NCBI RefSeq assembly: GCF_000368865.1 | Contig: NZ_KB849726.1 | Location: 391,634-455,633, forward strand | From: Acinetobacter bouvetii DSM 14964 = CIP 107468 | Lineage (GTDB): Bacteria; Pseudomonadota; Gammaproteobacteria; Pseudomonadales; Moraxellaceae | Direction of reading: 5' to 3' | DNA length: 64,000 nucleotides | Shown: positions 1-64,000 of the stretch, piece by piece | Position numbering within the stretch: position 1 is the stretch's first letter | Layout of the letters: the number at the start of each line of letters is the position of its first letter | Translations under genes and position numbers: made by a program | The notes under the pieces: model-generated | Database searches by the model: none | What the model was told of the DNA's origin: nothing | What the model saw: the letters and a program-made list of their open reading frames with translations, nothing else

Positions 1-19
1 TAAAATGTACTTCTGAAAT

Positions 20-95
20 TGGCGTCCCTACGGGGATTCGAACCCCGGTTACCGCCGTGAAAGGGCGATGTCCTAGGCCTCTAGACGATAGGGAC
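20..95 (-). tRNA. tRNA-Glu (anticodon UUC)
   Basis: Read on the minus strand this is a 76-nt cloverleaf that begins GTCCCTATCGTC and ends with an encoded CCA. The anticodon loop CTTTCAC gives UUC, hence glutamate. The T-arm GGTTCGAATCC is canonical. It is identical over all 76 nt to the copy at 2752-2827. Confidence 0.97.
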
Positions 96-228
96 GTTTC
101 AGAGGTGGGCGTATATTAGGGTGAAAACCGGGGGGTGTCAAACGCTTTTCCACAAATAATTTCAGATTTCTGTACCGAGTGCATAAATTTAAAACAATAT
201 CTGAAAAAAAGCTTGAAAAATACATCGT

Positions 229-1134
229 TTAAGGCGTTTTTTTGAGCATTTCCAGCAATGCCGCGACCGCAAGCGGATGCTGCAGATAACCGCCAATGTC
301 ATGCGGATGTTCAAGCTGTGTCCGAATTTCGTGGTTGATAATTGCCGGCTTAAATTTAAAGGGCGATTCCGAGAGGGGAAAGGCGGTGAGGAAATCATCC
401 GCAGAGTAAAAGTTGATCCAGTCGCCTGCGAGAGAAGGCGGCCTTTGGATGGGCTGCGGAAGATGAGACTGTATGACGCGGAATGCGAGCGGCGAGCCAA
501 GCGTGATAAATCTCTGAATGTTCAGTTCAGGGTGCTGGATCATAAAATTGTAGGCAATGACGGTGCCCAATGAATGCGCAATGATCATTTGCGGTTTTGC
601 TGTGTGCAGCTGTTCATGAATCCGTGCATGAACAGCGTGGATGAAGTGCGGATTGGATAAGTAGAGATAGGTTTCGACTAGAAATTTATGCAGCAGGCTG
701 GCATGCAGGTCAGGAAAATGATTAATGATCAGGGCAAAGTCGCGCAGGGCCAAATCCCGGCTTAATGCGGCCATCCATTTTATTTTAGGATTGGAATTCA
801 GCGCATCTTCGACATTTAACTGCGGATTGTTGCAAATTTCGGGCGAGTGTTCATGCGCTGCCTGAGGGCTGGGCTGCAGTGGAACAGTATGAACAAATGG
901 AAAATGCGGCCAATGCTGCGGCATCAATGTGCCGGCGTTTAATGTATTTTGCAGATGGTGCCTTGAAAGCAGGTCTCCATAGAAGGGCATGCGGATGTGC
1001 TGCTTTAAATAAGGATAATAGGCATCTTGCTGGCAATGATGCAGCCCGCTTTTGAAAATTCCTAACCAGCGCTGACGCAGTGATTCAGCTGTTTGATTTT
1101 GCTGGTTCATTCCATGAATTAAAATAATATTCAT
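229..1134 (-). CDS. alpha/beta hydrolase, lipase/esterase-like
   Basis: The protein is about 301 aa and is probably a cytoplasmic serine hydrolase of the alpha/beta fold. It opens with the typical first strand and oxyanion motif IILIHGMN. The nucleophile elbow AHSLG (a GxSxG variant) puts the serine near residue 188. A late HDIGGYLQHP segment could supply the catalytic histidine. I chose the ATG at 1134 because AGGTG sits 7 nt upstream; a start 10 codons earlier has no better ribosome site. The gene stands alone between tRNA-Glu and a permease. The substrate cannot be read from the sequence. The fold is fairly sure, the function open. Confidence 0.8.
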   Translation of the reverse strand: MNIILIHGMNQQNQTAESLRQRWLGIFKSGLHHCQQDAYYPYLKQHIRMPFYGDLLSRHHLQNTLNAGTLMPQHWPHFPFVHTVPLQPSPQAAHEHSPEICNNPQLNVEDALNSNPKIKWMAALSRDLALRDFALIINHFPDLHASLLHKFLVETYLYLSNPHFIHAVHARIHEQLHTAKPQMIIAHSLGTVIAYNFMIQHPELNIQRFITLGSPLAFRVIQSHLPQPIQRPPSLAGDWINFYSADDFLTAFPLSESPFKFKPAIINHEIRTQLEHPHDIGGYLQHPLAVAALLEMLKKTP

Positions 1135-1177
1135 AGACGCACCTAGAAAGATGTCCTTTGTCAAAACAGTATAAATA

Positions 1178-1209
1178 AAAAAAGAGCAGCTGGAGCTGCT
1201 CTTTTTTTA
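1178..1209 (-). terminator. intrinsic terminator downstream of the first permease
   Basis: AAGAGCAGC, a short loop and GCTGCTCTT form a stem flanked by A and T runs on both sides. It can end minus-strand transcription from the permease gene that stops at 1232. Its symmetry would let it work in both directions. Confidence 0.85.
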
Positions 1210-1231
1210 TTTATACTGAAAAGCCTGATGT

Positions 1232-2644
1232 TTAGGATTTATTATGGTAGAACGCATAATAGCTGGCGTAGCAGACCGCAATAAATGCTAAACAGCCAAA
1301 GAAGCTGATGCGCAGTGATGGATCAAATACCATGCTGATGCAGGTAATGAAACAGAAGATAAAGCCCAGAATCGGCACAATCGGGAACAGCGGGGCAGCA
1401 AAGCCCAATTCTGCTTTGGTATGTCCGTCTTTATACCATTGACGGCGGAAGTTGAATTGGCATAAACAGATACTCATCCATACAACCACCATGGTAAATG
1501 CCGCAATCCCCAGTAAATTCGTGAAAATTGTTTCGGGTGCAAACTGCTCAGACAATAAGCCCGGCATGCCGCCAATCATGGTGACGATGACAGCCACATA
1601 AGGAACACCACGCGCATTGACTTTAGAGAACACCGCTGGCAGCTGCTTTTGATAAGACAGCGACCACATCATGCGGGATGCGGCAAACAGGCCTGAATTC
1701 GCAGCAGACAATAACGCAGTGATAATCACAAAACGGATAATGTCTTCAGCATAAGGAATGCCAATATGCTGGAATACCGTAACAAATGGACTGCTGCTGA
1801 CGCCTTCAGCCGCTAAACCTGCTTCCTGATGCGGAAGGAGTGAAGTCACAACTAAGATGGTGCCCACAAAGAAAATCAGTAAGCGGAAAATCGCGGTATT
1901 GATCGCTTTCGGCACATTCTTCGCTGGATCTTTGGTTTCACCCGCAGCTACACCAATCAGCTCTGTACCTGAAAATGCAAAGTTAACGATCAGCATGGTG
2001 GTAAAGATAGGGAATAAACCTTCCGGGAACCAGCCTTGGGCCGTTAAGTTGCTAAATAAAGGCGCAGCTTCATAGCCTCTGTAGCCAATCACGCCAAAGA
2101 TGGCGAGTAAACCCAACACAATAAAAGCAACGACCGTAATCACTTTGACTAAAGCCAGCCAAAACTCAGATTCAGCGAACCATCTGGTTGAAATCATATT
2201 CAGGCTGAATACAAAAACGCCAAAAAACAGGGTCCACATCCACATAGAACTGTCAGGGAACCATTCCTGCATCAGTAATGCGGCTGCCGTAAACTCTGTG
2301 CCTAATGTCACTGACCAGGTCAGCCAGTACAGCCAGGTAATGGTATAGCCTGTACCTGGCCCGATATAGCGTTTGGCATAGGCGCCAAATGAGCCGGACT
2401 CAGGAATATGAACGGCAAGTTCGCCTAAGCACAGCATAACCATATAGGCGATAATGCCGCCCAAAAAATATGAAATGATGGCACCGACAGGCCCCGTTTG
2501 TGCAATGACTTCACCCGACCCTAAAAACAGGCCTGTGCCGATTGCGCCGCCAAGCGAAATCATGACCAGATGCCGAGTACTCATAGCGCGTTTTAACGGC
2601 GCAGAATTGCCCTGATGCAGAGCATCATTCGGAGATGAGTGCAT
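1232..2644 (-). CDS. amino-acid permease, APC superfamily (AAT family), paralogue 1
   Basis: The 470-aa inner-membrane protein has about 12 hydrophobic segments and imports amino acids by proton symport, as known for this family. Near the N-terminus it has the family signature GGAIGTGLFLGSGEVI in TM1, followed by GELAVHIPESGSF. The GxxxxDPAKNVPKA loop near residue 240 is also typical. It resembles LysP/GabP-type permeases, including a WYKDGHT loop before the last helices, but the substrate cannot be fixed from sequence. It is about two-thirds identical by eye to the protein encoded at 3085-4518, so the pair looks like a tandem duplication. Transcription probably ends at the hairpin at 1178-1209. 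Confidence 0.9.
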   Translation of the reverse strand: MHSSPNDALHQGNSAPLKRAMSTRHLVMISLGGAIGTGLFLGSGEVIAQTGPVGAIISYFLGGIIAYMVMLCLGELAVHIPESGSFGAYAKRYIGPGTGYTITWLYWLTWSVTLGTEFTAAALLMQEWFPDSSMWMWTLFFGVFVFSLNMISTRWFAESEFWLALVKVITVVAFIVLGLLAIFGVIGYRGYEAAPLFSNLTAQGWFPEGLFPIFTTMLIVNFAFSGTELIGVAAGETKDPAKNVPKAINTAIFRLLIFFVGTILVVTSLLPHQEAGLAAEGVSSSPFVTVFQHIGIPYAEDIIRFVIITALLSAANSGLFAASRMMWSLSYQKQLPAVFSKVNARGVPYVAVIVTMIGGMPGLLSEQFAPETIFTNLLGIAAFTMVVVWMSICLCQFNFRRQWYKDGHTKAELGFAAPLFPIVPILGFIFCFITCISMVFDPSLRISFFGCLAFIAVCYASYYAFYHNKS

Positions 2645-2751
2645 AAAATGTCATTAAGAAAATAGTAGGAAGCGGGCTATTGTAGAGAAAAATAGTGAGA
2701 GTGCAATCAGCTTTTAATTATTTGATAAAAGATAGTCTATAAAAAGATAGA
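2645..2751. other. short gap upstream of permease 1
   Basis: This AT-rich spacer separates permease 1 from the second tRNA-Glu and presumably holds the permease promoter. No clear operator was seen. Confidence 0.4.
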
Positions 2752-2827
2752 TGGCGTCCCTACGGGGATTCGAACCCCGGTTACCGCCGTGAAAGGGCGA
2801 TGTCCTAGGCCTCTAGACGATAGGGAC
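2752..2827 (-). tRNA. tRNA-Glu (anticodon UUC), second copy
   Basis: It is identical to the tRNA at 20-95 over 76 nt, with UUC anticodon and encoded CCA on the minus strand. It lies directly upstream of permease 1, in the same direction. Confidence 0.97.
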
Positions 2828-3010
2828 GTTGCGAGGTGATGGCTATATTAGGGATTTTTAAAAAAGCTGTCAAACCTGAGAAGGCATTATTTTTAAAATA
2901 TTGAATTGTTTGATTAAAAAATGAGAGATTTGTTTTGAGGTGAGCAATTGAAAGGCGCGGCGTTTTTAAAGGGCCGTCAATCTTGCCATCCATCATGGCG
3001 GGCTGAATAA

Positions 3011-3038
3011 CAAAGCGCAGCGGTGCCGCTGCGCTTTG
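3011..3038 (-). terminator. strong hairpin downstream of the second permease
   Basis: A perfect 13-bp stem, CAAAGCGCAGCGG with CCGCTGCGCTTTG, is separated by only TG. It lies 47 nt past the stop of the minus-strand permease. The following minus-strand bases (TTATT) are only weakly T-rich, so it may be a terminator or an RNA 3'-end stabiliser. Confidence 0.65.
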
Positions 3039-3084
3039 TTCAAAGTCAAATTCATCAAAAATTTTTGATTAAAAAATAGGACTG

Positions 3085-4518
3085 TTATTGATTTTTATTG
3101 TGATACAGCCAGTAATAGCTGGCATAGCATGCCGCCATAAACAGCAGACAGCCGATAAAGCCAGACAGCATTTCAGGGTCGGCGGCCATGCTTAAGCCTG
3201 TGGCCGTACAGCAGATAAAGCCCAATATCGGCACCAGCGGGAACCAAGGTGTTCTAAATTTCAACTCACTGACAGTATGGCCTTGCTTCAGCCATTGGCG
3301 GCGGAAGTTGAATTGGCTCCAGCAAATGCTCATCCAGACAATCACCATGGTAAACGCAGCCACGCCCATCAGGTTTTTAAAGATTACATCTGCGCCAAAC
3401 TGTTCAGACAGCAAGCCGGGCAAACCGCCAATCATGGTGACCCAAATGGCAACCACAGGAACGCCTGATTTATTCACTTTGGCAAATACGCGCGGCAGAT
3501 GATTTTGTGCAGACAGTGCCCACATCATGCGGGATGCGGCATATAAGCCTGAGTTTGCGGTAGACAATAAGGCGGTAATGATCACAAAACGGATCATGTC
3601 TTCTGCATAGGGAATGCCCATCAAGTTGAAAACTGAAACGAATGGGCTGCTGCTGAGTCCGCCGTGACCGCCGACATTTAAGCCCGCATCGGTATAGGTC
3701 AGCAAAGAACTGATGACGATAATGGTGCCGACAAAGAAAATCATCAAGCGCCATACGGCCGCATGAATGGCTTTGGGCACATTTTTTTCTGGGTTTTCGG
3801 TTTCGCCCGCCGCAATCCCAATCATTTCTGTCCCGTTAAAAGCAAAGTTTACGATCAGCAAGGTTGCAAAAAGCGGGAACAAGCCATTTGGCAGCCAGCC
3901 ATGTTCTGTCAAATTGCTGAACAGCGGGGCAGAGGTATAGCCTTCAAAAGGAATCAGGCCAAAAATGCAGGCAAAGCCAAGCCCGATAAATATCAGCACC
4001 GTCGCCACTTTAATAAAAGACAGCCAGAATTCAGACTCGGCAAAGGTGCGTGTGGAGCTGAGGTTGGACAGCAGCACGCCCGCAGCGAAAATCAGGGTCC
4101 ATAGCCAGATAGAAGTTTGCGGAAACCACTCCTGCACCAGTATGGCGGCTGCGGTAAATTCTGTGCCTAAAGTGGCAGACCAGCCGAGCCAGTACATCCA
4201 AGAGACCATATAGCCCGTTCCTGGGCCAATGTAGTTGGTCGCAAATGCCCCGAATGATCCGGATACCGGTAAATGTACGGCAAGCTCACCGAGGCAAAGC
4301 ATGACCATATAGGCAATGATGCCTCCAATAATATAAGCAAGAACTGCCCCTAATGGGCCTGCTTGGGAAATAACCTCACCAGAACCCATGAACAGGCCAG
4401 TGCCAATGGCGCCGCCTAAGGAAAGCATAATGAGATGACGCGTGGTCATTGCGCGTTTTAAAGACGGCGTAGTCCCTTCCGCAGAGGATTGCTGCGAAGG
4501 CTGAGAGGGAGATTGCAT
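3085..4518 (-). CDS. amino-acid permease, APC superfamily (AAT family), paralogue 2
   Basis: The 477-aa protein has the same architecture as the product of 1232-2644: about 12 membrane segments, GGAIGTGLFMGSGEVI near residue 35, GELAVHLPVSGSF, and a loop with ENPEKNVPKAIHA. The N-terminal 20 residues are Ser/Gln/Pro-rich and differ from the paralogue, as do a few insertions such as GGHGG near residue 280. This suggests functional divergence after duplication. It is an inner-membrane proton-coupled amino-acid importer by family knowledge; the substrate is unknown. It is monocistronic, with a hairpin at 3011-3038 and an AT-rich upstream region. Confidence 0.9.
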   Translation of the reverse strand: MQSPSQPSQQSSAEGTTPSLKRAMTTRHLIMLSLGGAIGTGLFMGSGEVISQAGPLGAVLAYIIGGIIAYMVMLCLGELAVHLPVSGSFGAFATNYIGPGTGYMVSWMYWLGWSATLGTEFTAAAILVQEWFPQTSIWLWTLIFAAGVLLSNLSSTRTFAESEFWLSFIKVATVLIFIGLGFACIFGLIPFEGYTSAPLFSNLTEHGWLPNGLFPLFATLLIVNFAFNGTEMIGIAAGETENPEKNVPKAIHAAVWRLMIFFVGTIIVISSLLTYTDAGLNVGGHGGLSSSPFVSVFNLMGIPYAEDMIRFVIITALLSTANSGLYAASRMMWALSAQNHLPRVFAKVNKSGVPVVAIWVTMIGGLPGLLSEQFGADVIFKNLMGVAAFTMVIVWMSICWSQFNFRRQWLKQGHTVSELKFRTPWFPLVPILGFICCTATGLSMAADPEMLSGFIGCLLFMAACYASYYWLYHNKNQ

Positions 4519-4640
4519 AGATTGAAAACAAAAGTTTTTAAAAACATATTTTATAGGTTCGTTATATGAAAAATCACATAAATCGGTTTTTTCTTATAAT
4601 TTATATTTGACTATCAATAAAATAGATATAAATATTCGGA

Positions 4641-4787
4641 TTAAGATTTTGGCTGAATAGCTGAATGCTGTTCGGAGGATGACTGTTTTTGTTCTGCCGG
4701 TTTGGTGCCGTCATCCCGGCTGATCATATAAATATATAGCGCGGCAGGAAATAAAATAAGTAAAACCAGCAGGATATTTTTCAGCAT
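4641..4787 (-). CDS. possible small single-pass membrane protein
   Basis: The reading frame gives a 48-aa protein starting MLKNILLVLLILFPAALYIYMI, then a charged, Gln/Ser-rich tail. That is one N-terminal transmembrane helix plus a short soluble tail. An upstream in-frame ATG at 4871 would add 28 residues that do not look membrane-like. Neither start has a convincing Shine-Dalgarno sequence, because the bases before 4787 are a C-run on the coding strand. No family is recognised. I list it because the hydrophobic pattern is coherent, but it could be spurious. Confidence 0.4.
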   Translation of the reverse strand: MLKNILLVLLILFPAALYIYMISRDDGTKPAEQKQSSSEQHSAIQPKS

Positions 4788-5017
4788 AAATATGGGGGGG
4801 AGATTGAAAAAAGCCCGCTCAGTATAGCGAAAATGCCGAAGAATAAACACACGGTGATGTTTTTGCTTCATTTTATTTTGTTGCAGGCAGACTAATTTTT
4901 AAAGGCCTTGAATATAAGTCAGTAAAGGGGGGGAGCTGCATGTATCCGAGAGGAAAACAGACAGTACGATGATCAGGATAGGCTTTGCAATAGTGCGCTG
5001 TCTGTTTGAGAAAACTT

Positions 5018-5037
5018 AAAAGCGCTGGAGCGCTTTT
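5018..5037 (-). terminator. hairpin terminator after the TonB-dependent receptor gene
   Basis: AAAAGCGCT and AGCGCTTTT form a 9-bp stem with a GG loop, 19 nt beyond the minus-strand stop at 5056. A T-rich run follows on the minus strand. Confidence 0.75.
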
Positions 5038-5055
5038 GAGTTTTGTTTGAGGCCA

Positions 5056-7560
5056 CTAGAACTTAAAAGTAACATCGGCAACAATTTGGCGTCCGATTTC
5101 AGATTTTAAATAATAGTCATTGTCTAGGTATTTATTATGCCGATTGGTGACATTATTCATGGTGAGCCCGAACATGCCGCTGTAATCTTTAGAAAATTTA
5201 TGAGTATAGCTTGCGCGCATATCCCAACGCACCACACTTGGAACGTCCGTATCATCATAACTATAGATAATAGGTAAATCATTATACTGAATTTGATCTT
5301 TAGTTGGGATGCTGCTTTTGATCAAGCCATTATGGCGCGGCTTATAAACTAAAAAGTTACTGATATTCAGACCTTCAAGCCTATTTGGTGTGAAATCCCA
5401 GCTCAATCGGGCAGTGATTGGGACATTGTAGTCGCTTGCAGGAATATCATTAGTCGCGGTAATTTTTCCGTTATATAAAACATGTGAATATTCTTTTAAC
5501 TCAACTTCATCAGCATCATTATAGTCTCGCTGAGTATCTGTATAGTTGAATGCAAAATTAACACGATGCTTGGCATTGAGTGCCTCTATAGGCGCGATAT
5601 TGCCTAAGGTAAAAGTAATATCCTCAGAATTATATTCTTTGTTATTGGTATAAATGCGCGTCCATAAATCAGTGGCGTCTGGACGGGCTAAATAATACTG
5701 ATCTTTATATTGGCGGTTGACATATTTCATTTGCATGCGCAAGTTATTGAGCTCAGCACTTAAACCGATAAGCCACTCATCTGCATATGGCAAATTGAGG
5801 TCACTGCGTTTGACATTAATGGATGAGGTATTTGCGCTTGAGATCCAATCGCTATTAATATTTGTACGGGTATAGTTCTGCTTTAGCGAGTTGATGCCAT
5901 CCTGTAGGTCAAAATTAAATAAGTAGCGGTCATAATAGCGGCTCCATCCTGTGCTCAGTTTTAAACGCTGATCTGCGAACGGCATATAGTGAAATGCAGT
6001 TCGTGGCGCCAAATTATGATTCTTGCTTAAGCTGTCGTAGTCATAGCGTAAGCCGATTACTGCTTCCAGCGTATTCTTCCAATTGACTCGGTCTTCAGCA
6101 TAGGCAAACCAAGAATCCTGCTGTACATCTAACTGTCCGCTGGTATGCACCGTCTTTTTAATGCTGTATTGTCCAGAGGTTCCTTTGCTTGGGATATAGC
6201 TCGGATCACATGCATCTGCAACTGTTCCGTCATTTTTAATACAGTCCGTGCCAAATTTTGATGGTACAAAATAAGCAGTAAAATCATTTGGTCTCTGCCA
6301 CTGCGCTTCGTTATGGCTGAATCCTGCGCCGATATTGAATTGATGTGCTGTATTTAGAAATTGCAGCGGATTAAACTCGGCATGAGTATTGTATTCTAAG
6401 GTCTTTTGTTTGCTTAAAATGGTTCCAGATACACCTTCAGTCGCTGTGGTTGATGTCCCCCAATTTTTATCTTCTGACGTTAACCATGAATACTGATCAT
6501 TTGAGCTGCTGACTCTGTCATTTTGTTTTTCTTGATAACTGAGATTTTGCTTTAAGGTCACACCATTAAATTTTTTGTCTATGTTTAAATTAATTGCATT
6601 GCTGTCAGAGGATTGATGAATTCCATCAGACAGCGCATTTGATACAAATCGGAGCTTCTGATCATTGGCATGCTGAAGTCCTAATTTAAACGAAAGATCT
6701 TCGCTTGGATCATAAAACATGTCTAATGAAGCATTATCAACTTCACGTTCTTCATTATAAGGGCGGCCATCTTTAAGCTGTGATGCCGCTTTAATGTCTG
6801 CAGTTCTTTGGCTAAGCCCAAAGTTTAAACCGAAGTCTTCCGTAAGGCGGCCATACGTGTATAGACTGAAACCTTGCTTGGTATAATTTTTTTGGGCATT
6901 GGCTTTAGTTGGATCATTAAATTCGGCTTCTTCATCTGTATCGATATAATTGAAGCGGTTCCAGTTTGAATTGGTGTAATCATAATTCACTGAACCGTGA
7001 ATTTCGCCCACTACTGTTTTAGGGGCGCATGTTGTTGCGCTAATGACGCCTCCTGTAAATTTACCGTATTTCGCGCTGACATTGCTGTCTAAGACTTCCA
7101 AATTGCATAATAAATCTGTGTTGATCGTAACAGCTTGAGATGTTCCATCTAAATCAGATATGTTGTTGAGTGAACTTGTTCCTGAATATGGATTGATATC
7201 ATTGTTGAAGCTCATGCCATTTAATAGAAAGCTATTGTTATAAGGCAGGGCGCCATGGATAGACATATCCGCTGCGTTGATTTCAGCTTGGCTCGCTGCA
7301 TTGTTGTTTTTATTCGAAAATTGAATATTCGGATTAACTTTTAAAAATTCGGAAATAGTTTTCTGTGTATTCGGCGTTTTTTCTAAATCTTCTTTACTGT
7401 AAGTGGTTTGCCCGACTTCATTTGCCTTTTCTGCTTCTACGATAATGGTATTTAATTTCACTTCGGGCTGTACGGCTGCATTTTCGGCATCATTTGCATA
7501 TGCGATAGGGCAAAGCACAGAAAAAATAGCCAGAGCAAGCGGAGAGTGGGCAAATCGCAT
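5056..7560 (-). CDS. TonB-dependent outer-membrane receptor
   Basis: The 834-aa protein starts with a signal peptide ending near YANDA (about residue 24). A plug domain follows (about residues 40-170: IIVEAEKAN..., then a motif around LNGMSFNNDINPY). After that comes a long beta-barrel rich in alternating aromatic strands, ending in the terminal phenylalanine (ADVTFKF) typical of outer-membrane proteins. It lacks the N-terminal STN signalling domain of the receptor at 25460, so it probably does not control a sigma factor. Family members import iron chelates, vitamin B12, other metals or sugars using TonB energy; the ligand is unknown. The upstream promoter overlaps a Fur-box-like sequence, which favours an iron chelate. 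No other transport gene is adjacent. Confidence 0.9.
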   Translation of the reverse strand: MRFAHSPLALAIFSVLCPIAYANDAENAAVQPEVKLNTIIVEAEKANEVGQTTYSKEDLEKTPNTQKTISEFLKVNPNIQFSNKNNNAASQAEINAADMSIHGALPYNNSFLLNGMSFNNDINPYSGTSSLNNISDLDGTSQAVTINTDLLCNLEVLDSNVSAKYGKFTGGVISATTCAPKTVVGEIHGSVNYDYTNSNWNRFNYIDTDEEAEFNDPTKANAQKNYTKQGFSLYTYGRLTEDFGLNFGLSQRTADIKAASQLKDGRPYNEEREVDNASLDMFYDPSEDLSFKLGLQHANDQKLRFVSNALSDGIHQSSDSNAINLNIDKKFNGVTLKQNLSYQEKQNDRVSSSNDQYSWLTSEDKNWGTSTTATEGVSGTILSKQKTLEYNTHAEFNPLQFLNTAHQFNIGAGFSHNEAQWQRPNDFTAYFVPSKFGTDCIKNDGTVADACDPSYIPSKGTSGQYSIKKTVHTSGQLDVQQDSWFAYAEDRVNWKNTLEAVIGLRYDYDSLSKNHNLAPRTAFHYMPFADQRLKLSTGWSRYYDRYLFNFDLQDGINSLKQNYTRTNINSDWISSANTSSINVKRSDLNLPYADEWLIGLSAELNNLRMQMKYVNRQYKDQYYLARPDATDLWTRIYTNNKEYNSEDITFTLGNIAPIEALNAKHRVNFAFNYTDTQRDYNDADEVELKEYSHVLYNGKITATNDIPASDYNVPITARLSWDFTPNRLEGLNISNFLVYKPRHNGLIKSSIPTKDQIQYNDLPIIYSYDDTDVPSVVRWDMRASYTHKFSKDYSGMFGLTMNNVTNRHNKYLDNDYYLKSEIGRQIVADVTFKF

Positions 7561-7588
7561 AGAGGGTAAAGTGGATATAAATAGTAAT

Positions 7589-7624
7589 GCGATCGATTAT
7601 CATTAACAATGTTATATTAATCAA
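7589..7624 (-). promoter_or_regulatory. predicted promoter with overlapping Fur box
   Basis: On the minus strand, TTGATT (7619-7624) and GATAAT (7596-7601) are 17 bp apart, a good sigma-70 promoter reading into the receptor gene. The 19 bp at 7589-7607 match 14 of 19 positions of the Fur consensus GATAATGATAATCATTATC and cover the -10 box. Repression by Fur when iron is plentiful is the inference. Confidence 0.6.
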
Positions 7625-7711
7625 TACAAATGAGACTTATTTTTAATACAAAAAAACGATTTTATTGAGAAGAAAAAACGATTAATCGAGGTTTTTATAA
7701 GGTCAAAAAAG

Positions 7712-7776
7712 CCCCGCTGGCTTAAAATTTGAACATATTAGGCATGTTGCCAGATTGAAATTTTAAGCCAGCGGGG
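7712..7776 (-). terminator. long inverted repeat, probable rnt terminator
   Basis: The arms 7712-7730 and 7758-7776 are perfect 19-bp inverted copies (CCCCGCTGGCTTAAAATTT and its complement) around a 27-nt loop. Within the loop AACAT and ATGTT can pair again. On the minus strand a T6 run follows, 13 nt after the rnt stop. The stem is much longer than a usual terminator. Confidence 0.7.
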
Positions 7777-7788
7777 GGAGAGCTGCAA

Positions 7789-8448
7789 TTATTTTTCAGC
7801 GCTTAGGATATCTAACAAACTTGGGCCAAGCTTGTTCAATATAAAGCAGAATAATTCAGCTGTTTTCTGTGTGTCATACAATGCAGAATGCGCTTCTTTG
7901 CCGTCAAATTCAATGCCAGCCTGAATGCAGGATTTAGCTAAAACCGTTTGGCCAAAAACTACAGCGCTTAAGGTGACAGTGTCAAAAACAGAAAAACTGT
8001 GGAACGGGTTCTGATTTTTGGTTCCTGTACGGGCAATGGCTGCCTGTACAAAGCCTAAATCAAAATGCGCATTGTGGCCCACTAAAATGGCATGTGTGCA
8101 GCCTTGCTGGCGGCGGACTTCATTGACTGATTTAAAAATGCGTTTCAATGCAGACTTTTCATCTTCAGCCATGGCCATACGCATTGGATTAAACGGGTCT
8201 ACGCCAATAAAGTCCAAAGATCTGCGGTCTAAGTTTGCGCCTTCAAATGGGTTAATATGCGCATGGTGCGCTTCGCCCGGCACAAATTTTCCTTCTGCAT
8301 CATACACAATCGGTATGGCTGCAATTTCCAATAATGCATCGGTCTGTGAATTAAAGCCTGCGGTTTCAACATCAACAACGACAGGCAGGAATCCACGGAA
8401 ACGCTGACCAATTACTGGTAGAGTTTCATCTGTCACACTTTTCTCCAT
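7789..8448 (-). CDS. rnt: ribonuclease T
   Basis: RNase T is a DEDD-family 3'-to-5' exoribonuclease that matures tRNA and 5S/23S rRNA 3' ends in the cytoplasm. The 219-aa protein matches the family length. It shows motif [10 protein letters not shown] (catalytic D and E near residue 27), motif II HNAHFD near residue 125, and motif [18 protein letters not shown] near residue 182. It begins inside the end of pyrC with a 16-bp overlap, so the two are probably co-transcribed and translationally coupled, and a long hairpin ends the unit. Confidence 0.97.
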
Positions 8449-9467
8449 TGAATGGTTTTACCCGCATGCAGCGGAATAATCTGTTCACCATCCAAATAGT
8501 CTAAACTTTCAGGAATCACTTGATCTTCTTTTACCAAAGTAATGGTATTGGTATTGCGCGGCAGGCCATAGAAGTCTGCGCCAAAATGGCTGGCAAAACC
8601 TTCCAGGCGTTCAATTTTTCCGACTTGATCAAATGCTTGAGCATACAGCTCAATTGCGTTAGGCGCACTATAGCACCCTGCGCAGCCGCATGCATTTTCT
8701 TTAGCATTTTTTGAGTGCGGCGCGCTGTCAGTCCCTAAGAAAAATTTAGGGCTGCCGCTGGTAGCGACTTCAAGCAGGGTTTGCTGATGCGTTTGGCGCT
8801 TTAAAATCGGCAGGCAGTAAAAATGCGGTTTAACGCCGCCCACCAGCATGTCATTGCGGTTAAACAATAAGTGCTGCGGTGTAATGGTGGCAGCCACATT
8901 GCGGTCATGCTCCAAAACAAAATGCGCAGCTTCGCTGGTGGTAATGTGCTCCAGCACCAATTTCAGTTTAGGAAACTGCTTTAAAAGCGGAGACAGCACT
9001 TCATCCAAAAAGCGCTTTTCACGGTCAAAAATATCGACATGGTTATGTGTAACTTCACCGTGCAGCAAAAGCGGCACTTGGTGCTCTTCCATTTGCTCAA
9101 TGACGCCATAAACTTTACTGATGTCACTGACGCCGCTGTCAGAGTTCGTGGTTGCGCCGGCAGGATAAAGCTTGATTGCGTTGACGTGTTCAGACTGCTT
9201 GATTTTCAGCACTTCACTTGGCGCAGTATTATTGGTGAAATACAGCACCATGCGCGGATCAAAATTTACGCCTTCAGGCACATGCGCCATAATGCGTTCA
9301 CGATAAGCATTTGCTTCTTCAACAGTTTTTACAGGCGGGACTAAGTTTGGCATGCAAATCGCGCGCGCAAACTGTTTGGCTAAATCTGGAACCGTGCGTT
9401 TTAAGGCTAAGCCGTCACGAAGGTGGGCATGCCAGTCATCTGGCTGAAGAATAGTAATCGAGTTCAA
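8433..9467 (-). CDS. pyrC: dihydroorotase
   Basis: Dihydroorotase catalyses reversible ring closure of carbamoyl-aspartate to dihydroorotate, the third step of UMP synthesis, in the cytosol. The 344-aa length is that of the class II E. coli type. Visible features are the zinc ligands in DWHAHLRDG (residues 11-19), the lysine in [17 protein letters not shown] that is carbamylated in the family, later histidines in LLLHGEVTH and VLEHITT, and the GTDSAPHS catalytic aspartate motif. The gene overlaps rnt at its 3' end. No other pyrimidine gene is near, as is common for this dispersed pathway. Confidence 0.97.
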
Positions 9468-9618
9468 GGCGATTTCAAACTTGGAAATAAAATAGATAAT
9501 AATGCAAAAAGTGTGAAAATGGTAACGCGTTTTAAAGACAAATGGCGTGTGTGATCTAAATAATTTGAAAAAATTGTGTTATTTTAAGGGCACTAAAATA
9601 ATTAAATAAATCGTGGCA

Positions 9619-10875
9619 ATGGAATACAAGTACAATCTTGCAAAATTGCAATATGATAAAGAAAAATTAGAAGAATTGATTGCACGCCAAAGCCGCCGTG
9701 TCGGACAGGTTTTTCCTAAAAAACTGGAAACTCAATTTTGGATTACAAATTTAGACCGCGCCCGCGACAATATTAATCAATACGTCTGGATCGGGGTATT
9801 AACCTATTTTATTTTGACTTTGCTGATGATTCCTGGGGATTACTGGATCATTGAAAAAGCGTATTTCAGCCATGATTTTGTTCGCTGTTTGGCGGGATTG
9901 GTGAATGGCGCTTTGTGTCTGGGGCTGCTCTATGTATTTGCCCATTATAAAAAATTGAATCATTATTTCCCGCATGCCTCCATGGTTTTAGTCTTTTGGG
10001 CCGTGATTTCTATGTCGTGGCTGACCATGACCGTTTATACGCCGGCTTTAAAGCATCAAGCCATGATGATCATCTGCATGATTTACATCTTGGGCTATAT
10101 TTTGACGGGCGTGAAGCCTGCGCATATGCTGATGACAGGCCTGATGGCGGCAATGGTTACGATGATGATGCTGTTTTCCCTGTATGTGAAGTTTGATGCC
10201 ATGGTGATGGGGCGGGTGCTGATCGGCAGCTGCGTGCTGGGCTTTGTCATCAGCAAAATGCTTTGCGCGCGGGAACGGATGATTTTCCTCAGCATGCTGC
10301 GGGCGGATATCAGTGAGAAAATTCACCGCATACACACCACCGAGCTGCTGCACTTAAGCCAGCATGATGAACTGACTAAAATCTCCAACCGCCGGACCTT
10401 TGATGAAATGCTGGATACCTGTTATGAACAGGCCAAGCGGGATGAAAGCGCCTTATCTATTCTATTTATCGATGTTGACCACTTTAAAAACTACAATGAT
10501 TTTTATGGGCATCAAAAGGGCGATGATGTGATTTCATCCATCGCCAAGACCGTTAAAAATGCGATCCGGCATATGGATTTTGTTGCGCGTTATGGCGGTG
10601 AGGAATTTGTGGTGCTCTTGCCTGAAACTGACGCGCATGGCGCTTATGCCGTTGCGTCTAATATTTATAAAGCCATTGACCGTTTGGAAATTCCGCATGC
10701 AAAATCCACCGTGTCCAGCCATGTTACGATCAGCCTAGGCATTACGGTGTTCCGCGGAGAAGAGCTGTCGAAAGAGGATTTGCTGTCTATCGCCGATCAA
10801 GCGCTGTACCGCGCTAAGCAGCTTGGCCGTAACCAAATCTATTATCAATCTATCCGCTCTGCGCAAGTGGCTTAA
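9619..10875 (+). CDS. membrane diguanylate cyclase (GGDEF domain)
   Basis: The protein is about 418 aa. Residues 1-55 are charged and cytoplasmic; about residues 55-220 contain six or so hydrophobic helices. A short linker leads into a GGDEF domain (about 250-418). The active-site motif is GGEEF near residue 326, in the context ARYGGEEFVVLLPE. An RxxD inhibitory site (RHMD) lies exactly five residues before it. Intact GGEEF and I-site predict active synthesis of cyclic di-GMP from two GTP with product inhibition. The membrane part is not a named sensor I recognise. A GTG at 9613 could also start the frame; neither has a strong ribosome site. It is monocistronic, and a bidirectional terminator separates it from argG. 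Confidence 0.92.
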   Translation: MEYKYNLAKLQYDKEKLEELIARQSRRVGQVFPKKLETQFWITNLDRARDNINQYVWIGVLTYFILTLLMIPGDYWIIEKAYFSHDFVRCLAGLVNGALCLGLLYVFAHYKKLNHYFPHASMVLVFWAVISMSWLTMTVYTPALKHQAMMIICMIYILGYILTGVKPAHMLMTGLMAAMVTMMMLFSLYVKFDAMVMGRVLIGSCVLGFVISKMLCARERMIFLSMLRADISEKIHRIHTTELLHLSQHDELTKISNRRTFDEMLDTCYEQAKRDESALSILFIDVDHFKNYNDFYGHQKGDDVISSIAKTVKNAIRHMDFVARYGGEEFVVLLPETDAHGAYAVASNIYKAIDRLEIPHAKSTVSSHVTISLGITVFRGEELSKEDLLSIADQALYRAKQLGRNQIYYQSIRSAQVA

Positions 10876-10987
10876 TTAGGCTTTCAGCTTTTCATTCTCA
10901 GCATTGATGCTGCCGATAATGTTTGCAGCGGTTTAGGCAGAGGTTCAAATCGGGCGGATAGCAGCAGATATTGCTGAAATTCTGCTG

Positions 10988-11026
10988 CCAATAAAAAAAC
11001 CGCTCATGTGAGCGGTTTTTTATTGG
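10988..11026. terminator. bidirectional terminator between convergent genes
   Basis: ACCGCTCA and TGAGCGGT form the core stem, flanked by A-run and T-run sequences and extended by CCAATA/TATTGG. It lies between the stops of the plus-strand cyclase gene and the minus-strand argG, so it can serve both. Confidence 0.92.
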
Positions 11027-11037
11027 CAAACAAATAA

Positions 11038-13079
<2,042 letters not shown>

Positions 13080-13931
13080 TCACAGCTGATCATTCAATCC
13101 CACAAACTGCTTCTCAATGGGCGTAAATACATGATCATTCCGTGCGATCAAATATAAACCGATATTGCGGTATTGTTCAGGCACTTCCATATAATATTGA
13201 ATGTTAAATTTCTCGATCAGTGATTTGGCAATCATAGAAATGCCCATGCCAAGCTGAGTAAATTGAATCAGCGCTTCATGGTCAAAAATATGTGTCGTTT
13301 CGCCTTTTTTAATCTGATAATCAACACAAATTTGATCCAAGGTTGTGGAATAGCAGCATTGTTCCGAAGCTAAAAGAACATTTTGCTGATGAATGCAGTC
13401 GGCAACGTTGTCATGGTTAATGACATTTTTCCCAATCAGCACCAGATGGTCATCCGCTTTATGAATGTACTGCAGATTTTTCTGCTTTGGATGCCCCAGT
13501 ACATACGCAATATCCAAATTTCCCTGCACTATTTCATCTTCAATAAAGCCTGTCGCTCCTGTTTTCATGGTGATTGAGAGATCAGGATAAGTTTCATAAA
13601 GCTGGCTAAAAGAGGGGTAAAAACGCATGCCGCCTAAGCTGGTATTGGTGCCAAAGCGTAAGTATTTTTCTTGCTGATAAATTTTATTTTCAGTCTCTTC
13701 CCAAGTGAACATCATTTTTTTGTATTGCTGATAAAGATTGATGCCTGACTCAGTCAGTTCTACACCTTTAGGCTTGCGAATAAAAAGCTGACGGTCATAG
13801 TGATTTTCAATTTTTTTGATTTTAGCCGTCATATTGGATTGCAAATAATTAAGCTTGTGCGCGGCAGCAGTAATGCTTTTAAGCTCTGCTACAGTAACAA
13901 ATGATTTGATATCACTCATATCGATATTCAT
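13080..13931 (-). CDS. LysR-family transcriptional regulator
   Basis: The 283-aa protein has an N-terminal winged helix-turn-helix (about residues 1-65) with the family pattern SDIKSFVTVAELKSITAAAHKL, then SNMTAKIKKIENHYDRQLFIRK. An effector-binding domain follows (about 90-280). It is divergent from the EamA exporter gene at 14082, separated by 150 bp, which is the usual arrangement for a LysR regulator controlling its neighbour. The effector is unknown. The C-terminal domain has several Cys and Tyr residues but no diagnostic motif. Confidence 0.9.
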   Translation of the reverse strand: MNIDMSDIKSFVTVAELKSITAAAHKLNYLQSNMTAKIKKIENHYDRQLFIRKPKGVELTESGINLYQQYKKMMFTWEETENKIYQQEKYLRFGTNTSLGGMRFYPSFSQLYETYPDLSITMKTGATGFIEDEIVQGNLDIAYVLGHPKQKNLQYIHKADDHLVLIGKNVINHDNVADCIHQQNVLLASEQCCYSTTLDQICVDYQIKKGETTHIFDHEALIQFTQLGMGISMIAKSLIEKFNIQYYMEVPEQYRNIGLYLIARNDHVFTPIEKQFVGLNDQL

Positions 13932-14081
13932 TTTGCATCCTCAAGTATCGGTCCAGGCAGGGATCACCAATGACTCACCCAAGACATCAAAAAAAATGAT
14001 GTATAGATTAAAACATAACATTATTCATGATGTCATTTATTATTTACACTGCTGGAACTTTCCATCTGTTGAGTGCAGCAA

Positions 14082-14999
14082 ATGAATATTAAAGTTGTGA
14101 GTGCCATTGCCTTGCTCTGTCTGGTCTGGGGATCTTTATGGGGATTGGTCAAGCACAGCCTGCAAATTTTTCCGCCGTTTCTGTTTATTTCAATGCGTTT
14201 GATTTTGGCTGCATTGACGCTGATTGCTGTACAGCTGCTGCTGAAAAAGTCTGTGCTGCCTGCACAAGGGGAATGGAAACAGCTGATTGTTTCTAGTTTG
14301 ATGATCTGCATCGGTTTCTATGCGACACAGATATTTGCCATGCAATTTGTAGATTCCGGTTTATCCGCAGTTCTGGTATTTACCATGCCGATTTTTATTG
14401 GCGTCTTGGCGCACTATATTTTGAAAGAGCGCTTAAATACGCAAAAAATCATTGGACTGCTGTGCGGGACATTGGGCTTAGCTGCCATTCTATGGCCGCA
14501 GCTGCACCACATGCATTTGAATTTAGCCTTAATTGGCCAAGGCTTTTTGATTCTGTCAGGATTTTTTTGGGCCATGACGACGGTTTACGTCAAAAAGAAT
14601 TTTGCAGCCTATGACAAAATGAAGTTGACGATTTGGCAAATGCTGATTGGCGGTTTCATTATTTTAATGGGCGCTTTGGCATTTGAACCCGTCGATTTTA
14701 AGGTGTGGCTCAATCCGCTGAATGACTCGATTCTGTTTTATATTGCGGTGATTGGGACCGGTTTTGCTTTTGCGCTCTGGAATTGGATTGTGAGCCAGGT
14801 CGATACTTTTGTCGCTTCAATTTCAGTGATGTGCATTCCAATACTGAGTTTGTTTTTTGGGCATGTGCTGTGGCATGAACCGATCACAATCAACATTCTC
14901 ATTGGAGCCGCTTTTATTTGTTCCGGCATTATTTTCAGTTCATTGAATTTTGCATCAAAACAGAATATTCGGCACGCTGTGATGGAAAATCGGCATTAA
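14082..14999 (+). CDS. EamA/DMT-family transporter
   Basis: The protein is about 305 aa with ten predicted transmembrane helices in two EamA repeats. Both repeats keep family features: LVWGSLWGLVKHSL near the N-terminus, and FWAMTTVYVKKNF opening the second half. DMT proteins of this size are inner-membrane metabolite or drug exporters. I prefer the ATG at 14082 (GAG about 8 nt upstream) over a GTG three codons earlier. It is divergent from the LysR gene, which probably regulates it. The exported compound is unknown. Confidence 0.88.
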   Translation: MNIKVVSAIALLCLVWGSLWGLVKHSLQIFPPFLFISMRLILAALTLIAVQLLLKKSVLPAQGEWKQLIVSSLMICIGFYATQIFAMQFVDSGLSAVLVFTMPIFIGVLAHYILKERLNTQKIIGLLCGTLGLAAILWPQLHHMHLNLALIGQGFLILSGFFWAMTTVYVKKNFAAYDKMKLTIWQMLIGGFIILMGALAFEPVDFKVWLNPLNDSILFYIAVIGTGFAFALWNWIVSQVDTFVASISVMCIPILSLFFGHVLWHEPITINILIGAAFICSGIIFSSLNFASKQNIRHAVMENRH

Positions 15000-15201
15000 A
15001 TAGCAATGCGTTCATATTAAAGCGATAAGTTGCTGATATATTTGTATTGGCAACTTCCGCAGATTCAAAAAATGAATAAAATTTTTGAAGTATTGTTCTG
15101 GAAAAAAACATTTTTGATTATTTCGATTCATTGGGATGGAAAATAATCGAATGCTGAAAAAATGTTCAGTGAAAAACACATCTCATAGGGGGATACCTGT
15201 T

Positions 15202-15555
15202 ATGGCAATGAATAATTTACCGCCCTTATATCCGCATCCAAAAAGCAAGAACGAAACCTTAAGCTTGGTGCATGGCATCTATGCAGGGCTGCTTTTTTGC
15301 GCATTGGCTATAGTCTGGTATTTGGAATATCAGCAAAGCACGATGCCTATGATTGAATTGGCGGTATTAACTGTGCTGATGCTGCTGATGTTTGGCTTTA
15401 ATGTTTTGGCCTGCATTCAAGTTAAAAAGGGGAATAATGAAGGGCTGATTTTGTCACGGGTGATGGCTGTTCTTATGCTGCTGAGCTTTCCCGTTGGAAC
15501 AGTGCTGGGACTGTTTTCACTGTGGAAAGCAACAGCAAAGCAATGGGAAAAGTAA
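15202..15555 (+). CDS. small membrane protein of unknown function
   Basis: The start at 15202 is fixed by AGGGGGA 8 nt upstream and gives 117 aa; an upstream in-frame ATG at 15136 adds 22 unlikely residues. Three hydrophobic helices are visible: LSLVHGIYAGLLFCALAIVW, a leucine-rich stretch near residues 50-72, and a last helix ending VGTVLGLFSLWKA. That final motif occurs in several uncharacterised bacterial membrane proteins. It stands alone before the lactate operon, and nothing in context gives a role. Confidence 0.75.
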   Translation: MAMNNLPPLYPHPKSKNETLSLVHGIYAGLLFCALAIVWYLEYQQSTMPMIELAVLTVLMLLMFGFNVLACIQVKKGNNEGLILSRVMAVLMLLSFPVGTVLGLFSLWKATAKQWEK

Positions 15556-15883
15556 CAGTAAAAAACCTGCTTTTTATCTGAATGGATGTGCTCATTCAGT
15601 CAGAGGCTAAAGCGTTTAAAAATAAGCTATCAATAGAATATTCATATTTTCAATATGCGGGGGAGCTAGATGGCTTCAAGCCTGATGTATAAATGGCGAT
15701 CTATTGAGGCGGCGGGTTTACAAGAACAGCCTCCCAAATCTTTGTTTTAGACTAAAGTATAATGTGAGCAGGGCCGAAATTTTCTGGTTCAATGAAAAAT
15801 ATTAAAAATTAAAGATTTAAATAATTTGATCTGAGTACCCTCCGCCTTAAAACCAAAGATAGAATTCCGTTTTTAAGAACAAT
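15556..15883. other. gap before the lactate operon control region
   Basis: About 330 bp of AT-rich sequence between a small membrane-protein gene and the lldP control region. I see no coding frame, RNA gene or strong hairpin here. Confidence 0.4.
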
Positions 15884-15898
15884 ATTGGTATGACCAAT
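15884..15898. promoter_or_regulatory. LldR operator O1
   Basis: ATTGGTATGACCAAT has perfect 6-bp half-sites around a 3-bp centre, matching the ATTGGTnnnACCAAT pattern of E. coli LldR operators. It lies about 64 bp before the predicted transcription start of lldP. Confidence 0.85.
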
Positions 15899-15919
15899 TT
15901 TAAATCATTAAATTAATAA

Positions 15920-15948
15920 TTGATCTTTAATTCAACAAAAAGTACGAT
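15920..15948 (+). promoter_or_regulatory. predicted lldP promoter
   Basis: TTGATC and TACGAT are separated by 17 bp, placed between the two LldR operators. Each box matches four of six consensus bases. The predicted start near 15955 leaves a leader of about 110 nt. Confidence 0.5.
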
Positions 15949-15987
15949 ATTCTTGCTTGTGGTGATATATTTTTTATTTAATTGAAT

Positions 15988-16002
15988 ATTGGTCTTACCA
16001 AT
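15988..16002. promoter_or_regulatory. LldR operator O2
   Basis: ATTGGTCTTACCAAT has perfect 6-bp half-sites. It lies 104 bp from O1 centre to centre (close to ten helical turns), downstream of the predicted promoter. Such spacing would allow a repression loop as described for E. coli lldPRD. Confidence 0.85.
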
Positions 16003-16068
16003 TATTGAGAAATAAGTGTTTGATCAGATCTCTTTTAATTTTCCTGAAAGCATTTCAAGGAGATGACA

Positions 16069-17733
16069 ATGCTTCAACAGTGGCAACAGATTTATGATCC
16101 GATGGGGAATATCTGGGTTTCCAGTGCCATCGCGCTCATTCCAATTATCTTTTTCTTTTTAGCGCTTGCTGTGTTCCGCATGAAGGGAAGCGTTGCCGGC
16201 ACGATAACTGTCGTGCTTGCATTATTGGTGGCTTTATTTGGCTATCAAATGCCTGCGCCGATGGCATTCGCTTCAATGATTTACGGATTCTTTTATGGTC
16301 TCTGGCCGATTGCCTGGATCATTATCGGTGCAGTATTTCTGTATAAAGTGTCTGTGAAAACAGGGCAGTTCGATATTATTCGTTCTTCAATCCTGTCCAT
16401 CACTGAAGATCAGCGTCTGCAAATGCTATTCGTTGGTTTTGCATTTGGTACTTTCCTTGAAGGCGCGGCGGGCTTTGGCGCGCCTGTGGCGATTACAGCT
16501 GCGCTTTTAGTCGGTTTAGGCTTTAAACCGCTTTATGCTGCGGGTCTATGTTTGATTGTGAATACTGCGCCTGTTGCCTTTGGCGCGATGGGTATTCCTA
16601 TTATCGTGGCGGGTCAGGTTTCAGGTGTTGAAACCATGGAAATCAGTCAGATGGTCGGCCGCCAATTGCCGTTTATGGTCATCATCGTGCTGTTCTGGAT
16701 CATGGCGATCATGGACGGCTGGCGCGGCGTGAAAGAGACTTGGCCTGCGGTGATTGTGGGCGGCGGTTCTTTCGCATTGGCGCAATACTTAACGTCTAAC
16801 TTTGTCGGTCCCGAACTTCCGGATATTACTGCGGCAATTGCATCCTTGATTTCATTGACCATTCTTTTGAAATTCTGGCAGCCAAAACATATCTTCCGTT
16901 TTGCTGACGAAGATGCATCGATTGATGAAAATCTTGCAGCGCAAAAAGCGAAAAAATACAGCATTGGTCAAATTGCCAAAGCATGGTCGCCATTTGCCAT
17001 CTTAACGGCAATGGTGACGATCTGGAGCGTAAAACCGTTTAAGGATTTATTCACCAAAGATGGCGCTTTGCATGACATGGTGATTTCGATCAAAGTGCCA
17101 TTCTTGCATCAAATGATTCAAAAAATGCCGCCTGTGGTGCCTGAGATCAAGGACTACGATGCGATCTATAAGTTTGACTGGTTCTCGGCAACGGGTACTG
17201 CGATTATGTTCGCGGCCATCATTACCATCATTTATTTAAAAATGAAGCCGAAAGACGCGATGGTGACTTTTGGTGAAACGGTCAATGAATTGAAAATTCC
17301 AATTTATTCAATTGGCATGGTGTTGGCTTTTGCATTTATCGCGAACTATTCAGGGATGTCTGCAACGCTTGCATTGGCGCTTGCGCATACCGGTCAGGCA
17401 TTTACATTCTTCTCTCCATTCTTGGGATGGCTAGGGGTGTTCTTGACGGGTTCAGATACTTCTGCAAATGCGTTGTTTGGTGCATTGCAGGCAACCACGG
17501 CACAGCAAATTGGCGTACCTGAAGTGTTGCTTGTAGCTGCCAATACCAGTGGCGGTGTCACAGGAAAAATGATTTCTCCTCAGTCAATTGCAATTGCCTG
17601 CGCAGCAGTAGGTTTAGTGGGTAAAGAGTCTGATTTATTCCGTTTTACGGTAAAACACAGTATTTCATTTACCGTGATGATTGGTATCATCATCACATTA
17701 CAAGCCTATGTGTTCCCATGGATGATTCCTTGA
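16069..17733 (+). CDS. lldP: L-lactate permease
   Basis: LldP is an inner-membrane proton symporter for lactate (and glycolate in E. coli). The protein is 554 aa when started at 16069, where AAGGAG lies 6 nt upstream. About 12-14 hydrophobic helices are present. Stretches almost identical to E. coli LldP are seen, including [49 protein letters not shown] near residues 60-190, and the late [12 protein letters not shown] and [15 protein letters not shown] motifs. It is the first gene of the lldP-lldR-lldD-dld block and follows two LldR operators. Confidence 0.98.
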
Positions 17734-17794
17734 TTTTTCAAATCATGAATCCTCATGCGGTTGCACAGACCTGATGCAAAACTGAGGAAAGCAG

Positions 17795-18538
17795 ATGAAA
17801 GTCTCCGACAAAGTGGTACAAAACCTGCGCATGCTGATTGAAAAAAACAGTATGCAAGTCGGAGACCGTCTGCCTGCCGAACGTAAGCTGTGTGAGCAGC
17901 TCGGTGTATCCCGTTCCTCTTTGAGAGAGGCCATTTCGCAACTGACCAGTACGGGCATGCTGGTCAGCAAAGTTGGGGCGGGGACTTATTTGCAGCAATT
18001 GCCTGCAAACTGGTCGCAAAATCAAATTGTCGAACCTTTAAGTAATCTGATCGATGAAGATCCTGCCTATCGTTTTGATGTGCAGGAAGCGCGGATGATT
18101 CTGGAAGGTGGAACAGCGTGGTATGCGGCACAGCGGGCAACGCCTCAAGACCTTGAAAAAATCCGCTATTGTTATGATCAGATTAGCCATTTTCAAGTTT
18201 TGGGCGATGATGATCAAGCCTCGATGGCTGATGCAGAGTTTCATCTGGCCATCGCAGAAGCGTCTCATAATCTGGTGTTGATTCAGATGATGCGCAGCTT
18301 GTTTGATTTGCTGCAATTTAATGTCGTTTTAGGGCGTCGTAAAGTCTATACCGAAGCCCGCCGTTATGATCAGTTGCGTGATCAGCACCTACAGGTGATG
18401 GATGCAATTGAACGTCGTGATCCCGAGGCTGCACGCGCTGCAGTCTGTGGACATATCGAATTTGTAGTACAGCAGGTACGGATGATTGATGAGGAAGAAG
18501 CCCGTCGTCAGCGTGCAAGCCGATTGAACAGGATATAA
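17795..18538 (+). CDS. lldR: lactate-responsive GntR-family regulator
   Basis: The 247-aa protein has an N-terminal winged helix (about residues 5-70) with the GntR signature VGDRLPAERKLCEQLGVSRSSLREAI. A C-terminal FCD ligand domain (about 90-230) contains the metal/lactate-binding histidines in DAEFHLAIAEASHN and VCGHIEF. GAGGAAA precedes the ATG. By family knowledge it represses the operon through the O1/O2 sites and is relieved by lactate. It sits between permease and dehydrogenase exactly as in E. coli lldPRD; the next gene starts 3 bp after its stop. Confidence 0.96.
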   Translation: MKVSDKVVQNLRMLIEKNSMQVGDRLPAERKLCEQLGVSRSSLREAISQLTSTGMLVSKVGAGTYLQQLPANWSQNQIVEPLSNLIDEDPAYRFDVQEARMILEGGTAWYAAQRATPQDLEKIRYCYDQISHFQVLGDDDQASMADAEFHLAIAEASHNLVLIQMMRSLFDLLQFNVVLGRRKVYTEARRYDQLRDQHLQVMDAIERRDPEAARAAVCGHIEFVVQQVRMIDEEEARRQRASRLNRI

Positions 18539-18541
18539 AAC

Positions 18542-19696
18542 ATGATTATTTCTTCTGCAAATGACTACCGTGAAGCCGCGCGACGTCGTTTACCGCCATT
18601 TTTATTCCATTACATCGATGGTGGAGCGTATTCGGAATACACCTTAAAACGCAATGTAGAAGATTTATCAAAAATTGCGTTAAGACAGCGTGTTTTAAAT
18701 GATATGTCTCAGCTCAGTTTAGAAACCAAACTGTTTGATGAAACCTTGTCGATGCCTGTGGCATTGTCACCTGTGGGTTTAACAGGCATGTATGCGCGCC
18801 GCGGTGAAGTGCAAGCCGCCGTTGCAGCAGATAAGAAGGGCATTCCTTTTACGTTATCGACTGTTTCGGTCTGTCCAATTGAAGAAGTTGCGCCTGCAAT
18901 CAACCGTCCGATGTGGTTCCAGCTGTATGTGTTGCGTGACCGCGGCTTTATGAAAAATGCTTTGGAACGCGCCAAAGCTGCAGGCTGTTCAACCTTAGTC
19001 TTCACCGTGGATATGCCTGTACCGGGCGCGCGTTACCGTGATGCTCACTCAGGCATGAGTGGTCCAAATGCGGCCATGCGCCGTTATATGCAGTCGTGCT
19101 TCCATCCGCATTGGGCATGGAATGTCGGCATGATGGGGCGTCCGCATGACTTGGGTAATATTTCTAAATACTTGGGCAAGCCAACGGGTCTTGAAGACTA
19201 TATCGGCTGGCTGGGCAATAACTTTGACCCATCGATTTCATGGAAAGACCTTGAGTGGATCCGTGAGTTCTGGGATGGCCCAATGGTGATTAAAGGGATT
19301 CTTGATCCTGAAGATGCCAAAGATGCAGTACGTTTCGGTGCAGATGGCATTGTGGTTTCGAACCATGGCGGCCGTCAGCTGGATGGCGTATTGTCTTCTG
19401 CACGCGCTTTGCCGCCAATTGCAGATGCTGTGAAAGGCGATATTAAAATTCTTGCGGACTCTGGTATTCGCAATGGTTTGGATGTCGTGCGCATGCTGGC
19501 ATTGGGTGCGGATACCTGTATGCTCGGTCGCGCATTTGTCTATGCTTTGGGTGCTGCAGGCGGTGAAGGCGTTTCGAATCTGCTGGATTTGATTGATAAA
19601 GAAATGCGTGTGGCGATGACATTGACGGGTGCGAAAACCATTGCGGATATTACGTCTGATTGTTTGGTGAAGTTAGAGAAAGAGTTGGCTGAATAA
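18542..19696 (+). CDS. lldD: L-lactate dehydrogenase (FMN, quinone-dependent)
   Basis: The 384-aa flavoenzyme oxidises L-lactate to pyruvate and feeds electrons to the membrane quinone pool. It is a TIM-barrel alpha-hydroxyacid dehydrogenase: [11 protein letters not shown] near residue 20, [11 protein letters not shown], and the catalytic [11 protein letters not shown] with His275 and the substrate arginine. [13 protein letters not shown] binds the FMN phosphate. It starts 3 bp after lldR and is surely part of the same transcript. Confidence 0.97.
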
Positions 19697-19765
19697 TTAC
19701 TTTTGATAGTGAATCCCTCCCTTTTGTAAAAGTGGGAAATGTTATTTGATTTAAATAGTAATACT

Positions 19766-19895
19766 CCTTCTCCCTTTGGGAGAAGGCTGGGATGAGGGGA
19801 GGAGTTTATTCCTTCATTTAATTGAAAAGCACCTCTCCCTAACCCTCACTTGCGCTGAGTTTTAAAGCAGTGCTTTAAAACACGCTCAGGAGAGG
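19766..19895. repeat. REP-like cluster of inverted repeats between lldD and dld
   Basis: Three palindromes are packed into 130 bp. CCTTCTCCC/GGGAGAAGG is at 19766-19786, with a TTT loop. CCTCTCC (19832-19838) pairs with GGAGAGG (19889-19895). TTTTAAAGCA/TGCTTTAAAA is at 19860-19880, with one base between. The TCTCCCTAACCCTCA style resembles intergenic REP-type elements. The hairpins could stabilise the upstream mRNA or attenuate dld expression. Confidence 0.65.
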
Positions 19896-19940
19896 GAACT
19901 ATCCAATTCAGGTATTGAAAAAAATAGAAGACATACGACC

Positions 19941-21638
19941 ATGACCACCCAACAATCTCCACATCAAACCATTCAAAACCTCATCAACATCGTCGGCAAA
20001 CAGCACGTTTTGACGGATGACAATGACACACGCCTGTATCGTCAAGGTCGCCGTTACGGTTCAGGTCATGTCTTGGCCGTGGTTGTGCCGGGAACTTTGC
20101 TTGAACAATGGCAAGTGCTGAAAACCGCGGTGGATGCAGATTGCATCGTGATTATGCAGGCAGCCAATACGGGCCTAACAGGGGGTTCAACACCATTTGG
20201 CGATGATTATGACCGTCCTGTGATTTTGATGAGCACCCGTCGATTGGCTGGCATACAAGTGATTAATGAAGGCAAGCAAGTGATTTGCTTGCCGGGTGCG
20301 ACATTAGACAAGCTTGAAAAAGATTTGGCGCAATTCAATCGTGAACCGCATTCGGTGATTGGTTCATCCTGTATTGGCGCATCGGTTTTGGGCGGCGTGT
20401 GCAATAACTCAGGCGGGGCATTGGTGCGCCGCGGTCCTGCCTATACCGAGCTTGCACTGTATGCGCAAGTCAATTCATCAGGCGAATTGGAGCTGGTCAA
20501 TCATTTAGGGGTCAATCTGGGCAATACGCCTGAAGAAATCCTCACAGCGCTGGAAAATAAAAACTATCAAATTAATGACATTGTGAATAATTCAAGCTGC
20601 TGTGCCTCTGATCAGCGCTATTCACATGACGTAAAGCAAGTTGATGAAAATACGCCTGCACGTTTCAATGCTGATCCAAGCCGCTTATTTGAAGCGTCGG
20701 GATCTGCAGGCAAAGTCTGTGTCTTTGCAGTGCGTTTGGATACCTTTGAAAAGATTCCAAGTCAGGTGTTTTATGTGGGAACCAATTTACATGATGATTT
20801 GACGGAAATCCGCCGCTTTTTGCTGAAAGATTTGCCGCGCTTGCCGATTGCAGGCGAGTATATTCATCGTATCGCTTATGACATTGGTGCAGAATACGGC
20901 AAAGATACCTTTATGTTTATTGAGAAATTCGGTACGGCAAAAGTGCCTGCTGCATTTGCCATGAAAGATAAAGTCGATGGCTATTTGGAAAAACTTCATT
21001 TACGCGGTTTGTCGGATAAAGTCTTGCAGCTGGTGACTAAATTTTTGCCGAATCATTTGCCGAAACGCATGAATGAATTCCGTAATTTGTATGAGCATCA
21101 TTTGGTGATTCGTATTGAAAATCAGGATGTGGATCAGGTTGAACGTTATTTAAAAGATTATTTCAGCAATCGAAATTCAGGAAATTTTTTCAAATGCAGC
21201 GATGAGGAAGGGCGTAAAGCATTTCTGCACCGTTTTGCGGTGGCAGGCGCTGCAATCCGTTATCGTGATACACACCGTTCGGAAGTGGAAGACATTGTGG
21301 CACTGGATATTGCGCTGCGCCGTAATGACCGTGAATGGGTGGAAACTTTACCGAAAGCCATGGATGAGCAAATTATCCATAAATTGTATTACGGGCATTT
21401 CCTGTGCCATGTGTTCCATCAGGATTATATTGTCAAAAAAGGCGTAGACCCTTTGGCGATGGAACATGAAATGTGGCATTTACTCGATGACCGTGGCGCT
21501 GAATATCCTGCGGAGCATAATGTCGGGCATTTGTATGTGGCGAAACCTGCGCTGAAAAATCATTATCAAAAGCTGGATCCGACCAATAGCTTTAATGTCG
21601 GGATTGGACAAACCAGCAAGCTGAAACATTGGAAATAA
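19941..21638 (+). CDS. dld: D-lactate dehydrogenase (quinone-dependent, FAD)
   Basis: The 565-aa peripheral membrane flavoprotein oxidises D-lactate to pyruvate with transfer to quinones. An FAD-binding PCMH domain occupies about residues 30-210, with MQAANTGLTGGSTPFGDDYDR and the motif SVIGSSCIGASVLGGVCNNSGGALVRRG. A long C-terminal membrane-binding and lactate-binding part follows, ending in NVGIGQTSKLKHWK. Length and motifs match E. coli Dld (about 571 aa), not the smaller soluble type. It follows lldD after a 244-bp gap containing REP-like hairpins, so it may be read from the operon or its own promoter. A clear terminator follows. Confidence 0.97.
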   Translation: MTTQQSPHQTIQNLINIVGKQHVLTDDNDTRLYRQGRRYGSGHVLAVVVPGTLLEQWQVLKTAVDADCIVIMQAANTGLTGGSTPFGDDYDRPVILMSTRRLAGIQVINEGKQVICLPGATLDKLEKDLAQFNREPHSVIGSSCIGASVLGGVCNNSGGALVRRGPAYTELALYAQVNSSGELELVNHLGVNLGNTPEEILTALENKNYQINDIVNNSSCCASDQRYSHDVKQVDENTPARFNADPSRLFEASGSAGKVCVFAVRLDTFEKIPSQVFYVGTNLHDDLTEIRRFLLKDLPRLPIAGEYIHRIAYDIGAEYGKDTFMFIEKFGTAKVPAAFAMKDKVDGYLEKLHLRGLSDKVLQLVTKFLPNHLPKRMNEFRNLYEHHLVIRIENQDVDQVERYLKDYFSNRNSGNFFKCSDEEGRKAFLHRFAVAGAAIRYRDTHRSEVEDIVALDIALRRNDREWVETLPKAMDEQIIHKLYYGHFLCHVFHQDYIVKKGVDPLAMEHEMWHLLDDRGAEYPAEHNVGHLYVAKPALKNHYQKLDPTNSFNVGIGQTSKLKHWK

Positions 21639-21678
21639 CAGCCTGCAGCGTAGCTGCGCCTCTTGAAGCTTGTTTGAT

Positions 21679-21710
21679 AAAAAGCCCATCATTTTAATGA
21701 TGGGCTTTTT
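21679..21710 (+). terminator. intrinsic terminator after dld
   Basis: AAAAAGCCCATCA and TGATGGGCTTTTT form a strong stem with a TTTTAA loop and a T-tail. Confidence 0.93.
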
Positions 21711-21787
21711 GTTTAAATGTTCCATGTCATCGATTTGACATTCTATTGCGTATAGCATTGACCGAAGACGCGCAGAATATTTTTTAA

Positions 21788-23896
<2,109 letters not shown>

Positions 23897-23984
23897 TTTT
23901 TTTGGTTAAACAATATGCATTTGAATGGCTTAGTTTCATTTATTACTTGTCATCATCGGAAAAGAGCCGTATTATGACGCCCAT

Positions 23985-24074
23985 GGAAGCGTGGCAGAGC
24001 GGTTTAATGCACCGGTCTTGAAAACCGACGAGGGTTTACCCCCTCCGTGAGTTCGAATCTCACCGCTTCCGCCA
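23985..24074 (+). tRNA. tRNA-Ser (anticodon UGA)
   Basis: A 90-nt class II tRNA begins GGAAGCGTGGCAGAGC and ends with encoded CCA. The anticodon loop CTTGAAA gives UGA. The long variable arm (GACGAGGGTTTACCCCCTCCGTG region) is typical of serine tRNA. Its 3' end marks the start of the accessory-like part of the window. Confidence 0.97.
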
Positions 24075-24079
24075 AATTC

Positions 24080-24109
24080 AAAAGCCCTTGTATTTACAAG
24101 GGCTTTTTT
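24080..24109 (+). terminator. terminator after tRNA-Ser
   Basis: AAAAGCCCTTGTA and TACAAGGGCTTTT pair across a TT loop, followed by T residues. Confidence 0.93.
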
Positions 24110-24303
24110 CTTATCTATGCTTTTGTCCCACATAAAATTTTGGATCGAAATAGACTTCTTTGGATAAAGATTGTGGGAAATTTAATGAGCTTCTAATAAG
24201 AATAGCTGAAAATAAACTGACAGACATAATAAAAAATAGACAACTGTGAGCTCAGATTTTTTGTAAATTGCATTCGAAATAAGTTCTTAACTTATTTCTG
24301 ATT
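24110..24303. other. gap with a palindrome next to the IS end
   Basis: This non-coding stretch ends with a perfect 10-bp palindrome, GAAATAAGTT-CTT-AACTTATTTC at 24276-24298, six bases before the left IS terminal repeat. I see no gene here. Confidence 0.5.
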
Positions 24304-25339
24304 GGCTTGGTTGCACAAACCCGCTACTAAAGGCCTATTCAACCATATAATTTAACCATGAATGAGCCTGCACCTAAAATTTATCGTACAACCAATTGGT
24401 CTTCGTATAATTGAGCTTTAATTAATCGGGGGAGATATCTCAATTTAGTATGCTCCCAAAACTCAATGGTGTGCTCGGGCACAAGGTAAGCAGGGTCGAA
24501 ATCAAAGGTATTTCGATACATTGATTCAATGCTGTCTCGTGATCAAATCTCTATTTCGACTCACTTTAGGCATGGTCACATACTTTGTTCAAAGCCTAAT
24601 TCAGCTGTGTAGATTAGATTGGACAGCTCCGAATATCAGTGATATTCGTACTCCACCCTCGGCAGAAGGCAAAAGCATATCGATATTGAGATTGTTTATC
24701 CGAAAAGCAATGATGGCCTACATCTGCTTGTAGACTCTGCTGGTCTTAAGTTTTTAGGTGAAAGCGAATGGAAGTATAAGAAACATCAGCCTGAATACCG
24801 TCGCCAATGGCGTAAACTTCATATCGGCATAGATGTTAAAACCATGCAAATACGGGCCGTTCAGCTTACTGAAAATAATGTCAGTAATTCGCAAGTACTA
24901 GGGCTTTACTTGATCAAACTCCACCAGTCTATGCAGATGGCGCTTATGATGCAAAAGACTGTAGACAGCTGATTTCAGATCGACAAGCACATGCGGTGAT
25001 ACTGCCAAGAAAAAATGCCAAGCCTTGGCAAGATAAAAAAGCTGAGATGTATAGAGCGAAATGAATTACTGCAAACAATCAAACGGCGAAGAAGAACGAT
25101 TTGGAAAAAATGGTCCGGGTATCATCGACGCAGCTTAGTAGAAACCCAGATGCATTGCATCAAATTATTAGGCGATAAATTAACGGCTAGAAACTTTCAA
25201 AGCCAAGTCAATGAGATGCATGCGAGAATAGCCATCTTAAACAAATTTACAGAATGAGGTTGAGCTCATACCCAAATAGGCACTTAAATTTGAAGAATTT
25301 GGGGGGAGATCAGTTTTTGAATGTTTGTGCAGCAAAGCC
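24304..25339 (+). mobile_element. decayed IS5-family element (IS903/IS17 group)
   Basis: The left end GGCTTGGTTGCACAAAC (24304-24320) matches the complement of the right end GTTTGTGCAGCAAAGCC (25323-25339) at 15 of 17 positions. The 1,036-bp length fits IS17-like elements. A single transposase frame fills the interior but is broken by stops and frameshifts. I found no matching 9-bp target duplication at the flanks (TTTCTGATT versus ACTTCAAGG), so the insertion is old or the flanks have been rearranged. Confidence 0.85.
24358..25257 (+). pseudogene. IS5-family DDE transposase, inactivated
   Basis: The frame starts MNEPAPKIYRTTNWSSYN and hits TGA at codon 19. It then has an extra G in a G5 run near 24430, and a TAG soon after, where the family has tryptophan. 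The middle part continues in a second frame (QCCLVIKSLFRL, LDWTAPNISDI), shifts near 24660 to HIDIEIVYPKSNDGLHLLVDSAGLKFLGE with the first catalytic Asp, and near 24910 shifts to VYADGAYDAKDCRQLISDRQ with the second Asp. The last frame gives IERNELLQTIKRRRRTIWKKWSGYHRRSLVETQMHCIK with the catalytic Glu and ends at 25257. All DDE residues are recognisable but at least three frameshifts and two stops make it non-functional. Confidence 0.9.
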
Positions 25340-25396
25340 ACTTCAAGGAGCTTTCTTCATCCAGTGAACGAGATTCATGCACGTGCAGCATTGGGC

Positions 25397-25436
25397 AGGC
25401 TTATTCATTGGCAAATGTTGTGCAATGAATAAGCCT
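25397..25436 (-). terminator. hairpin downstream of the siderophore receptor gene
   Basis: AGGCTTATTCATTG (25397-25410) and CAATGAATAAGCCT (25423-25436) are perfect 14-bp arms around a 12-nt loop, 24 nt past the minus-strand stop. There is no clear T-run after the stem, so it may be a weak terminator or a 3'-end stabiliser. Confidence 0.6.
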
Positions 25437-25459
25437 TTAATATTACCAAAATTTAAAGA

Positions 25460-27976
25460 TTACCAATTATACTTTACACCTACTTGAAAGTTAGCTGGTG
25501 CTCCATAGTAACTATTTAAAGTCGATAAATGATATTTCTCATTCAATAGATTATTTACATTTAAATTTGCTGTGAGATTTTCATTGATTTTATAGCGCGC
25601 CATTAAATCAACTATGCCATAGCTCCCTTGTTCTGATTTAAATGAATTAGTACGCGTGACATATGTGTAAATATCACTTTGCCAACGGATTCCTGCACCT
25701 ATGGTGAGCGCTTCATCTAACTGAGGCAATGTATATGTCGTAAATAATTTAGCTGTATTGTTAGGCACATCACTATTTAGGCTGTCACCTTTGCTGTCTT
25801 GGGAAAGATTGCGTGTAAAGCTTGCTGAAAGCTGCCATAAATCAGTAATTTTCCCTGTAGCTTCTAACTCAATCCCACGGCTTTTTGTACCTGATTCAGC
25901 ACGATATGGAGATACTTTTTGTCCATTAGGCAGCGTAATTTGCGGTGCGCCAGTAATTAAAATAGCTTTATTATCTTCTTTGGTTTGATAGATGGCTGCA
26001 CCGATGTTTAACTGATTATCAAAAAATTCACCTTTAATACCAATTTCAGTACTATTGCCAATCAATGGATCGATAAAATTCCCGCTAAGATCATATTTAT
26101 CTTGTGGAGAGAAAATAGTTGTATAGCTGGTGTAGGCTGTCCAATTTGGAGTGAAATCGTATGTTAATCCAATATAAGGAATGATTTCTTTTTCTTCTTG
26201 TTTTTTATTTGTCGCAGTGCCGCCGGTTTCCGGATTGGTTTTTGAAATTCGTTCCCAATCATCAAACCGGGCACCGATAATCATGGCGAGCGGGTCACTC
26301 AGTTTTAAGCGGGCAGCAGTAAATGCGGAGAGGCTTTTTTCATCGGTACTATACCAGCCATTGGTTTTTAAATCCGGTTTAGCTGGCGTATAGCCATCCC
26401 AAGCAAAAATATTATCTATTGGAATGGTATCCCAACCAGTTGAGTTAGGGCGCTTATTTTTGCTTTTGGCATACGTTGTTCCAACCACAACGTCATGCGT
26501 TTGATTAAATAAATCAAATGAGCCATTCAGTGTTAAATTAAATAAATCTTGGGTGGGTTTATAGTCCCAGCGTGTTCCATAAAGCACGCTGCCAGCGCCA
26601 GTTGCTTTATTTATTCCTGAACCGGAAAATACATAGCCGACAATTTCATCAGAAGAGGTAATGGTGCGGGATGCAACGCCCTTTATTTTCCAGCGGTCAT
26701 TAAGCTGATGTTCAATATCAGCAAAATAGCCAGTTGTAGATCGGTCGGATGTTGACCAATTTGCCGCGGCTGAATCAGACCGTGACCAATCGATAGGTGT
26801 TCCATCTGTGTAATACGTTGGTAAACCGCTGCGGGCAATGCCATCTATATCAATTTGTTGATAGCTAACACCAAGGCTGGCTTTGGTATTATCATTTAAA
26901 TCGGCTTCAACAACCCCGTAAGCGACTTTGCGTTCCTCGCTGTAACGGTCTATATATGAATCGCCTGTCTGATATGCAAAGACTGTACGTCCACGGATTG
27001 TGCCTTCTTTATTGAGTGGGGTGGATATATCAAGATCGGTGCGGTAAGTATCCCATGAACCAGCACTTGCACTGACAGAAGCTTTAAAATCTTCTAATGG
27101 CTTCTTTCGTACCATATTGATACTGGCACTGGCTGTGCCTGCGCCGGTCATTAATCCATTTGCTCCACGAACAATTTCAACGCGATCAAAAAGAGCTGTG
27201 TCTTGGCTTTGAAAAATACTTGAATATGAGTTGAGTAGTTTTATGCCATCTAGTAAGTAACTGTCTACAGTTTGACCGCGTGCATAAATTGGAGAATTGT
27301 CTGAGCCGATATTGCCCCCTTGTTTAATGGTTAATCCTGCGGCTTGATTGGCGACATCCATAAGCTGAGTAAGATTTTGATCTTCCATTTGCTGTCGTGT
27401 GACCACACTGACTAATTGTGGCGTTTCTTTTAATGACAGGGCTAAACCTGTAGAGGCTGCTGTTGCCTTAGTTGTATATGAATTGGTTCCTTCCGTCGTT
27501 AAGGGGCTTTCCTCATTTGCAGTGACTATAATTGCGGGTAATTGCGTTATTTCATGGGCGGAAGCATTCGTATCTTGAGATGTTGCGCTTGCTTGAGTTG
27601 TGCTGAGTTGGGGATGCTGAGTTTCACTGGCTGCTGTATGAAGAGGTTTAATGCTGAAGCCGCCGTTTTCAAGTTTAATGGCTTCTAAATTCGCTGGCTG
27701 TAATAAAATTCTTAAAGCTTGTTCAGGAGAATATTGCCCCTGTAAGCCCTGACTGTTTATTTTTGAAAATGCTTGAGCATCATAGCTAATCGTTATTCCT
27801 GTTTGAATAGCAAGCTGTTTTAACGCTTGATCGAGTGTGCTTTTTTTTACGGTGATACTCTGTGCGGCAGCGGCATAGCCATTGGTTGAGAGTAGTCCAA
27901 CTGTAAGTGCCGGAGCTCCTAATAAAACTGCTCGAATCGCAATAGCTAATGTGGTTTTGACCTGAAATTTTGACAT
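25460..27976 (-). CDS. TonB-dependent ferri-siderophore receptor with N-terminal signalling (STN) domain
   Basis: The 838-aa outer-membrane transducer is of FpvA/FecA type. A long signal peptide (about residues 1-37, ending GYAAAA) is followed by an STN domain (about 40-115: SITVKKSTLDQALKQLAIQTGITISYDA). A Ser/Thr/Gln-rich linker leads to the TonB box/plug (about 145-290, LSLKETPQLVSVVTRQQMEDQ). The 22-strand barrel ends in FQVGVKYNW. The STN domain, plus the fecR- and fecI-like genes just upstream on the same strand, shows a cell-surface signalling system: ligand binding activates the sigma factor through the anti-sigma protein. The siderophore is unknown. Its 158-bp gap from the fecR-like gene may contain the sigma-dependent promoter. 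Confidence 0.95.
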   Translation of the reverse strand: MSKFQVKTTLAIAIRAVLLGAPALTVGLLSTNGYAAAAQSITVKKSTLDQALKQLAIQTGITISYDAQAFSKINSQGLQGQYSPEQALRILLQPANLEAIKLENGGFSIKPLHTAASETQHPQLSTTQASATSQDTNASAHEITQLPAIIVTANEESPLTTEGTNSYTTKATAASTGLALSLKETPQLVSVVTRQQMEDQNLTQLMDVANQAAGLTIKQGGNIGSDNSPIYARGQTVDSYLLDGIKLLNSYSSIFQSQDTALFDRVEIVRGANGLMTGAGTASASINMVRKKPLEDFKASVSASAGSWDTYRTDLDISTPLNKEGTIRGRTVFAYQTGDSYIDRYSEERKVAYGVVEADLNDNTKASLGVSYQQIDIDGIARSGLPTYYTDGTPIDWSRSDSAAANWSTSDRSTTGYFADIEHQLNDRWKIKGVASRTITSSDEIVGYVFSGSGINKATGAGSVLYGTRWDYKPTQDLFNLTLNGSFDLFNQTHDVVVGTTYAKSKNKRPNSTGWDTIPIDNIFAWDGYTPAKPDLKTNGWYSTDEKSLSAFTAARLKLSDPLAMIIGARFDDWERISKTNPETGGTATNKKQEEKEIIPYIGLTYDFTPNWTAYTSYTTIFSPQDKYDLSGNFIDPLIGNSTEIGIKGEFFDNQLNIGAAIYQTKEDNKAILITGAPQITLPNGQKVSPYRAESGTKSRGIELEATGKITDLWQLSASFTRNLSQDSKGDSLNSDVPNNTAKLFTTYTLPQLDEALTIGAGIRWQSDIYTYVTRTNSFKSEQGSYGIVDLMARYKINENLTANLNVNNLLNEKYHLSTLNSYYGAPANFQVGVKYNW

Positions 27977-28135
27977 AAAATTTGCATCTGAAAGTATGTT
28001 TACCTATAAGTCGAATAAAAAAGAAAAAGAGCTCATATTTTTAGTGCAAGTTATTTTGGCCCGCTCGAATATCTGCAGAATATTATTATTGCAGAGGCTT
28101 ATCACCATTCGCTGAAGAGCAATTAAAAACTCGAA

Positions 28136-29089
28136 TTATGACTTTTTAATATGAAGTATATATGGGCTATAAAACTCTAAATTAAGACTGTTTGCATGAG
28201 CGATAGCCTCAAGGCTTTGATCAATGTGCACCAAAGAAAACACGCCCGAAATTTGAATATTTTCAATACTGGGGTCTATAAAATAGGTGCCTTGCTGGTA
28301 ACGGTATAATTCGTGTAAAACCTTTTTGAGAGGCCAGTTTTCAACGACTAATAAATGTTGAGTCCAATATGGCTGATCATTTTTTAAAGGGATCGCGTTA
28401 GATATCTGTTGAGCATTAAAAACAGCGCGAAATCCTTGTTTGATTATTTTTTCTTTTGCAGGCCCAGCGGAATGAATGGCTACAGCATGTTCATAAACAT
28501 TTAATTTAGTTTTTTTCTTTTCTTGCCGTACAGTAAATTGGGTGCCTAAGGCTTCCAAGTCACCATTTGAAGTACTCACAAAGAAAGGGCGTTTATAAGG
28601 GTCTTTAGCAGTTTTTATATAAATTTCACCGGCAATCAGTTTAATTTTCCGTGATTGCTTTGTGTATTCGACATTGATATAGCTATTGCTGGCAAGGACA
28701 AGTTGAGAGCCGTCTTCCAAAGGAATATTCCTAATTTCACCAATATCGGTGTGATAGTCAGCTTGCCATTTTGACCAAGGCAACTGATATAAAAAAAAGG
28801 TGAGTGTGAACAGGCCAATTAAGCTCAATAAAGTATTGTTTTTTAATGTCTGATGAAATTCATTCTTTGAACGGGCAAAAGATTGATGGCTTAAATTTGC
28901 CGGCAGTTCATTGAGTCCGGAGATGATTTTTTGGACCTGCTCAATGGCCAGTGTATTTTCCGATTTTTGATTTTTCCATTGTTCAAATTGCTGATACTGT
29001 TCATCACTAACTTCTCCAGAGTGCAAAATCACCAGCCAATCAGTTGCTTCATCTAAAACGTGTTTGGACAGTTTTTCTGGAGTTGTCAT
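28136..29089 (-). CDS. FecR-family anti-sigma/sigma regulator
   Basis: The 317-aa protein has an N-terminal cytoplasmic domain (about residues 1-60, DEATDWLVILHSGEVSDEQYQQFEQW, DUF4880 type). One transmembrane helix lies near residues 92-112 (LIGLFTLTFFLYQ). A periplasmic FecR domain (about 120-230, DIGEIRNIPLEDGSQLVLASNS) precedes a C-terminal STN-interacting part. It relays receptor occupancy to the FecI-like sigma factor across the inner membrane. It starts 14 bp after the sigma gene stop, so the two are co-transcribed. Confidence 0.94.
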   Translation of the reverse strand: MTTPEKLSKHVLDEATDWLVILHSGEVSDEQYQQFEQWKNQKSENTLAIEQVQKIISGLNELPANLSHQSFARSKNEFHQTLKNNTLLSLIGLFTLTFFLYQLPWSKWQADYHTDIGEIRNIPLEDGSQLVLASNSYINVEYTKQSRKIKLIAGEIYIKTAKDPYKRPFFVSTSNGDLEALGTQFTVRQEKKKTKLNVYEHAVAIHSAGPAKEKIIKQGFRAVFNAQQISNAIPLKNDQPYWTQHLLVVENWPLKKVLHELYRYQQGTYFIDPSIENIQISGVFSLVHIDQSLEAIAHANSLNLEFYSPYILHIKKS

Positions 29090-29103
29090 ATGTGAATGAT
29101 AAA

Positions 29104-29616
29104 TTACTGTTGTTGAAGGCTGATACAGGCAAGAAAAGCGAGTTTCATGTCCCGTTTTACGGTGGCTTCAGAAATATTCAGCTGCGCACAAATGCCTTTA
29201 TAGGTTAAGCCATCGAGTTGAGATAATAAAAAAACTTGTGCTGCACGCGCGGGTAATTTTTCCAAGACTTTATGGACTTGAAATAATGTTTCACGAATGC
29301 AGATTTCATGTTCAACAGATGGATAAAACTCAGCAGGTAATTGGGCCAGTGCCTCTAAATATAAGCGTTCCACTTGTTGATGACGCCAATGGTCAATAAT
29401 GACATGTTTGGCAATGCCAAGTAGCCATGCTTTGGGTTCCTTAATATTTTCATGTTGATAATGGCTTTTCAGGGCGCGATAAAAGACTTCCTGGCTTAAG
29501 TCTTCAGATTGATGATGATGCTGAAGTTTGTGCTTAAACCAGGAGAGCAACGTTGTTTGGTGTGTTTGATAAACATGGCTGAACCATAACTGCTTATGTA
29601 CATTTAAATTCATCAA
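29104..29616 (-). CDS. ECF sigma factor, FecI type
   Basis: The 170-aa protein contains sigma region 2 (about residues 15-85: HHHQSEDLSQEVFYRAL, and EPKAWLLGIAKHVIIDHWR) and region 4 (about 110-165: LEKLPARAAQVFLLSQLDGLTYKGICAQLNISEATVKRDM). This is the iron-starvation ECF subgroup. It should direct RNA polymerase to the receptor promoter when the FecR-like partner is activated. The start is upstream-bounded by a control region with a strong Fur box at 29690-29708. A second Met immediately follows the first; either may be used. Confidence 0.94.
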   Translation of the reverse strand: MMNLNVHKQLWFSHVYQTHQTTLLSWFKHKLQHHHQSEDLSQEVFYRALKSHYQHENIKEPKAWLLGIAKHVIIDHWRHQQVERLYLEALAQLPAEFYPSVEHEICIRETLFQVHKVLEKLPARAAQVFLLSQLDGLTYKGICAQLNISEATVKRDMKLAFLACISLQQQ

Positions 29617-29683
29617 ATAGCCTTAAAACAGAATCAATCAAATCCAAATTCTAGAAAGAAATAGATTTCAATAAAAATATTCG

Positions 29684-29712
29684 TTGAATCTTAATGATAA
29701 TCATTATTAAAT
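29684..29712 (+). promoter_or_regulatory. Fur box inside a divergent promoter region
   Basis: Bases 29690-29708 (CTTAATGATAATCATTATT) match 16 of 19 positions of the Fur consensus. On the plus strand TTGAAT (29684-29689) and TTAAAT (29707-29712) are 17 bp apart, so the Fur box fills the promoter spacer. It also lies 74 bp upstream of the divergent sigma-factor gene, so Fur probably represses both directions when iron is sufficient. Confidence 0.8.
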
Positions 29713-29830
29713 GCAATATTATTATTTACACAAAGTAACATCTTTTTTGAGCTGTTTATTCATCTCATCCGTCTAAGTAGATAACGATGCGTAATCGCTG
29801 TATTACGCTTGCAATGTTAGTGGTCTAGTC

Positions 29831-30142
29831 ATGAAATCCCTTTCTTTTCAGTTCAACACTCAAAATCACCATCGATTTATTGTTTTTATACGTATTCTGC
29901 TTGCTTCATTAGGCGGTTTTGCTGCAGCAAATTTAACGGTTGCTATGGTTGGGTTGCTCTTTCCAAATCAGCTTGCAATCGCTACATATACCGGTTTTTT
30001 GATTAGCTTCATTGTTTGGTTAGTGTTCATCTTGACTGTATTCAGTATAAAAAGCACTTTAAAAACGGTTTGCTTATCCATCGGTCTGTTATTTAGCCTT
30101 GGGTGTATCGTCAGCGCACTAAAAATTTGGGGAAGCATATGA
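29831..30142 (+). CDS. small iron-uptake-associated membrane protein (DUF3649 type)
   Basis: The 103-aa protein has three hydrophobic helices (IRILLASLGGFAAANLTVAMVGL, FLISFIVWLVFILTVFS, TVCLSIGLLFSLGCIVSAL). Size, the GGFAAANL motif and its place directly before a PepSY-type gene match the DUF3649 proteins that accompany siderophore receptors in proteobacteria. Their function is not established. It overlaps the next gene by 4 bp (ATGA), so translation is coupled. Expression is probably Fur-controlled from the promoter at 29684-29712. Confidence 0.8.
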   Translation: MKSLSFQFNTQNHHRFIVFIRILLASLGGFAAANLTVAMVGLLFPNQLAIATYTGFLISFIVWLVFILTVFSIKSTLKTVCLSIGLLFSLGCIVSALKIWGSI

Positions 30143-31836
30143 AAGAGGGCTTCCGCCAAAGCATGGCTTGGCTGCATACATGGACAGGTTTGGTCGTTGG
30201 CTGGATCTTATTTTTTGTCTTTTTAACAGGTACAGCAGGCTATGTGCAAATTGAACTGACACGATGGATGCAGCCTGAAAAAGCATTGCAGTCCAATGTT
30301 ATTGTTCCTGAAAATGAGCAGCTGGATAAAGCTTATCATTATTTAAAAAATAATCCTGACGCGCAAAAAGCCGAACGCTGGGGAGTGAATCTGCTAACCA
30401 ATCAGCGTGGTGCAGATGACTTCGCTGTCAATTGGACTTTGCCACCCAAAGAAGAAGGGAAACGGGGTAAATATAATAAAGAAGTGCTTGATGTTTCATC
30501 AGGGCAACCTGTTTCTGAGCAAATTCAGCCTCGTGAAACGGGTGGCGGTTTTACGCTTTATCGTATGCATTATGCGCTGCATTATATTCCTTATGATTGG
30601 GGCATTCGGATCGTGGGCATTTGCACCATGTTCATGTTTGTTGCCATCATTTCGGGCATCATCACCCATAAAAAAATATTTAAAGATTTCTTTACGTTTA
30701 GACCCGCCAAAGGCCAGCGGTCCTGGTTAGATGCACACAATGTGATTAGTGTGATTGCTTTGCCGTTTTATATCATGATCACGTATAGCGGTTTAATTTT
30801 CTTTGCCAATGCTTATATGCCTTTGGGTGTTCCAATGGTTTATGGTTCGGGAGAGAAAAATACAGAACGCTATTATGCTGAACTTTACCCAACGAACTCT
30901 CGTTTTAATAAGGATGATTCTGCTGTTCCGCCAGCCATGGGTGAAATCCAGCAGAAATTCGTTCCTATTCAGCCTTTACTTGTAAAAGTTCAAAGTGAAT
31001 GGGGCGGATCACAAAAAATCAGTCAGGTAAATTTTTATCCTGATCAAGGTAAAACTCCTGCAAAAATTGAATTTTACCAAACTGGCAGCGATACGATTGC
31101 AAGAAAACGCACATCTTTAAGTTTTGATTTATATACAGGTCAAAAGATTGTTCAGGAAAAGTCCAATGAAGATAAGGCGCCGATGGTCTTTGGTACAACT
31201 GTATTAGGGCTGCATGAAGGCTTATTTGCATCGTCATTTGCACGTATCTTATATGTGCTGACAGGGCTTTTAGGCACAGCCATGATTGCAACTGGCTTGG
31301 TGCTGTGGACCGTTAAACGCCGGCCAAAACAATTAAAGTCAAAGCGAATGAGTTTTGGTCATGCCTTGGTTGAGCGCCTAAATATTGCCATGATTGCAGG
31401 TTTACCATTGGCAATAGCTGTGTATTTCTGGGCAAATCGACTGATTCCTGCCGATTTCGCTAACCGTGCCAATTGGGAAGTGCATTGTTTATATATCACC
31501 TTATTATTCAGCTTCCTCTATGCATTAAGCAGGCCGATTGTCCGTGCTTGGATTGAGATATTGGCTTTTGCTGCTTTGGCTTATTTATTGTTGCCTATCC
31601 TCAACTTTGTTACGACAGATCGCCACTTAGGCGTATCACTTTCACACCAAGACTTTGCATTAGCCAGTATTGATCTGGGATTTATTTTCCTTGGAATCAT
31701 GTTTGCATGGGCAAGTTACCGTGTGTGGTGCAAGCGGGATTCTATTTTAAAACCTGTTGTTAAAAAAAACAAAAAACCACGTGTTTCTCCGGCAGATGAT
31801 GTGATTGAAGTTCCGCGGTCAGAGGAATTGTCATGA
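30139..31836 (+). CDS. PepSY-domain inner-membrane protein, putative ferri-siderophore reductase
   Basis: The 565-aa start at 30139 has GGGGAAG upstream; an earlier start would lie within the previous gene. The layout is typical of the PepSY_TM family. An N-terminal helix with the conserved WLHTWTGLVVGW is followed by a large periplasmic part with RMHYALHYIP and a second helix region. A second periplasmic PepSY segment leads to LGLHEGLFA and three or four C-terminal helices. Conserved histidines in these helices could bind haem. FpvG of the Pseudomonas pyoverdine system belongs to this family and reduces ferri-siderophore in the periplasm; the same role is inferred here. It overlaps both neighbours by 4 bp. 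Confidence 0.85.
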   Translation: MKEGFRQSMAWLHTWTGLVVGWILFFVFLTGTAGYVQIELTRWMQPEKALQSNVIVPENEQLDKAYHYLKNNPDAQKAERWGVNLLTNQRGADDFAVNWTLPPKEEGKRGKYNKEVLDVSSGQPVSEQIQPRETGGGFTLYRMHYALHYIPYDWGIRIVGICTMFMFVAIISGIITHKKIFKDFFTFRPAKGQRSWLDAHNVISVIALPFYIMITYSGLIFFANAYMPLGVPMVYGSGEKNTERYYAELYPTNSRFNKDDSAVPPAMGEIQQKFVPIQPLLVKVQSEWGGSQKISQVNFYPDQGKTPAKIEFYQTGSDTIARKRTSLSFDLYTGQKIVQEKSNEDKAPMVFGTTVLGLHEGLFASSFARILYVLTGLLGTAMIATGLVLWTVKRRPKQLKSKRMSFGHALVERLNIAMIAGLPLAIAVYFWANRLIPADFANRANWEVHCLYITLLFSFLYALSRPIVRAWIEILAFAALAYLLLPILNFVTTDRHLGVSLSHQDFALASIDLGFIFLGIMFAWASYRVWCKRDSILKPVVKKNKKPRVSPADDVIEVPRSEELS

Positions 31837-32180
31837 GCATAGTGTCGATCAATATTTTAACCGCAATATTTTTGAGCTATATCGGTTTATTTGCTTTAAA
31901 TCTTTCCATGGAACGCAATGCAAAACTGGTTTTGAAAGCGCCGTTATCTTTAAAAAAAATCCAAATACTTAAAGTCTTTGGATGGATGTTTTTAGCACTT
32001 TCATTATTTCACAGCATTTTAGCGTGGGGTGTTTCGATCGGGATAACCGCATGGTTTGGCGTCATCACACTGATTGCTGGCGCAATCGTGTTTATTCAAT
32101 CTTATCAAGCAAAGTTGAATTTGAATTTATCAAGCATGGCTTTTTTTATTGTGATTGGATTGCAATTTTTTCGACTGTAA
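31833..32180 (+). CDS. small membrane protein (DUF3325 type)
   Basis: The 115-aa protein has three or four helices and motifs SYIGLFALNLSMERN and LSLFHSILAWGVSIGITAWFG, matching the DUF3325 proteins that follow PepSY genes in siderophore loci. Function is unknown; it may be a partner subunit of the PepSY reductase. It starts within the stop of the PepSY gene (ATGA) and ends 13 bp before the RND adaptor gene, tying the iron genes and the pump into one transcript. Confidence 0.8.
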   Translation: MSIVSINILTAIFLSYIGLFALNLSMERNAKLVLKAPLSLKKIQILKVFGWMFLALSLFHSILAWGVSIGITAWFGVITLIAGAIVFIQSYQAKLNLNLSSMAFFIVIGLQFFRL

Positions 32181-32193
32181 ATGAGTGAGTTTT

Positions 32194-33402
32194 ATGAGTA
32201 ATCAAAATATAGATGTAGCGAAAAAACGCAATTCATTGGGTCGAAAACTGAAATATGTGATTGGATTTTCTATCTTCATTTTGCTGATTATTGGGGGAAT
32301 ATATTGGAAAAAGACTTCAAATCAACCGAAAGAAGAGTATAGCCAGTGGAGTAAGCCTGTTCCAGTACGTGCAGTGCCTGTACAGCGCAGCAATTTAGAT
32401 GTTGAAATTAAAGCCATTGGTACGGTTGTTCCAGTGCATACGGTAAATGTGCAAAGTCAGGTTTCTGGCGTGCTGCAACAGGTTTATTTCAAAGAAGGGC
32501 AATGGGTCAAAAAAGGGCAGCTATTGGCTCAGATAGACCCTGCTCCATTTGCAGTGGCTTTGGCGCAAGCTGAAGGAACTAGACATCAAAATCTTGCGCA
32601 ATTAAACAATGCGGAAACTGAACTTGCACGTTATCAATTGCTGTTTAAGCAAGACTCTATTGCTAAACAGCAAGTTGAACAGCAGCAGGCTTTGGTGAAT
32701 CAGCTGAAAGGGCAAACGCAATCTAATCGTGCGCAGGTCGATGCTGCAAAATTGCAATTGTCCTATACCAAAATTTATTCACCTATTGATGGCCGTGCCG
32801 GCTTTAAGCAAAAAGATGCAGGCAACTTGATTCAGGCCAATGAAAGCACAGCTTTAGTGACCATCACGCAAGTTCATCCTGTTTATGTGCAGTTTGCCGT
32901 TGCAGAAAGCCATCTAGCAGGATTACGTGAAACTTTAAAATCTGGTCATCAAGTACAAGTCAGTGCATGGGATAAAGCAGAGCAAAAACAGCTTGCAGTG
33001 GGGCATGTGCAGGCTTTGGACAATCAAATTGATATCAGTACAGGCACTTTAAAGTTAAAAGCGGTGTTTGATAATCGTGATGACAGCTTATTTCCAAATC
33101 AATTTGTCAATGTGCGCTTAAGTGCGCAGACCATTCAAAATGCCGTCAGTATTCCAAGTGACGCTGTTCAGCATGGGGCAAAAGGCACCTATGTTTACGT
33201 CATCAATAAAGACCATAAAGCTGAGATCAGAAGCCTAAAATTAGGTTTAAGCAGCAATGGTCAGATTGAAGTTTTAGCAGGCTTAAACGGCACTGAAAAA
33301 GTGGTGCTTGAGGGGATTGATCGTCTTTCAGAAGGCAAAGAAGTTCAAATTATTGCTGATGATCAACCGCATCTCCCTGTAACGGAATCTGCTGCTGGAT
33401 AA
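32194..33402 (+). CDS. RND periplasmic adaptor (MdtA-like membrane-fusion protein)
   Basis: The protein is about 402 aa. An N-terminal anchor helix (about residues 25-45) is followed by a lipoyl/barrel-sandwich half motif VNVQSQVSGVLQQVYFKEGQWVKKGQLLAQIDP. An alpha-hairpin (about 125-195) is rich in Gln/Ala. The second lipoyl half is IYSPIDGRAGFKQKDAGNLIQ, then beta-barrel and membrane-proximal domains. It links the inner-membrane RND pumps at 33406-39614 to the outer-membrane factor at 39623. GAGTGAG precedes the ATG at 32194; a GTG three codons earlier is an alternative. Confidence 0.93.
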   Translation: MSNQNIDVAKKRNSLGRKLKYVIGFSIFILLIIGGIYWKKTSNQPKEEYSQWSKPVPVRAVPVQRSNLDVEIKAIGTVVPVHTVNVQSQVSGVLQQVYFKEGQWVKKGQLLAQIDPAPFAVALAQAEGTRHQNLAQLNNAETELARYQLLFKQDSIAKQQVEQQQALVNQLKGQTQSNRAQVDAAKLQLSYTKIYSPIDGRAGFKQKDAGNLIQANESTALVTITQVHPVYVQFAVAESHLAGLRETLKSGHQVQVSAWDKAEQKQLAVGHVQALDNQIDISTGTLKLKAVFDNRDDSLFPNQFVNVRLSAQTIQNAVSIPSDAVQHGAKGTYVYVINKDHKAEIRSLKLGLSSNGQIEVLAGLNGTEKVVLEGIDRLSEGKEVQIIADDQPHLPVTESAAG

Positions 33403-33405
33403 ATC

Positions 33406-36400
33406 ATGAATATTTCACGGTTCTTTATTGTACGTCCAGTCGCAACAACGCTGCTGATGCTCGCGTTGCTGTTTAGCGGTCTGCTGGCTTGGCGAATGCT
33501 TCCAGTCTCTGCTTTGCCGCAAGTCGATTATCCGATTATTCAGGTGTATACCTTTCAGCCGGGGGCAAATCCAGATACGGTACAGCGAACCATTACAGCA
33601 CCACTTGAACATGAAATGGGGAAAATTGCCGGCTTAAAGCAAATGTCATCCAACAGTTCGGTGGGGGCATCGGTCATTACCTTGCAGTTTGATCTCAGTG
33701 CTGAACTGGGCGTGGTGGAGCAAGAAGTTCAGTCTTCATTAAGCACTGCCAGCAGTAAATTACCCAATGATTTACCCACACCGCCGATTTACCGCAAAGT
33801 CAACCCTGCTGATGTACCTGTTATCACCCTAGCGATTAGCTCAGAAACATTACCTTTAACCACTGTGTATGACATGGTGGATACTCGCGTTGCGCAAAAG
33901 TTGTCGCAGCTGACGGGTGTTGGCATGGTGAGTCTCGCAGGCGGTCAGCGGCCAGCAATCCGTGTGCAAATGAATCCGGCTGCACTGGCAAGTTATAAAA
34001 TGAGTGCGGAAGATGTGCGATCTGCCATTAATTCTGCCAATGCCAATCAGCCGAAAGGCAGTTTTGACGGGCCATTTCGGACCACCATGCTGGATGCCAA
34101 TGATCAAATTCGTTCAATTGCAGATTATGAAGCTTTAATTCTCCGCTGGAATAATGGCGCGCCCATTCGCCTCAAAGATGTTGCCACCGTTATTGAGGGC
34201 AGTGAAGACCGCTATATGGCAGCATGGGCAGACAGCCAATCCGCGATTTTGGTCAATGTACAGCGCCGACCGAATGCCAATGTCATTCAGGTTGCCGATC
34301 AAATTAAACAGGCCTTACCTGAGCTGCAGCAGAATCTTCCTGAGAATGTCAAAATTCGTATTTTAACGGATCGAACTGAAAGTATCCGCAGTTCGATTCA
34401 TGATGTGCAAAAAGAACTGGTTTTTGCCGTGTGTCTGGTGGTCATGGTGACGTTTTTATTTTTAAGAAATCTCTCTGCCACGATTATTCCAAGCATTGCT
34501 GTACCGCTGTCGATTATCGGCACATTTGTTTTGATGCACTTTTTAGGTTTTTCGGTTAATAACTTGACGCTGATGGCGCTGACCATTGCCACAGGCTTTG
34601 TGGTCGATGATGCCATTGTGATGCTGGAGAACATTGCCCGACATCGAGAATCCGGTGAAAGCTTATTGCAAGCAGCCTTAAAAGGTTCACGGGAAATTGG
34701 CTTTACCCTGATTTCACTCACTGTATCGTTAATTGCCGTGCTCATTCCTTTGCTGTTTATGGGCGATGTTGTCGGGCGGTTATTCCATGAATTTGCGGTG
34801 ACTTTAGCAGCAGCCATAGCATTATCCCTCGTTGTTTCACTCACCCTGACGCCGATGATGTGTGCGTATTTGCTTAAAAATACGCAGCATGCGCCATCAC
34901 GTCGCCGATGGAGCTTGGATTGGGTCATTCAGCAATATGGCAAAGGCTTAGAATGGGTATTTAAACATCAAACTTTTACTTTGGCGGTGATGTTGAGTAC
35001 GGTCATTTTGGCTGGTGTCATGTATTGGATGATTCCTAAAGGCTTTTTTCCAGTACAAGACAGTGGTGTGATTCAAGTGGTGACAGAAGCGCCTGATGAT
35101 ATTTCGTTCCAAGCCATGAGTGAGCGTCAGCAAGCCTTGGCGCAGCAAATTTTAAAAGACCCCGCGGTTGAAAGCTTGTCTTCATTCATTGGCATTGATG
35201 CCAATAATCCAAAACTCAGCAATGGCCGAATTCTTATTAACCTTAAACCGTATGCTGAACGTGATAGTGCATCGCAAGTGATGACTCGTTTACGAGAGGA
35301 GTTTGATCAGGTCAAAGGCATTCAAGGCTGGATGCAGCCTGTGCAAGAGTTGAGTATTGAAGACAAAATCAGCCGAACACAATATCAACTGAGCCTTACT
35401 GCAACGCGCAGTGCAGATTTAGAGCAATGGACACCTGTTTTGGTAGATGCTTTACGCAAAAAAGCTGAATTTGCCGATGTCACCAGTGATGGCGGCGGAT
35501 TGGGCTTGCAGGCATTTATTGATGTCAATCGCGATGCAGCGGCACGTTTAGATTTAAGTATTGAAGATATCAGTTTGGCTTTGCAAAATTTATTTGCTCA
35601 GCGGCAAATTGCCACTTTATACACGCAGTCGAATCAATACCGCATCGTGTTAGAACTTGCACCTGAGTCAACACAAGACTTTGATGCTCTGGCCCAAACT
35701 TATATTCATAACAGTAACGGCGAACCGATTCTACTCAGTTCCGTGGCAACCATTGTACAAAAGCGTGTCCCGATCCTCTTGCAGCAACAGTCACAATTCC
35801 CCGCCAATGGCGTGTCATTTAATTTGGCACAGGGCGTAGCATTGGGTGATGCAATTAAGGTGATCCATCAAGTGGAACAGCAACTCAATTTACCGATTGA
35901 TGTCAAAGTGAAGTTGCAAGGTGCTGCAGCAGCATATGAAAATTCGAAACAACATACATTCTGGTTAGTGATTGCAGCCATTGTCACCATGTACATCGTG
36001 TTGGGAATCTTGTACGAAAGCTTTATTCACCCAATTACCATTCTTTCTACATTACCTTCTGCGGCCATTGGCGCTTTGCTTGCCTTGTTTATGGTCAATC
36101 GGCCATTAGACATGATTGCTTTGATTGGCATTATCTTGCTGATTGGTTTGGTGAAGAAAAACGGCATCATGATGGTGGACTTTGCATTGGCTGCTCAGCG
36201 CAATGAAGGTCTATCGCCGCAACAAGCCATTTATCAAGCGGCGTTAATGCGTTTCCGTCCTATTTTAATGACCACTTTAGCGGCATTGGTGGGAGCAATT
36301 CCCTTGATGTTGGCATCGGGTGCAGGGGCAGAACTGAGACAACCGCTCGGGATTGTAATGGTCGGTGGATTATTGCTAAGTCAGATTTTGACCCTCTTTA

Positions 36401-36516
36401 CTACACCAGTGGTTTATCTGTTTTTTGACCGCTTGCAGCAATCATTTAGCCAATCAGATACAAACCGATTGGGTGTAGATACAGCCGTTGCAAATGATGC
36501 GGGGAGAGAGTCTTGA
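33406..36516 (+). CDS. RND efflux permease, MdtB-like subunit
   Basis: The 1,036-aa inner-membrane pump of the HAE-RND family has 12 transmembrane helices and two large periplasmic loops. It starts MNISRFFIVRPVATTLLMLA. Proton-relay residues are present: VDDAIVMLENI in TM4 (about residue 405) and the lysine in GLVKKNGIMMVDF in TM10. Residues around 650 (ISRTQYQLSLTATRS...) and the VNRDAAARLDLSIEDI segment resemble E. coli MdtB more than MdtC. MdtB works with MdtC as a mixed trimer, and the MdtC-like gene follows with a 4-bp overlap. MdtABC exports bile salts, novobiocin and enterobactin in E. coli; substrate here is inferred from iron context. Confidence 0.93.
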   Translation: MNISRFFIVRPVATTLLMLALLFSGLLAWRMLPVSALPQVDYPIIQVYTFQPGANPDTVQRTITAPLEHEMGKIAGLKQMSSNSSVGASVITLQFDLSAELGVVEQEVQSSLSTASSKLPNDLPTPPIYRKVNPADVPVITLAISSETLPLTTVYDMVDTRVAQKLSQLTGVGMVSLAGGQRPAIRVQMNPAALASYKMSAEDVRSAINSANANQPKGSFDGPFRTTMLDANDQIRSIADYEALILRWNNGAPIRLKDVATVIEGSEDRYMAAWADSQSAILVNVQRRPNANVIQVADQIKQALPELQQNLPENVKIRILTDRTESIRSSIHDVQKELVFAVCLVVMVTFLFLRNLSATIIPSIAVPLSIIGTFVLMHFLGFSVNNLTLMALTIATGFVVDDAIVMLENIARHRESGESLLQAALKGSREIGFTLISLTVSLIAVLIPLLFMGDVVGRLFHEFAVTLAAAIALSLVVSLTLTPMMCAYLLKNTQHAPSRRRWSLDWVIQQYGKGLEWVFKHQTFTLAVMLSTVILAGVMYWMIPKGFFPVQDSGVIQVVTEAPDDISFQAMSERQQALAQQILKDPAVESLSSFIGIDANNPKLSNGRILINLKPYAERDSASQVMTRLREEFDQVKGIQGWMQPVQELSIEDKISRTQYQLSLTATRSADLEQWTPVLVDALRKKAEFADVTSDGGGLGLQAFIDVNRDAAARLDLSIEDISLALQNLFAQRQIATLYTQSNQYRIVLELAPESTQDFDALAQTYIHNSNGEPILLSSVATIVQKRVPILLQQQSQFPANGVSFNLAQGVALGDAIKVIHQVEQQLNLPIDVKVKLQGAAAAYENSKQHTFWLVIAAIVTMYIVLGILYESFIHPITILSTLPSAAIGALLALFMVNRPLDMIALIGIILLIGLVKKNGIMMVDFALAAQRNEGLSPQQAIYQAALMRFRPILMTTLAALVGAIPLMLASGAGAELRQPLGIVMVGGLLLSQILTLFTTPVVYLFFDRLQQSFSQSDTNRLGVDTAVANDAGRES

Positions 36517-39500
36517 AATTACTCTCAGCTTTTATTCATCGGCCAGTAGCAAGTGTTTTAATTGCCATTGCCATTGTTTTATTGGGGATTTTGGCTTATT
36601 TACGTTTACCCGTTGCAGCCTTGCCTCAAGCGGATATTCCCACCATTGTGGTACGGGCAAATTTACCGGGTGCAAGCCCTGAGAGTATGTCTGCCACAGT
36701 AGCAACGCCATTGGAACGTGCCATGATGGGCGTTTCTGGGGTGAAAGCCATTAACTCGTCAAGCAGCCAAAGTTCAGCGCAAGTGGTTTTGAATTTTGAT
36801 TTGGCAACGGACATTAATGAGGCGGCCAGAGAAGTACAGGCAGCCATCAACGCTGCCATGTCGCAGTTGCCTTCAGGCATGCCAAGCCCTCCTGAATATT
36901 TTAAAGTCAATCCAAGCCAAAGCCCTATTTTTTACTTGGCATTGAGTTCACAGCATTTATCTGCAGGTAAATTGTATGAAATTGCCAGTGATTTGCTGCA
37001 GCCCAATTTGGCTCAGGTCAGTGGTGTCGGCGAGGTTTCGATTGATGGTGCTTCCATGCCTGCGGTGCGGATTATTTTAAATCCCAATGCACTGATTTCG
37101 CAGGGTGTGACGTTAGAGCAAGTGCGTGAAGCGATTGTAAAAAGCAACCGCACTCAAGCACTCGGTGTGGTTGAAAATGATCAATTACGCTGGCAAGTAG
37201 CGCTTTCGAGCAATTTAAAAACAGCTGAGGATTTTGCCAATCTCCCTGTTTATAAAAATGCGCAAACGATTGTACGTTTAAAAGATGCTGCAGAGGTTCA
37301 AGATTCAGTAGAAAACCGCTATGTCAGTGGCTTTCATAATGGTCAACCTGCGGTCATTATTAAAATCAGCCGGCAACCGAATGCCAATACGGTTGCAACC
37401 ATTGAGAAAATTAAAGAAAAACTGCCTGAATTACAGCTGATGATTCCTGAGGATGCTCAGCTTACAACCGTGATGGATGGTTCGAAAATTATTCGGGCAG
37501 GTTTGGACGAAGCACGAGATACCTTATTGCTTTCAATCCTCTTGGTGGTGATTGTTGTGGCGTTGATGCTGGGGCGAGTACAAAGCGCCTTGGTGCCTGC
37601 TGTTGCCTTAGTTGTGGTATTAATCGGTGCAAGCAGTCTGGTGTATTTGGCAGGATTCTCACTGAATAATTTGTCCATTATGGCAGTAATTGTTGCCATC
37701 GGACTTGTTGTTGATGATGCCATTGTTGTACTTGAAAATATCGAACGTCATATTGAACAAGGTGAGCAACCTGTTCAGGCGGCATTAAAAGGCAATCAGG
37801 AAGTTGGCACAACCTTAATTGCCATGAATTTGGCTTTGGTGGTGATCTTCATTTCTATCCTATTTATGGGCGGGGTGATAGAACGCCTATTTAGAGAGTT
37901 CTCATTAACCTTGGTGTTTATTGTTGTTTTATCCGTGGTGATCTCACTGATATTAACACCCAGTTTATCTGCACGTTGCCTAAAGCCATTAGCCAGTTAT
38001 CAGCATCAGGCATTGTATCAATATAGCCATCGCTGGATGCAGAAGCTGAACCAGGCTTATTTAGCATCATTAAAATGGATGCTTAAACACAGTTATCTGG
38101 CAATTTTGTTATGGATTGGGGCAATTGCGGGTTCTGCTTATATTTATCAGACTTTGCCTAAACGGGTATTGCCTGAGCAAGATACGGGGCAAGTTGATGC
38201 GTTTATTCGCGGTGATGATGGATTCTCATTTCAGATTATGCAGCCAAAAATTGCCGCCTTTAGCGAGAGTCTTCTCAAAGATCCTGCTGTGCAAAGTGTG
38301 GTGGGAACGTCTGGTGGCTCAGGCGGGACAACCAATTCATTTTTGATGGTGAGCTTAAAACCGAAAGCCGAACGCGATGGTCAAAGTGCTCATGAAGTTG
38401 TAGAGCGTTTGAAGCAAAATGCGCCGTGGCAGGCAGGGGCAATTTTTTCAGCGCGAGTCAAGCAGGAGCTTGAGCTTGATGACCCGTTTGGTGGCAGTGG
38501 GCAAGACTATATGTTGCTGCTGCAATCTGACAATGTAGCGCTGTTGCGTGAATGGGTGCCTAAAGTTGCATCGGCAATGCAAAAGCTCCCTCAGCTTGCA
38601 GAAGTTGAGTCGATGGGCGATGAAGGCGCACAGCATGTGACTTTGGATATTGACCGTGAGGCGGCTCGACGCTTGGGTGTAAATATAGAAAGCATTGCCA
38701 GTGTGCTAAATAACTCTTTTTCACAGCGTCAAATTTCAACTATTTATGATCAAACACAGCAGTTTCATGTGGTGATGGAAGTCGACAAACGCTTTACCGA
38801 ACAGCCTGAAGCTTTGGCGGATATTCGTGTACCGAACCAGCAAGGTGAGTCGGTTCCATTGAGTAATTTCGCCACATGGTCTTATGGAATTACCAATGAT
38901 CGGGTTTATCGCCGTAATCAATACGCTGCGATGGGCATTGGCTATGTGGTCAAACCAGAATATACCAATGAACAAGCCGATGCTGCGATTCGCTCAATTT
39001 TATCTGAAGTGATGGTGCCTAACGAAATCTTTATGACCAGCGATAAAGAAGCTGAAGCGCAAAGTTTGCAAAGCGGTTTAAGTACGCCTGTACTGGCTTT
39101 AGTGGTGATCTTGCTGATTTATATCGTACTGGGTGTGACTTATGAAAGCGTGGTACATCCATTTACGATTCTGTCCACCATACCTGCAGTCGCCTTAGGG
39201 GCTTTACTGACGCTTTGGACATTTGGTTTTCATTTTACCTTGATTGCCTTATTGGGAATGTTCCTTCTTATTGGCGTGGTGGTGAAAAATGCCATTCTGC
39301 TTATTGATTTCACTTTGATGGAAAGGCGAGCAGGAAAATCAGCCTATCAAGCAGTCGTGTCTGCTGCTGAACTTCGTTTTAGACCCATCTTAATGACCAA
39401 TACCGCAGCATTATTAGGCGCTGTTCCATTGGCACTCAGTTGGGGAGAAGGGGCTGAATTGCGTCAGCCTTTAGGTGTAGTCATTGTCGGCGGTTTGGCG

Positions 39501-39614
39501 CTTGGGCAATTACTCACCTTATATACCACGCCGGTGTTGTATTTGGTTTTAGAAAAATGCGCTGAATTTTTCAGAAGATCGAAAAATGTGCATGCAATTG
39601 ATTTAGGTAAATAG
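36513..39614 (+). CDS. RND efflux permease, MdtC-like subunit
   Basis: The 1,033-aa protein is the second RND subunit. It begins at a TTG that overlaps the stop of the previous gene (TTGA), giving MKLLSAFIHRPVASVLIAIA, the expected N-terminus. TM4 has VDDAIVVLENIERH and TM10 has GVVVKNAILLIDF, so the proton relay looks intact. The periplasmic part contains FSQRQISTIYDQTQQFHVVMEVD, which is closest to E. coli MdtC. A Gly-rich insertion (GTSGGSGGTTNS near residue 600, and DPFGGSGQDY near 660) is not obvious in MdtB. The rare start codon plus overlap suggests coupled, balanced synthesis of the two subunits. Confidence 0.93.
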   Translation: MKLLSAFIHRPVASVLIAIAIVLLGILAYLRLPVAALPQADIPTIVVRANLPGASPESMSATVATPLERAMMGVSGVKAINSSSSQSSAQVVLNFDLATDINEAAREVQAAINAAMSQLPSGMPSPPEYFKVNPSQSPIFYLALSSQHLSAGKLYEIASDLLQPNLAQVSGVGEVSIDGASMPAVRIILNPNALISQGVTLEQVREAIVKSNRTQALGVVENDQLRWQVALSSNLKTAEDFANLPVYKNAQTIVRLKDAAEVQDSVENRYVSGFHNGQPAVIIKISRQPNANTVATIEKIKEKLPELQLMIPEDAQLTTVMDGSKIIRAGLDEARDTLLLSILLVVIVVALMLGRVQSALVPAVALVVVLIGASSLVYLAGFSLNNLSIMAVIVAIGLVVDDAIVVLENIERHIEQGEQPVQAALKGNQEVGTTLIAMNLALVVIFISILFMGGVIERLFREFSLTLVFIVVLSVVISLILTPSLSARCLKPLASYQHQALYQYSHRWMQKLNQAYLASLKWMLKHSYLAILLWIGAIAGSAYIYQTLPKRVLPEQDTGQVDAFIRGDDGFSFQIMQPKIAAFSESLLKDPAVQSVVGTSGGSGGTTNSFLMVSLKPKAERDGQSAHEVVERLKQNAPWQAGAIFSARVKQELELDDPFGGSGQDYMLLLQSDNVALLREWVPKVASAMQKLPQLAEVESMGDEGAQHVTLDIDREAARRLGVNIESIASVLNNSFSQRQISTIYDQTQQFHVVMEVDKRFTEQPEALADIRVPNQQGESVPLSNFATWSYGITNDRVYRRNQYAAMGIGYVVKPEYTNEQADAAIRSILSEVMVPNEIFMTSDKEAEAQSLQSGLSTPVLALVVILLIYIVLGVTYESVVHPFTILSTIPAVALGALLTLWTFGFHFTLIALLGMFLLIGVVVKNAILLIDFTLMERRAGKSAYQAVVSAAELRFRPILMTNTAALLGAVPLALSWGEGAELRQPLGVVIVGGLALGQLLTLYTTPVLYLVLEKCAEFFRRSKNVHAIDLGK

Positions 39615-39622
39615 GAAATAAG

Positions 39623-41023
39623 ATGCAGAGTTTAATATGTAAAAATGTGATGAGCCTAAGCTGCATGCTCATTTTAACTGCGTGCAGTTCGCATGTAGTA
39701 CTGCAGCCACCTGAATATAAGATTCCGATTGTGCAAGCAGATGATCAGTACAAATATGCAGATTTAAACTGGACACCAACCTCGGCAATAAAAATTTCAG
39801 CTGAACAATGGTGGAATATTTATCAAGATCCTGTTTTAAGCCAATTGATGCAGCAATTGAATCAAGAAAATTTAACCTTAAAGCAAGCCGAAGCACGTTA
39901 TCAGCAAGCGCAGGCTTTGCTTGAAGTACAGCGTGCCAATCGCGTACCCAATATCACAGCAAATGGTGCTGCAAATCGTAATGGCGCAAAAAATACCTCA
40001 GCAAGTAGCCAATTTGGATTGGGTGTACAAGCCAGTTGGGTACCTGATATCTGGGGACGGGTAGCAAAGGCCATTGAAGGGCAGCAAGCCAATCTAGTAG
40101 CCAATCAGGCCGATTTAGATGCAGTTAAATTAAATCAGCAATTGTTGGCCACAGACGCTTATTGGAATATTCGTGTACTGGATGCACAGTCTGATGTACT
40201 GCAGCAAACCCAAAAAAGTTATCTGCGTTCGGTTCAAATCTTAAAGAATCAATACAATGCAGGCATGATTGCTCGCGCAGATGTCATACAGGCAGAAACG
40301 CAATTAAAGCAGGTGCAAATTCAACGGATTGAAACCACCCGAGATCGCAATTTACAAGAAAATATTTTGGCGGTGCTGCAAGGTAAAAGTGTTGCTCAGT
40401 TTCAATTGACTAAACAGAAGCAGGCATTGACCGTTCCACAGATCCCTGCTCAGCTTCCAAGCCGATTATTAATCCAGCGTCCTGATGTTATTCGCGCAGA
40501 GCGGGAATTGGCCATGACGCATGCTGAACTGGGTTTAGCGCAAACTGCATGGCTGCCTGATATTACGATAGGTTTAAATGGCAGTTTAAACAGTCAAATT
40601 TTGGGGCATTTGTTCTTATCGCCGCAATACTTATGGTCTACAGGTTTACAAGCGGCTGCCATTGTTTTTGATGGCGGTAAACGAGAAGCGGAAATTGCTC
40701 AGGTTCAAGCCAATTACGATGAAAAATTAGCAGCCTATAAGCAGTCGATATTAACAGGCTGGAAAGATGTCGAAGATGCGTTGCTGCAGGCATCCAGTTT
40801 TAAACAGCAGCAAACTGAACAAGCAAAACTCTTTGCGCTGGCAACCGAGAATGAACAAGCAGCAACTCGGCGTTATAGCGCAGGCTTAGTGAGTTATTTA
40901 GAAGTGGTTACTGCTCAAAATTTAAGATTGCAGGCTGAGCAAACGACTTTGCAATTGCAACTTTCTCAAATGAACAATACAGCACAATTGATTGCCGCAT
41001 TGGGTGGAAATATTCGAATGTAA
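39623..41023 (+). CDS. outer-membrane efflux lipoprotein (NodT/TolC-type)
   Basis: The 466-aa protein has a lipoprotein signal with lipobox LTAC near residue 21. Two repeats of the outer-membrane factor helical barrel follow (about residues 60-260 and 270-460), with WWNIYQDPVLSQLMQQLNQENLTLKQAEARYQQA and QRPDVIRAERELAMTHAELGLAQTAWLPDI. It completes a tripartite pump with the adaptor and the two RND subunits and starts 9 bp after the second pump gene. Having a dedicated outer-membrane factor differs from E. coli mdtABC, which borrows TolC. Confidence 0.93.
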   Translation: MQSLICKNVMSLSCMLILTACSSHVVLQPPEYKIPIVQADDQYKYADLNWTPTSAIKISAEQWWNIYQDPVLSQLMQQLNQENLTLKQAEARYQQAQALLEVQRANRVPNITANGAANRNGAKNTSASSQFGLGVQASWVPDIWGRVAKAIEGQQANLVANQADLDAVKLNQQLLATDAYWNIRVLDAQSDVLQQTQKSYLRSVQILKNQYNAGMIARADVIQAETQLKQVQIQRIETTRDRNLQENILAVLQGKSVAQFQLTKQKQALTVPQIPAQLPSRLLIQRPDVIRAERELAMTHAELGLAQTAWLPDITIGLNGSLNSQILGHLFLSPQYLWSTGLQAAAIVFDGGKREAEIAQVQANYDEKLAAYKQSILTGWKDVEDALLQASSFKQQQTEQAKLFALATENEQAATRRYSAGLVSYLEVVTAQNLRLQAEQTTLQLQLSQMNNTAQLIAALGGNIRM

Positions 41024-41044
41024 TCTGAAGCATCATTTTTGGAA

Positions 41045-41479
41045 ATGTATAGGTTTTATTTGTTTGAAAAGGCACTCAATATTTTACTGGAATTGGGATA
41101 TTTCATTTTGTTAAATAATGAAAAGCAACAGCAATCAATACAGCAGCTTATCGTTGATATTTTGGATGAAAATTTAGAAGGATTGGCTGTAGATCAATTA
41201 TATATCCAGCTCAATTTGATTAAATCTTGCAGTCTTGCGAGCGTTTACAGAATCTTGTCAGAGATGCGGAGATTAGGAGTCGTTCGAAAAACTGAATTTG
41301 CTCGCCAAAAGGCTGTCTATACAATGTCAAAGCAAAAGTTAAAGTGCAGTGTGAGTGATGCATATAGCAATGAGGTATTGCCTTGCAGTAATCAAGAATT
41401 GATTATGGATTTTGAACAATTATTTGATAAATATAAGAATGAGTTTTCTGGCATCGATATTGTTTTATATAAAAAATAA
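41045..41479 (+). CDS. Fur-like winged-helix protein lacking metal ligands
   Basis: The protein is about 144 aa. Residues about 30-95 follow the Fur fold: QLIVDILDENLEGLAVDQLYIQLNL, then CSLASVYRILSEMRRLGVVRKTE and KAVYTM, which aligns with the Fur recognition helix (ATVYR...L...G). The C-terminal half, where Fur has His-rich metal sites, has not one histidine; two cysteines remain (LKCSV and LPCSN) where Fur has its CxxC region. DNA binding without iron sensing is the inference. The start is uncertain: ATG at 41045 or TTG at 41039, with no good ribosome site. It follows the efflux operon in the same direction. It could be a decaying copy. Confidence 0.6.
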   Translation: MYRFYLFEKALNILLELGYFILLNNEKQQQSIQQLIVDILDENLEGLAVDQLYIQLNLIKSCSLASVYRILSEMRRLGVVRKTEFARQKAVYTMSKQKLKCSVSDAYSNEVLPCSNQELIMDFEQLFDKYKNEFSGIDIVLYKK

Positions 41480-41524
41480 TGTTCTGTTGTTGATTGCATA
41501 AAAGGCGAATGTATAGATCTCACT

Positions 41525-41830
41525 GGCTTTGCTGCACAAAGATTTAAAAGTTAAAGCTTCACCTATGTCTCAAATTTAAGTTACCGCTTGAGTGAGAAAA
41601 TGGCCTGATTCTTTAAATATTGAATACTGTCAGATGTGTACAAATTTTATTGACGCGGCTTGGAAAGTTTCAAGCACTGAGCTGATCTTTAAATAATTCG
41701 ATGCAGCGCATTTTTATTTCAACTAAACTTTGGCGATGTTAGCCTGACCAATTTTTTCATTTGCTTCAAGGCGCATAGTAGGCAATATCGCCCGCTTTGG
41801 CAGGGTGTTCCTTTGGTGCCTGCTGTGAGC
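41525..41830 (-). mobile_element. IS5-family remnant, 3' end only
   Basis: GGCTTTGCTGCACAAAG at 41525-41541 matches the complement of the right terminal repeat of the IS at 25323-25339 except at the innermost base. Reading the minus strand gives, with stops, KNWSG*HRQSLVEIKMRCIELFKDQLSA*NFPSRVN, the C-terminal transposase region with the catalytic Glu. The left end and N-terminal half are missing; the left boundary of the fragment is approximate. Confidence 0.75.
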
Positions 41831-42448
41831 TCAGTTACTGCCGCTCATAAACACTTGGTTAATTGATCATTATATCTAACTAAAATGTTTCTAAAAAAAA
41901 TCGGTGGCTATTCAAGTATGCAGGTCAGTAAATCCGTGTACTAAATTCTATAAAGCGTAATAATTTTCCTCGTTTAGGAGTGTTATTTCGATAAGGTTGT
42001 CATCTTGATATATTTGAATATATTTTATTTGGCAAGTTTTTATTTATTTTATTGGTTAAAGTCAATACGTTTTTTGATTATTTATTGAAGGTATATTGTG
42101 CTTCTGTTGAGATTATAAAAATAATTTTTTTAATTGGCCGTTGATTAATGGGTAATATTTTTAAATAACTAACTTTCTATTTAATTCAGTTTTTTTAAAG
42201 TTTCTATTAGGTTTTTTTGGGTATCTGGAAAATTTTGTTTAAGACGGATTGTTTTTTTGATTAATTTTATTAATTCAGATTAAAATAGTTGGATTTTTTT
42301 TTATTTAATTGCATTTAAGTTTATGAAAAATAATATTTAATTATTGTTTTTTGATTTGCTTTGACGTTAAACTTTTTTAAAAGTATATTATAAAAATAAA
42401 TATTTTTAATAACAGTGTTTTTATATATTTTTTTAAATAGAGGTGGAA
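41831..42448. other. AT-rich gap upstream of the TetR gene
   Basis: About 600 bp, extremely AT-rich from about 42000 onward with many T and A runs. It must hold the TetR promoter. I see no reading frame, hairpin or operator that can be supported. The composition differs sharply from the efflux genes on either side. Confidence 0.5.
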
Positions 42449-43144
42449 ATGAATCAGAAAAGTATCTGTTTTTATGAGTTTGGTGATAGGCGGGAAAATA
42501 GCTTGAAAGGAGAAGAAAATCAGGATGTAGAAATTGAGTTAGATAATAAAATGGTTGATCAGGCAATTATTTTATTATCTGATGGTAGTATTGGTTCTGT
42601 TACATTAGAAGCTGTTTGTGTAAATTCTGGTTGTAGCTTGGGTTTGGTTTTGCGGCATTATGGAACTGAAGCTGGATTGTTAATTCGTGTATTAAATTCG
42701 TTGGAAATATGGTTGGGTGAGAAGTGTAGAGTAGCGACCGAAGGTAAATATGGTCTTGAAGCTATAAATAGCCTTTTTTTAGATGCTGCAAATGATATTA
42801 ATAAGAATAAAGATAAATATAGGGCATATTTTGGGTTGAAATTCTATGGTTTGGAATCTAATCAGGAATTGAGTCAGTGTTTAATTGAGTCGCAAAAAAT
42901 AAGAGAAAAAGAGCTGATTAAGCAGCTAAGAGAGGCTTTAGTTTTAGAACAACTGTCAAGAAATGTAGATATAGAAATGCTAGCAGACTTTATTATGGCT
43001 TCAATGATTGGGTTAGTGCATAAGTGGATGGCCGATCCGGATTTTGATATTGAATTACGGTTGAATCAATTCGTTAAAATTCATTTAAAAGCCATGTTTA
43101 CACATGCACATTTATATTACTCAGTTAAATATTGGGGGGAGTGA
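42449..43144 (+). CDS. TetR-family transcriptional regulator
   Basis: The 231-aa protein has a TetR DNA-binding domain at about residues 30-80 (DQAIILLSDGSIGSVTLEAVCVNSGCSLGLVLRHYGTEAGLL), preceded by an unusual charged N-terminal extension of about 30 residues. The C-terminal ligand domain is helical. GAGGTG precedes the ATG at 42449; a GTG two codons earlier overlaps that site. It lies directly upstream of, and slightly translationally linked to, an outer-membrane factor and ABC exporter operon, so it is probably the local repressor. Its coding sequence is much more AT-rich than its neighbours. Confidence 0.85.
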   Translation: MNQKSICFYEFGDRRENSLKGEENQDVEIELDNKMVDQAIILLSDGSIGSVTLEAVCVNSGCSLGLVLRHYGTEAGLLIRVLNSLEIWLGEKCRVATEGKYGLEAINSLFLDAANDINKNKDKYRAYFGLKFYGLESNQELSQCLIESQKIREKELIKQLREALVLEQLSRNVDIEMLADFIMASMIGLVHKWMADPDFDIELRLNQFVKIHLKAMFTHAHLYYSVKYWGE

Positions 43145-43149
43145 CTGAA

Positions 43150-44550
43150 ATGTCTGCAAAATATTCGCGTCTATTATTTATTGTGCTTTCTTCAGGCATG
43201 TTGACAGCATGTCAACATATTGAAACTTACCAAAAACCGCAAGTGGCATTGGCTGAAGTGTATCCCATGCAAAAAGGGACTAAATATCAGGCTTTAATAT
43301 GGTCTGATTATGTGAATGATCCAGTTTTGATTCAAGTGGTGAATCTGGCTTTAACCCATAATCGCGATTTAAAAATTGCAGCGCTGAGGGTTCAGGAAGC
43401 GAAAGCCGCATACGGTATTCAGCGTTCCGAAGCCTGGCCGGGCATTTCAGGCAGTGCTGGCTATGACCGCAGTCGAGTGCCGGCTGATTTATCTTATGCC
43501 GGTCGTGCAGTGACTTCCGATCAGTATTCTGTCGGTATTGGCATGAACCAATGGGAACTGGATCTTTGGGGGCGTATCCGCAGTTTAAATGAAGCAGCCT
43601 TGCAACAGTTTTTTGCGACTGAATATAATCAGCTGGCTGTACGTAACAGCATTATCCAGCAGGCGATACAAAGCTATGTGACACTGTCGGAATTAGAAAA
43701 AAGGATTTATTTTGCGCAGCGTTCGGTGCAAAGCTATGAAAAATCTGTGCGTATATTCAAGCGCCGTTATGAAGTGGGTGCCGGGTCGAAAGTTGAATAT
43801 ATGCAGGCGCAAACTTTGTTAACCAATGGTCAGACCTTATTGGCGCAGTTGCAAAAAAGTCAGGATATGACAGCCAATTATTTGGTGCAGCTAATTGGCC
43901 AGCCGATTGCAATTCCAAAACCCGATTTAGACCAAGTGACTTTTAAAACTGGGGTGCTGCAAACAGGGCTGCCTTCGGAATTAATGCTGAACCGTCCAGA
44001 TATTCGCTCTGCCGAGGCAATGCTCAATTCTAAACATGCCAATATTCATGCAGCCCGCGCGGCATTTTTTCCGAGGATTGCATTAACTGGCAGTTTTGGT
44101 ACCGCCAGTACTGAGCTTGATGGTTTGTTTAATTCAGGCAGTGAACTGTGGACTTTTTCGCCAAGTATCAGCATTCCAATTTTTACTGCTGGACGTTTGA
44201 AAAATAACGTGACTTTAGCTGAAGTACGTCAAGACATCGCTGTCTCTGAATATGAAAAAACCGTACAAAATGCCTTTCGTGAAGTGGCTGATGCCTTGGC
44301 AGGACAGCGGCATTTAACCAAACAATTGCAAGTGCAGCAGCAAGGCTTGAACGCATTTCGAGAAACTGCTCGGCTGGCGCAATTGCGCTATGACAATGGT
44401 GCAGTCGGTTATCTTGATGTACTGGATGCACAACGCAGCCTAATGTCTGCAGAGCAGCAATGGGTTGAAACGCAAAGCGCCTTAATGCAGTCCTACGTCT
44501 CTCTATACTTTGCTTTGGGGGGAGACAGCAACATCATAACGCCGTCTTAA
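43150..44550 (+). CDS. outer-membrane efflux lipoprotein (NodT/OprM type)
   Basis: The 466-aa protein starts at 43150, with GGGGGGAG 8 nt upstream. It carries a signal with lipobox LTAC (Cys near residue 21). The two outer-membrane-factor repeats are clear: NDPVLIQVVNLALTHNRDLKIAALRVQEAKAAYGIQRSEAWPGI, and LNRPDIRSAEAMLNSKHANIHAARAAFFPRIALTGSFG. The typical C-terminal YDNGAVGYLDVLDAQRSLMSAEQQ is present. It is upstream of yhiI-rbbA-yhhJ genes and probably forms their outer-membrane exit channel. Confidence 0.93.
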   Translation: MSAKYSRLLFIVLSSGMLTACQHIETYQKPQVALAEVYPMQKGTKYQALIWSDYVNDPVLIQVVNLALTHNRDLKIAALRVQEAKAAYGIQRSEAWPGISGSAGYDRSRVPADLSYAGRAVTSDQYSVGIGMNQWELDLWGRIRSLNEAALQQFFATEYNQLAVRNSIIQQAIQSYVTLSELEKRIYFAQRSVQSYEKSVRIFKRRYEVGAGSKVEYMQAQTLLTNGQTLLAQLQKSQDMTANYLVQLIGQPIAIPKPDLDQVTFKTGVLQTGLPSELMLNRPDIRSAEAMLNSKHANIHAARAAFFPRIALTGSFGTASTELDGLFNSGSELWTFSPSISIPIFTAGRLKNNVTLAEVRQDIAVSEYEKTVQNAFREVADALAGQRHLTKQLQVQQQGLNAFRETARLAQLRYDNGAVGYLDVLDAQRSLMSAEQQWVETQSALMQSYVSLYFALGGDSNIITPS

Positions 44551-44653
44551 CAATACAGCTTTAAAAGAATCTGAACAAAATGATGAAGAAGGAATTTTAC
44601 GCTTGAACAAGCTTCCTTTTAAATTTTATTGAATATATTTGGTGGTTAAGCAT

Positions 44654-45715
44654 ATGAATATTAAAAAGTTATCTATTGTTGGGGCAGTGGTGGTTGCAAT
44701 TTTGGTCGCTTATCTGGTTTGGCAAAAGATTAGCAAGCCCGATACCGAAGCACTGGTCAGCGGCAATGGCCGAATTGAAGCAACGGAAATCAATGTGTCC
44801 AGTAAATTGTCAGGTCAGCTTGAAGAGATTTTAGTTAAGGAAGGTGACTTTGTTGAGCCTGGACAAGTCTTGGCGCGTATCAATGTATCAACTTTGGAAG
44901 CACAAGTCCGTGAGGCCGAAGCTCAGCAACGCCAGGCTGAAAATGCCATTGCAACAGCCGAAGCGCAGCTGGCCATGCGTATCAGTGAAAAAGCAGCTGC
45001 TGAGGCGATGGTAGTACAGCGTGAAACAGAATTAACCGCAGCTAAAAACCGTTTAGCCCGTACTGAAATTTTAGCCAAAGAAGGTGCATCGTCAAAACAG
45101 CAACTGGATGATGAACGCGCCGATGCTAAACGTGTTGCCGCTGTGTTAAGCGCAGCCAAAGCGCAAGTGAATAGTGCACAAGGCGCCATTGTCGCTGCGC
45201 GTAGTCAGGTTTCAAGCGCCCATTCACAAGTAGATGCGGTGAAAGCAACTATTGAACGTCTGAAATTTGATATTGATGATGCGCAGTTGAAATCACCATT
45301 AAAAGCGCGGGTTCAGTTCCGGGTCGCGCAACCCGGTGAAATGATCGCTGCGGGCGGTCGTGTATTGAATTTGATTGATTTGTCTGATGTATATATGACT
45401 TTCTTCTTGCCTGAAACAGTCGCTGGCCGTATTGCAATGGGTACAGAAGTGCGTATTGTGCTGGATGCTGCTAAAAATATAGTTATTCCAGCCAAAGTGT
45501 CTTTTGTTGCAGATACAGCGCAGTTCACACCTAAATCGGTTGAAACGGAAAGCGAACGGCAAAAACTGATGTTCCGCGTTAAAGCGAAAATTGATCCGGA
45601 ACTGCTGCAAAACAATATTAAACAAGTGAAGACCGGCCTTCCGGGCGTTGCCTACATTAAAATTGATGATAAAGCGGCTTGGCCGCCATTCTTAGAAAAA
45701 AAGGTTAAATCATGA
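44654..45715 (+). CDS. yhiI: HlyD-family membrane-fusion protein, YhiI-like
   Basis: The protein is about 353 aa. An N-terminal anchor helix ([17 protein letters not shown]) is followed by [41 protein letters not shown] and a long coiled-coil hairpin (about residues 85-205). The C-terminal part is [13 protein letters not shown]...[10 protein letters not shown], then [32 protein letters not shown], nearly the same as E. coli YhiI. It connects the ABC exporter to the outer-membrane channel. The ATG at 44654 is preferred over a TTG five codons earlier. It overlaps rbbA by 4 bp. Confidence 0.92.
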
Positions 45716-48468
45716 CACAACAATCAGTTCAAGGGCTGATTGTTGCAGCGATTCAAAATGTCAGCCTGAAATATGAAAAAACTGAAGCGTTAAAGAATAT
45801 TACTTTATCGCTTCCGGCAGGCTGCATGATTGGCTTGATCGGTCCAGACGGGGTAGGTAAATCCAGTCTGCTGGCATTGCTGTCTGGTGCTAAAATTGTA
45901 CAGGAAGGTAAGCTCACTGTTTTAGGCGGTGATATTGCCAGTAAAAAACACCGTAAAAAAGTCTGTCCGCATATTGCCTATATGCCGCAAGGCCTAGGTA
46001 AAAACCTGTATAAGACATTGTCGGTTGAAGAAAATTTACAATTTGTAGCGCGGCTATTTGGCCATAGTGCCGAAGAGCGCCGCCGCCGTATTGATGAGTT
46101 GACCAAAAGTACAGGTTTAAATGGTTTCTTGGATCGGCCTGCAGGCAAGCTTTCTGGCGGCATGAAGCAAAAATTGAGCCTGTGCTGCTCACTTATTCAT
46201 GATCCAGATTTTCTGATTTTGGATGAACCGACGACAGGGGTAGATCCCTTAGCACGAGCCCAGTTTTGGGAACTGATTAACCGAATTCGCAAAGGCCGCC
46301 CAGGAATGAGCGTGATTGTGGCCACTGCGTATATGGATGAAGCCCAAGGTTTTGATTGGCTGGCGATGATGGATGACGGCAATATTTTAAAAACCGGGAC
46401 TCCGCAGGAATTACTCTCAAAAACTGAAAGTCAGAATTTGGAAGAAGCCTATATTAAGCTGCTGCCTGAGGAAAAAACCAAGGGCTATGAGTCTGTGGTG
46501 ATTCCACCATTGACTGAGTATGATTCGCAGCACTATGCACTTGAAGCACAGGATTTGACAGTTAAATTTGGTGATTTTACTGCGGTGGATCATGTTAATT
46601 TCAAAATCAAGCGCGGTGAAATTTTCGGCTTTTTAGGCTCGAACGGCTGCGGTAAATCGACAACAATGAAAGTACTGACGGGCTTGCTAGAAGCATCGGA
46701 AGGTAAGGCATGGCTATTTGGTCAGCCGGTTGATGGGAGCGATCTCGCAACACGGCAGCGTGTCGGCTATATGTCGCAGTCATTTTCCTTGTATACCGAA
46801 CTGACCATTCTGCAAAACTTAATTTTACATGCAAAATTATTTCATGTGCCTGCTGACAAAATAGATGAGCGCGTACAGTTGATGCTGCAGCGTTTTGATT
46901 TGACTAAGGTACAGGAGCAATTGCCTGATGACTTGCCGCTAGGTTTGAGGCAACGGTTATCTTTGGCGGTAGCGCTGGTGCACAATCCTGAAATTTTGAT
47001 TCTGGATGAACCGACTTCCGGTGTTGACCCGATTGCGCGGGATAACTTCTGGCGCCATTTGATCAGTCTCTCGCGGAATGATGGGGTCACGATCTTTATT
47101 TCCACGCATTTCATGAATGAAGCCATGCGCTGTGACCGCATGTCTATGATGCATGCTGGCCGGGTTTTAGATAGCGCAGCACCAGCTCAGCTGATTGAAA
47201 ATCGCCATGCCGAAACACTAGAAGAAGCATTTATTGGTTATTTGCTGGATGCCGGTGCAGGAACCAAAACCGATCCGGAAGATGCTTCATCATCTGAACT
47301 CAATTTAAATAAGCCAGCTGAAAAAATAGATGAAAAGCCCAAAAGTTTCAGCTTGCAGCGTATGTTCAGTTATGCGTGGCGTGAGTCTTTGGAGCTTGCG
47401 CGAGATCCGATCCGCGCTACTACAGCATTGCTGGGTTCGCTGATTCTGCTTTTTGTAATCGGTTTTGGTATTACGATGGATGTAGAAGACCTGACTTTTG
47501 CGGTACTTGATCGGGATCAGTCTGGACTCAGTGCAAACTACACCATGAGTATTGCTGGCTCACGTTATTTTATTGAGAAGGCGCCGCTGCATAGCTATGA
47601 CGAAGTTGATCAGCGCATGCGCAGCGGTGACATTTCGCTTGCCATTGAAATTCCGGCAAATTTTGCACGGGATGTTGCCCGGGGAGAAAATGTCAAAATT
47701 GCGGCTTGGATTGATGGTTCTATGCCATCACGTGCTGAAACTGTGCAAGGTTATGTACAGGGTATTCATAACCACTGGCTCATGCAAAAGACTTTGGAAA
47801 AAAGCGGTTATGACCGTTCAAGTCTGGTGACCGTCGAAACTCGTTACCGCTATAACCCCGATATTAAAAGTTTGCCGGCCATGGCGCCTGCAGTCTTTCC
47901 GCTGCTGCTGCTGCTGATTCCGGCAATCTTGACAGCACTATCTGTCGTACGGGAAAAAGAACTGGGCTCGATTGTCAATTTATATGTAACGCCCGTTACG
48001 CGGACGGAATTCCTGATTGGCAAGCAAATTCCTTATATCGTACTGGCAATGATGAATTATCTGTTGATGTGCTTGATGATTGTCACGCTGTTTGATGTTC
48101 CGATCAAAGGCAGTTTCTTCACGCTGACACTGGCGTCATTGTTGTTTGTGATTTTTTCAACTGGAATGGGGCTGCTGGCATCTACCATGACCAAAAGCCA
48201 GATTGCTTCTTTGTTTTTGGTAGTGATTGCTACCTTAATTCCTGTGATGCAGTTTGCCGGAATTATTACCCCTGTGTCATCACTGGAAGGGTTTGGCCGA
48301 TGGTTTGGTGAAATTTACCCAGCTACTCATATGATCAACATCAGCCGCGGGATATTCAACAAAGGCTTGGGCTTTGATGATTTGAATAAATCCCTATGGA
48401 TTATGGCGCTGTCTGTGCCTGTCATCATGTTAGCCGCCATCGCCTTGCTGAAAAAACAGGAGCGATAA
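45712..48468 (+). CDS. rbbA: ABC exporter with two fused ATPase domains and membrane domain (RbbA/YhiH)
   Basis: The 918-aa fusion has nucleotide-binding domain 1 (about residues 10-240): Walker [10 protein letters not shown], signature LSGGMKQKL, Walker [13 protein letters not shown]. Domain 2 (about 270-500) has Walker [10 protein letters not shown] and Walker [13 protein letters not shown], with the atypical signature LPLGLRQRL that is also normal for RbbA. The ABC-2 membrane domain (about 550-918) contains six helices and [15 protein letters not shown]. coli RbbA has the same length and order and was described as a ribosome-bound ATPase, but its gene neighbours point to export. Start and stop are coupled to yhiI and yhhJ. 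Confidence 0.95.
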
Positions 48469-48469
48469 A

Positions 48470-49597
48470 ATGATCAGACATAAATTGCAGAATATTTATC
48501 AGCTGGGCTGCAAGGAACTATGGAGCCTGTGGCGTGATCCGATCATGCTGGTATTGATTATCTATACTTTTACGGTGTCAGTTTATACCGCGGCTACAGC
48601 GATGACTGATACTTTAAATATGGCGCCGATAGCGATTGTAGACGAAGATAAATCGACATTATCCGAGCGCATTTCGTCGGCCTTTTATCCGCCGTACTTC
48701 ATCAGCCAAACCGCTGAGTTGAATACCATGGATTCTGGCATGGATGCAGGGGAGTTTACGTTTGCATTGAACATCCCAGTCAATTTCCAGGAACATGTCT
48801 TGAAAGGCGACACGGCTGAAATTCAGCTCAATGTCGATGCAACGCGTATGACTCAGGCCATGTCTGGGGCTGGTTATGTTCAGCAGATTATTCAGTCAGA
48901 AGTCAATGAATATGTGTTGCGAAACCGTCATATTACTGCTTTGCCTGTAGAGCTGGAACTGCGTGCGCGCTTCAACCCAACGCTTGATTCGCAATGGTTT
49001 GGCAGTGTCATGCAGATCATCAATAACGTTGCGATGCTGTCGATTATTTTGACGGGTGCAGCCTTAATTCGTGAGCGCGAACATGGCACGATTGAACACT
49101 TAATGGTTATGCCCGTGACGGTGTTTGAAATTATGATGTCTAAAGTCTGGTCAATGAGCCTGGTAGTACTGATTGCAGCATTTCTCGGCCTTAAAGTTGT
49201 GGTGCAAGGGGTCTTAGATGTACCGATTGACGGCAGTTTGTCTTTATTCTTTTTGGGTGCTTTGCTGACTTTATTTGCGACCACATCTATGGGCATTTAT
49301 ATGGCGACCGTATCCAAGTCCATGCCGCAGTTTGGCTTGCTGATGATGCTGGTACTGATTCCCATGCAAATGCTTTCTGGCGGCTTAACACCGCGGGAAA
49401 GCATGCCGGAAATTGTTCAAAATATTATGCTGATTGCGCCAACAACCCACTTTGTTTCTTTGGCTCAAGCTATTTTGTACCGTAATGCAGGCTTTGATGT
49501 CGTTTGGCCGTCCATGTTGTGGCTGATCGGTATTGCATCGGTCTTCTTTTATGTGTCATGGAAACGCTTTAAGGACACCATTCATACCATGGCTTAA
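48470..49597 (+). CDS. yhhJ: ABC-2 type permease, YhhJ-like
   Basis: The 375-aa inner-membrane protein has one N-terminal helix, a long periplasmic loop (about residues 50-175, MAPIAIVDEDKSTLSERIS) and five C-terminal helices with LIREREHGTIEHLMVMPV, characteristic of ABC-2 permeases. Length equals E. coli YhhJ. With the membrane half of RbbA it likely forms a heterodimeric translocation path. It starts one base after the rbbA stop. Confidence 0.94.
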   Translation: MIRHKLQNIYQLGCKELWSLWRDPIMLVLIIYTFTVSVYTAATAMTDTLNMAPIAIVDEDKSTLSERISSAFYPPYFISQTAELNTMDSGMDAGEFTFALNIPVNFQEHVLKGDTAEIQLNVDATRMTQAMSGAGYVQQIIQSEVNEYVLRNRHITALPVELELRARFNPTLDSQWFGSVMQIINNVAMLSIILTGAALIREREHGTIEHLMVMPVTVFEIMMSKVWSMSLVVLIAAFLGLKVVVQGVLDVPIDGSLSLFFLGALLTLFATTSMGIYMATVSKSMPQFGLLMMLVLIPMQMLSGGLTPRESMPEIVQNIMLIAPTTHFVSLAQAILYRNAGFDVVWPSMLWLIGIASVFFYVSWKRFKDTIHTMA

Positions 49598-49631
49598 CGA
49601 TGTCCATTTTACAGGCGGTATCTATCCCTTA

Positions 49632-49680
49632 AAAGCGGCCTGCTTTTTTTGATGTGTGCTGTTAATTCAGCACACATCAT
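49632..49680 (+). terminator. tandem hairpins after yhhJ
   Basis: A short stem AAAAGC/GCTTTT with T-run lies at 49632-49651. It is followed by a perfect 10-bp stem GATGTGTGCT/AGCACACATC (49653-49662, 49671-49680). Together they probably terminate the ABC exporter transcript. Confidence 0.7.
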
Positions 49681-49823
49681 TAAGGTAAATGGATAAAATT
49701 GGAAAAAGATTTGAGTGATACAGTATGGCCATTCAATTTTAAAAAAAGACAGCTGCCATATAGATTTCAGGTACAGGCTTGCTCATCTGAAAATTATATT
49801 GCTGAATCAGCCTTTAACGGTAA

Positions 49824-49840
49824 GTTTGTGCAGCAAAGCC
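49824..49840 (+). mobile_element. solo IS5-family terminal repeat
   Basis: GTTTGTGCAGCAAAGCC is identical over 17 bp to the right end of the IS at 25323-25339. It lies in a 260-bp gap between the ABC exporter and the mevalonate cassette. I can see no transposase residue clearly to its left, so it is a solo end or the last trace of an IS. Confidence 0.6.
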
Positions 49841-49859
49841 ATTTGAAGCTGCATTATCT

Positions 49860-51242
49860 TTATAGGTTTAAAAAGGAATTGAATTCTTCATAAAAATTTT
49901 GCTTAGAGGCAATGCTAACATTGAGGCGAGTCCATTGATTATATTTCTCTCCATCCAAACTAAAAATATAGCCAGGTGCGAGAACAAGCTTATGTTCAAC
50001 TGACTTTTTCATCATGTCATGAGACAAATCTAGATTTTCAAAAGTAGTCCAATAATATAAAGAATCTTGAGCTTCGTAAAAAACCTTGCCTCCTAATTTT
50101 TTAATATTATTCAGTGCAAGCTGGCTGTTTGATTTTAGGCTTTCTTTAAAAAAATGAAGATGCTGTTCATAAGCTTTACTCTGTAAAATCGTACAAATAA
50201 ATTGTTCTGCATATTCTGAACTATTTACATGTAAAATGGCTTTGAAATCAGCGATTTTATCAATTAAATGGTATTCACCAACAATAAACCCAACACGAAT
50301 AGATGGGCTGATAATCTTAGAGAATCCGCCAATATAAAGATGATGTGAAAAATCACTATACGAGCTTAATCTGTGCTTAATATCTGTATATTCAGAAAAT
50401 ATATCATTTTCAATAATTAAACAGTTATGTTCTTTACACAAGCTGTTAATGATCTTGATTTTATCTAGACTGATGTGTGTACCGGTCGGGTTGTGTGAAA
50501 TGCTTTGGGTAAAGAAAAGTTTAGGTTTGAGTGTCTTTAAATATTCTGCAAGAATTTGACAGTCTGGCCCATCGACCAAACGCGGAACCTCCATTATTTT
50601 ACATTTTGTGAGCTGCAGTTTTTTTAGCAGCGGATAATAAATAGGCGAGTCGACTAAGACAATAGTATCGGATTCAACGAAATATCGAATAATCAGATCG
50701 ATTGCATCATTTACACCATTGGTCAGTAAAATATTATCAGGAACAGTTTTAATGTTGATTTGGCTTAAGCGTAAGGATAATGTTTCTCTCAGCGCTTCAT
50801 AACCATATTTAGACCCGTAACGTAATAGCTTAGTATTATTTTCTTGAAGTGATTTTTGCAGAAGTTTATTTAAGGGCAATAAGTCAAACCACGACGAATC
50901 GGGGAAGCCATCTCCCACATTAATGACGCCATTGAATGTTTCTAATTGCCGGCGCATTAGCCATAGCTCATCTATGTCATGCATTTCAATATTGGCTTGC
51001 TTAAATCTGGGCAGATTTTTTTGTTCCATGACAAAAAAACCGGATGCGGGCTTTGAATAGATTAGACCTTCGTCTATTAGTCGCTCTAAAGCATAAATGA
51101 CGGTATTTTTAGAGACATTATACTGAATGCATAATTTTCGAATAGATGGAATTTTTTCATTTTTTTTATACAGTTGAGATTTTATTTGATGTTTTAAAAT
51201 CTGAAAAATTTGATCAACAAGGTGTACTGAGCTGGCGTCCAT
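49860..51242 (-). CDS. MocR-family regulator (GntR helix-turn-helix fused to aminotransferase fold)
   Basis: In this 460-aa protein, residues about 8-75 form a GntR winged helix (KIPSIRKLCIQYNVSKNTVIYALERLIDEGLIYSKPASGFFV). From about 105 on it has a class I aminotransferase fold, with LLTNGVNDAIDLIIRYF, SISHNPTGTH and IENDIFSEY. GGFSKIISPSIRVGF carries the expected PLP lysine near residue 312. Such proteins bind PLP and act as regulators, not enzymes. It is divergent from mvaA with a 111-bp gap carrying three direct ACTGTCC-like repeats, so it is probably the activator or repressor of the mevalonate genes. Confidence 0.93.
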   Translation of the reverse strand: MDASSVHLVDQIFQILKHQIKSQLYKKNEKIPSIRKLCIQYNVSKNTVIYALERLIDEGLIYSKPASGFFVMEQKNLPRFKQANIEMHDIDELWLMRRQLETFNGVINVGDGFPDSSWFDLLPLNKLLQKSLQENNTKLLRYGSKYGYEALRETLSLRLSQINIKTVPDNILLTNGVNDAIDLIIRYFVESDTIVLVDSPIYYPLLKKLQLTKCKIMEVPRLVDGPDCQILAEYLKTLKPKLFFTQSISHNPTGTHISLDKIKIINSLCKEHNCLIIENDIFSEYTDIKHRLSSYSDFSHHLYIGGFSKIISPSIRVGFIVGEYHLIDKIADFKAILHVNSSEYAEQFICTILQSKAYEQHLHFFKESLKSNSQLALNNIKKLGGKVFYEAQDSLYYWTTFENLDLSHDMMKKSVEHKLVLAPGYIFSLDGEKYNQWTRLNVSIASKQNFYEEFNSFLNL

Positions 51243-51254
51243 AATATTATTTTA

Positions 51255-51288
51255 ACTGTCCTAAAAAAACTGTCCGTAAAAACTGTAC
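51255..51288. promoter_or_regulatory. predicted MocR operator of three direct repeats
   Basis: ACTGTCC occurs at 51255-51261 and 51269-51275, and ACTGTAC at 51282-51288, spaced 14 and 13 bp start to start in the 111-bp divergent gap. MocR regulators such as GabR and PdxR are known to bind direct repeats. The location just upstream of the regulator's own start implies autoregulation. Confidence 0.65.
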
Positions 51289-51353
51289 CTTGAGAGAAAT
51301 CAGGCAAACACTTAAATTGTTTCTATGAACATAATGAGCATAGGATAGCCAGC

Positions 51354-52631
51354 ATGAATTCTAAATTACCTGATTTTCGTAAATTAACAGTTTCAGAACG
51401 CCTCAAGGAAGTTTCAAAAATAGCAGGTTTAAATGCCCAACAACAGCAATTATTGGAAAATGACGGCGCGTTAGTTTGTGATTTAGCAAACGGCATGATT
51501 GAAAATGTTATTGGAAAATTTGAACTGCCATTTGGCGTTGCTGCAAATTTTCAAATTAATGGTAAAGATCATTTAATTCCAATGGTGGTTGAAGAGCCAT
51601 CTGTCGTTGCTGCCGCATCATATATGGCAAAAATTGTGCGTGAAAATGGCGGTTTTAGAACTTCAAGCACAGAGCCGTTAATGCGTGCACAAGTCCAAAT
51701 TTTGGGTATTGAATCTGCAGAAAAAGCGAAAGAAATTTTATTGGCCAATAAACAGGAAATTATTCAGCTTGCAAATAGCAAAGATAAATTTCTGATCAGT
51801 TTGGGCGGCGGCTGTAAAGACATCGAGGTTCATTTATTTGAGTCCACCAAAGTCGGCCCTATGGCTGTTATGCATCTGATTGTAAACGTCTGTGATGCGA
51901 TGGGCGCAAATACAGTGAACACTATGGCAGAGACAGTAACGCCATTGGTTGAAAAACTGACAGGGGGGCAAGTTCGTTTACGGATTTTATCCAATCTCGC
52001 AGATTTGCGCCTAGTCCGGGCGGAATTAACTGTACGCCCCGATCAACTGAAACAAGAGTCATTGTCTGGTGAAGAAGTGATTGAACGTATGCTGGAAGCA
52101 TATGAGTTTGCTGTCATTGATCCATATCGTGCGGCAACGCATAACAAAGGCATTATGAATGGGATTGATCCTGTAGTTGTTGCTACAGGGAATGACTGGC
52201 GTGCAATTGAAGCAGGCGCACATGTTTATGCAGCCAAAAACGGACAGTACACATCGCTTACGGCTTGGGAGAAAGATGCTCAGGGCAATTTGGTTGGCCG
52301 CATCGAATTGCCTATGGCGGTAGGCTTAGTCGGCGGGGCAACGAAAACCCATCCTTTAGCGCAATTGTCTATTCAGATGCTGAATATTGAATCTGCAAGT
52401 GAGCTCGGAGAAGTGATTGCAGCGGTTGGCTTAGCACAAAATATGGCGGCGATGCGTGCATTGGCAACAGAAGGGATTCAGCGTGGCCATATGGCATTGC
52501 ATGCACGCAATATTGCTGTTGTGGCGGGCGCTAATCTGGAGGAAGTTGACTTAATTGTGGCAAAAATGGTCGCAGAACATGATGTCAGAAATGATAGGGC
52601 ATTGGAGCTGTTGGCAGAATTGCGCAGTTGA
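51354..52631 (+). CDS. mvaA: degradative (class II) HMG-CoA reductase
   Basis: In mevalonate degraders this cytosolic enzyme oxidises mevalonate plus CoA to HMG-CoA with NAD+. The 425-aa protein is very close to the Pseudomonas mevalonii enzyme (about 428 aa). All four catalytic residues are present: Glu81 ([12 protein letters not shown]), Lys265 ([13 protein letters not shown]), Asp281 ([13 protein letters not shown]) and His379 ([12 protein letters not shown]). [10 protein letters not shown] and [10 protein letters not shown] match the substrate and cofactor regions. AGGA lies upstream of the ATG. It opens the mevalonate operon; the lyase gene at 54561 supplies the next step. Confidence 0.97.
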
Positions 52632-52673
52632 TGCGTTTGCTTTTAAAACTGGAAGGACTAGGAGTTAGCCGCA

Positions 52674-53174
52674 ATGGATAATGCGATGCAGCAAGATAAA
52701 AAAAATGCAGCTCATCACCGTCAATGTTCTCAAAAAGATGTATCAAGTGAGAATAATGATGAGCTTGTAGAAGTATGGGGAGATACGGTCAGCTTCCCGG
52801 CTTTGGTTAAATCGATTTTTATTGGCGCAGCCTTAAGCGTGTCATTTTTTTATTCCTCGCAATGGGTATTAGGGCAATTTGTTGAAAACCAGACTCTTAA
52901 TCATGCATATAGCATGTTGTGTGGATTAGCAGGATGCTTAATTGCGGGTTTTATTTGTTCAGTTTTATACAAACCCAAACGAGAAATTCTAGAGTCTGAA
53001 AATCAATCCATGGAATGGTTTGAAATATTGATTGATCAATGGGAAAAAGAAGGCAAATCAATTGGTGAAATTCATGATTTACCTGAAAAACTTGTTCAAG
53101 AATTAAAGGAACTAAATTTGTACGATGCTTTTGTTGCATATGCCCAACAGCGTCAGCAAAGTGAGGGTAAATAA
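52674..53174 (+). CDS. small two-helix membrane protein, possible TctB-like transporter subunit
   Basis: The 166-aa protein has a hydrophilic N-terminus (about residues 1-45), two or three hydrophobic segments (FPALVKSIFIGAALSVSFFYSS, and YSMLCGLAGCLIAGFICSVLY) and a charged cytoplasmic-looking tail ending in Gln-rich sequence. AGGAG precedes the ATG by 8 nt. It is not similar to a family I can name. Its position just before a TctA-like permease, one base between stop and start, suggests the small membrane subunit of that transporter. TctB proteins are of this size but normally have four helices, so the comparison is positional. Confidence 0.75.
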   Translation: MDNAMQQDKKNAAHHRQCSQKDVSSENNDELVEVWGDTVSFPALVKSIFIGAALSVSFFYSSQWVLGQFVENQTLNHAYSMLCGLAGCLIAGFICSVLYKPKREILESENQSMEWFEILIDQWEKEGKSIGEIHDLPEKLVQELKELNLYDAFVAYAQQRQQSEGK

Positions 53175-53175
53175 A

Positions 53176-54558
53176 ATGGAATTATTATTTGATCAAGTTT
53201 TGATGGCTTTTGGATTCGGTTTATTTGGCGCGGTTTTATTTGCCGCCATTGGCCTAATTTCTGGAACGGACGAAACTACCACAATTGCTCCTCTAACTTT
53301 ATTAATTATTTTACTTGGCGCACCGCCAGTAGGGATATTCACTTTCTGGATGGCTGCGGTTGTTGCAAAGCATATGACCCATGCTATTCCTACCGCATTA
53401 TTGGGTATCCCCGGTGATACTTTAGCCACACCGCTAATGGCGGAATGTGAGGCGATGCGGAAGCTTGGTGCGCCACATATTGCTTTGCGCAAGATGATTT
53501 CTGGCGCCATTGTTTCTGCATTTATTGCGGTGCCGTGTGCTGTGTTATTTGCCTCCTTATTAGCCCCGTTTGGCGATGCGATTAAAGCATTCGCACCTTG
53601 GATTTTTGCTTTAGCGGCAATCATCATTACCTATTTTTCGCCGGGTAAATTAGCATCTACTTTGCTGCTGATTCCTTTTGTGGTGCTGATTATTGGATTG
53701 CAAAGTTTTACGGCAACTTTTGATACTAAATTATCTATTAGCTATTTTCTGGGTATTGCTATTGGGCCATTAATTGCAGATTTGCTAATGGTGAGTTCAC
53801 CATTAGGACGTAAAAAAATGCAGCGTCAATCGGTTAATCAGCTTTCTATTGCACCTGAAGTAAAGAGTTGGTCAGGATACTTTCCTAATCCGCTGAAAGT
53901 GCTGGATAAAGAACAAGTAAAATGGACGGTTGCGACGTCTGTGGTTTCAAGTGCTACGTTTGTTTTCAGTCCAGTTGCAATGACCGTCGCCTTGGGGGAG
54001 TTTGTCTCTTCACAATTTAAACAGGTGTATCAGCGCTTAACGACGACGCTGACCGCGAAGAATGGTATTACAGAGTCTACTTATATTGCAGAAGCTTTAA
54101 TTCCGCTGATTGCTTTCGGTCTGCCTTTAAGTCCAGTCGCCGCTGGCCCAGCTGCACCATTATTCAATGCGCCGCCGGTATTTACCGTGGGTGGAAATGG
54201 AGTGCAAGGGCATAACTTGCATCATCTTTTAAGCCAATGGGAGTTCTTGGGCTATGGCCTGCTTGCAGTTTTTATTGCTTCCATCGTGTCTTATCCATTT
54301 GCCATGAATTATGCCCGCCGAGCAGCCTTATTCGTAACCAAATACATTAGCCATGAGGCCATTATTGCAACATTTGTGGGCCTTATTTTAGTGATCAGTT
54401 TATGGGAAGGTGCGCTCCTTGGCGTATTGGTAATTATCACAGTTGGTCTCGTCGGCGGCTTATTATCTAAGCATTTTGGTTTTAATACTGGCTGTCAGTT
54501 TATGGGATATTACATGGCGATTCTGTCTGTTCCTGCTTTGATTGGTTTGGTGGGCTAA
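53176..54558 (+). CDS. TctA-type large permease, predicted mevalonate transporter
   Basis: The 460-aa inner-membrane protein has about 10-12 helices. Family hallmarks of tripartite tricarboxylate permeases are visible in the N-terminal half (HAIPTALLGIPGDTLATPLMAECEAMRKLGAPHIALRKM). The repeat half also has them (NGITESTYIAEALIPLIAFGLPLSPVAAGPAAPLF). No TctC-type periplasmic binding protein gene is nearby. The place between mvaA and mvaB predicts mevalonate as substrate. The start at 53176 follows the stop of the upstream gene; a longer frame would overlap that gene. TctA membership is likely, though the sequence is a diverged member. Confidence 0.8.
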   Translation: MELLFDQVLMAFGFGLFGAVLFAAIGLISGTDETTTIAPLTLLIILLGAPPVGIFTFWMAAVVAKHMTHAIPTALLGIPGDTLATPLMAECEAMRKLGAPHIALRKMISGAIVSAFIAVPCAVLFASLLAPFGDAIKAFAPWIFALAAIIITYFSPGKLASTLLLIPFVVLIIGLQSFTATFDTKLSISYFLGIAIGPLIADLLMVSSPLGRKKMQRQSVNQLSIAPEVKSWSGYFPNPLKVLDKEQVKWTVATSVVSSATFVFSPVAMTVALGEFVSSQFKQVYQRLTTTLTAKNGITESTYIAEALIPLIAFGLPLSPVAAGPAAPLFNAPPVFTVGGNGVQGHNLHHLLSQWEFLGYGLLAVFIASIVSYPFAMNYARRAALFVTKYISHEAIIATFVGLILVISLWEGALLGVLVIITVGLVGGLLSKHFGFNTGCQFMGYYMAILSVPALIGLVG

Positions 54559-54560
54559 GC

Positions 54561-55463
54561 ATGAATGACTTTGTAAAAATTGTAGAAGTTGGCGCCCGTG
54601 ATGGGTTGCAGAATGAAAAATCTGTCATTGAGTTTAACCAGCGGCTAGAGTTTTTGAATCTGCTGGTACGCAGCGGATTTAAATCAATTGAAGTGGGATC
54701 CTGTGTTTCACCGCGCTGGGTTCCGCAAATGGACAACAGTACAGCGTTATATGCTGCGCTTGAAAAACCTGAACAGGTAAGCTTCAGCTTATTGGTTCCG
54801 AATATGAAAGGATTAGAGGCTGCGATTGAGGCCGGATGCAAAGAGGTCGCCATTTTTACAGCAGCATCTGAATCATTTGCACAAAAAAATATTAACTGTT
54901 CTATTCAGGAAAGCTTTGAACGTTTTAAACCCATGTTTGACGTTGCCAAACAGCATGGAATTCAAGTGCGCGGCTATGTATCTTGTGTTGTTGACTGCCC
55001 TTATGAAGGGGCAATTGCTCCTGAAAAAGCAGCGCGTGTTGCAAAGCAGCTTTTTGATTTGGGCTGTTATGAAATTTCATTAGGCGAAACGATTGGCACA
55101 GCCAGCCCAGTCCGTGTTCGTAAAATGCTGCAGCATTGTCTGAACGTTCTGCCTGTTGACAGGGTAGCGGGTCATTTTCATGACACATATGGTATGGCGA
55201 TTGCCAATATTTCTGAATCATTAGAGCAGGGCCTGAGGATTTTTGATTCTTCGATTGCAGGATTAGGTGGCTGCCCTTATGCCAAAGGAGCTTCAGGAAA
55301 TGTAGCCACAGAAGATCTGGTGTATTTATTAGAACAATCGGGCTTTCAAACAGGCATTGACCTTTCTGCAATGTTAAAAGCGGGCCACTACATTGCTTCT
55401 GTGCTTCAGCGAGAGAATCAATCGCATTTTGTAAAAGCCCATACAGCAAAACTGCTGGATTAA
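54561..55463 (+). CDS. mvaB: hydroxymethylglutaryl-CoA lyase
   Basis: HMG-CoA lyase cleaves HMG-CoA to acetoacetate and acetyl-CoA in the cytosol. The 300-aa protein keeps the family's active site: VGARDGLQNEK (Arg13, Asp14), GHFHDTYG (His205, His207) and the flexible loop GLGGCPYAKGASGN with Cys238. It starts 2 bp after the permease stop, so it is co-translated. With MvaA it makes a complete two-step route from mevalonate. No acetoacetate-activating genes lie nearby; those must be elsewhere. Confidence 0.97.
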   Translation: MNDFVKIVEVGARDGLQNEKSVIEFNQRLEFLNLLVRSGFKSIEVGSCVSPRWVPQMDNSTALYAALEKPEQVSFSLLVPNMKGLEAAIEAGCKEVAIFTAASESFAQKNINCSIQESFERFKPMFDVAKQHGIQVRGYVSCVVDCPYEGAIAPEKAARVAKQLFDLGCYEISLGETIGTASPVRVRKMLQHCLNVLPVDRVAGHFHDTYGMAIANISESLEQGLRIFDSSIAGLGGCPYAKGASGNVATEDLVYLLEQSGFQTGIDLSAMLKAGHYIASVLQRENQSHFVKAHTAKLLD

Positions 55464-55669
55464 AAAATGCGGCATAGCGGTCAATAATAGAGTATTGCGG
55501 GTTTCATTGAAGAAATGCGATTGATGAAGGGATTTTAGATACAGAATTAGCCGAAGGAACAGGCTTGAAAAGTGACAGTAAAAGGAAAGTGTAAAATTAT
55601 AGGCAGCAGTGCAATTTTACTCAAACGAAACGTCTAAATTTAATTAAGAACGAAGGCAGCGTCCACATG

Positions 55670-55695
55670 ATTCATATCATTCAAATGATATGAAT
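55670..55695. promoter_or_regulatory. 26-bp perfect palindrome upstream of the porin gene
   Basis: ATTCATATCATT and AATGATATGAAT are perfect 12-bp arms with only CA between, 39 bp before the porin ATG. It may be an operator; the following GGGTTTTT could also make it an AT-rich terminator. No homology to the ACTGTCC repeats was seen. Confidence 0.6.
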
Positions 55696-55734
55696 AGGGT
55701 TTTTGCATGCCGAAAAAGCGAAAAGGATCAAGGA

Positions 55735-57000
55735 ATGAAATTAACAGCGAAAATGTTATTCAGCAGCGCAGGACTTATTTTTACCCTCGTGCAGAGCCAT
55801 GCTGCAGCTGTTTTAGACTCCAAAGGTGATTATTTGTTGGGAGATTGGAACGAAACCCGAAGTCAGCTATCGGAGCAAGGGATTAAGTTTGATGCCAATA
55901 TTACTGTCGATACCGCCTATTTAGCAGATGGAGGATATCACGATCGGCAAGATCCAACCTATACCAGCCAATTATGGTTAGGGAGTCATTGGGACTTGGA
56001 AAAATTACTCGGTTGGGATGGTGTTTCAGTTCGGACAATTGTGACTGCACGGCAAGGTCAAAGTGTTTCAGTTGGACAGCTTTCTGATCCGCTTGCACCG
56101 CAGATGGGCAATGTTCAGGCAAGTTATGGGCGAGGAAATAGCGGCAGCCGTTTAAGCGAATTTTCCATAGAGAAACAATTTAAAGATAATGGAATAAGTG
56201 TCCGCTTAGGTCGGTTTGGCATGGGAACTTATTTTAATGTGATGTCTTGTGATTTCCAAAATACATCTTTCTGTACAGCGCAGATGGGCAAATGGCAGGG
56301 AAGTTCCTGGTACAACATTCCTGTTAGCCAATGGGCAGGCATGTTGAAATATCAAATTTATCCTGAACTCTATGCTCAAGCTGCTGTGTTTGAATTTAAC
56401 CCAACCAATATTAAAGAAAATGAGGGATGGAACTTAAGTACATCAAATTCAGATGGGGGAACGGCGCCAGTTGAACTTGTTTGGCAGCCGAAACATGCTG
56501 TGAATGGCTTAGCGGGGAGTTACCGCCTGGGTATGATGTACAACACCGCAGATAATATTGAAAATCAAAAAGATATTGTGACAGGAGAAGCTAAAGACCA
56601 TACTTCTGGAGCATGGTTTGTTGCAGAACAGCAGTTAACAAGTCATGGAGCAGGAAAACAAGGTTTACACGGGTTTATGAATTTAAGCTTTCATGATGAC
56701 CGTACCAATAAAATTGATAATATGCAGCAGATTGGGCTGAAATATATCGGGTTACTGGAAAATCATGAGAATGATATTTTAGGGTTTGGTCTGAATCGTA
56801 TTCATGTGAGCGACCGTTATCGCGAACATAGCAGCCGCATCAATAAAGAAGAAGAATATAATCTTGAACTAAATTATTCCTATTATCCAACAAAATGGGC
56901 CATGCTCCGCCCGAATATTCAATATGTGATTCATCCCGGCGCAACAAGCCATGTCGACAATGCTTTGGTTTTAGGATTAACCAGCAGGCTGACGTTTTAG
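55735..57000 (+). CDS. OprB-family carbohydrate-selective porin
   Basis: The 421-aa outer-membrane protein has a signal peptide (about residues 1-22, ending SHAAA). OprB signatures follow: YLLGDWNETRSQLSEQGIKFDANITVDTAYLADGG, SQLWLGSHWDLEKLLGWDG, and the strand-rich C-terminus ending in Phe (LTSRLTF). AAGGA precedes the ATG at 55735; an upstream in-frame start adds 15 residues ahead of the signal peptide. By context the porin probably admits mevalonate. It is separated from mvaB by 271 bp containing a perfect palindrome, so it may have its own control. Confidence 0.9.
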   Translation: MKLTAKMLFSSAGLIFTLVQSHAAAVLDSKGDYLLGDWNETRSQLSEQGIKFDANITVDTAYLADGGYHDRQDPTYTSQLWLGSHWDLEKLLGWDGVSVRTIVTARQGQSVSVGQLSDPLAPQMGNVQASYGRGNSGSRLSEFSIEKQFKDNGISVRLGRFGMGTYFNVMSCDFQNTSFCTAQMGKWQGSSWYNIPVSQWAGMLKYQIYPELYAQAAVFEFNPTNIKENEGWNLSTSNSDGGTAPVELVWQPKHAVNGLAGSYRLGMMYNTADNIENQKDIVTGEAKDHTSGAWFVAEQQLTSHGAGKQGLHGFMNLSFHDDRTNKIDNMQQIGLKYIGLLENHENDILGFGLNRIHVSDRYREHSSRINKEEEYNLELNYSYYPTKWAMLRPNIQYVIHPGATSHVDNALVLGLTSRLTF

Positions 57001-57090
57001 TTCTTAGTTTATTGATCTTGAGTTGATTCAAATCTGATTAATGCATATCGCGCGGGTGGGGCCATCCTGACTAAGATGGAGGGTTCTGGT
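57001..57090. other. short spacer after the porin gene
   Basis: A 90-bp spacer between the porin stop and the start of the IS relic. I see nothing supportable in it. Confidence 0.3.
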
Positions 57091-57450
57091 GGTTTTGCTA
57101 CACTTGCCACCTGTAAACAGCAGTTAATTTATGAGTTGCGTAATTCACAGCATTCAGTTTATCACCTAAGCAGGACTGTTTCGCAAGATTGAATGCAATG
57201 CATCTTGGCTTCGACGAAACTTTGAGGATGGTAACCTGATCATTCTTTCTATATCGCCCTACCTACATGCTTAACTGTTCGGAGGAGTTCATTTCACTCT
57301 TGCGAGCTGGTCCTCGTATCATTCCAGGGCTTGGCATTTTTTCTTGGCGGAATATCGCTCGCGGCTACTCATACATGCCTCGTTCATTGGCCATTTTATT
57401 TAGCTGGAAAGTGTCTATAACATCGGCGGCTGTTCAAAACTGATTTGGCT
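57091..57450 (-). mobile_element. IS5-family remnant, 3' half
   Basis: Read on the minus strand with frame changes it gives PRKNAKPW, then RNELLRTVKHVGRAIWKEWSGYHPQSFVEAKMHCIQ and LGDKLNAVNYATHKLTAVYRW, the C-terminal half of an IS903-group transposase. The 21-nt stretch on the minus strand encoding the AKKKC/PRKNA region is identical to the equivalent part of the IS at 24304-25339. The left end GGTTTTGCTACAC at 57091 matches the terminal repeat in 11 of 13 bases. The N-terminal half is missing. Confidence 0.75.
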
Positions 57451-57720
57451 TCACTTGAAATAGATTTATTTTTAGGATTGTCATTTCAAGGCAAAAATCT
57501 GTCAATGCATCATTGAGTGCCAATAAAGAAACAAGTATGCTTAATGGATAAGTCTAGATCAGCTGAATCCCTTCAAGGGTATAACTGCGCCGGCTAATAT
57601 ATTCCGCCCATGAATTTAGTGAATATCTTTACTTAAGATTGCAAAAAGTTTAAGGTGACTTAAATTCTGTGAACAGATCCTAGATGGATTTGGACAGCTT
57701 CCTTAAATACAGATTTGTGT
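57451..57720. other. gap upstream of the czc operon
   Basis: This AT-rich spacer of about 270 bp must hold the czc promoter. A TTAAG/CTTAA pair lies near 57633-57662, but no clear metal-regulator site was identified, and there is no regulator gene adjacent. Confidence 0.4.
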
Positions 57721-58131
57721 ATGACGAGAAAAACATTTCTAATTCAGATTTTAGTACTCTTGTTTACATTCCAGAATATTTGGAGTGTGGCAGAGGCTGC
57801 ATGTCTGCATGAAATGCCAAACCTGCCCAATTCAATACTATCTAATCCAATCGCTTTAGATGAAAAGACGGATCATTCTAGCCAAGCGCCTTATTCTCTA
57901 GAAAACTATAATGAAATCTATGACTATTGTCAGAAGGTTTGCTTTAATGAAAAGTGCAGTCATTTCTCAAATACAATTGTGATTCAGATTGATCCACCTG
58001 ATGATTTGAAGTTCAAGACTCATTTTGAAACAGATATTATCCCATCTTATTTGGGAAGAACTTTTTATAAATCCCCTTATTTAAATCAATTAACACCTCC
58101 TCCCGATTTGCCCCTGCTATCGGTGGGGTAG
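57721..58131 (+). CDS. czcI: CzcI-like small periplasmic protein
   Basis: The 136-aa protein begins with a clear signal peptide (MTRKTFLIQILVLLFTFQNIWSVAEAA). A short, Cys- and His-containing periplasmic domain follows (CLHEM, YDYCQKVCFNEKCSHFS) and ends in a proline-rich tail LTPPPDLPLLSVG. This size, position and Cys content match the CzcI proteins that precede czcC in Acinetobacter and Cupriavidus metal-efflux operons, where they may modulate regulation. The ATG at 57721 is used; a TTG two codons earlier is possible. Confidence 0.8.
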   Translation: MTRKTFLIQILVLLFTFQNIWSVAEAACLHEMPNLPNSILSNPIALDEKTDHSSQAPYSLENYNEIYDYCQKVCFNEKCSHFSNTIVIQIDPPDDLKFKTHFETDIIPSYLGRTFYKSPYLNQLTPPPDLPLLSVG

Positions 58132-58179
58132 TTTTATAAAAGCCCACCACTCCTAATTTCATTATGTGTGGGGCATTTC

Positions 58180-59547
58180 ATGTCAAAAAACAAATTATAT
58201 CAGGATACCTCTATCCTGAACTTATGCTGGCCTGCATTCCGTACAGGGATCGTGCTATCCGCAATGATCAGTTTAAGTACCTTTGCAGTCGCCAGTACTC
58301 AAGACTTAACGCTGAAGCAGGCCATTGATCAGGTCAATCAATACCAAGCGTCCCAAAACTTTTGGGAAACGCAGAAGAGCATTAATGCTGCGAATATCCA
58401 GCAGAGTAAGCTGTTCAAAAATCCTGAGTTTTCAATTGAACAAACAGGCTTTGGTTCAAATAATGACAAAGAACTGGCGATTGGCATATCACAGCCCCTG
58501 GATATTTTTGGTGAGCGCAAAGCGAACCAAAAATTAGCCAGTATTTCTGCAGATAAAACTGCGCTGAAGCAGAAGATATATCAAGCGCAAGTTGAGCTTG
58601 CAGTGAAATATGTCTGGTCGCAACTGGCCATCGCTGAACTTGAAAAAAACATTGTTCATGAACAGCTTCGCGTAAGCGAAGAGAACATGAACGCCATTGA
58701 AAAGCGCTTTAATGCGGGCAGTATCGCGCAAGTCGATGTGAATCGCGCACGGTTAAGCTATGCGGAAAATATTCGTCTTTTTAGACAGGCTGACTTGCAG
58801 GTGCAAGTGGCAACCCAGCAATTATCAAATTTATGGGGGACGTCAGATAAATCATTGCAGATTAATTTATCTCCGCAAAAGCTTTGGCCAAAATCGGCGC
58901 ATCAGCAGGTTCAAGAATATTTGGCAGACAACTATGTTGAGAAATATCGGGTTTTACAGGTCTTAGAGTCTCAAGTTACGGTAGATCAACTGAAAGCCAA
59001 GGCGCGTCCGAATCCTACTTTAAACCTGGGTGTCAACCGCACTCAGTCCATGGAAAACTCAACACAAAATCAATGGGTCGTTGGCGTGAGTGTGCCGCTC
59101 AATATTTTCGACCGCCAGCAAAATGGCATAAAAATCGCGCAAGAGAAAATGAATTTATTAGAGCGTCAGAAAGATTTTTATCTCAAGCAAAATGCGCTGC
59201 AAATCGGCACGGTTTTAACGGAACTGCAGGGCTTAGAGGTTCAATTCAAAGTTGTAAATGACACTCAAATTCCTTTGGCGGCTGAAGTGCAAAGTAAAAC
59301 CTTACAAGGCTTTCTGGCTGGCAAGTTTGCTTTAAGCGATGTTCAGCAGGCCACGCTTCAATTACAGGATATCCGTTTGCGTAAAATTCAGCTGTTGCGG
59401 GACGGCTGGCAAAAGGCCATTGAAGCGGAAAGTTTGAGTCTAGGCATTAGCCCAAGTGAAGTGATGTCAAAAGATGCGATTGCACAATTGAATCAAAATT
59501 TATGGCAAGACATACAGGCCATGCCTGTCATTGGCGGGGGAAATTAA
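58180..59547 (+). CDS. czcC: outer-membrane metal-efflux channel CzcC
   Basis: The 455-aa outer-membrane factor has a signal peptide after an N-terminal extension (about residues 1-38, ending FAVAS). The helical repeats begin LTLKQAIDQVNQYQASQNFWET. Later segments PRPNPTLNLGVNR-like (KARPNPTLNLGVNRTQSM) and VGVSVPLNIFDRQQNGIKIAQ are typical of the CzcC/CusC-like group. It makes the outer-membrane channel of the CzcCBA pump. The stop is one base before the czcB start. Confidence 0.93.
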   Translation: MSKNKLYQDTSILNLCWPAFRTGIVLSAMISLSTFAVASTQDLTLKQAIDQVNQYQASQNFWETQKSINAANIQQSKLFKNPEFSIEQTGFGSNNDKELAIGISQPLDIFGERKANQKLASISADKTALKQKIYQAQVELAVKYVWSQLAIAELEKNIVHEQLRVSEENMNAIEKRFNAGSIAQVDVNRARLSYAENIRLFRQADLQVQVATQQLSNLWGTSDKSLQINLSPQKLWPKSAHQQVQEYLADNYVEKYRVLQVLESQVTVDQLKAKARPNPTLNLGVNRTQSMENSTQNQWVVGVSVPLNIFDRQQNGIKIAQEKMNLLERQKDFYLKQNALQIGTVLTELQGLEVQFKVVNDTQIPLAAEVQSKTLQGFLAGKFALSDVQQATLQLQDIRLRKIQLLRDGWQKAIEAESLSLGISPSEVMSKDAIAQLNQNLWQDIQAMPVIGGGN

Positions 59548-59548
59548 C

Positions 59549-60778
59549 ATGTTTGATCTTAAAAATAGCTTAAAGAAACAGAGCGGCAAAATTTCCCAGA
59601 CGCTGCTGATCAGTGTGGTCATCAGCATAACTGTACTTCTCAGTATTCTTTTAATTATATCGGGTAAGAATAAATCAGTAACTTCAGATGAACATGCAGA
59701 AGAAGGCGAAGAGAAGCATGAAAGTGAAACTGAAGAGCATGCAGATGGTGTGAGCTTATCGGCGAAGCAATTGGTTGAACAAGGCATACAGCTCTCTGTG
59801 GTCGATCAAGGTCCAGTGGTTAAACTCAGTTCTTATCCGGCAAAACTGAATGTAAATACGGATCAGCAAGCGCATGTTTCCCCGAGTTTTAGCGGCCATG
59901 TCGAAAATGTCTATGTAGAGCTCGGCCAAAAGGTTCAAAAAGGGCAGCCTTTGGCCGCATTGCTTGTGCCTGATTTAGTCGATCAGCAGGCCAATCTTAA
60001 AATTGAACAGACCAATCTTGAACTGGCGAAACAAGATTTTGAGCGTGAGCGTCAGCTTTGGTCACAGGGCATTTCAGCAAAGCAGGACTATCAACGGGCT
60101 TATAGCAGCTATCAGCGGGCGCAAATTCAAGTTCAAGCCGCTCAATCCCGTTTAAGTGCATTTGGCGCCGTGAATTCCAGTAACGGGCGTTATATTTTGA
60201 AAGCCCCGATTTCCGGCGTGATCAGTAAAAAAGATTTGGTTCTTGGGGAAAATGTTCAGTTGGCCGATCAGCTCTTTACAATAGACCAGTTAGATCAGCT
60301 TTGGCTTGAGTTTATTGTGCCGAATGCTGAAATGATGGATTTGTCCCCAAATCAAAAGATCGAATTTAAATCGCTGCAAACGGAAAAGGTCTATCAAGCG
60401 GTTATTCAGACTTTAAATACTGAAGCGGACACTCAAACTGGCCGTCTGCAGGTACGCGCAAAAGTTGAATCGAAGGCAGCCGAATTGCGTCCAAACTTGA
60501 TGGTGAATGTCCTGCTGCAGCAGAGTGAAAACAGTGCATTGCGGGTGCTCAAGTCTGCAGTTCAGAATGTCGATGGAAAAGATGTGGTTTTTGTCGCCAC
60601 TCAGCACGGACAGAAAATTGAATTCAGTCCGCAAGCCGTAAAACTCGGCCAATCGTCTGGAAACAGTCCATGGATTGAAGTGGTCAATGGACTGAATCCA
60701 GGACAAAAATATGCTGGTCAAGGCAGTTTCTTGCTGAAATCTGAGCTGGAAAAAGGAGAGGCTTCGCATGAGCACTGA
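59549..60778 (+). CDS. czcB: metal-efflux adaptor CzcB
   Basis: The 409-aa periplasmic adaptor has an N-terminal anchor helix (about residues 16-38). A Glu/His-rich stretch (DEHAEEGEEKHESETEEHADG, about 50-70) may bind metal. The lipoyl domain halves are VSPSFSGHVENVYVELGQKVQKGQPLAALLVPD and YILKAPISGVISKKDLVLGENVQ, with a short hairpin between. It links CzcA to CzcC. GGGGG in the end of czcC provides its ribosome site. The 3' end overlaps czcA by 11 bp. Confidence 0.94.
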   Translation: MFDLKNSLKKQSGKISQTLLISVVISITVLLSILLIISGKNKSVTSDEHAEEGEEKHESETEEHADGVSLSAKQLVEQGIQLSVVDQGPVVKLSSYPAKLNVNTDQQAHVSPSFSGHVENVYVELGQKVQKGQPLAALLVPDLVDQQANLKIEQTNLELAKQDFERERQLWSQGISAKQDYQRAYSSYQRAQIQVQAAQSRLSAFGAVNSSNGRYILKAPISGVISKKDLVLGENVQLADQLFTIDQLDQLWLEFIVPNAEMMDLSPNQKIEFKSLQTEKVYQAVIQTLNTEADTQTGRLQVRAKVESKAAELRPNLMVNVLLQQSENSALRVLKSAVQNVDGKDVVFVATQHGQKIEFSPQAVKLGQSSGNSPWIEVVNGLNPGQKYAGQGSFLLKSELEKGEASHEH

Positions 60779-63700
60779 AACCCCTCAAATATCTGATACC
60801 GAATCGGCAAAGCCTGAAGGGCTGTTTGATCGGCTGATTCAGTTTTCAATTCAGAATGCCATTTGGGTTATGCTTTTTATTGCGGCTTGGATAGGTGTGG
60901 GCTTTTACAGCTATCAAAAGCTGCCCATTGATGCCGTACCCGATATTACCAATACGCAGGTGCAGATTAACACTCAAGCCAATGGCTTTACTGCTTTGGA
61001 GATGGAGCAGCGGATTACTTATCCCATTGAGAATGCCATGTCGGGCATGCCGAAAATGGAACAAACCCGCTCTATTTCCCGCTATGGCTTATCGCAGGTG
61101 ACTGTCATTTTTGAAGATGGCACTGATATTTACTGGGCCAGACAGCTCATTAACCAGCGCTTGCAAGAAGCGATGGGAGAAATGCCAGAAAATATACAGC
61201 CGGCAATGTCGCCTATTTCGACAGGTTTAGGCGAAATCTATCAATGGGTGATTAAAGCCGAACCTCATGCTAAGAAGCCGGATGGAACAGCTTATTCCGC
61301 GATGGATTTGCGTGAAATTCAGGATTGGATTGTCAGACCGCAATTACAGCGCGTAAAAGGCGTTGCGGAAATCAACAGTATTGGCGGCTTTAATAAAACC
61401 TATGTGGTTGCCCCGGATCTGAACAGATTGCAGCAATTGCAAATCCCTTTAGTTGATTTACAAACGGCCTTGACAGAAAACAATGAAAACCGCGGTGCAG
61501 GCTATATCGAGAAAAATGGACAGCAATTAACTGTTCGGGTTCCCGGGACTTTAAACACGATTGAAGATATTCAAAACATCAGCATTGCCAATAAAAACGG
61601 CTATCCGATTCGGGTCTCAGATGTTGCCAAAGTATCGATCGGCCATGATTTAAGAACCGGCGCGGCAACCTATAATGGTGAAGAAACTGTATTGGGCATT
61701 GCCATGATGATGATGGGCGAAAATAGCCGTACCGTTGCTCAAGCGATTGATGAAAAAGTGGAATCCATTCAGCAATCCTTGCCTAAAGGCGTAGTGATTG
61801 AGACGGTATACGACCGCACGCATTTGGTGGACCGGGCGATTAAAACCGTTCAGAAGAATTTGATTGAAGGTGCAATCCTCGTCATTGTGATTTTATTTCT
61901 GTTTTTAGGCAATTTCCGCGCTGCGCTGATCACGGCTTGCGTTATTCCGCTTTCAATGCTGTTTACCTTAGCTGGTATGGCAGAACAGAAAATTAGTGCG
62001 AATTTGATGAGTTTAGGCGCATTGGACTTCGGCATTATTATTGATGGCGCAGTGGTTATTGTCGAAAACTGTATTCGCCGGCTCGCCGAAGCTCAGAAAA
62101 TGAAAGGCAGTTTGCTGAGCCGATCTGAACGATTTAAAGAAGTTTTTCTAGCAGCCAAACAGGCGCGCCGCCCGCTCATTTTTGGACAGTTGATTATTCT
62201 GGTGGTTTATCTGCCCATCTTTACCTTAACCGGTGTAGAAGCCAAACTGTTTCATCCTATGGCAATGACCGTAGTGCTGGCCTTAATTGGCGCCATGATT
62301 TTGTCCGTCACTTTTGTGCCAGCCGCAGTTGCACTATTTGTTACTGGAGAAGTCAAGGAAACTGAAAGCCGCTGGATGCATTGGCTTAAAACTAAATATG
62401 AAATGCTGTTAGATAAGGCCTATGAACTTCGTGTATTGGTGATTGTCGTAGTGGCCAGTATTTTAGTTCTTACGGGAGTATTAGCCACTCAAACAGGGAG
62501 TGAATTTGCGCCTCAACTGGGTGAGGGGGATTTTGCGGTTCAGCAAATGCGTTCTCCGAGTACGGGCTTAGAACAGTCACTGCGGATGCAGGAAAATACT
62601 GAAAAGTTGCTGCTGAAAGAATTTCCTGAAATTAAAGCGATCTTTGCCCGTACTGGCACAGCAGAAGTCGCGACAGATGTCATGCCGCCTAATATTTCAG
62701 ATGGCGTTGTACTGTTAAAGCCCCATGATGAATGGCCTGATCCCAAACAAACCATTGATGAGCTTCGCCAAAGAATGATTAGGTTCTTAGCAGCATTGCC
62801 AGGAAATAACAGTGAGTTTTCACAGCCCATTGAACTGCGCTTTAACGAGTTGATTTCTGGGGTGCGAAGTGATGTGGGCGTCAAATTATTTGGCGATGAT
62901 ATGGAAGTGTTAAATCGCGAAGCGAATAAGATTTCTCAAAAAATTAAATCCATTTCAGGTGCGACAGCCGTTAATGTAGAACAAACCAGCGGCTTGCCCT
63001 TATTAAATGTAGAAGTGGATAAGTCTAGAGCCGCACAATATGGCTTGTCGGTCAGAGCCATTCAGGATCTGGTAGCGACCAGTGTCGGTGGTCAAAATGT
63101 TGGAACAATCTTACAGGGCGACAAGCGTTTTGATTTTGTGATTCGCCTAGATGACTCTCAGCGGAGTCCTGAGCAATTAGCGCTGCTTCCGGTGCAATTG
63201 CCGAATGGGGGATTAATCCAGCTGCAAGATGTGGCGCGTGTTGAAAATATCTTGGGGATTAATCAGGTCAGCCGTGAAAATGGCAAACGCCGTGTTGTCA
63301 TTACCGCAAATGTAGAGGGGCGAGATTTAGGCTCATTTGTAACAGAGCTTCAAAGCACGCTATCCGCACAGGAATTACCAAGCGGATACTGGATAGATTA
63401 TGGGGGGCAATTTCAAAATCTGATGTCTGCCAAAGCGCGCATGCAATTGGTGGTTCCACTGGCATTGCTCACTATTTTTATTCTGCTGATGGCTGTATTT
63501 CACAGCATTAAAGAAAGCCTGCTGGTCTTTAGCGGTGTGCCATTTGCCTTATGTGGCGGCTTAGTCGCATTGTGGCTGCGCGACATACCGCTATCTATGT
63601 CTGCAGGCGTTGGCTTCATTGCACTCTCTGGTGTAGCCGTGCTGAATGGTTTAGTCATGCTCACTTTCATCAAAGAGCTGCGGCAGCAATATGACCTTTA

Positions 63701-63926
63701 TTATGCAACGTGGCAGGGGGCAATTTTGCGTCTTCGACCTGTGCTGATGACTGCCTGTGTGGCATCGCTTGGCTTTGTCCCAATGGCATTGGCAACCGGA
63801 ACTGGGGCGGAAGTACAGCGGCCTTTAGCAACTGTTGTGATTGGAGGAATTATATCCTCGACCCTGCTGACATTGGTTTTATTTCCGGTTCTGTATCGAT
63901 GGATAAATGAAAAGAAAGTTTCTTAA
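60768..63926 (+). CDS. czcA: heavy-metal RND efflux pump CzcA (HME type)
   Basis: The 1,052-aa inner-membrane pump has 12 helices and two large periplasmic domains. The HME-RND signature in TM4 is SLGALDFGIIIDGAVVIVENCIRRL (about residues 410-435), with the two acidic relay residues. LPIDAVPDITNTQVQINT near residue 50 and a late VAVLNGLVMLTFIKEL are also family-typical. By subfamily it exports divalent cations such as Zn, Cd and Co from the periplasm or cytoplasm using protons; the exact metal is inferred from Czc similarity. It overlaps czcB by 11 bp and ends the operon. Confidence 0.96.
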   Translation: MSTETPQISDTESAKPEGLFDRLIQFSIQNAIWVMLFIAAWIGVGFYSYQKLPIDAVPDITNTQVQINTQANGFTALEMEQRITYPIENAMSGMPKMEQTRSISRYGLSQVTVIFEDGTDIYWARQLINQRLQEAMGEMPENIQPAMSPISTGLGEIYQWVIKAEPHAKKPDGTAYSAMDLREIQDWIVRPQLQRVKGVAEINSIGGFNKTYVVAPDLNRLQQLQIPLVDLQTALTENNENRGAGYIEKNGQQLTVRVPGTLNTIEDIQNISIANKNGYPIRVSDVAKVSIGHDLRTGAATYNGEETVLGIAMMMMGENSRTVAQAIDEKVESIQQSLPKGVVIETVYDRTHLVDRAIKTVQKNLIEGAILVIVILFLFLGNFRAALITACVIPLSMLFTLAGMAEQKISANLMSLGALDFGIIIDGAVVIVENCIRRLAEAQKMKGSLLSRSERFKEVFLAAKQARRPLIFGQLIILVVYLPIFTLTGVEAKLFHPMAMTVVLALIGAMILSVTFVPAAVALFVTGEVKETESRWMHWLKTKYEMLLDKAYELRVLVIVVVASILVLTGVLATQTGSEFAPQLGEGDFAVQQMRSPSTGLEQSLRMQENTEKLLLKEFPEIKAIFARTGTAEVATDVMPPNISDGVVLLKPHDEWPDPKQTIDELRQRMIRFLAALPGNNSEFSQPIELRFNELISGVRSDVGVKLFGDDMEVLNREANKISQKIKSISGATAVNVEQTSGLPLLNVEVDKSRAAQYGLSVRAIQDLVATSVGGQNVGTILQGDKRFDFVIRLDDSQRSPEQLALLPVQLPNGGLIQLQDVARVENILGINQVSRENGKRRVVITANVEGRDLGSFVTELQSTLSAQELPSGYWIDYGGQFQNLMSAKARMQLVVPLALLTIFILLMAVFHSIKESLLVFSGVPFALCGGLVALWLRDIPLSMSAGVGFIALSGVAVLNGLVMLTFIKELRQQYDLYYATWQGAILRLRPVLMTACVASLGFVPMALATGTGAEVQRPLATVVIGGIISSTLLTLVLFPVLYRWINEKKVS

Positions 63927-63948
63927 TACAATAGGTTAATCAATTTGA

Positions 63949-63984
63949 AGCAGAGATATTGGGTTTATATCCAGTATCTCTGCT
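63949..63984 (+). terminator. hairpin after czcA
   Basis: AGCAGAGATA (63949-63958) and TATCTCTGCT (63975-63984) form a perfect 10-bp stem 22 nt past the czcA stop. A T-run is weak, so termination strength is uncertain. Confidence 0.65.
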
Positions 63985-64000
63985 AATTGTAAATATCGGA

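Follow-up and report, generated by a model that had tools for sequence, protein, structure and literature searches.

Ten genes of Acinetobacter bouvetii, located at positions 25460-41023 of the 64,000-nucleotide stretch of DNA analyzed here (hereafter, the window), combine a siderophore receptor and its signaling genes with a PepSY_TM membrane protein and an RND pump, and this arrangement is more than a product of chance because it recurs across Acinetobacter. The gene cluster points to a way in which pirated iron carriers might be stripped of their iron and then expelled. On balance, we favor the reading that the locus is a siderophore capture-and-release system, predicted from its Fur box to be iron-repressed, in which the RND pump would return the emptied ligand. 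Literature searches among open-licence papers in PMC found no paper on this gene cluster.

Gene content of the locus and identity of the pump

An earlier note on this DNA had assigned the gene set to the same span, and prediction of open reading frames together with Pfam and NCBIfam profiles located all ten genes there. The minus strand encodes a TonB-dependent siderophore receptor of the FauA/FhuE/FpvA/FptA group with an STN signaling domain (25460-27976; Pfam STN, Plug and barrel), a FecR-type anti-sigma factor or signal transducer (28136-29089; FecR and DUF4880), and a FecI-type ECF sigma factor (29104-29616; Sigma70_r2 and r4_2). Divergent from this set, seven closely packed genes on the plus strand encode, in order, a small membrane protein (29831-30142), the PepSY_TM protein (30139-31836), a DUF3325 small membrane protein (31833-32180; PF11804, 70 bits), an MdtA/MuxA-like periplasmic adaptor (32185-33402), an MdtB/MuxB-like RND permease (33406-36516), an MdtC-like RND permease (36513-39614; Pfam ACR_tran), and a NodT-type outer-membrane channel (39623-41023; PF02321, with TIGR01845 above the cut-off). 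The linkage is as tight as previously described (ATGA or TTGA overlaps and gaps of at most 13 bp): ATGA overlaps lie at the starts of the PepSY (ATG 30139) and DUF3325 genes, a TTGA overlap joins the two permease genes, and gaps of 4, 3 and 8 bp separate DUF3325 from the adaptor, the adaptor from the MdtB-like gene and the MdtC-like gene from the channel, respectively. The first gene of this operon had been labeled DUF3649, but that Pfam model matches none of the 16 aligned orthologs, and the name was dropped. A plasmid origin of the locus was rejected, as megablast of positions 29600-41023 against 72,556 plasmid records gave no match.

The best-scoring families identify the pump as an adaptor with two different permeases of the MdtB and MdtC types, as in MdtABC/MuxABC, although all equivalog cut-offs are missed, narrowly by the adaptor (MdtA/MuxA, 354 bits, cut-off 391; RND_mfp above the cut-off) and the MdtB-like permease (MdtB/MuxB, 1459 bits, cut-off 1584; RND_permease_2 above the cut-off), and widely by the MdtC-like permease (MdtC, 1062 bits, cut-off 1774). 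The closest solved chain to the MdtB-like permease is MdtB (9lyq), and the MdtC-like permease retains the DD motif of TM4. In systems of the MuxABC-OpmB style, the outer-membrane channel is encoded in the pump operon, and this is the case here.

The receptor scores 560 bits against FauA and 532 bits against FhuE, both below the NCBIfam cut-offs, and the nearest solved chains are FauA (3efm), FhuE (6e4v) and FpvA (5odw). FecR (231 bits) and FecI (133 bits) are likewise below their NCBIfam cut-offs. The adjacent ECF sigma factor, FecR and STN receptor genes form a set of the FecI/FecR/FecA type.

The PepSY_TM profile PF03929 matches the second operon protein with 211 bits (cut-off 28.8). A search of PDB sequences with the PepSY alignment retrieved nothing at E 0.01, and the single sequence matched FoxB weakly (E 0.47); because this was the best that sequence searches gave for FoxB, we turned to fold comparison. 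The structure model (pLDDT 81.9) shows the fold of FoxB (7abw), the only PDB entry retrieved by Foldseek at E<=0.001 (E 1.3e-8, probability 1.00, TM 0.34/0.49; VIA-align Z 12.8, rmsd 8.0, 317 aligned residues). Among candidate ligands for two hemes, histidines 25, 156, 189, 212 and 371 (numbered in a 577-aa frame from 30103) are invariant in 42 PepSY sequences, and H25, H156 and H371 pair with FoxB histidines in a weak HMMER alignment. Judging from the model, the protein is likely a heme-dependent ferrisiderophore reductase. We also considered a copper reductase like CrpH (PMC13038864) and rejected it, since the presence of a Fur box and of FecIR points to iron as the metal.

Conservation and predicted iron control

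The receptor, pump and PepSY trio (the PepSY protein and its two small membrane partners) do co-occur in related genomes, a test set beforehand. MdtB proteins of this type are represented in 39 of the 175 Acinetobacter genomes, including the host, and form one clade (SH-aLRT 100), in a tree built by a quick method that gave long-branch warnings. FecI and receptor genes adjoin the pump operon in 30 of the 39; the trio is joined to the pump in 16 (the joined form), contiguously in 15 and split by contig ends in one; and seven carry the pump without FecIR or trio (form 3). The joined form occupies the deepest branches, some forks being unsettled. The 4-nt overlap between the PepSY and DUF3325 genes is kept in 14 of 15 loci, and that between MdtB and MdtC in all 14; a channel gene 3' of the MdtC-like gene was not found in G070, G076 and G077. 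DUF3325 itself was matched in 60 of the 175 genomes, and four of five weak-match loci (L049, L050, L051 and L053) contain PepSY-DUF3325 pairs without the pump. The earlier note overlooked a gene for a Fur-family protein downstream of the channel (41045-41479, plus strand; longest frame from TTG 41039; PF01475, 34.3 bits, cut-off 23.1), whose sequence shows a Fur-like helix-turn-helix region and no cluster of histidines; as only 2 of the 16 joined-form loci (the window and G149) have such a gene in this place, it is not a core part.

The STN domain was detected in 27 of the 30 pump-adjacent receptors of relatives, the exceptions being G016, which lacks FecI and FecR, G030, which lacks FecR and has a weak STN match (E 7.7e-5), and G132, with a split receptor frame. 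In four pairs of loci of another form (form 2), receptor barrels have been exchanged behind STN domains that are 86-96% identical, while FecI, the adaptor and the permeases remain 94-99% identical; one joined-form pair displays the same exchange, more weakly.

The Fur box claimed between the divergent units is at 29690-29708, matches the consensus at 16 of 19 positions, and is the sole match of at least 16/19 in the window. A box of 14-16/19 lies 5' of the pump operon in all 15 joined-form relatives, and the other 23 pumps of the clade have an upstream Fur-like site of 13-16/19; the seven form-3 pumps span this same range, with the site at -170 in five. By contrast, nine canonical Acinetobacter MdtABC loci, sampled from 17 divergent ones, score at best 10-12/19, which is the level of shuffled sequences. 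The shuffles preserved single-base content only, and the 13/19 sites of three form-2 and three form-3 loci are near their level. Fur boxes thus characterize this pump clade, not ordinary MdtABC, and their conservation in relatives places the locus in the predicted Fur regulon.

Beyond the genus, MdtABC relatives were detected in 47 of 390 genomes of the order at E 1e-290, including the host; in 20 loci sampled from the 46 other genomes (56-67% identity; L192 is cut at a contig end), none of FecI, FecR, receptor, PepSY or DUF3325 was matched, and 5 of 19 tested loci from the rest of the order have an upstream Fur-like site of 13-14/19. Among the best 80 of at least 582 confirmed PepSY loci, none of the 78 named ones outside Acinetobacter, some of them short, has an MdtBC-like pair beside the PepSY gene; L138 and L187 have only remote RND matches (about 25%). 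The Pseudomonas FecI/FecR-PepSY loci in this best-scoring set share the divergent orientation of receptor, FecR and FecI relative to PepSY but lack an MdtBC-like pump. In Acidovorax and Accumulibacter, a comparable set of genes runs in a single direction and includes a Fur-family gene and an ABC pump of the MacAB type. Within the same 80, BLAST matches to the adaptor and channel lie beside PepSY in L121, L125, L126, L153 and L183; profiles confirmed MacA and MacB in L126 and L153 only (the MacB check covered L125, L126 and L153) and the channel in L125 only. No FecR match was obtained for L121, L125 and L126.

Proposed capture and release compared with other possible roles of the pump

In the capture-and-release reading, the receptor would bring a loaded, probably foreign, siderophore into the periplasm, and its STN domain would signal through FecR to FecI for more receptor expression. 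The PepSY_TM protein and its two partners would reduce the iron in that compartment and thereby free it; ferrous iron would enter through an importer encoded elsewhere, for which the two FeoB_C proteins of the genome are candidates, and the pump with its own channel would return the ligand, presumably its main cargo, to the medium. The absence of an inner-membrane siderophore ABC importer, proposed earlier, holds for FecCD permeases, none of which exceeds the cut-off in the host genome; at E 1e-10, none was found in 9 of the 16 joined-form genomes, and seven have them. The original interpretation therefore stands in part: co-occurrence, Fur box, FoxB fold and a host without FecCD support it, but "self-contained" is too strong, given that the ferrous-iron importer, TonB and the electron donor lie outside the locus. 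Tentatively, the locus can further be seen as a catch-strip-release machine for foreign siderophores, in which STN/FecR/FecI signaling, a FoxB-type reductase and an RND pump of broad substrate range would form a lasting frame for exchangeable receptor barrels.

It is unlikely, in our view, that the pump instead secretes the cell's own siderophore beside the matching receptor and reductase, which in the host would be the catecholate of the 2,3-DHB/VibH cluster on contig C3. Such secretion is possible because a condensation or NIS gene of some kind is present in 10 of the 16 joined-form genomes and because, in G119, the receptor gene has a whole SIP-VibH-EntA-EntC-EntE-EntB-decarboxylase cluster at a distance of about 1 kb. 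Furthermore, VibH is present in 5 of 16 joined-form versus 9 of 159 other genomes (related genomes not being independent), and MdtABC-type pumps, according to PMC10715066, take part in enterobactin and pyoverdine secretion. However, IucA/IucC (E 1e-30) and condensation domains (E 1e-20) are both absent from six joined-form genomes (G016, G042, G070, G075, G112 and G149), which rules out siderophores of those kinds made by the cell as the cargo in these genomes, and G149 keeps the locus without VibH. The C3 cluster of the host has, at the corresponding place, its own receptor (TIGR01783 above the cut-off), a PepSY relative (25% identity) and an MFS-like gene assigned by reading, without an NCBIfam match, and the receptor of the locus is nearest to FauA, FhuE and FpvA.

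The nearest tested precedent is in Bradyrhizobium japonicum, where the RND pump ExsFGH works against the PepSY-type reductase FsrB by clearing ferric xenosiderophores out of the periplasm, with FeoB downstream; export of the ferric form is the conclusion of that study (PMC10760861). ExsFGH has a single RND permease gene where the Acinetobacter pump has an MdtB/MdtC pair, and exsFG lies apart from exsH. By analogy, the pump could be a safety valve for periplasmic ferric siderophores or siderophore antibiotics when uptake exceeds reduction, and the exchanged receptor barrels would fit such a broad-substrate pump. We nevertheless find this role quite unlikely: the three exs genes are not one predicted operon, whereas here reductase and pump follow one Fur box in one run, and a pump made together with the reductase may fit the product of the latter somewhat better than its substrate. 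Membership in the MdtB/MuxB family and the seven form-3 pumps are consistent with an ordinary multidrug MdtABC fallen under iron control without a siderophore task. This is highly improbable given that those seven keep their Fur-like sites (three near shuffle level) while the nine canonical loci do not, that the deepest branches of the clade show the receptor/PepSY association, and that receptor and PepSY genes of other bacteria adjoin a pump of the MacAB type.

Known systems and significance

PMC10866019 describes in Pseudomonas aeruginosa a receptor of the same group (FpvA), a PepSY protein (FpvG), periplasmic iron release and a tripartite ligand pump; that pump, PvdRT-OpmQ, is of the ABC type and works with binding proteins and the FpvDE ABC transporter, whereas the Acinetobacter pump is an RND pump encoded in one run with the PepSY gene, and the locus has no binding-protein or ABC genes. 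MdtABC-OpmB of Pseudomonas putida, which participates in pyoverdine secretion, and MdtABC of Escherichia coli have an adaptor and two permeases of the same families and a reported role in siderophore secretion (PMC10715066). The earlier note cited neither the P. putida pump nor ExsFGH. The nine canonical Acinetobacter MdtABC loci, outside the branch that this clade forms, have neither receptor nor PepSY genes beside them. Caulobacter crescentus hiuABC and P. aeruginosa FoxA/FoxB share the receptor and PepSY protein with this locus, and hiuABC, which is Fur-regulated, likewise includes a small membrane protein but, unlike this locus, is described in PMC13001220 as a three-gene operon without a pump.

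Recent papers leave open the fate of foreign siderophores once they have given up their iron in the periplasm. With receptor, reductase and pump together behind one Fur box, this question becomes addressable by single deletions in one strain. Catch-strip-release, if true, would account for where emptied xenosiderophores go and would make a neighbor's siderophore reusable as the cell's own shuttle without synthesis; if the MacAB set of Acidovorax and Accumulibacter acts in the same way, two pump families would have been built in separately. The locus would indicate a force in the environment that selects on pumps of the MdtABC type, and may be relevant to Trojan-horse antibiotics that enter via siderophore receptors.

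Gene content and conservation of the pump locus

All ten genes named in the earlier note were found as open frames within 25460-41023: a reverse-strand FecI/FecR/receptor set diverging from seven forward genes for a small membrane protein, a PepSY_TM protein and a DUF3325 protein (the PepSY trio), an MdtA-like adaptor, MdtB-like and MdtC-like permeases, and an outer-membrane channel. The tight packing of the forward genes was likewise borne out (ATGA or TTGA overlaps, else 3 to 8 bases between genes). Profiles back the proposed gene names with the exception of the DUF3649 label; scores for MdtA, MdtB, MdtC, FecI, and FecR fall short of the NCBIfam equivalog cut-offs. The receptor contains an STN signalling domain by profile, and its nearest solved structures are FauA (alcaligin), FhuE, and FpvA (pyoverdine).

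Directly behind the channel gene lies a Fur-family ORF absent from the earlier list (41045-41479), whose sequence shows a Fur-like helix-turn-helix region but no histidine cluster; a relative with 63% identity stands behind the channel in G149 (locus L037). Shortly downstream, at 43132-49597, is a second export cluster encoding an outer-membrane channel, an HlyD-type adaptor, an ABC2 permease, and a 918-aa ABC protein that combines two ATPase stretches with an ABC2 permease part. At 58168-63926, a 1052-aa ACR_tran permease is encoded together with an HlyD-type adaptor and an outer-membrane channel, making up a further complete RND set. A tRNA-Ser gene (23985-24074) and the receptor gene lie about 1.4 kb apart; as the locus neighbours differ among relatives, tRNA-linked insertion is possible.

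Within the genus, an MdtB match at E 1e-200 is found in 54 of 175 genomes, host included. Of these 54, the host and 38 relatives (72-97% identity), whose loci were all mapped by BLAST using the window proteins, form one clade in the MdtB tree (68 rows; SH-aLRT 100). The co-occurrence of receptor, PepSY trio, and MdtABC-like genes, on which the earlier note turned, is conserved: the trio is joined to the pump in 16 of the 39 loci (form 1), 14 of them with divergent FecI, FecR, and receptor genes (G075 and G016 lack divergent FecIR; in G081, contig ends split the locus between DUF3325 and adaptor). In another 16 loci (form 2), receptor and FecI genes diverge directly from the pump and the trio is not joined (FecR was not found in G030); a different PepSY gene, 40-41% identical, adjoins 11 of these, and in 8 a 944-aa ORF precedes it (a TonB-dependent receptor in L052, the one checked). 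The pump stands alone in the remaining seven (form 3), with the G007 locus stopping at a contig end. Because the deepest branches of this single clade are form 1, some forks being open, form 1 appears to be the ancestral arrangement, from which forms 2 and 3 would have arisen by loss. Of 15 relatives, 14 retain the 4-base PepSY/DUF3325 overlap; the overlap between MdtB and MdtC is kept in 14 of 14. None of the receptor, FecIR, or PepSY neighbours accompanies canonical MdtABC (52-55% identity; 9 of 17 loci examined). An exclusive tie to the pump is disfavoured by the DUF3325 matches in 60 of 175 genomes and by the PepSY-DUF3325 pair occurring without a pump in four of five weak-match loci fetched.

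Predicted iron regulation, signalling, and reductase

The Fur box reported between the divergent gene sets is present at 29690 (CTTAATGATAATCATTATT), matching 16/19 positions of the Fur consensus, and is the only site in the window with at least 16/19. In relatives, the best match within 300 bases upstream, compared with 200 shuffles, is 14-16/19 in 15 of 15 form-1 loci and 13-16/19 in the 16 form-2 and seven form-3 loci (five of the form-3 sites lie at -170), the 13/19 sites of three form-2 and three form-3 loci being little above shuffles (24-43 of 200); canonical MdtABC loci (n=9) reach 10-12/19, no higher than shuffles. The STN domain was found in 27 of 30 pump-adjacent receptors of relatives, using a profile from eight receptors of which seven are among those scored; the exceptions are G016 (no FecI or FecR), G030 (FecR not found), and G132 (receptor ORF split). 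Such a pattern agrees with a functional signalling set whose parts degenerate together.

Five histidines are invariant in the PepSY alignment (42 rows). In a search of 350,542 chains with an AlphaFold model of the PepSY protein (mean pLDDT 81.9, pTM 0.82), the sole match at E 0.001 or better was FoxB (7abw, two chains), which also tops all structural matches (Z 12.8 over 317 residues), although the fit is not close (rmsd 8.0, TM-scores 0.34/0.49). In three sources (PMC10866019, PMC13001220, PMC13038864), ferrisiderophore reductase activity is assigned to FoxB, FhuB, and FsrB either outright or as likely, to FpvG as probable, and to HiuB as a proposal; the small membrane partner HiuC is described as needed for ferrioxamine use. 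By analogy, the DUF3325 and first-gene proteins may be HiuC-like partners of the predicted reductase.

No FecCD permease exceeds the profile cut-off in the host genome (99.97% complete); the single weak match is a ZnuB-like protein whose gene neighbours encode a Fur-family regulator and an ABC ATPase (names assigned by reading). The host genome has two FeoB_C matches. At E 1e-10, FecCD permeases are absent from nine of 16 form-1 genomes (the host G000, G106, G174, G119, G149, G042, G075, G112, and G016), and the other seven have one or more.

Receptor barrels and the origin of the siderophore

In four pairs of closely related loci (L063/L064, L066/L068, L065/L070, and L072/L071), receptor columns 1-100, which cover the signal peptide and STN domain, share 86-96% identity, whereas plug and barrel of the same receptors drop to about 20-45%; the rest of the locus is conserved (FecI, 94-99%; FecR, 84-90%; adaptor and permeases, 94-97%; channel, 83-92%). 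A joined-form pair, L044/L045, shows such a barrel swap more weakly (STN 72-82%, MdtB 97%, PepSY 88%). In L039/L040, PepSY and MdtB are 89% and 96% identical and the receptors 39% overall, STN included. A reversed case is L035/L036 (G174 and G119), with barrels 72-90% identical, STN regions 28-58%, and FecI and pump 99%. Changing barrels on an otherwise constant locus would agree with a reductase and a pump that each handle several siderophores. The boldest reading is a catch, strip, and release machine for foreign siderophores, with changeable receptor barrels on a lasting chassis of STN/FecR/FecI signalling, FoxB-type reductase, and RND pump. As the four cleanest swaps are in form-2 loci, where the pump stays and no joined PepSY protein is involved, its probability is slightly reduced, and we rate it as tentative, short of an even chance.

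The siderophore could also be self-made. In the host, IucA/IucC is absent at E 1e-30 and there is one condensation protein, inside a DHB catecholate cluster on a separate contig (C3), in which EntC-type and receptor profiles exceed subfamily cut-offs, EntA and EntE fall slightly under theirs, and SIP, EntB, and MFS names were assigned by reading, without NCBIfam match. Besides its 2,3-DHB/VibH-type catecholate siderophore genes, this cluster (L088:13040 to L089:9618) has an MFS-like gene and genes for a PepSY protein and another receptor. Across the genus, 14 of 175 genomes have VibH, with varied neighbours: of the 12 other VibH regions fetched, four contain a close match to the host's cluster receptor, and G103 carries a FecI-FecR-receptor set in its place; the host's MFS-like gene matches nothing in any of the 12, where unlabelled ORFs may be exporters. 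Against foreign siderophores counts G119, where the receptor gene of the locus lies about 1 kb from a whole DHB/VibH cluster (L090:12162-19097, L036:20-1186). Foreign siderophores are favoured by six of 16 form-1 genomes having neither IucA/IucC nor condensation genes (G016, G042, G070, G075, G112, and G149), and, on this genomic comparison, we weigh foreign above self-made siderophores as the more likely substrates.

Parallel loci and precedents

Among 80 named PepSY loci, the best of 582, the RND pump is present in the two from Acinetobacter. Many of the Pseudomonas loci lack an MdtBC-like pump but show receptor-FecR-FecI genes divergent from PepSY. In Acidovorax (L121, L125, L126) and Candidatus Accumulibacter (L153), also among these 80, co-directional FecI, receptor, and PepSY genes are followed by an adaptor, a MacB-like protein (in L126 and L153, the loci profiled for it), a channel, and a terminal Fur-family gene, the last identified by profile (L121, L153) or BLAST (L125, L126). 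PvdRT is a MacAB-type pump. That pumps of two families follow receptor and reductase genes is the strongest independent indication of a role for the pump in the siderophore pathway.

RND pumps have siderophore precedents: MdtABC-OpmB in pyoverdine and MdtABC in enterobactin secretion (PMC10715066), SmeYZ and SmeDEF, with ABC-type SbiAB, in S. maltophilia stenobactin secretion (PMC9241820), and B. japonicum ExsFGH, which exports ferric ferrichrome and ferrioxamine out of the periplasm, opposing the reductase FsrB (PMC10760861). An A. baumannii low-iron array study (PMC3055841) features a siderophore cluster with receptor, PepSY protein, and MFS exporter. No paper on the present locus was found among those listed by searches of open-licence PMC literature. 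The earlier interpretation, siderophore uptake with periplasmic reduction and RND re-export of the ligand, is supported as to parts, regulation, and likely pathway, with the freed ligand as a putative cargo. The locus is a good test bed for asking what becomes of a foreign siderophore after its iron is removed in the periplasm.
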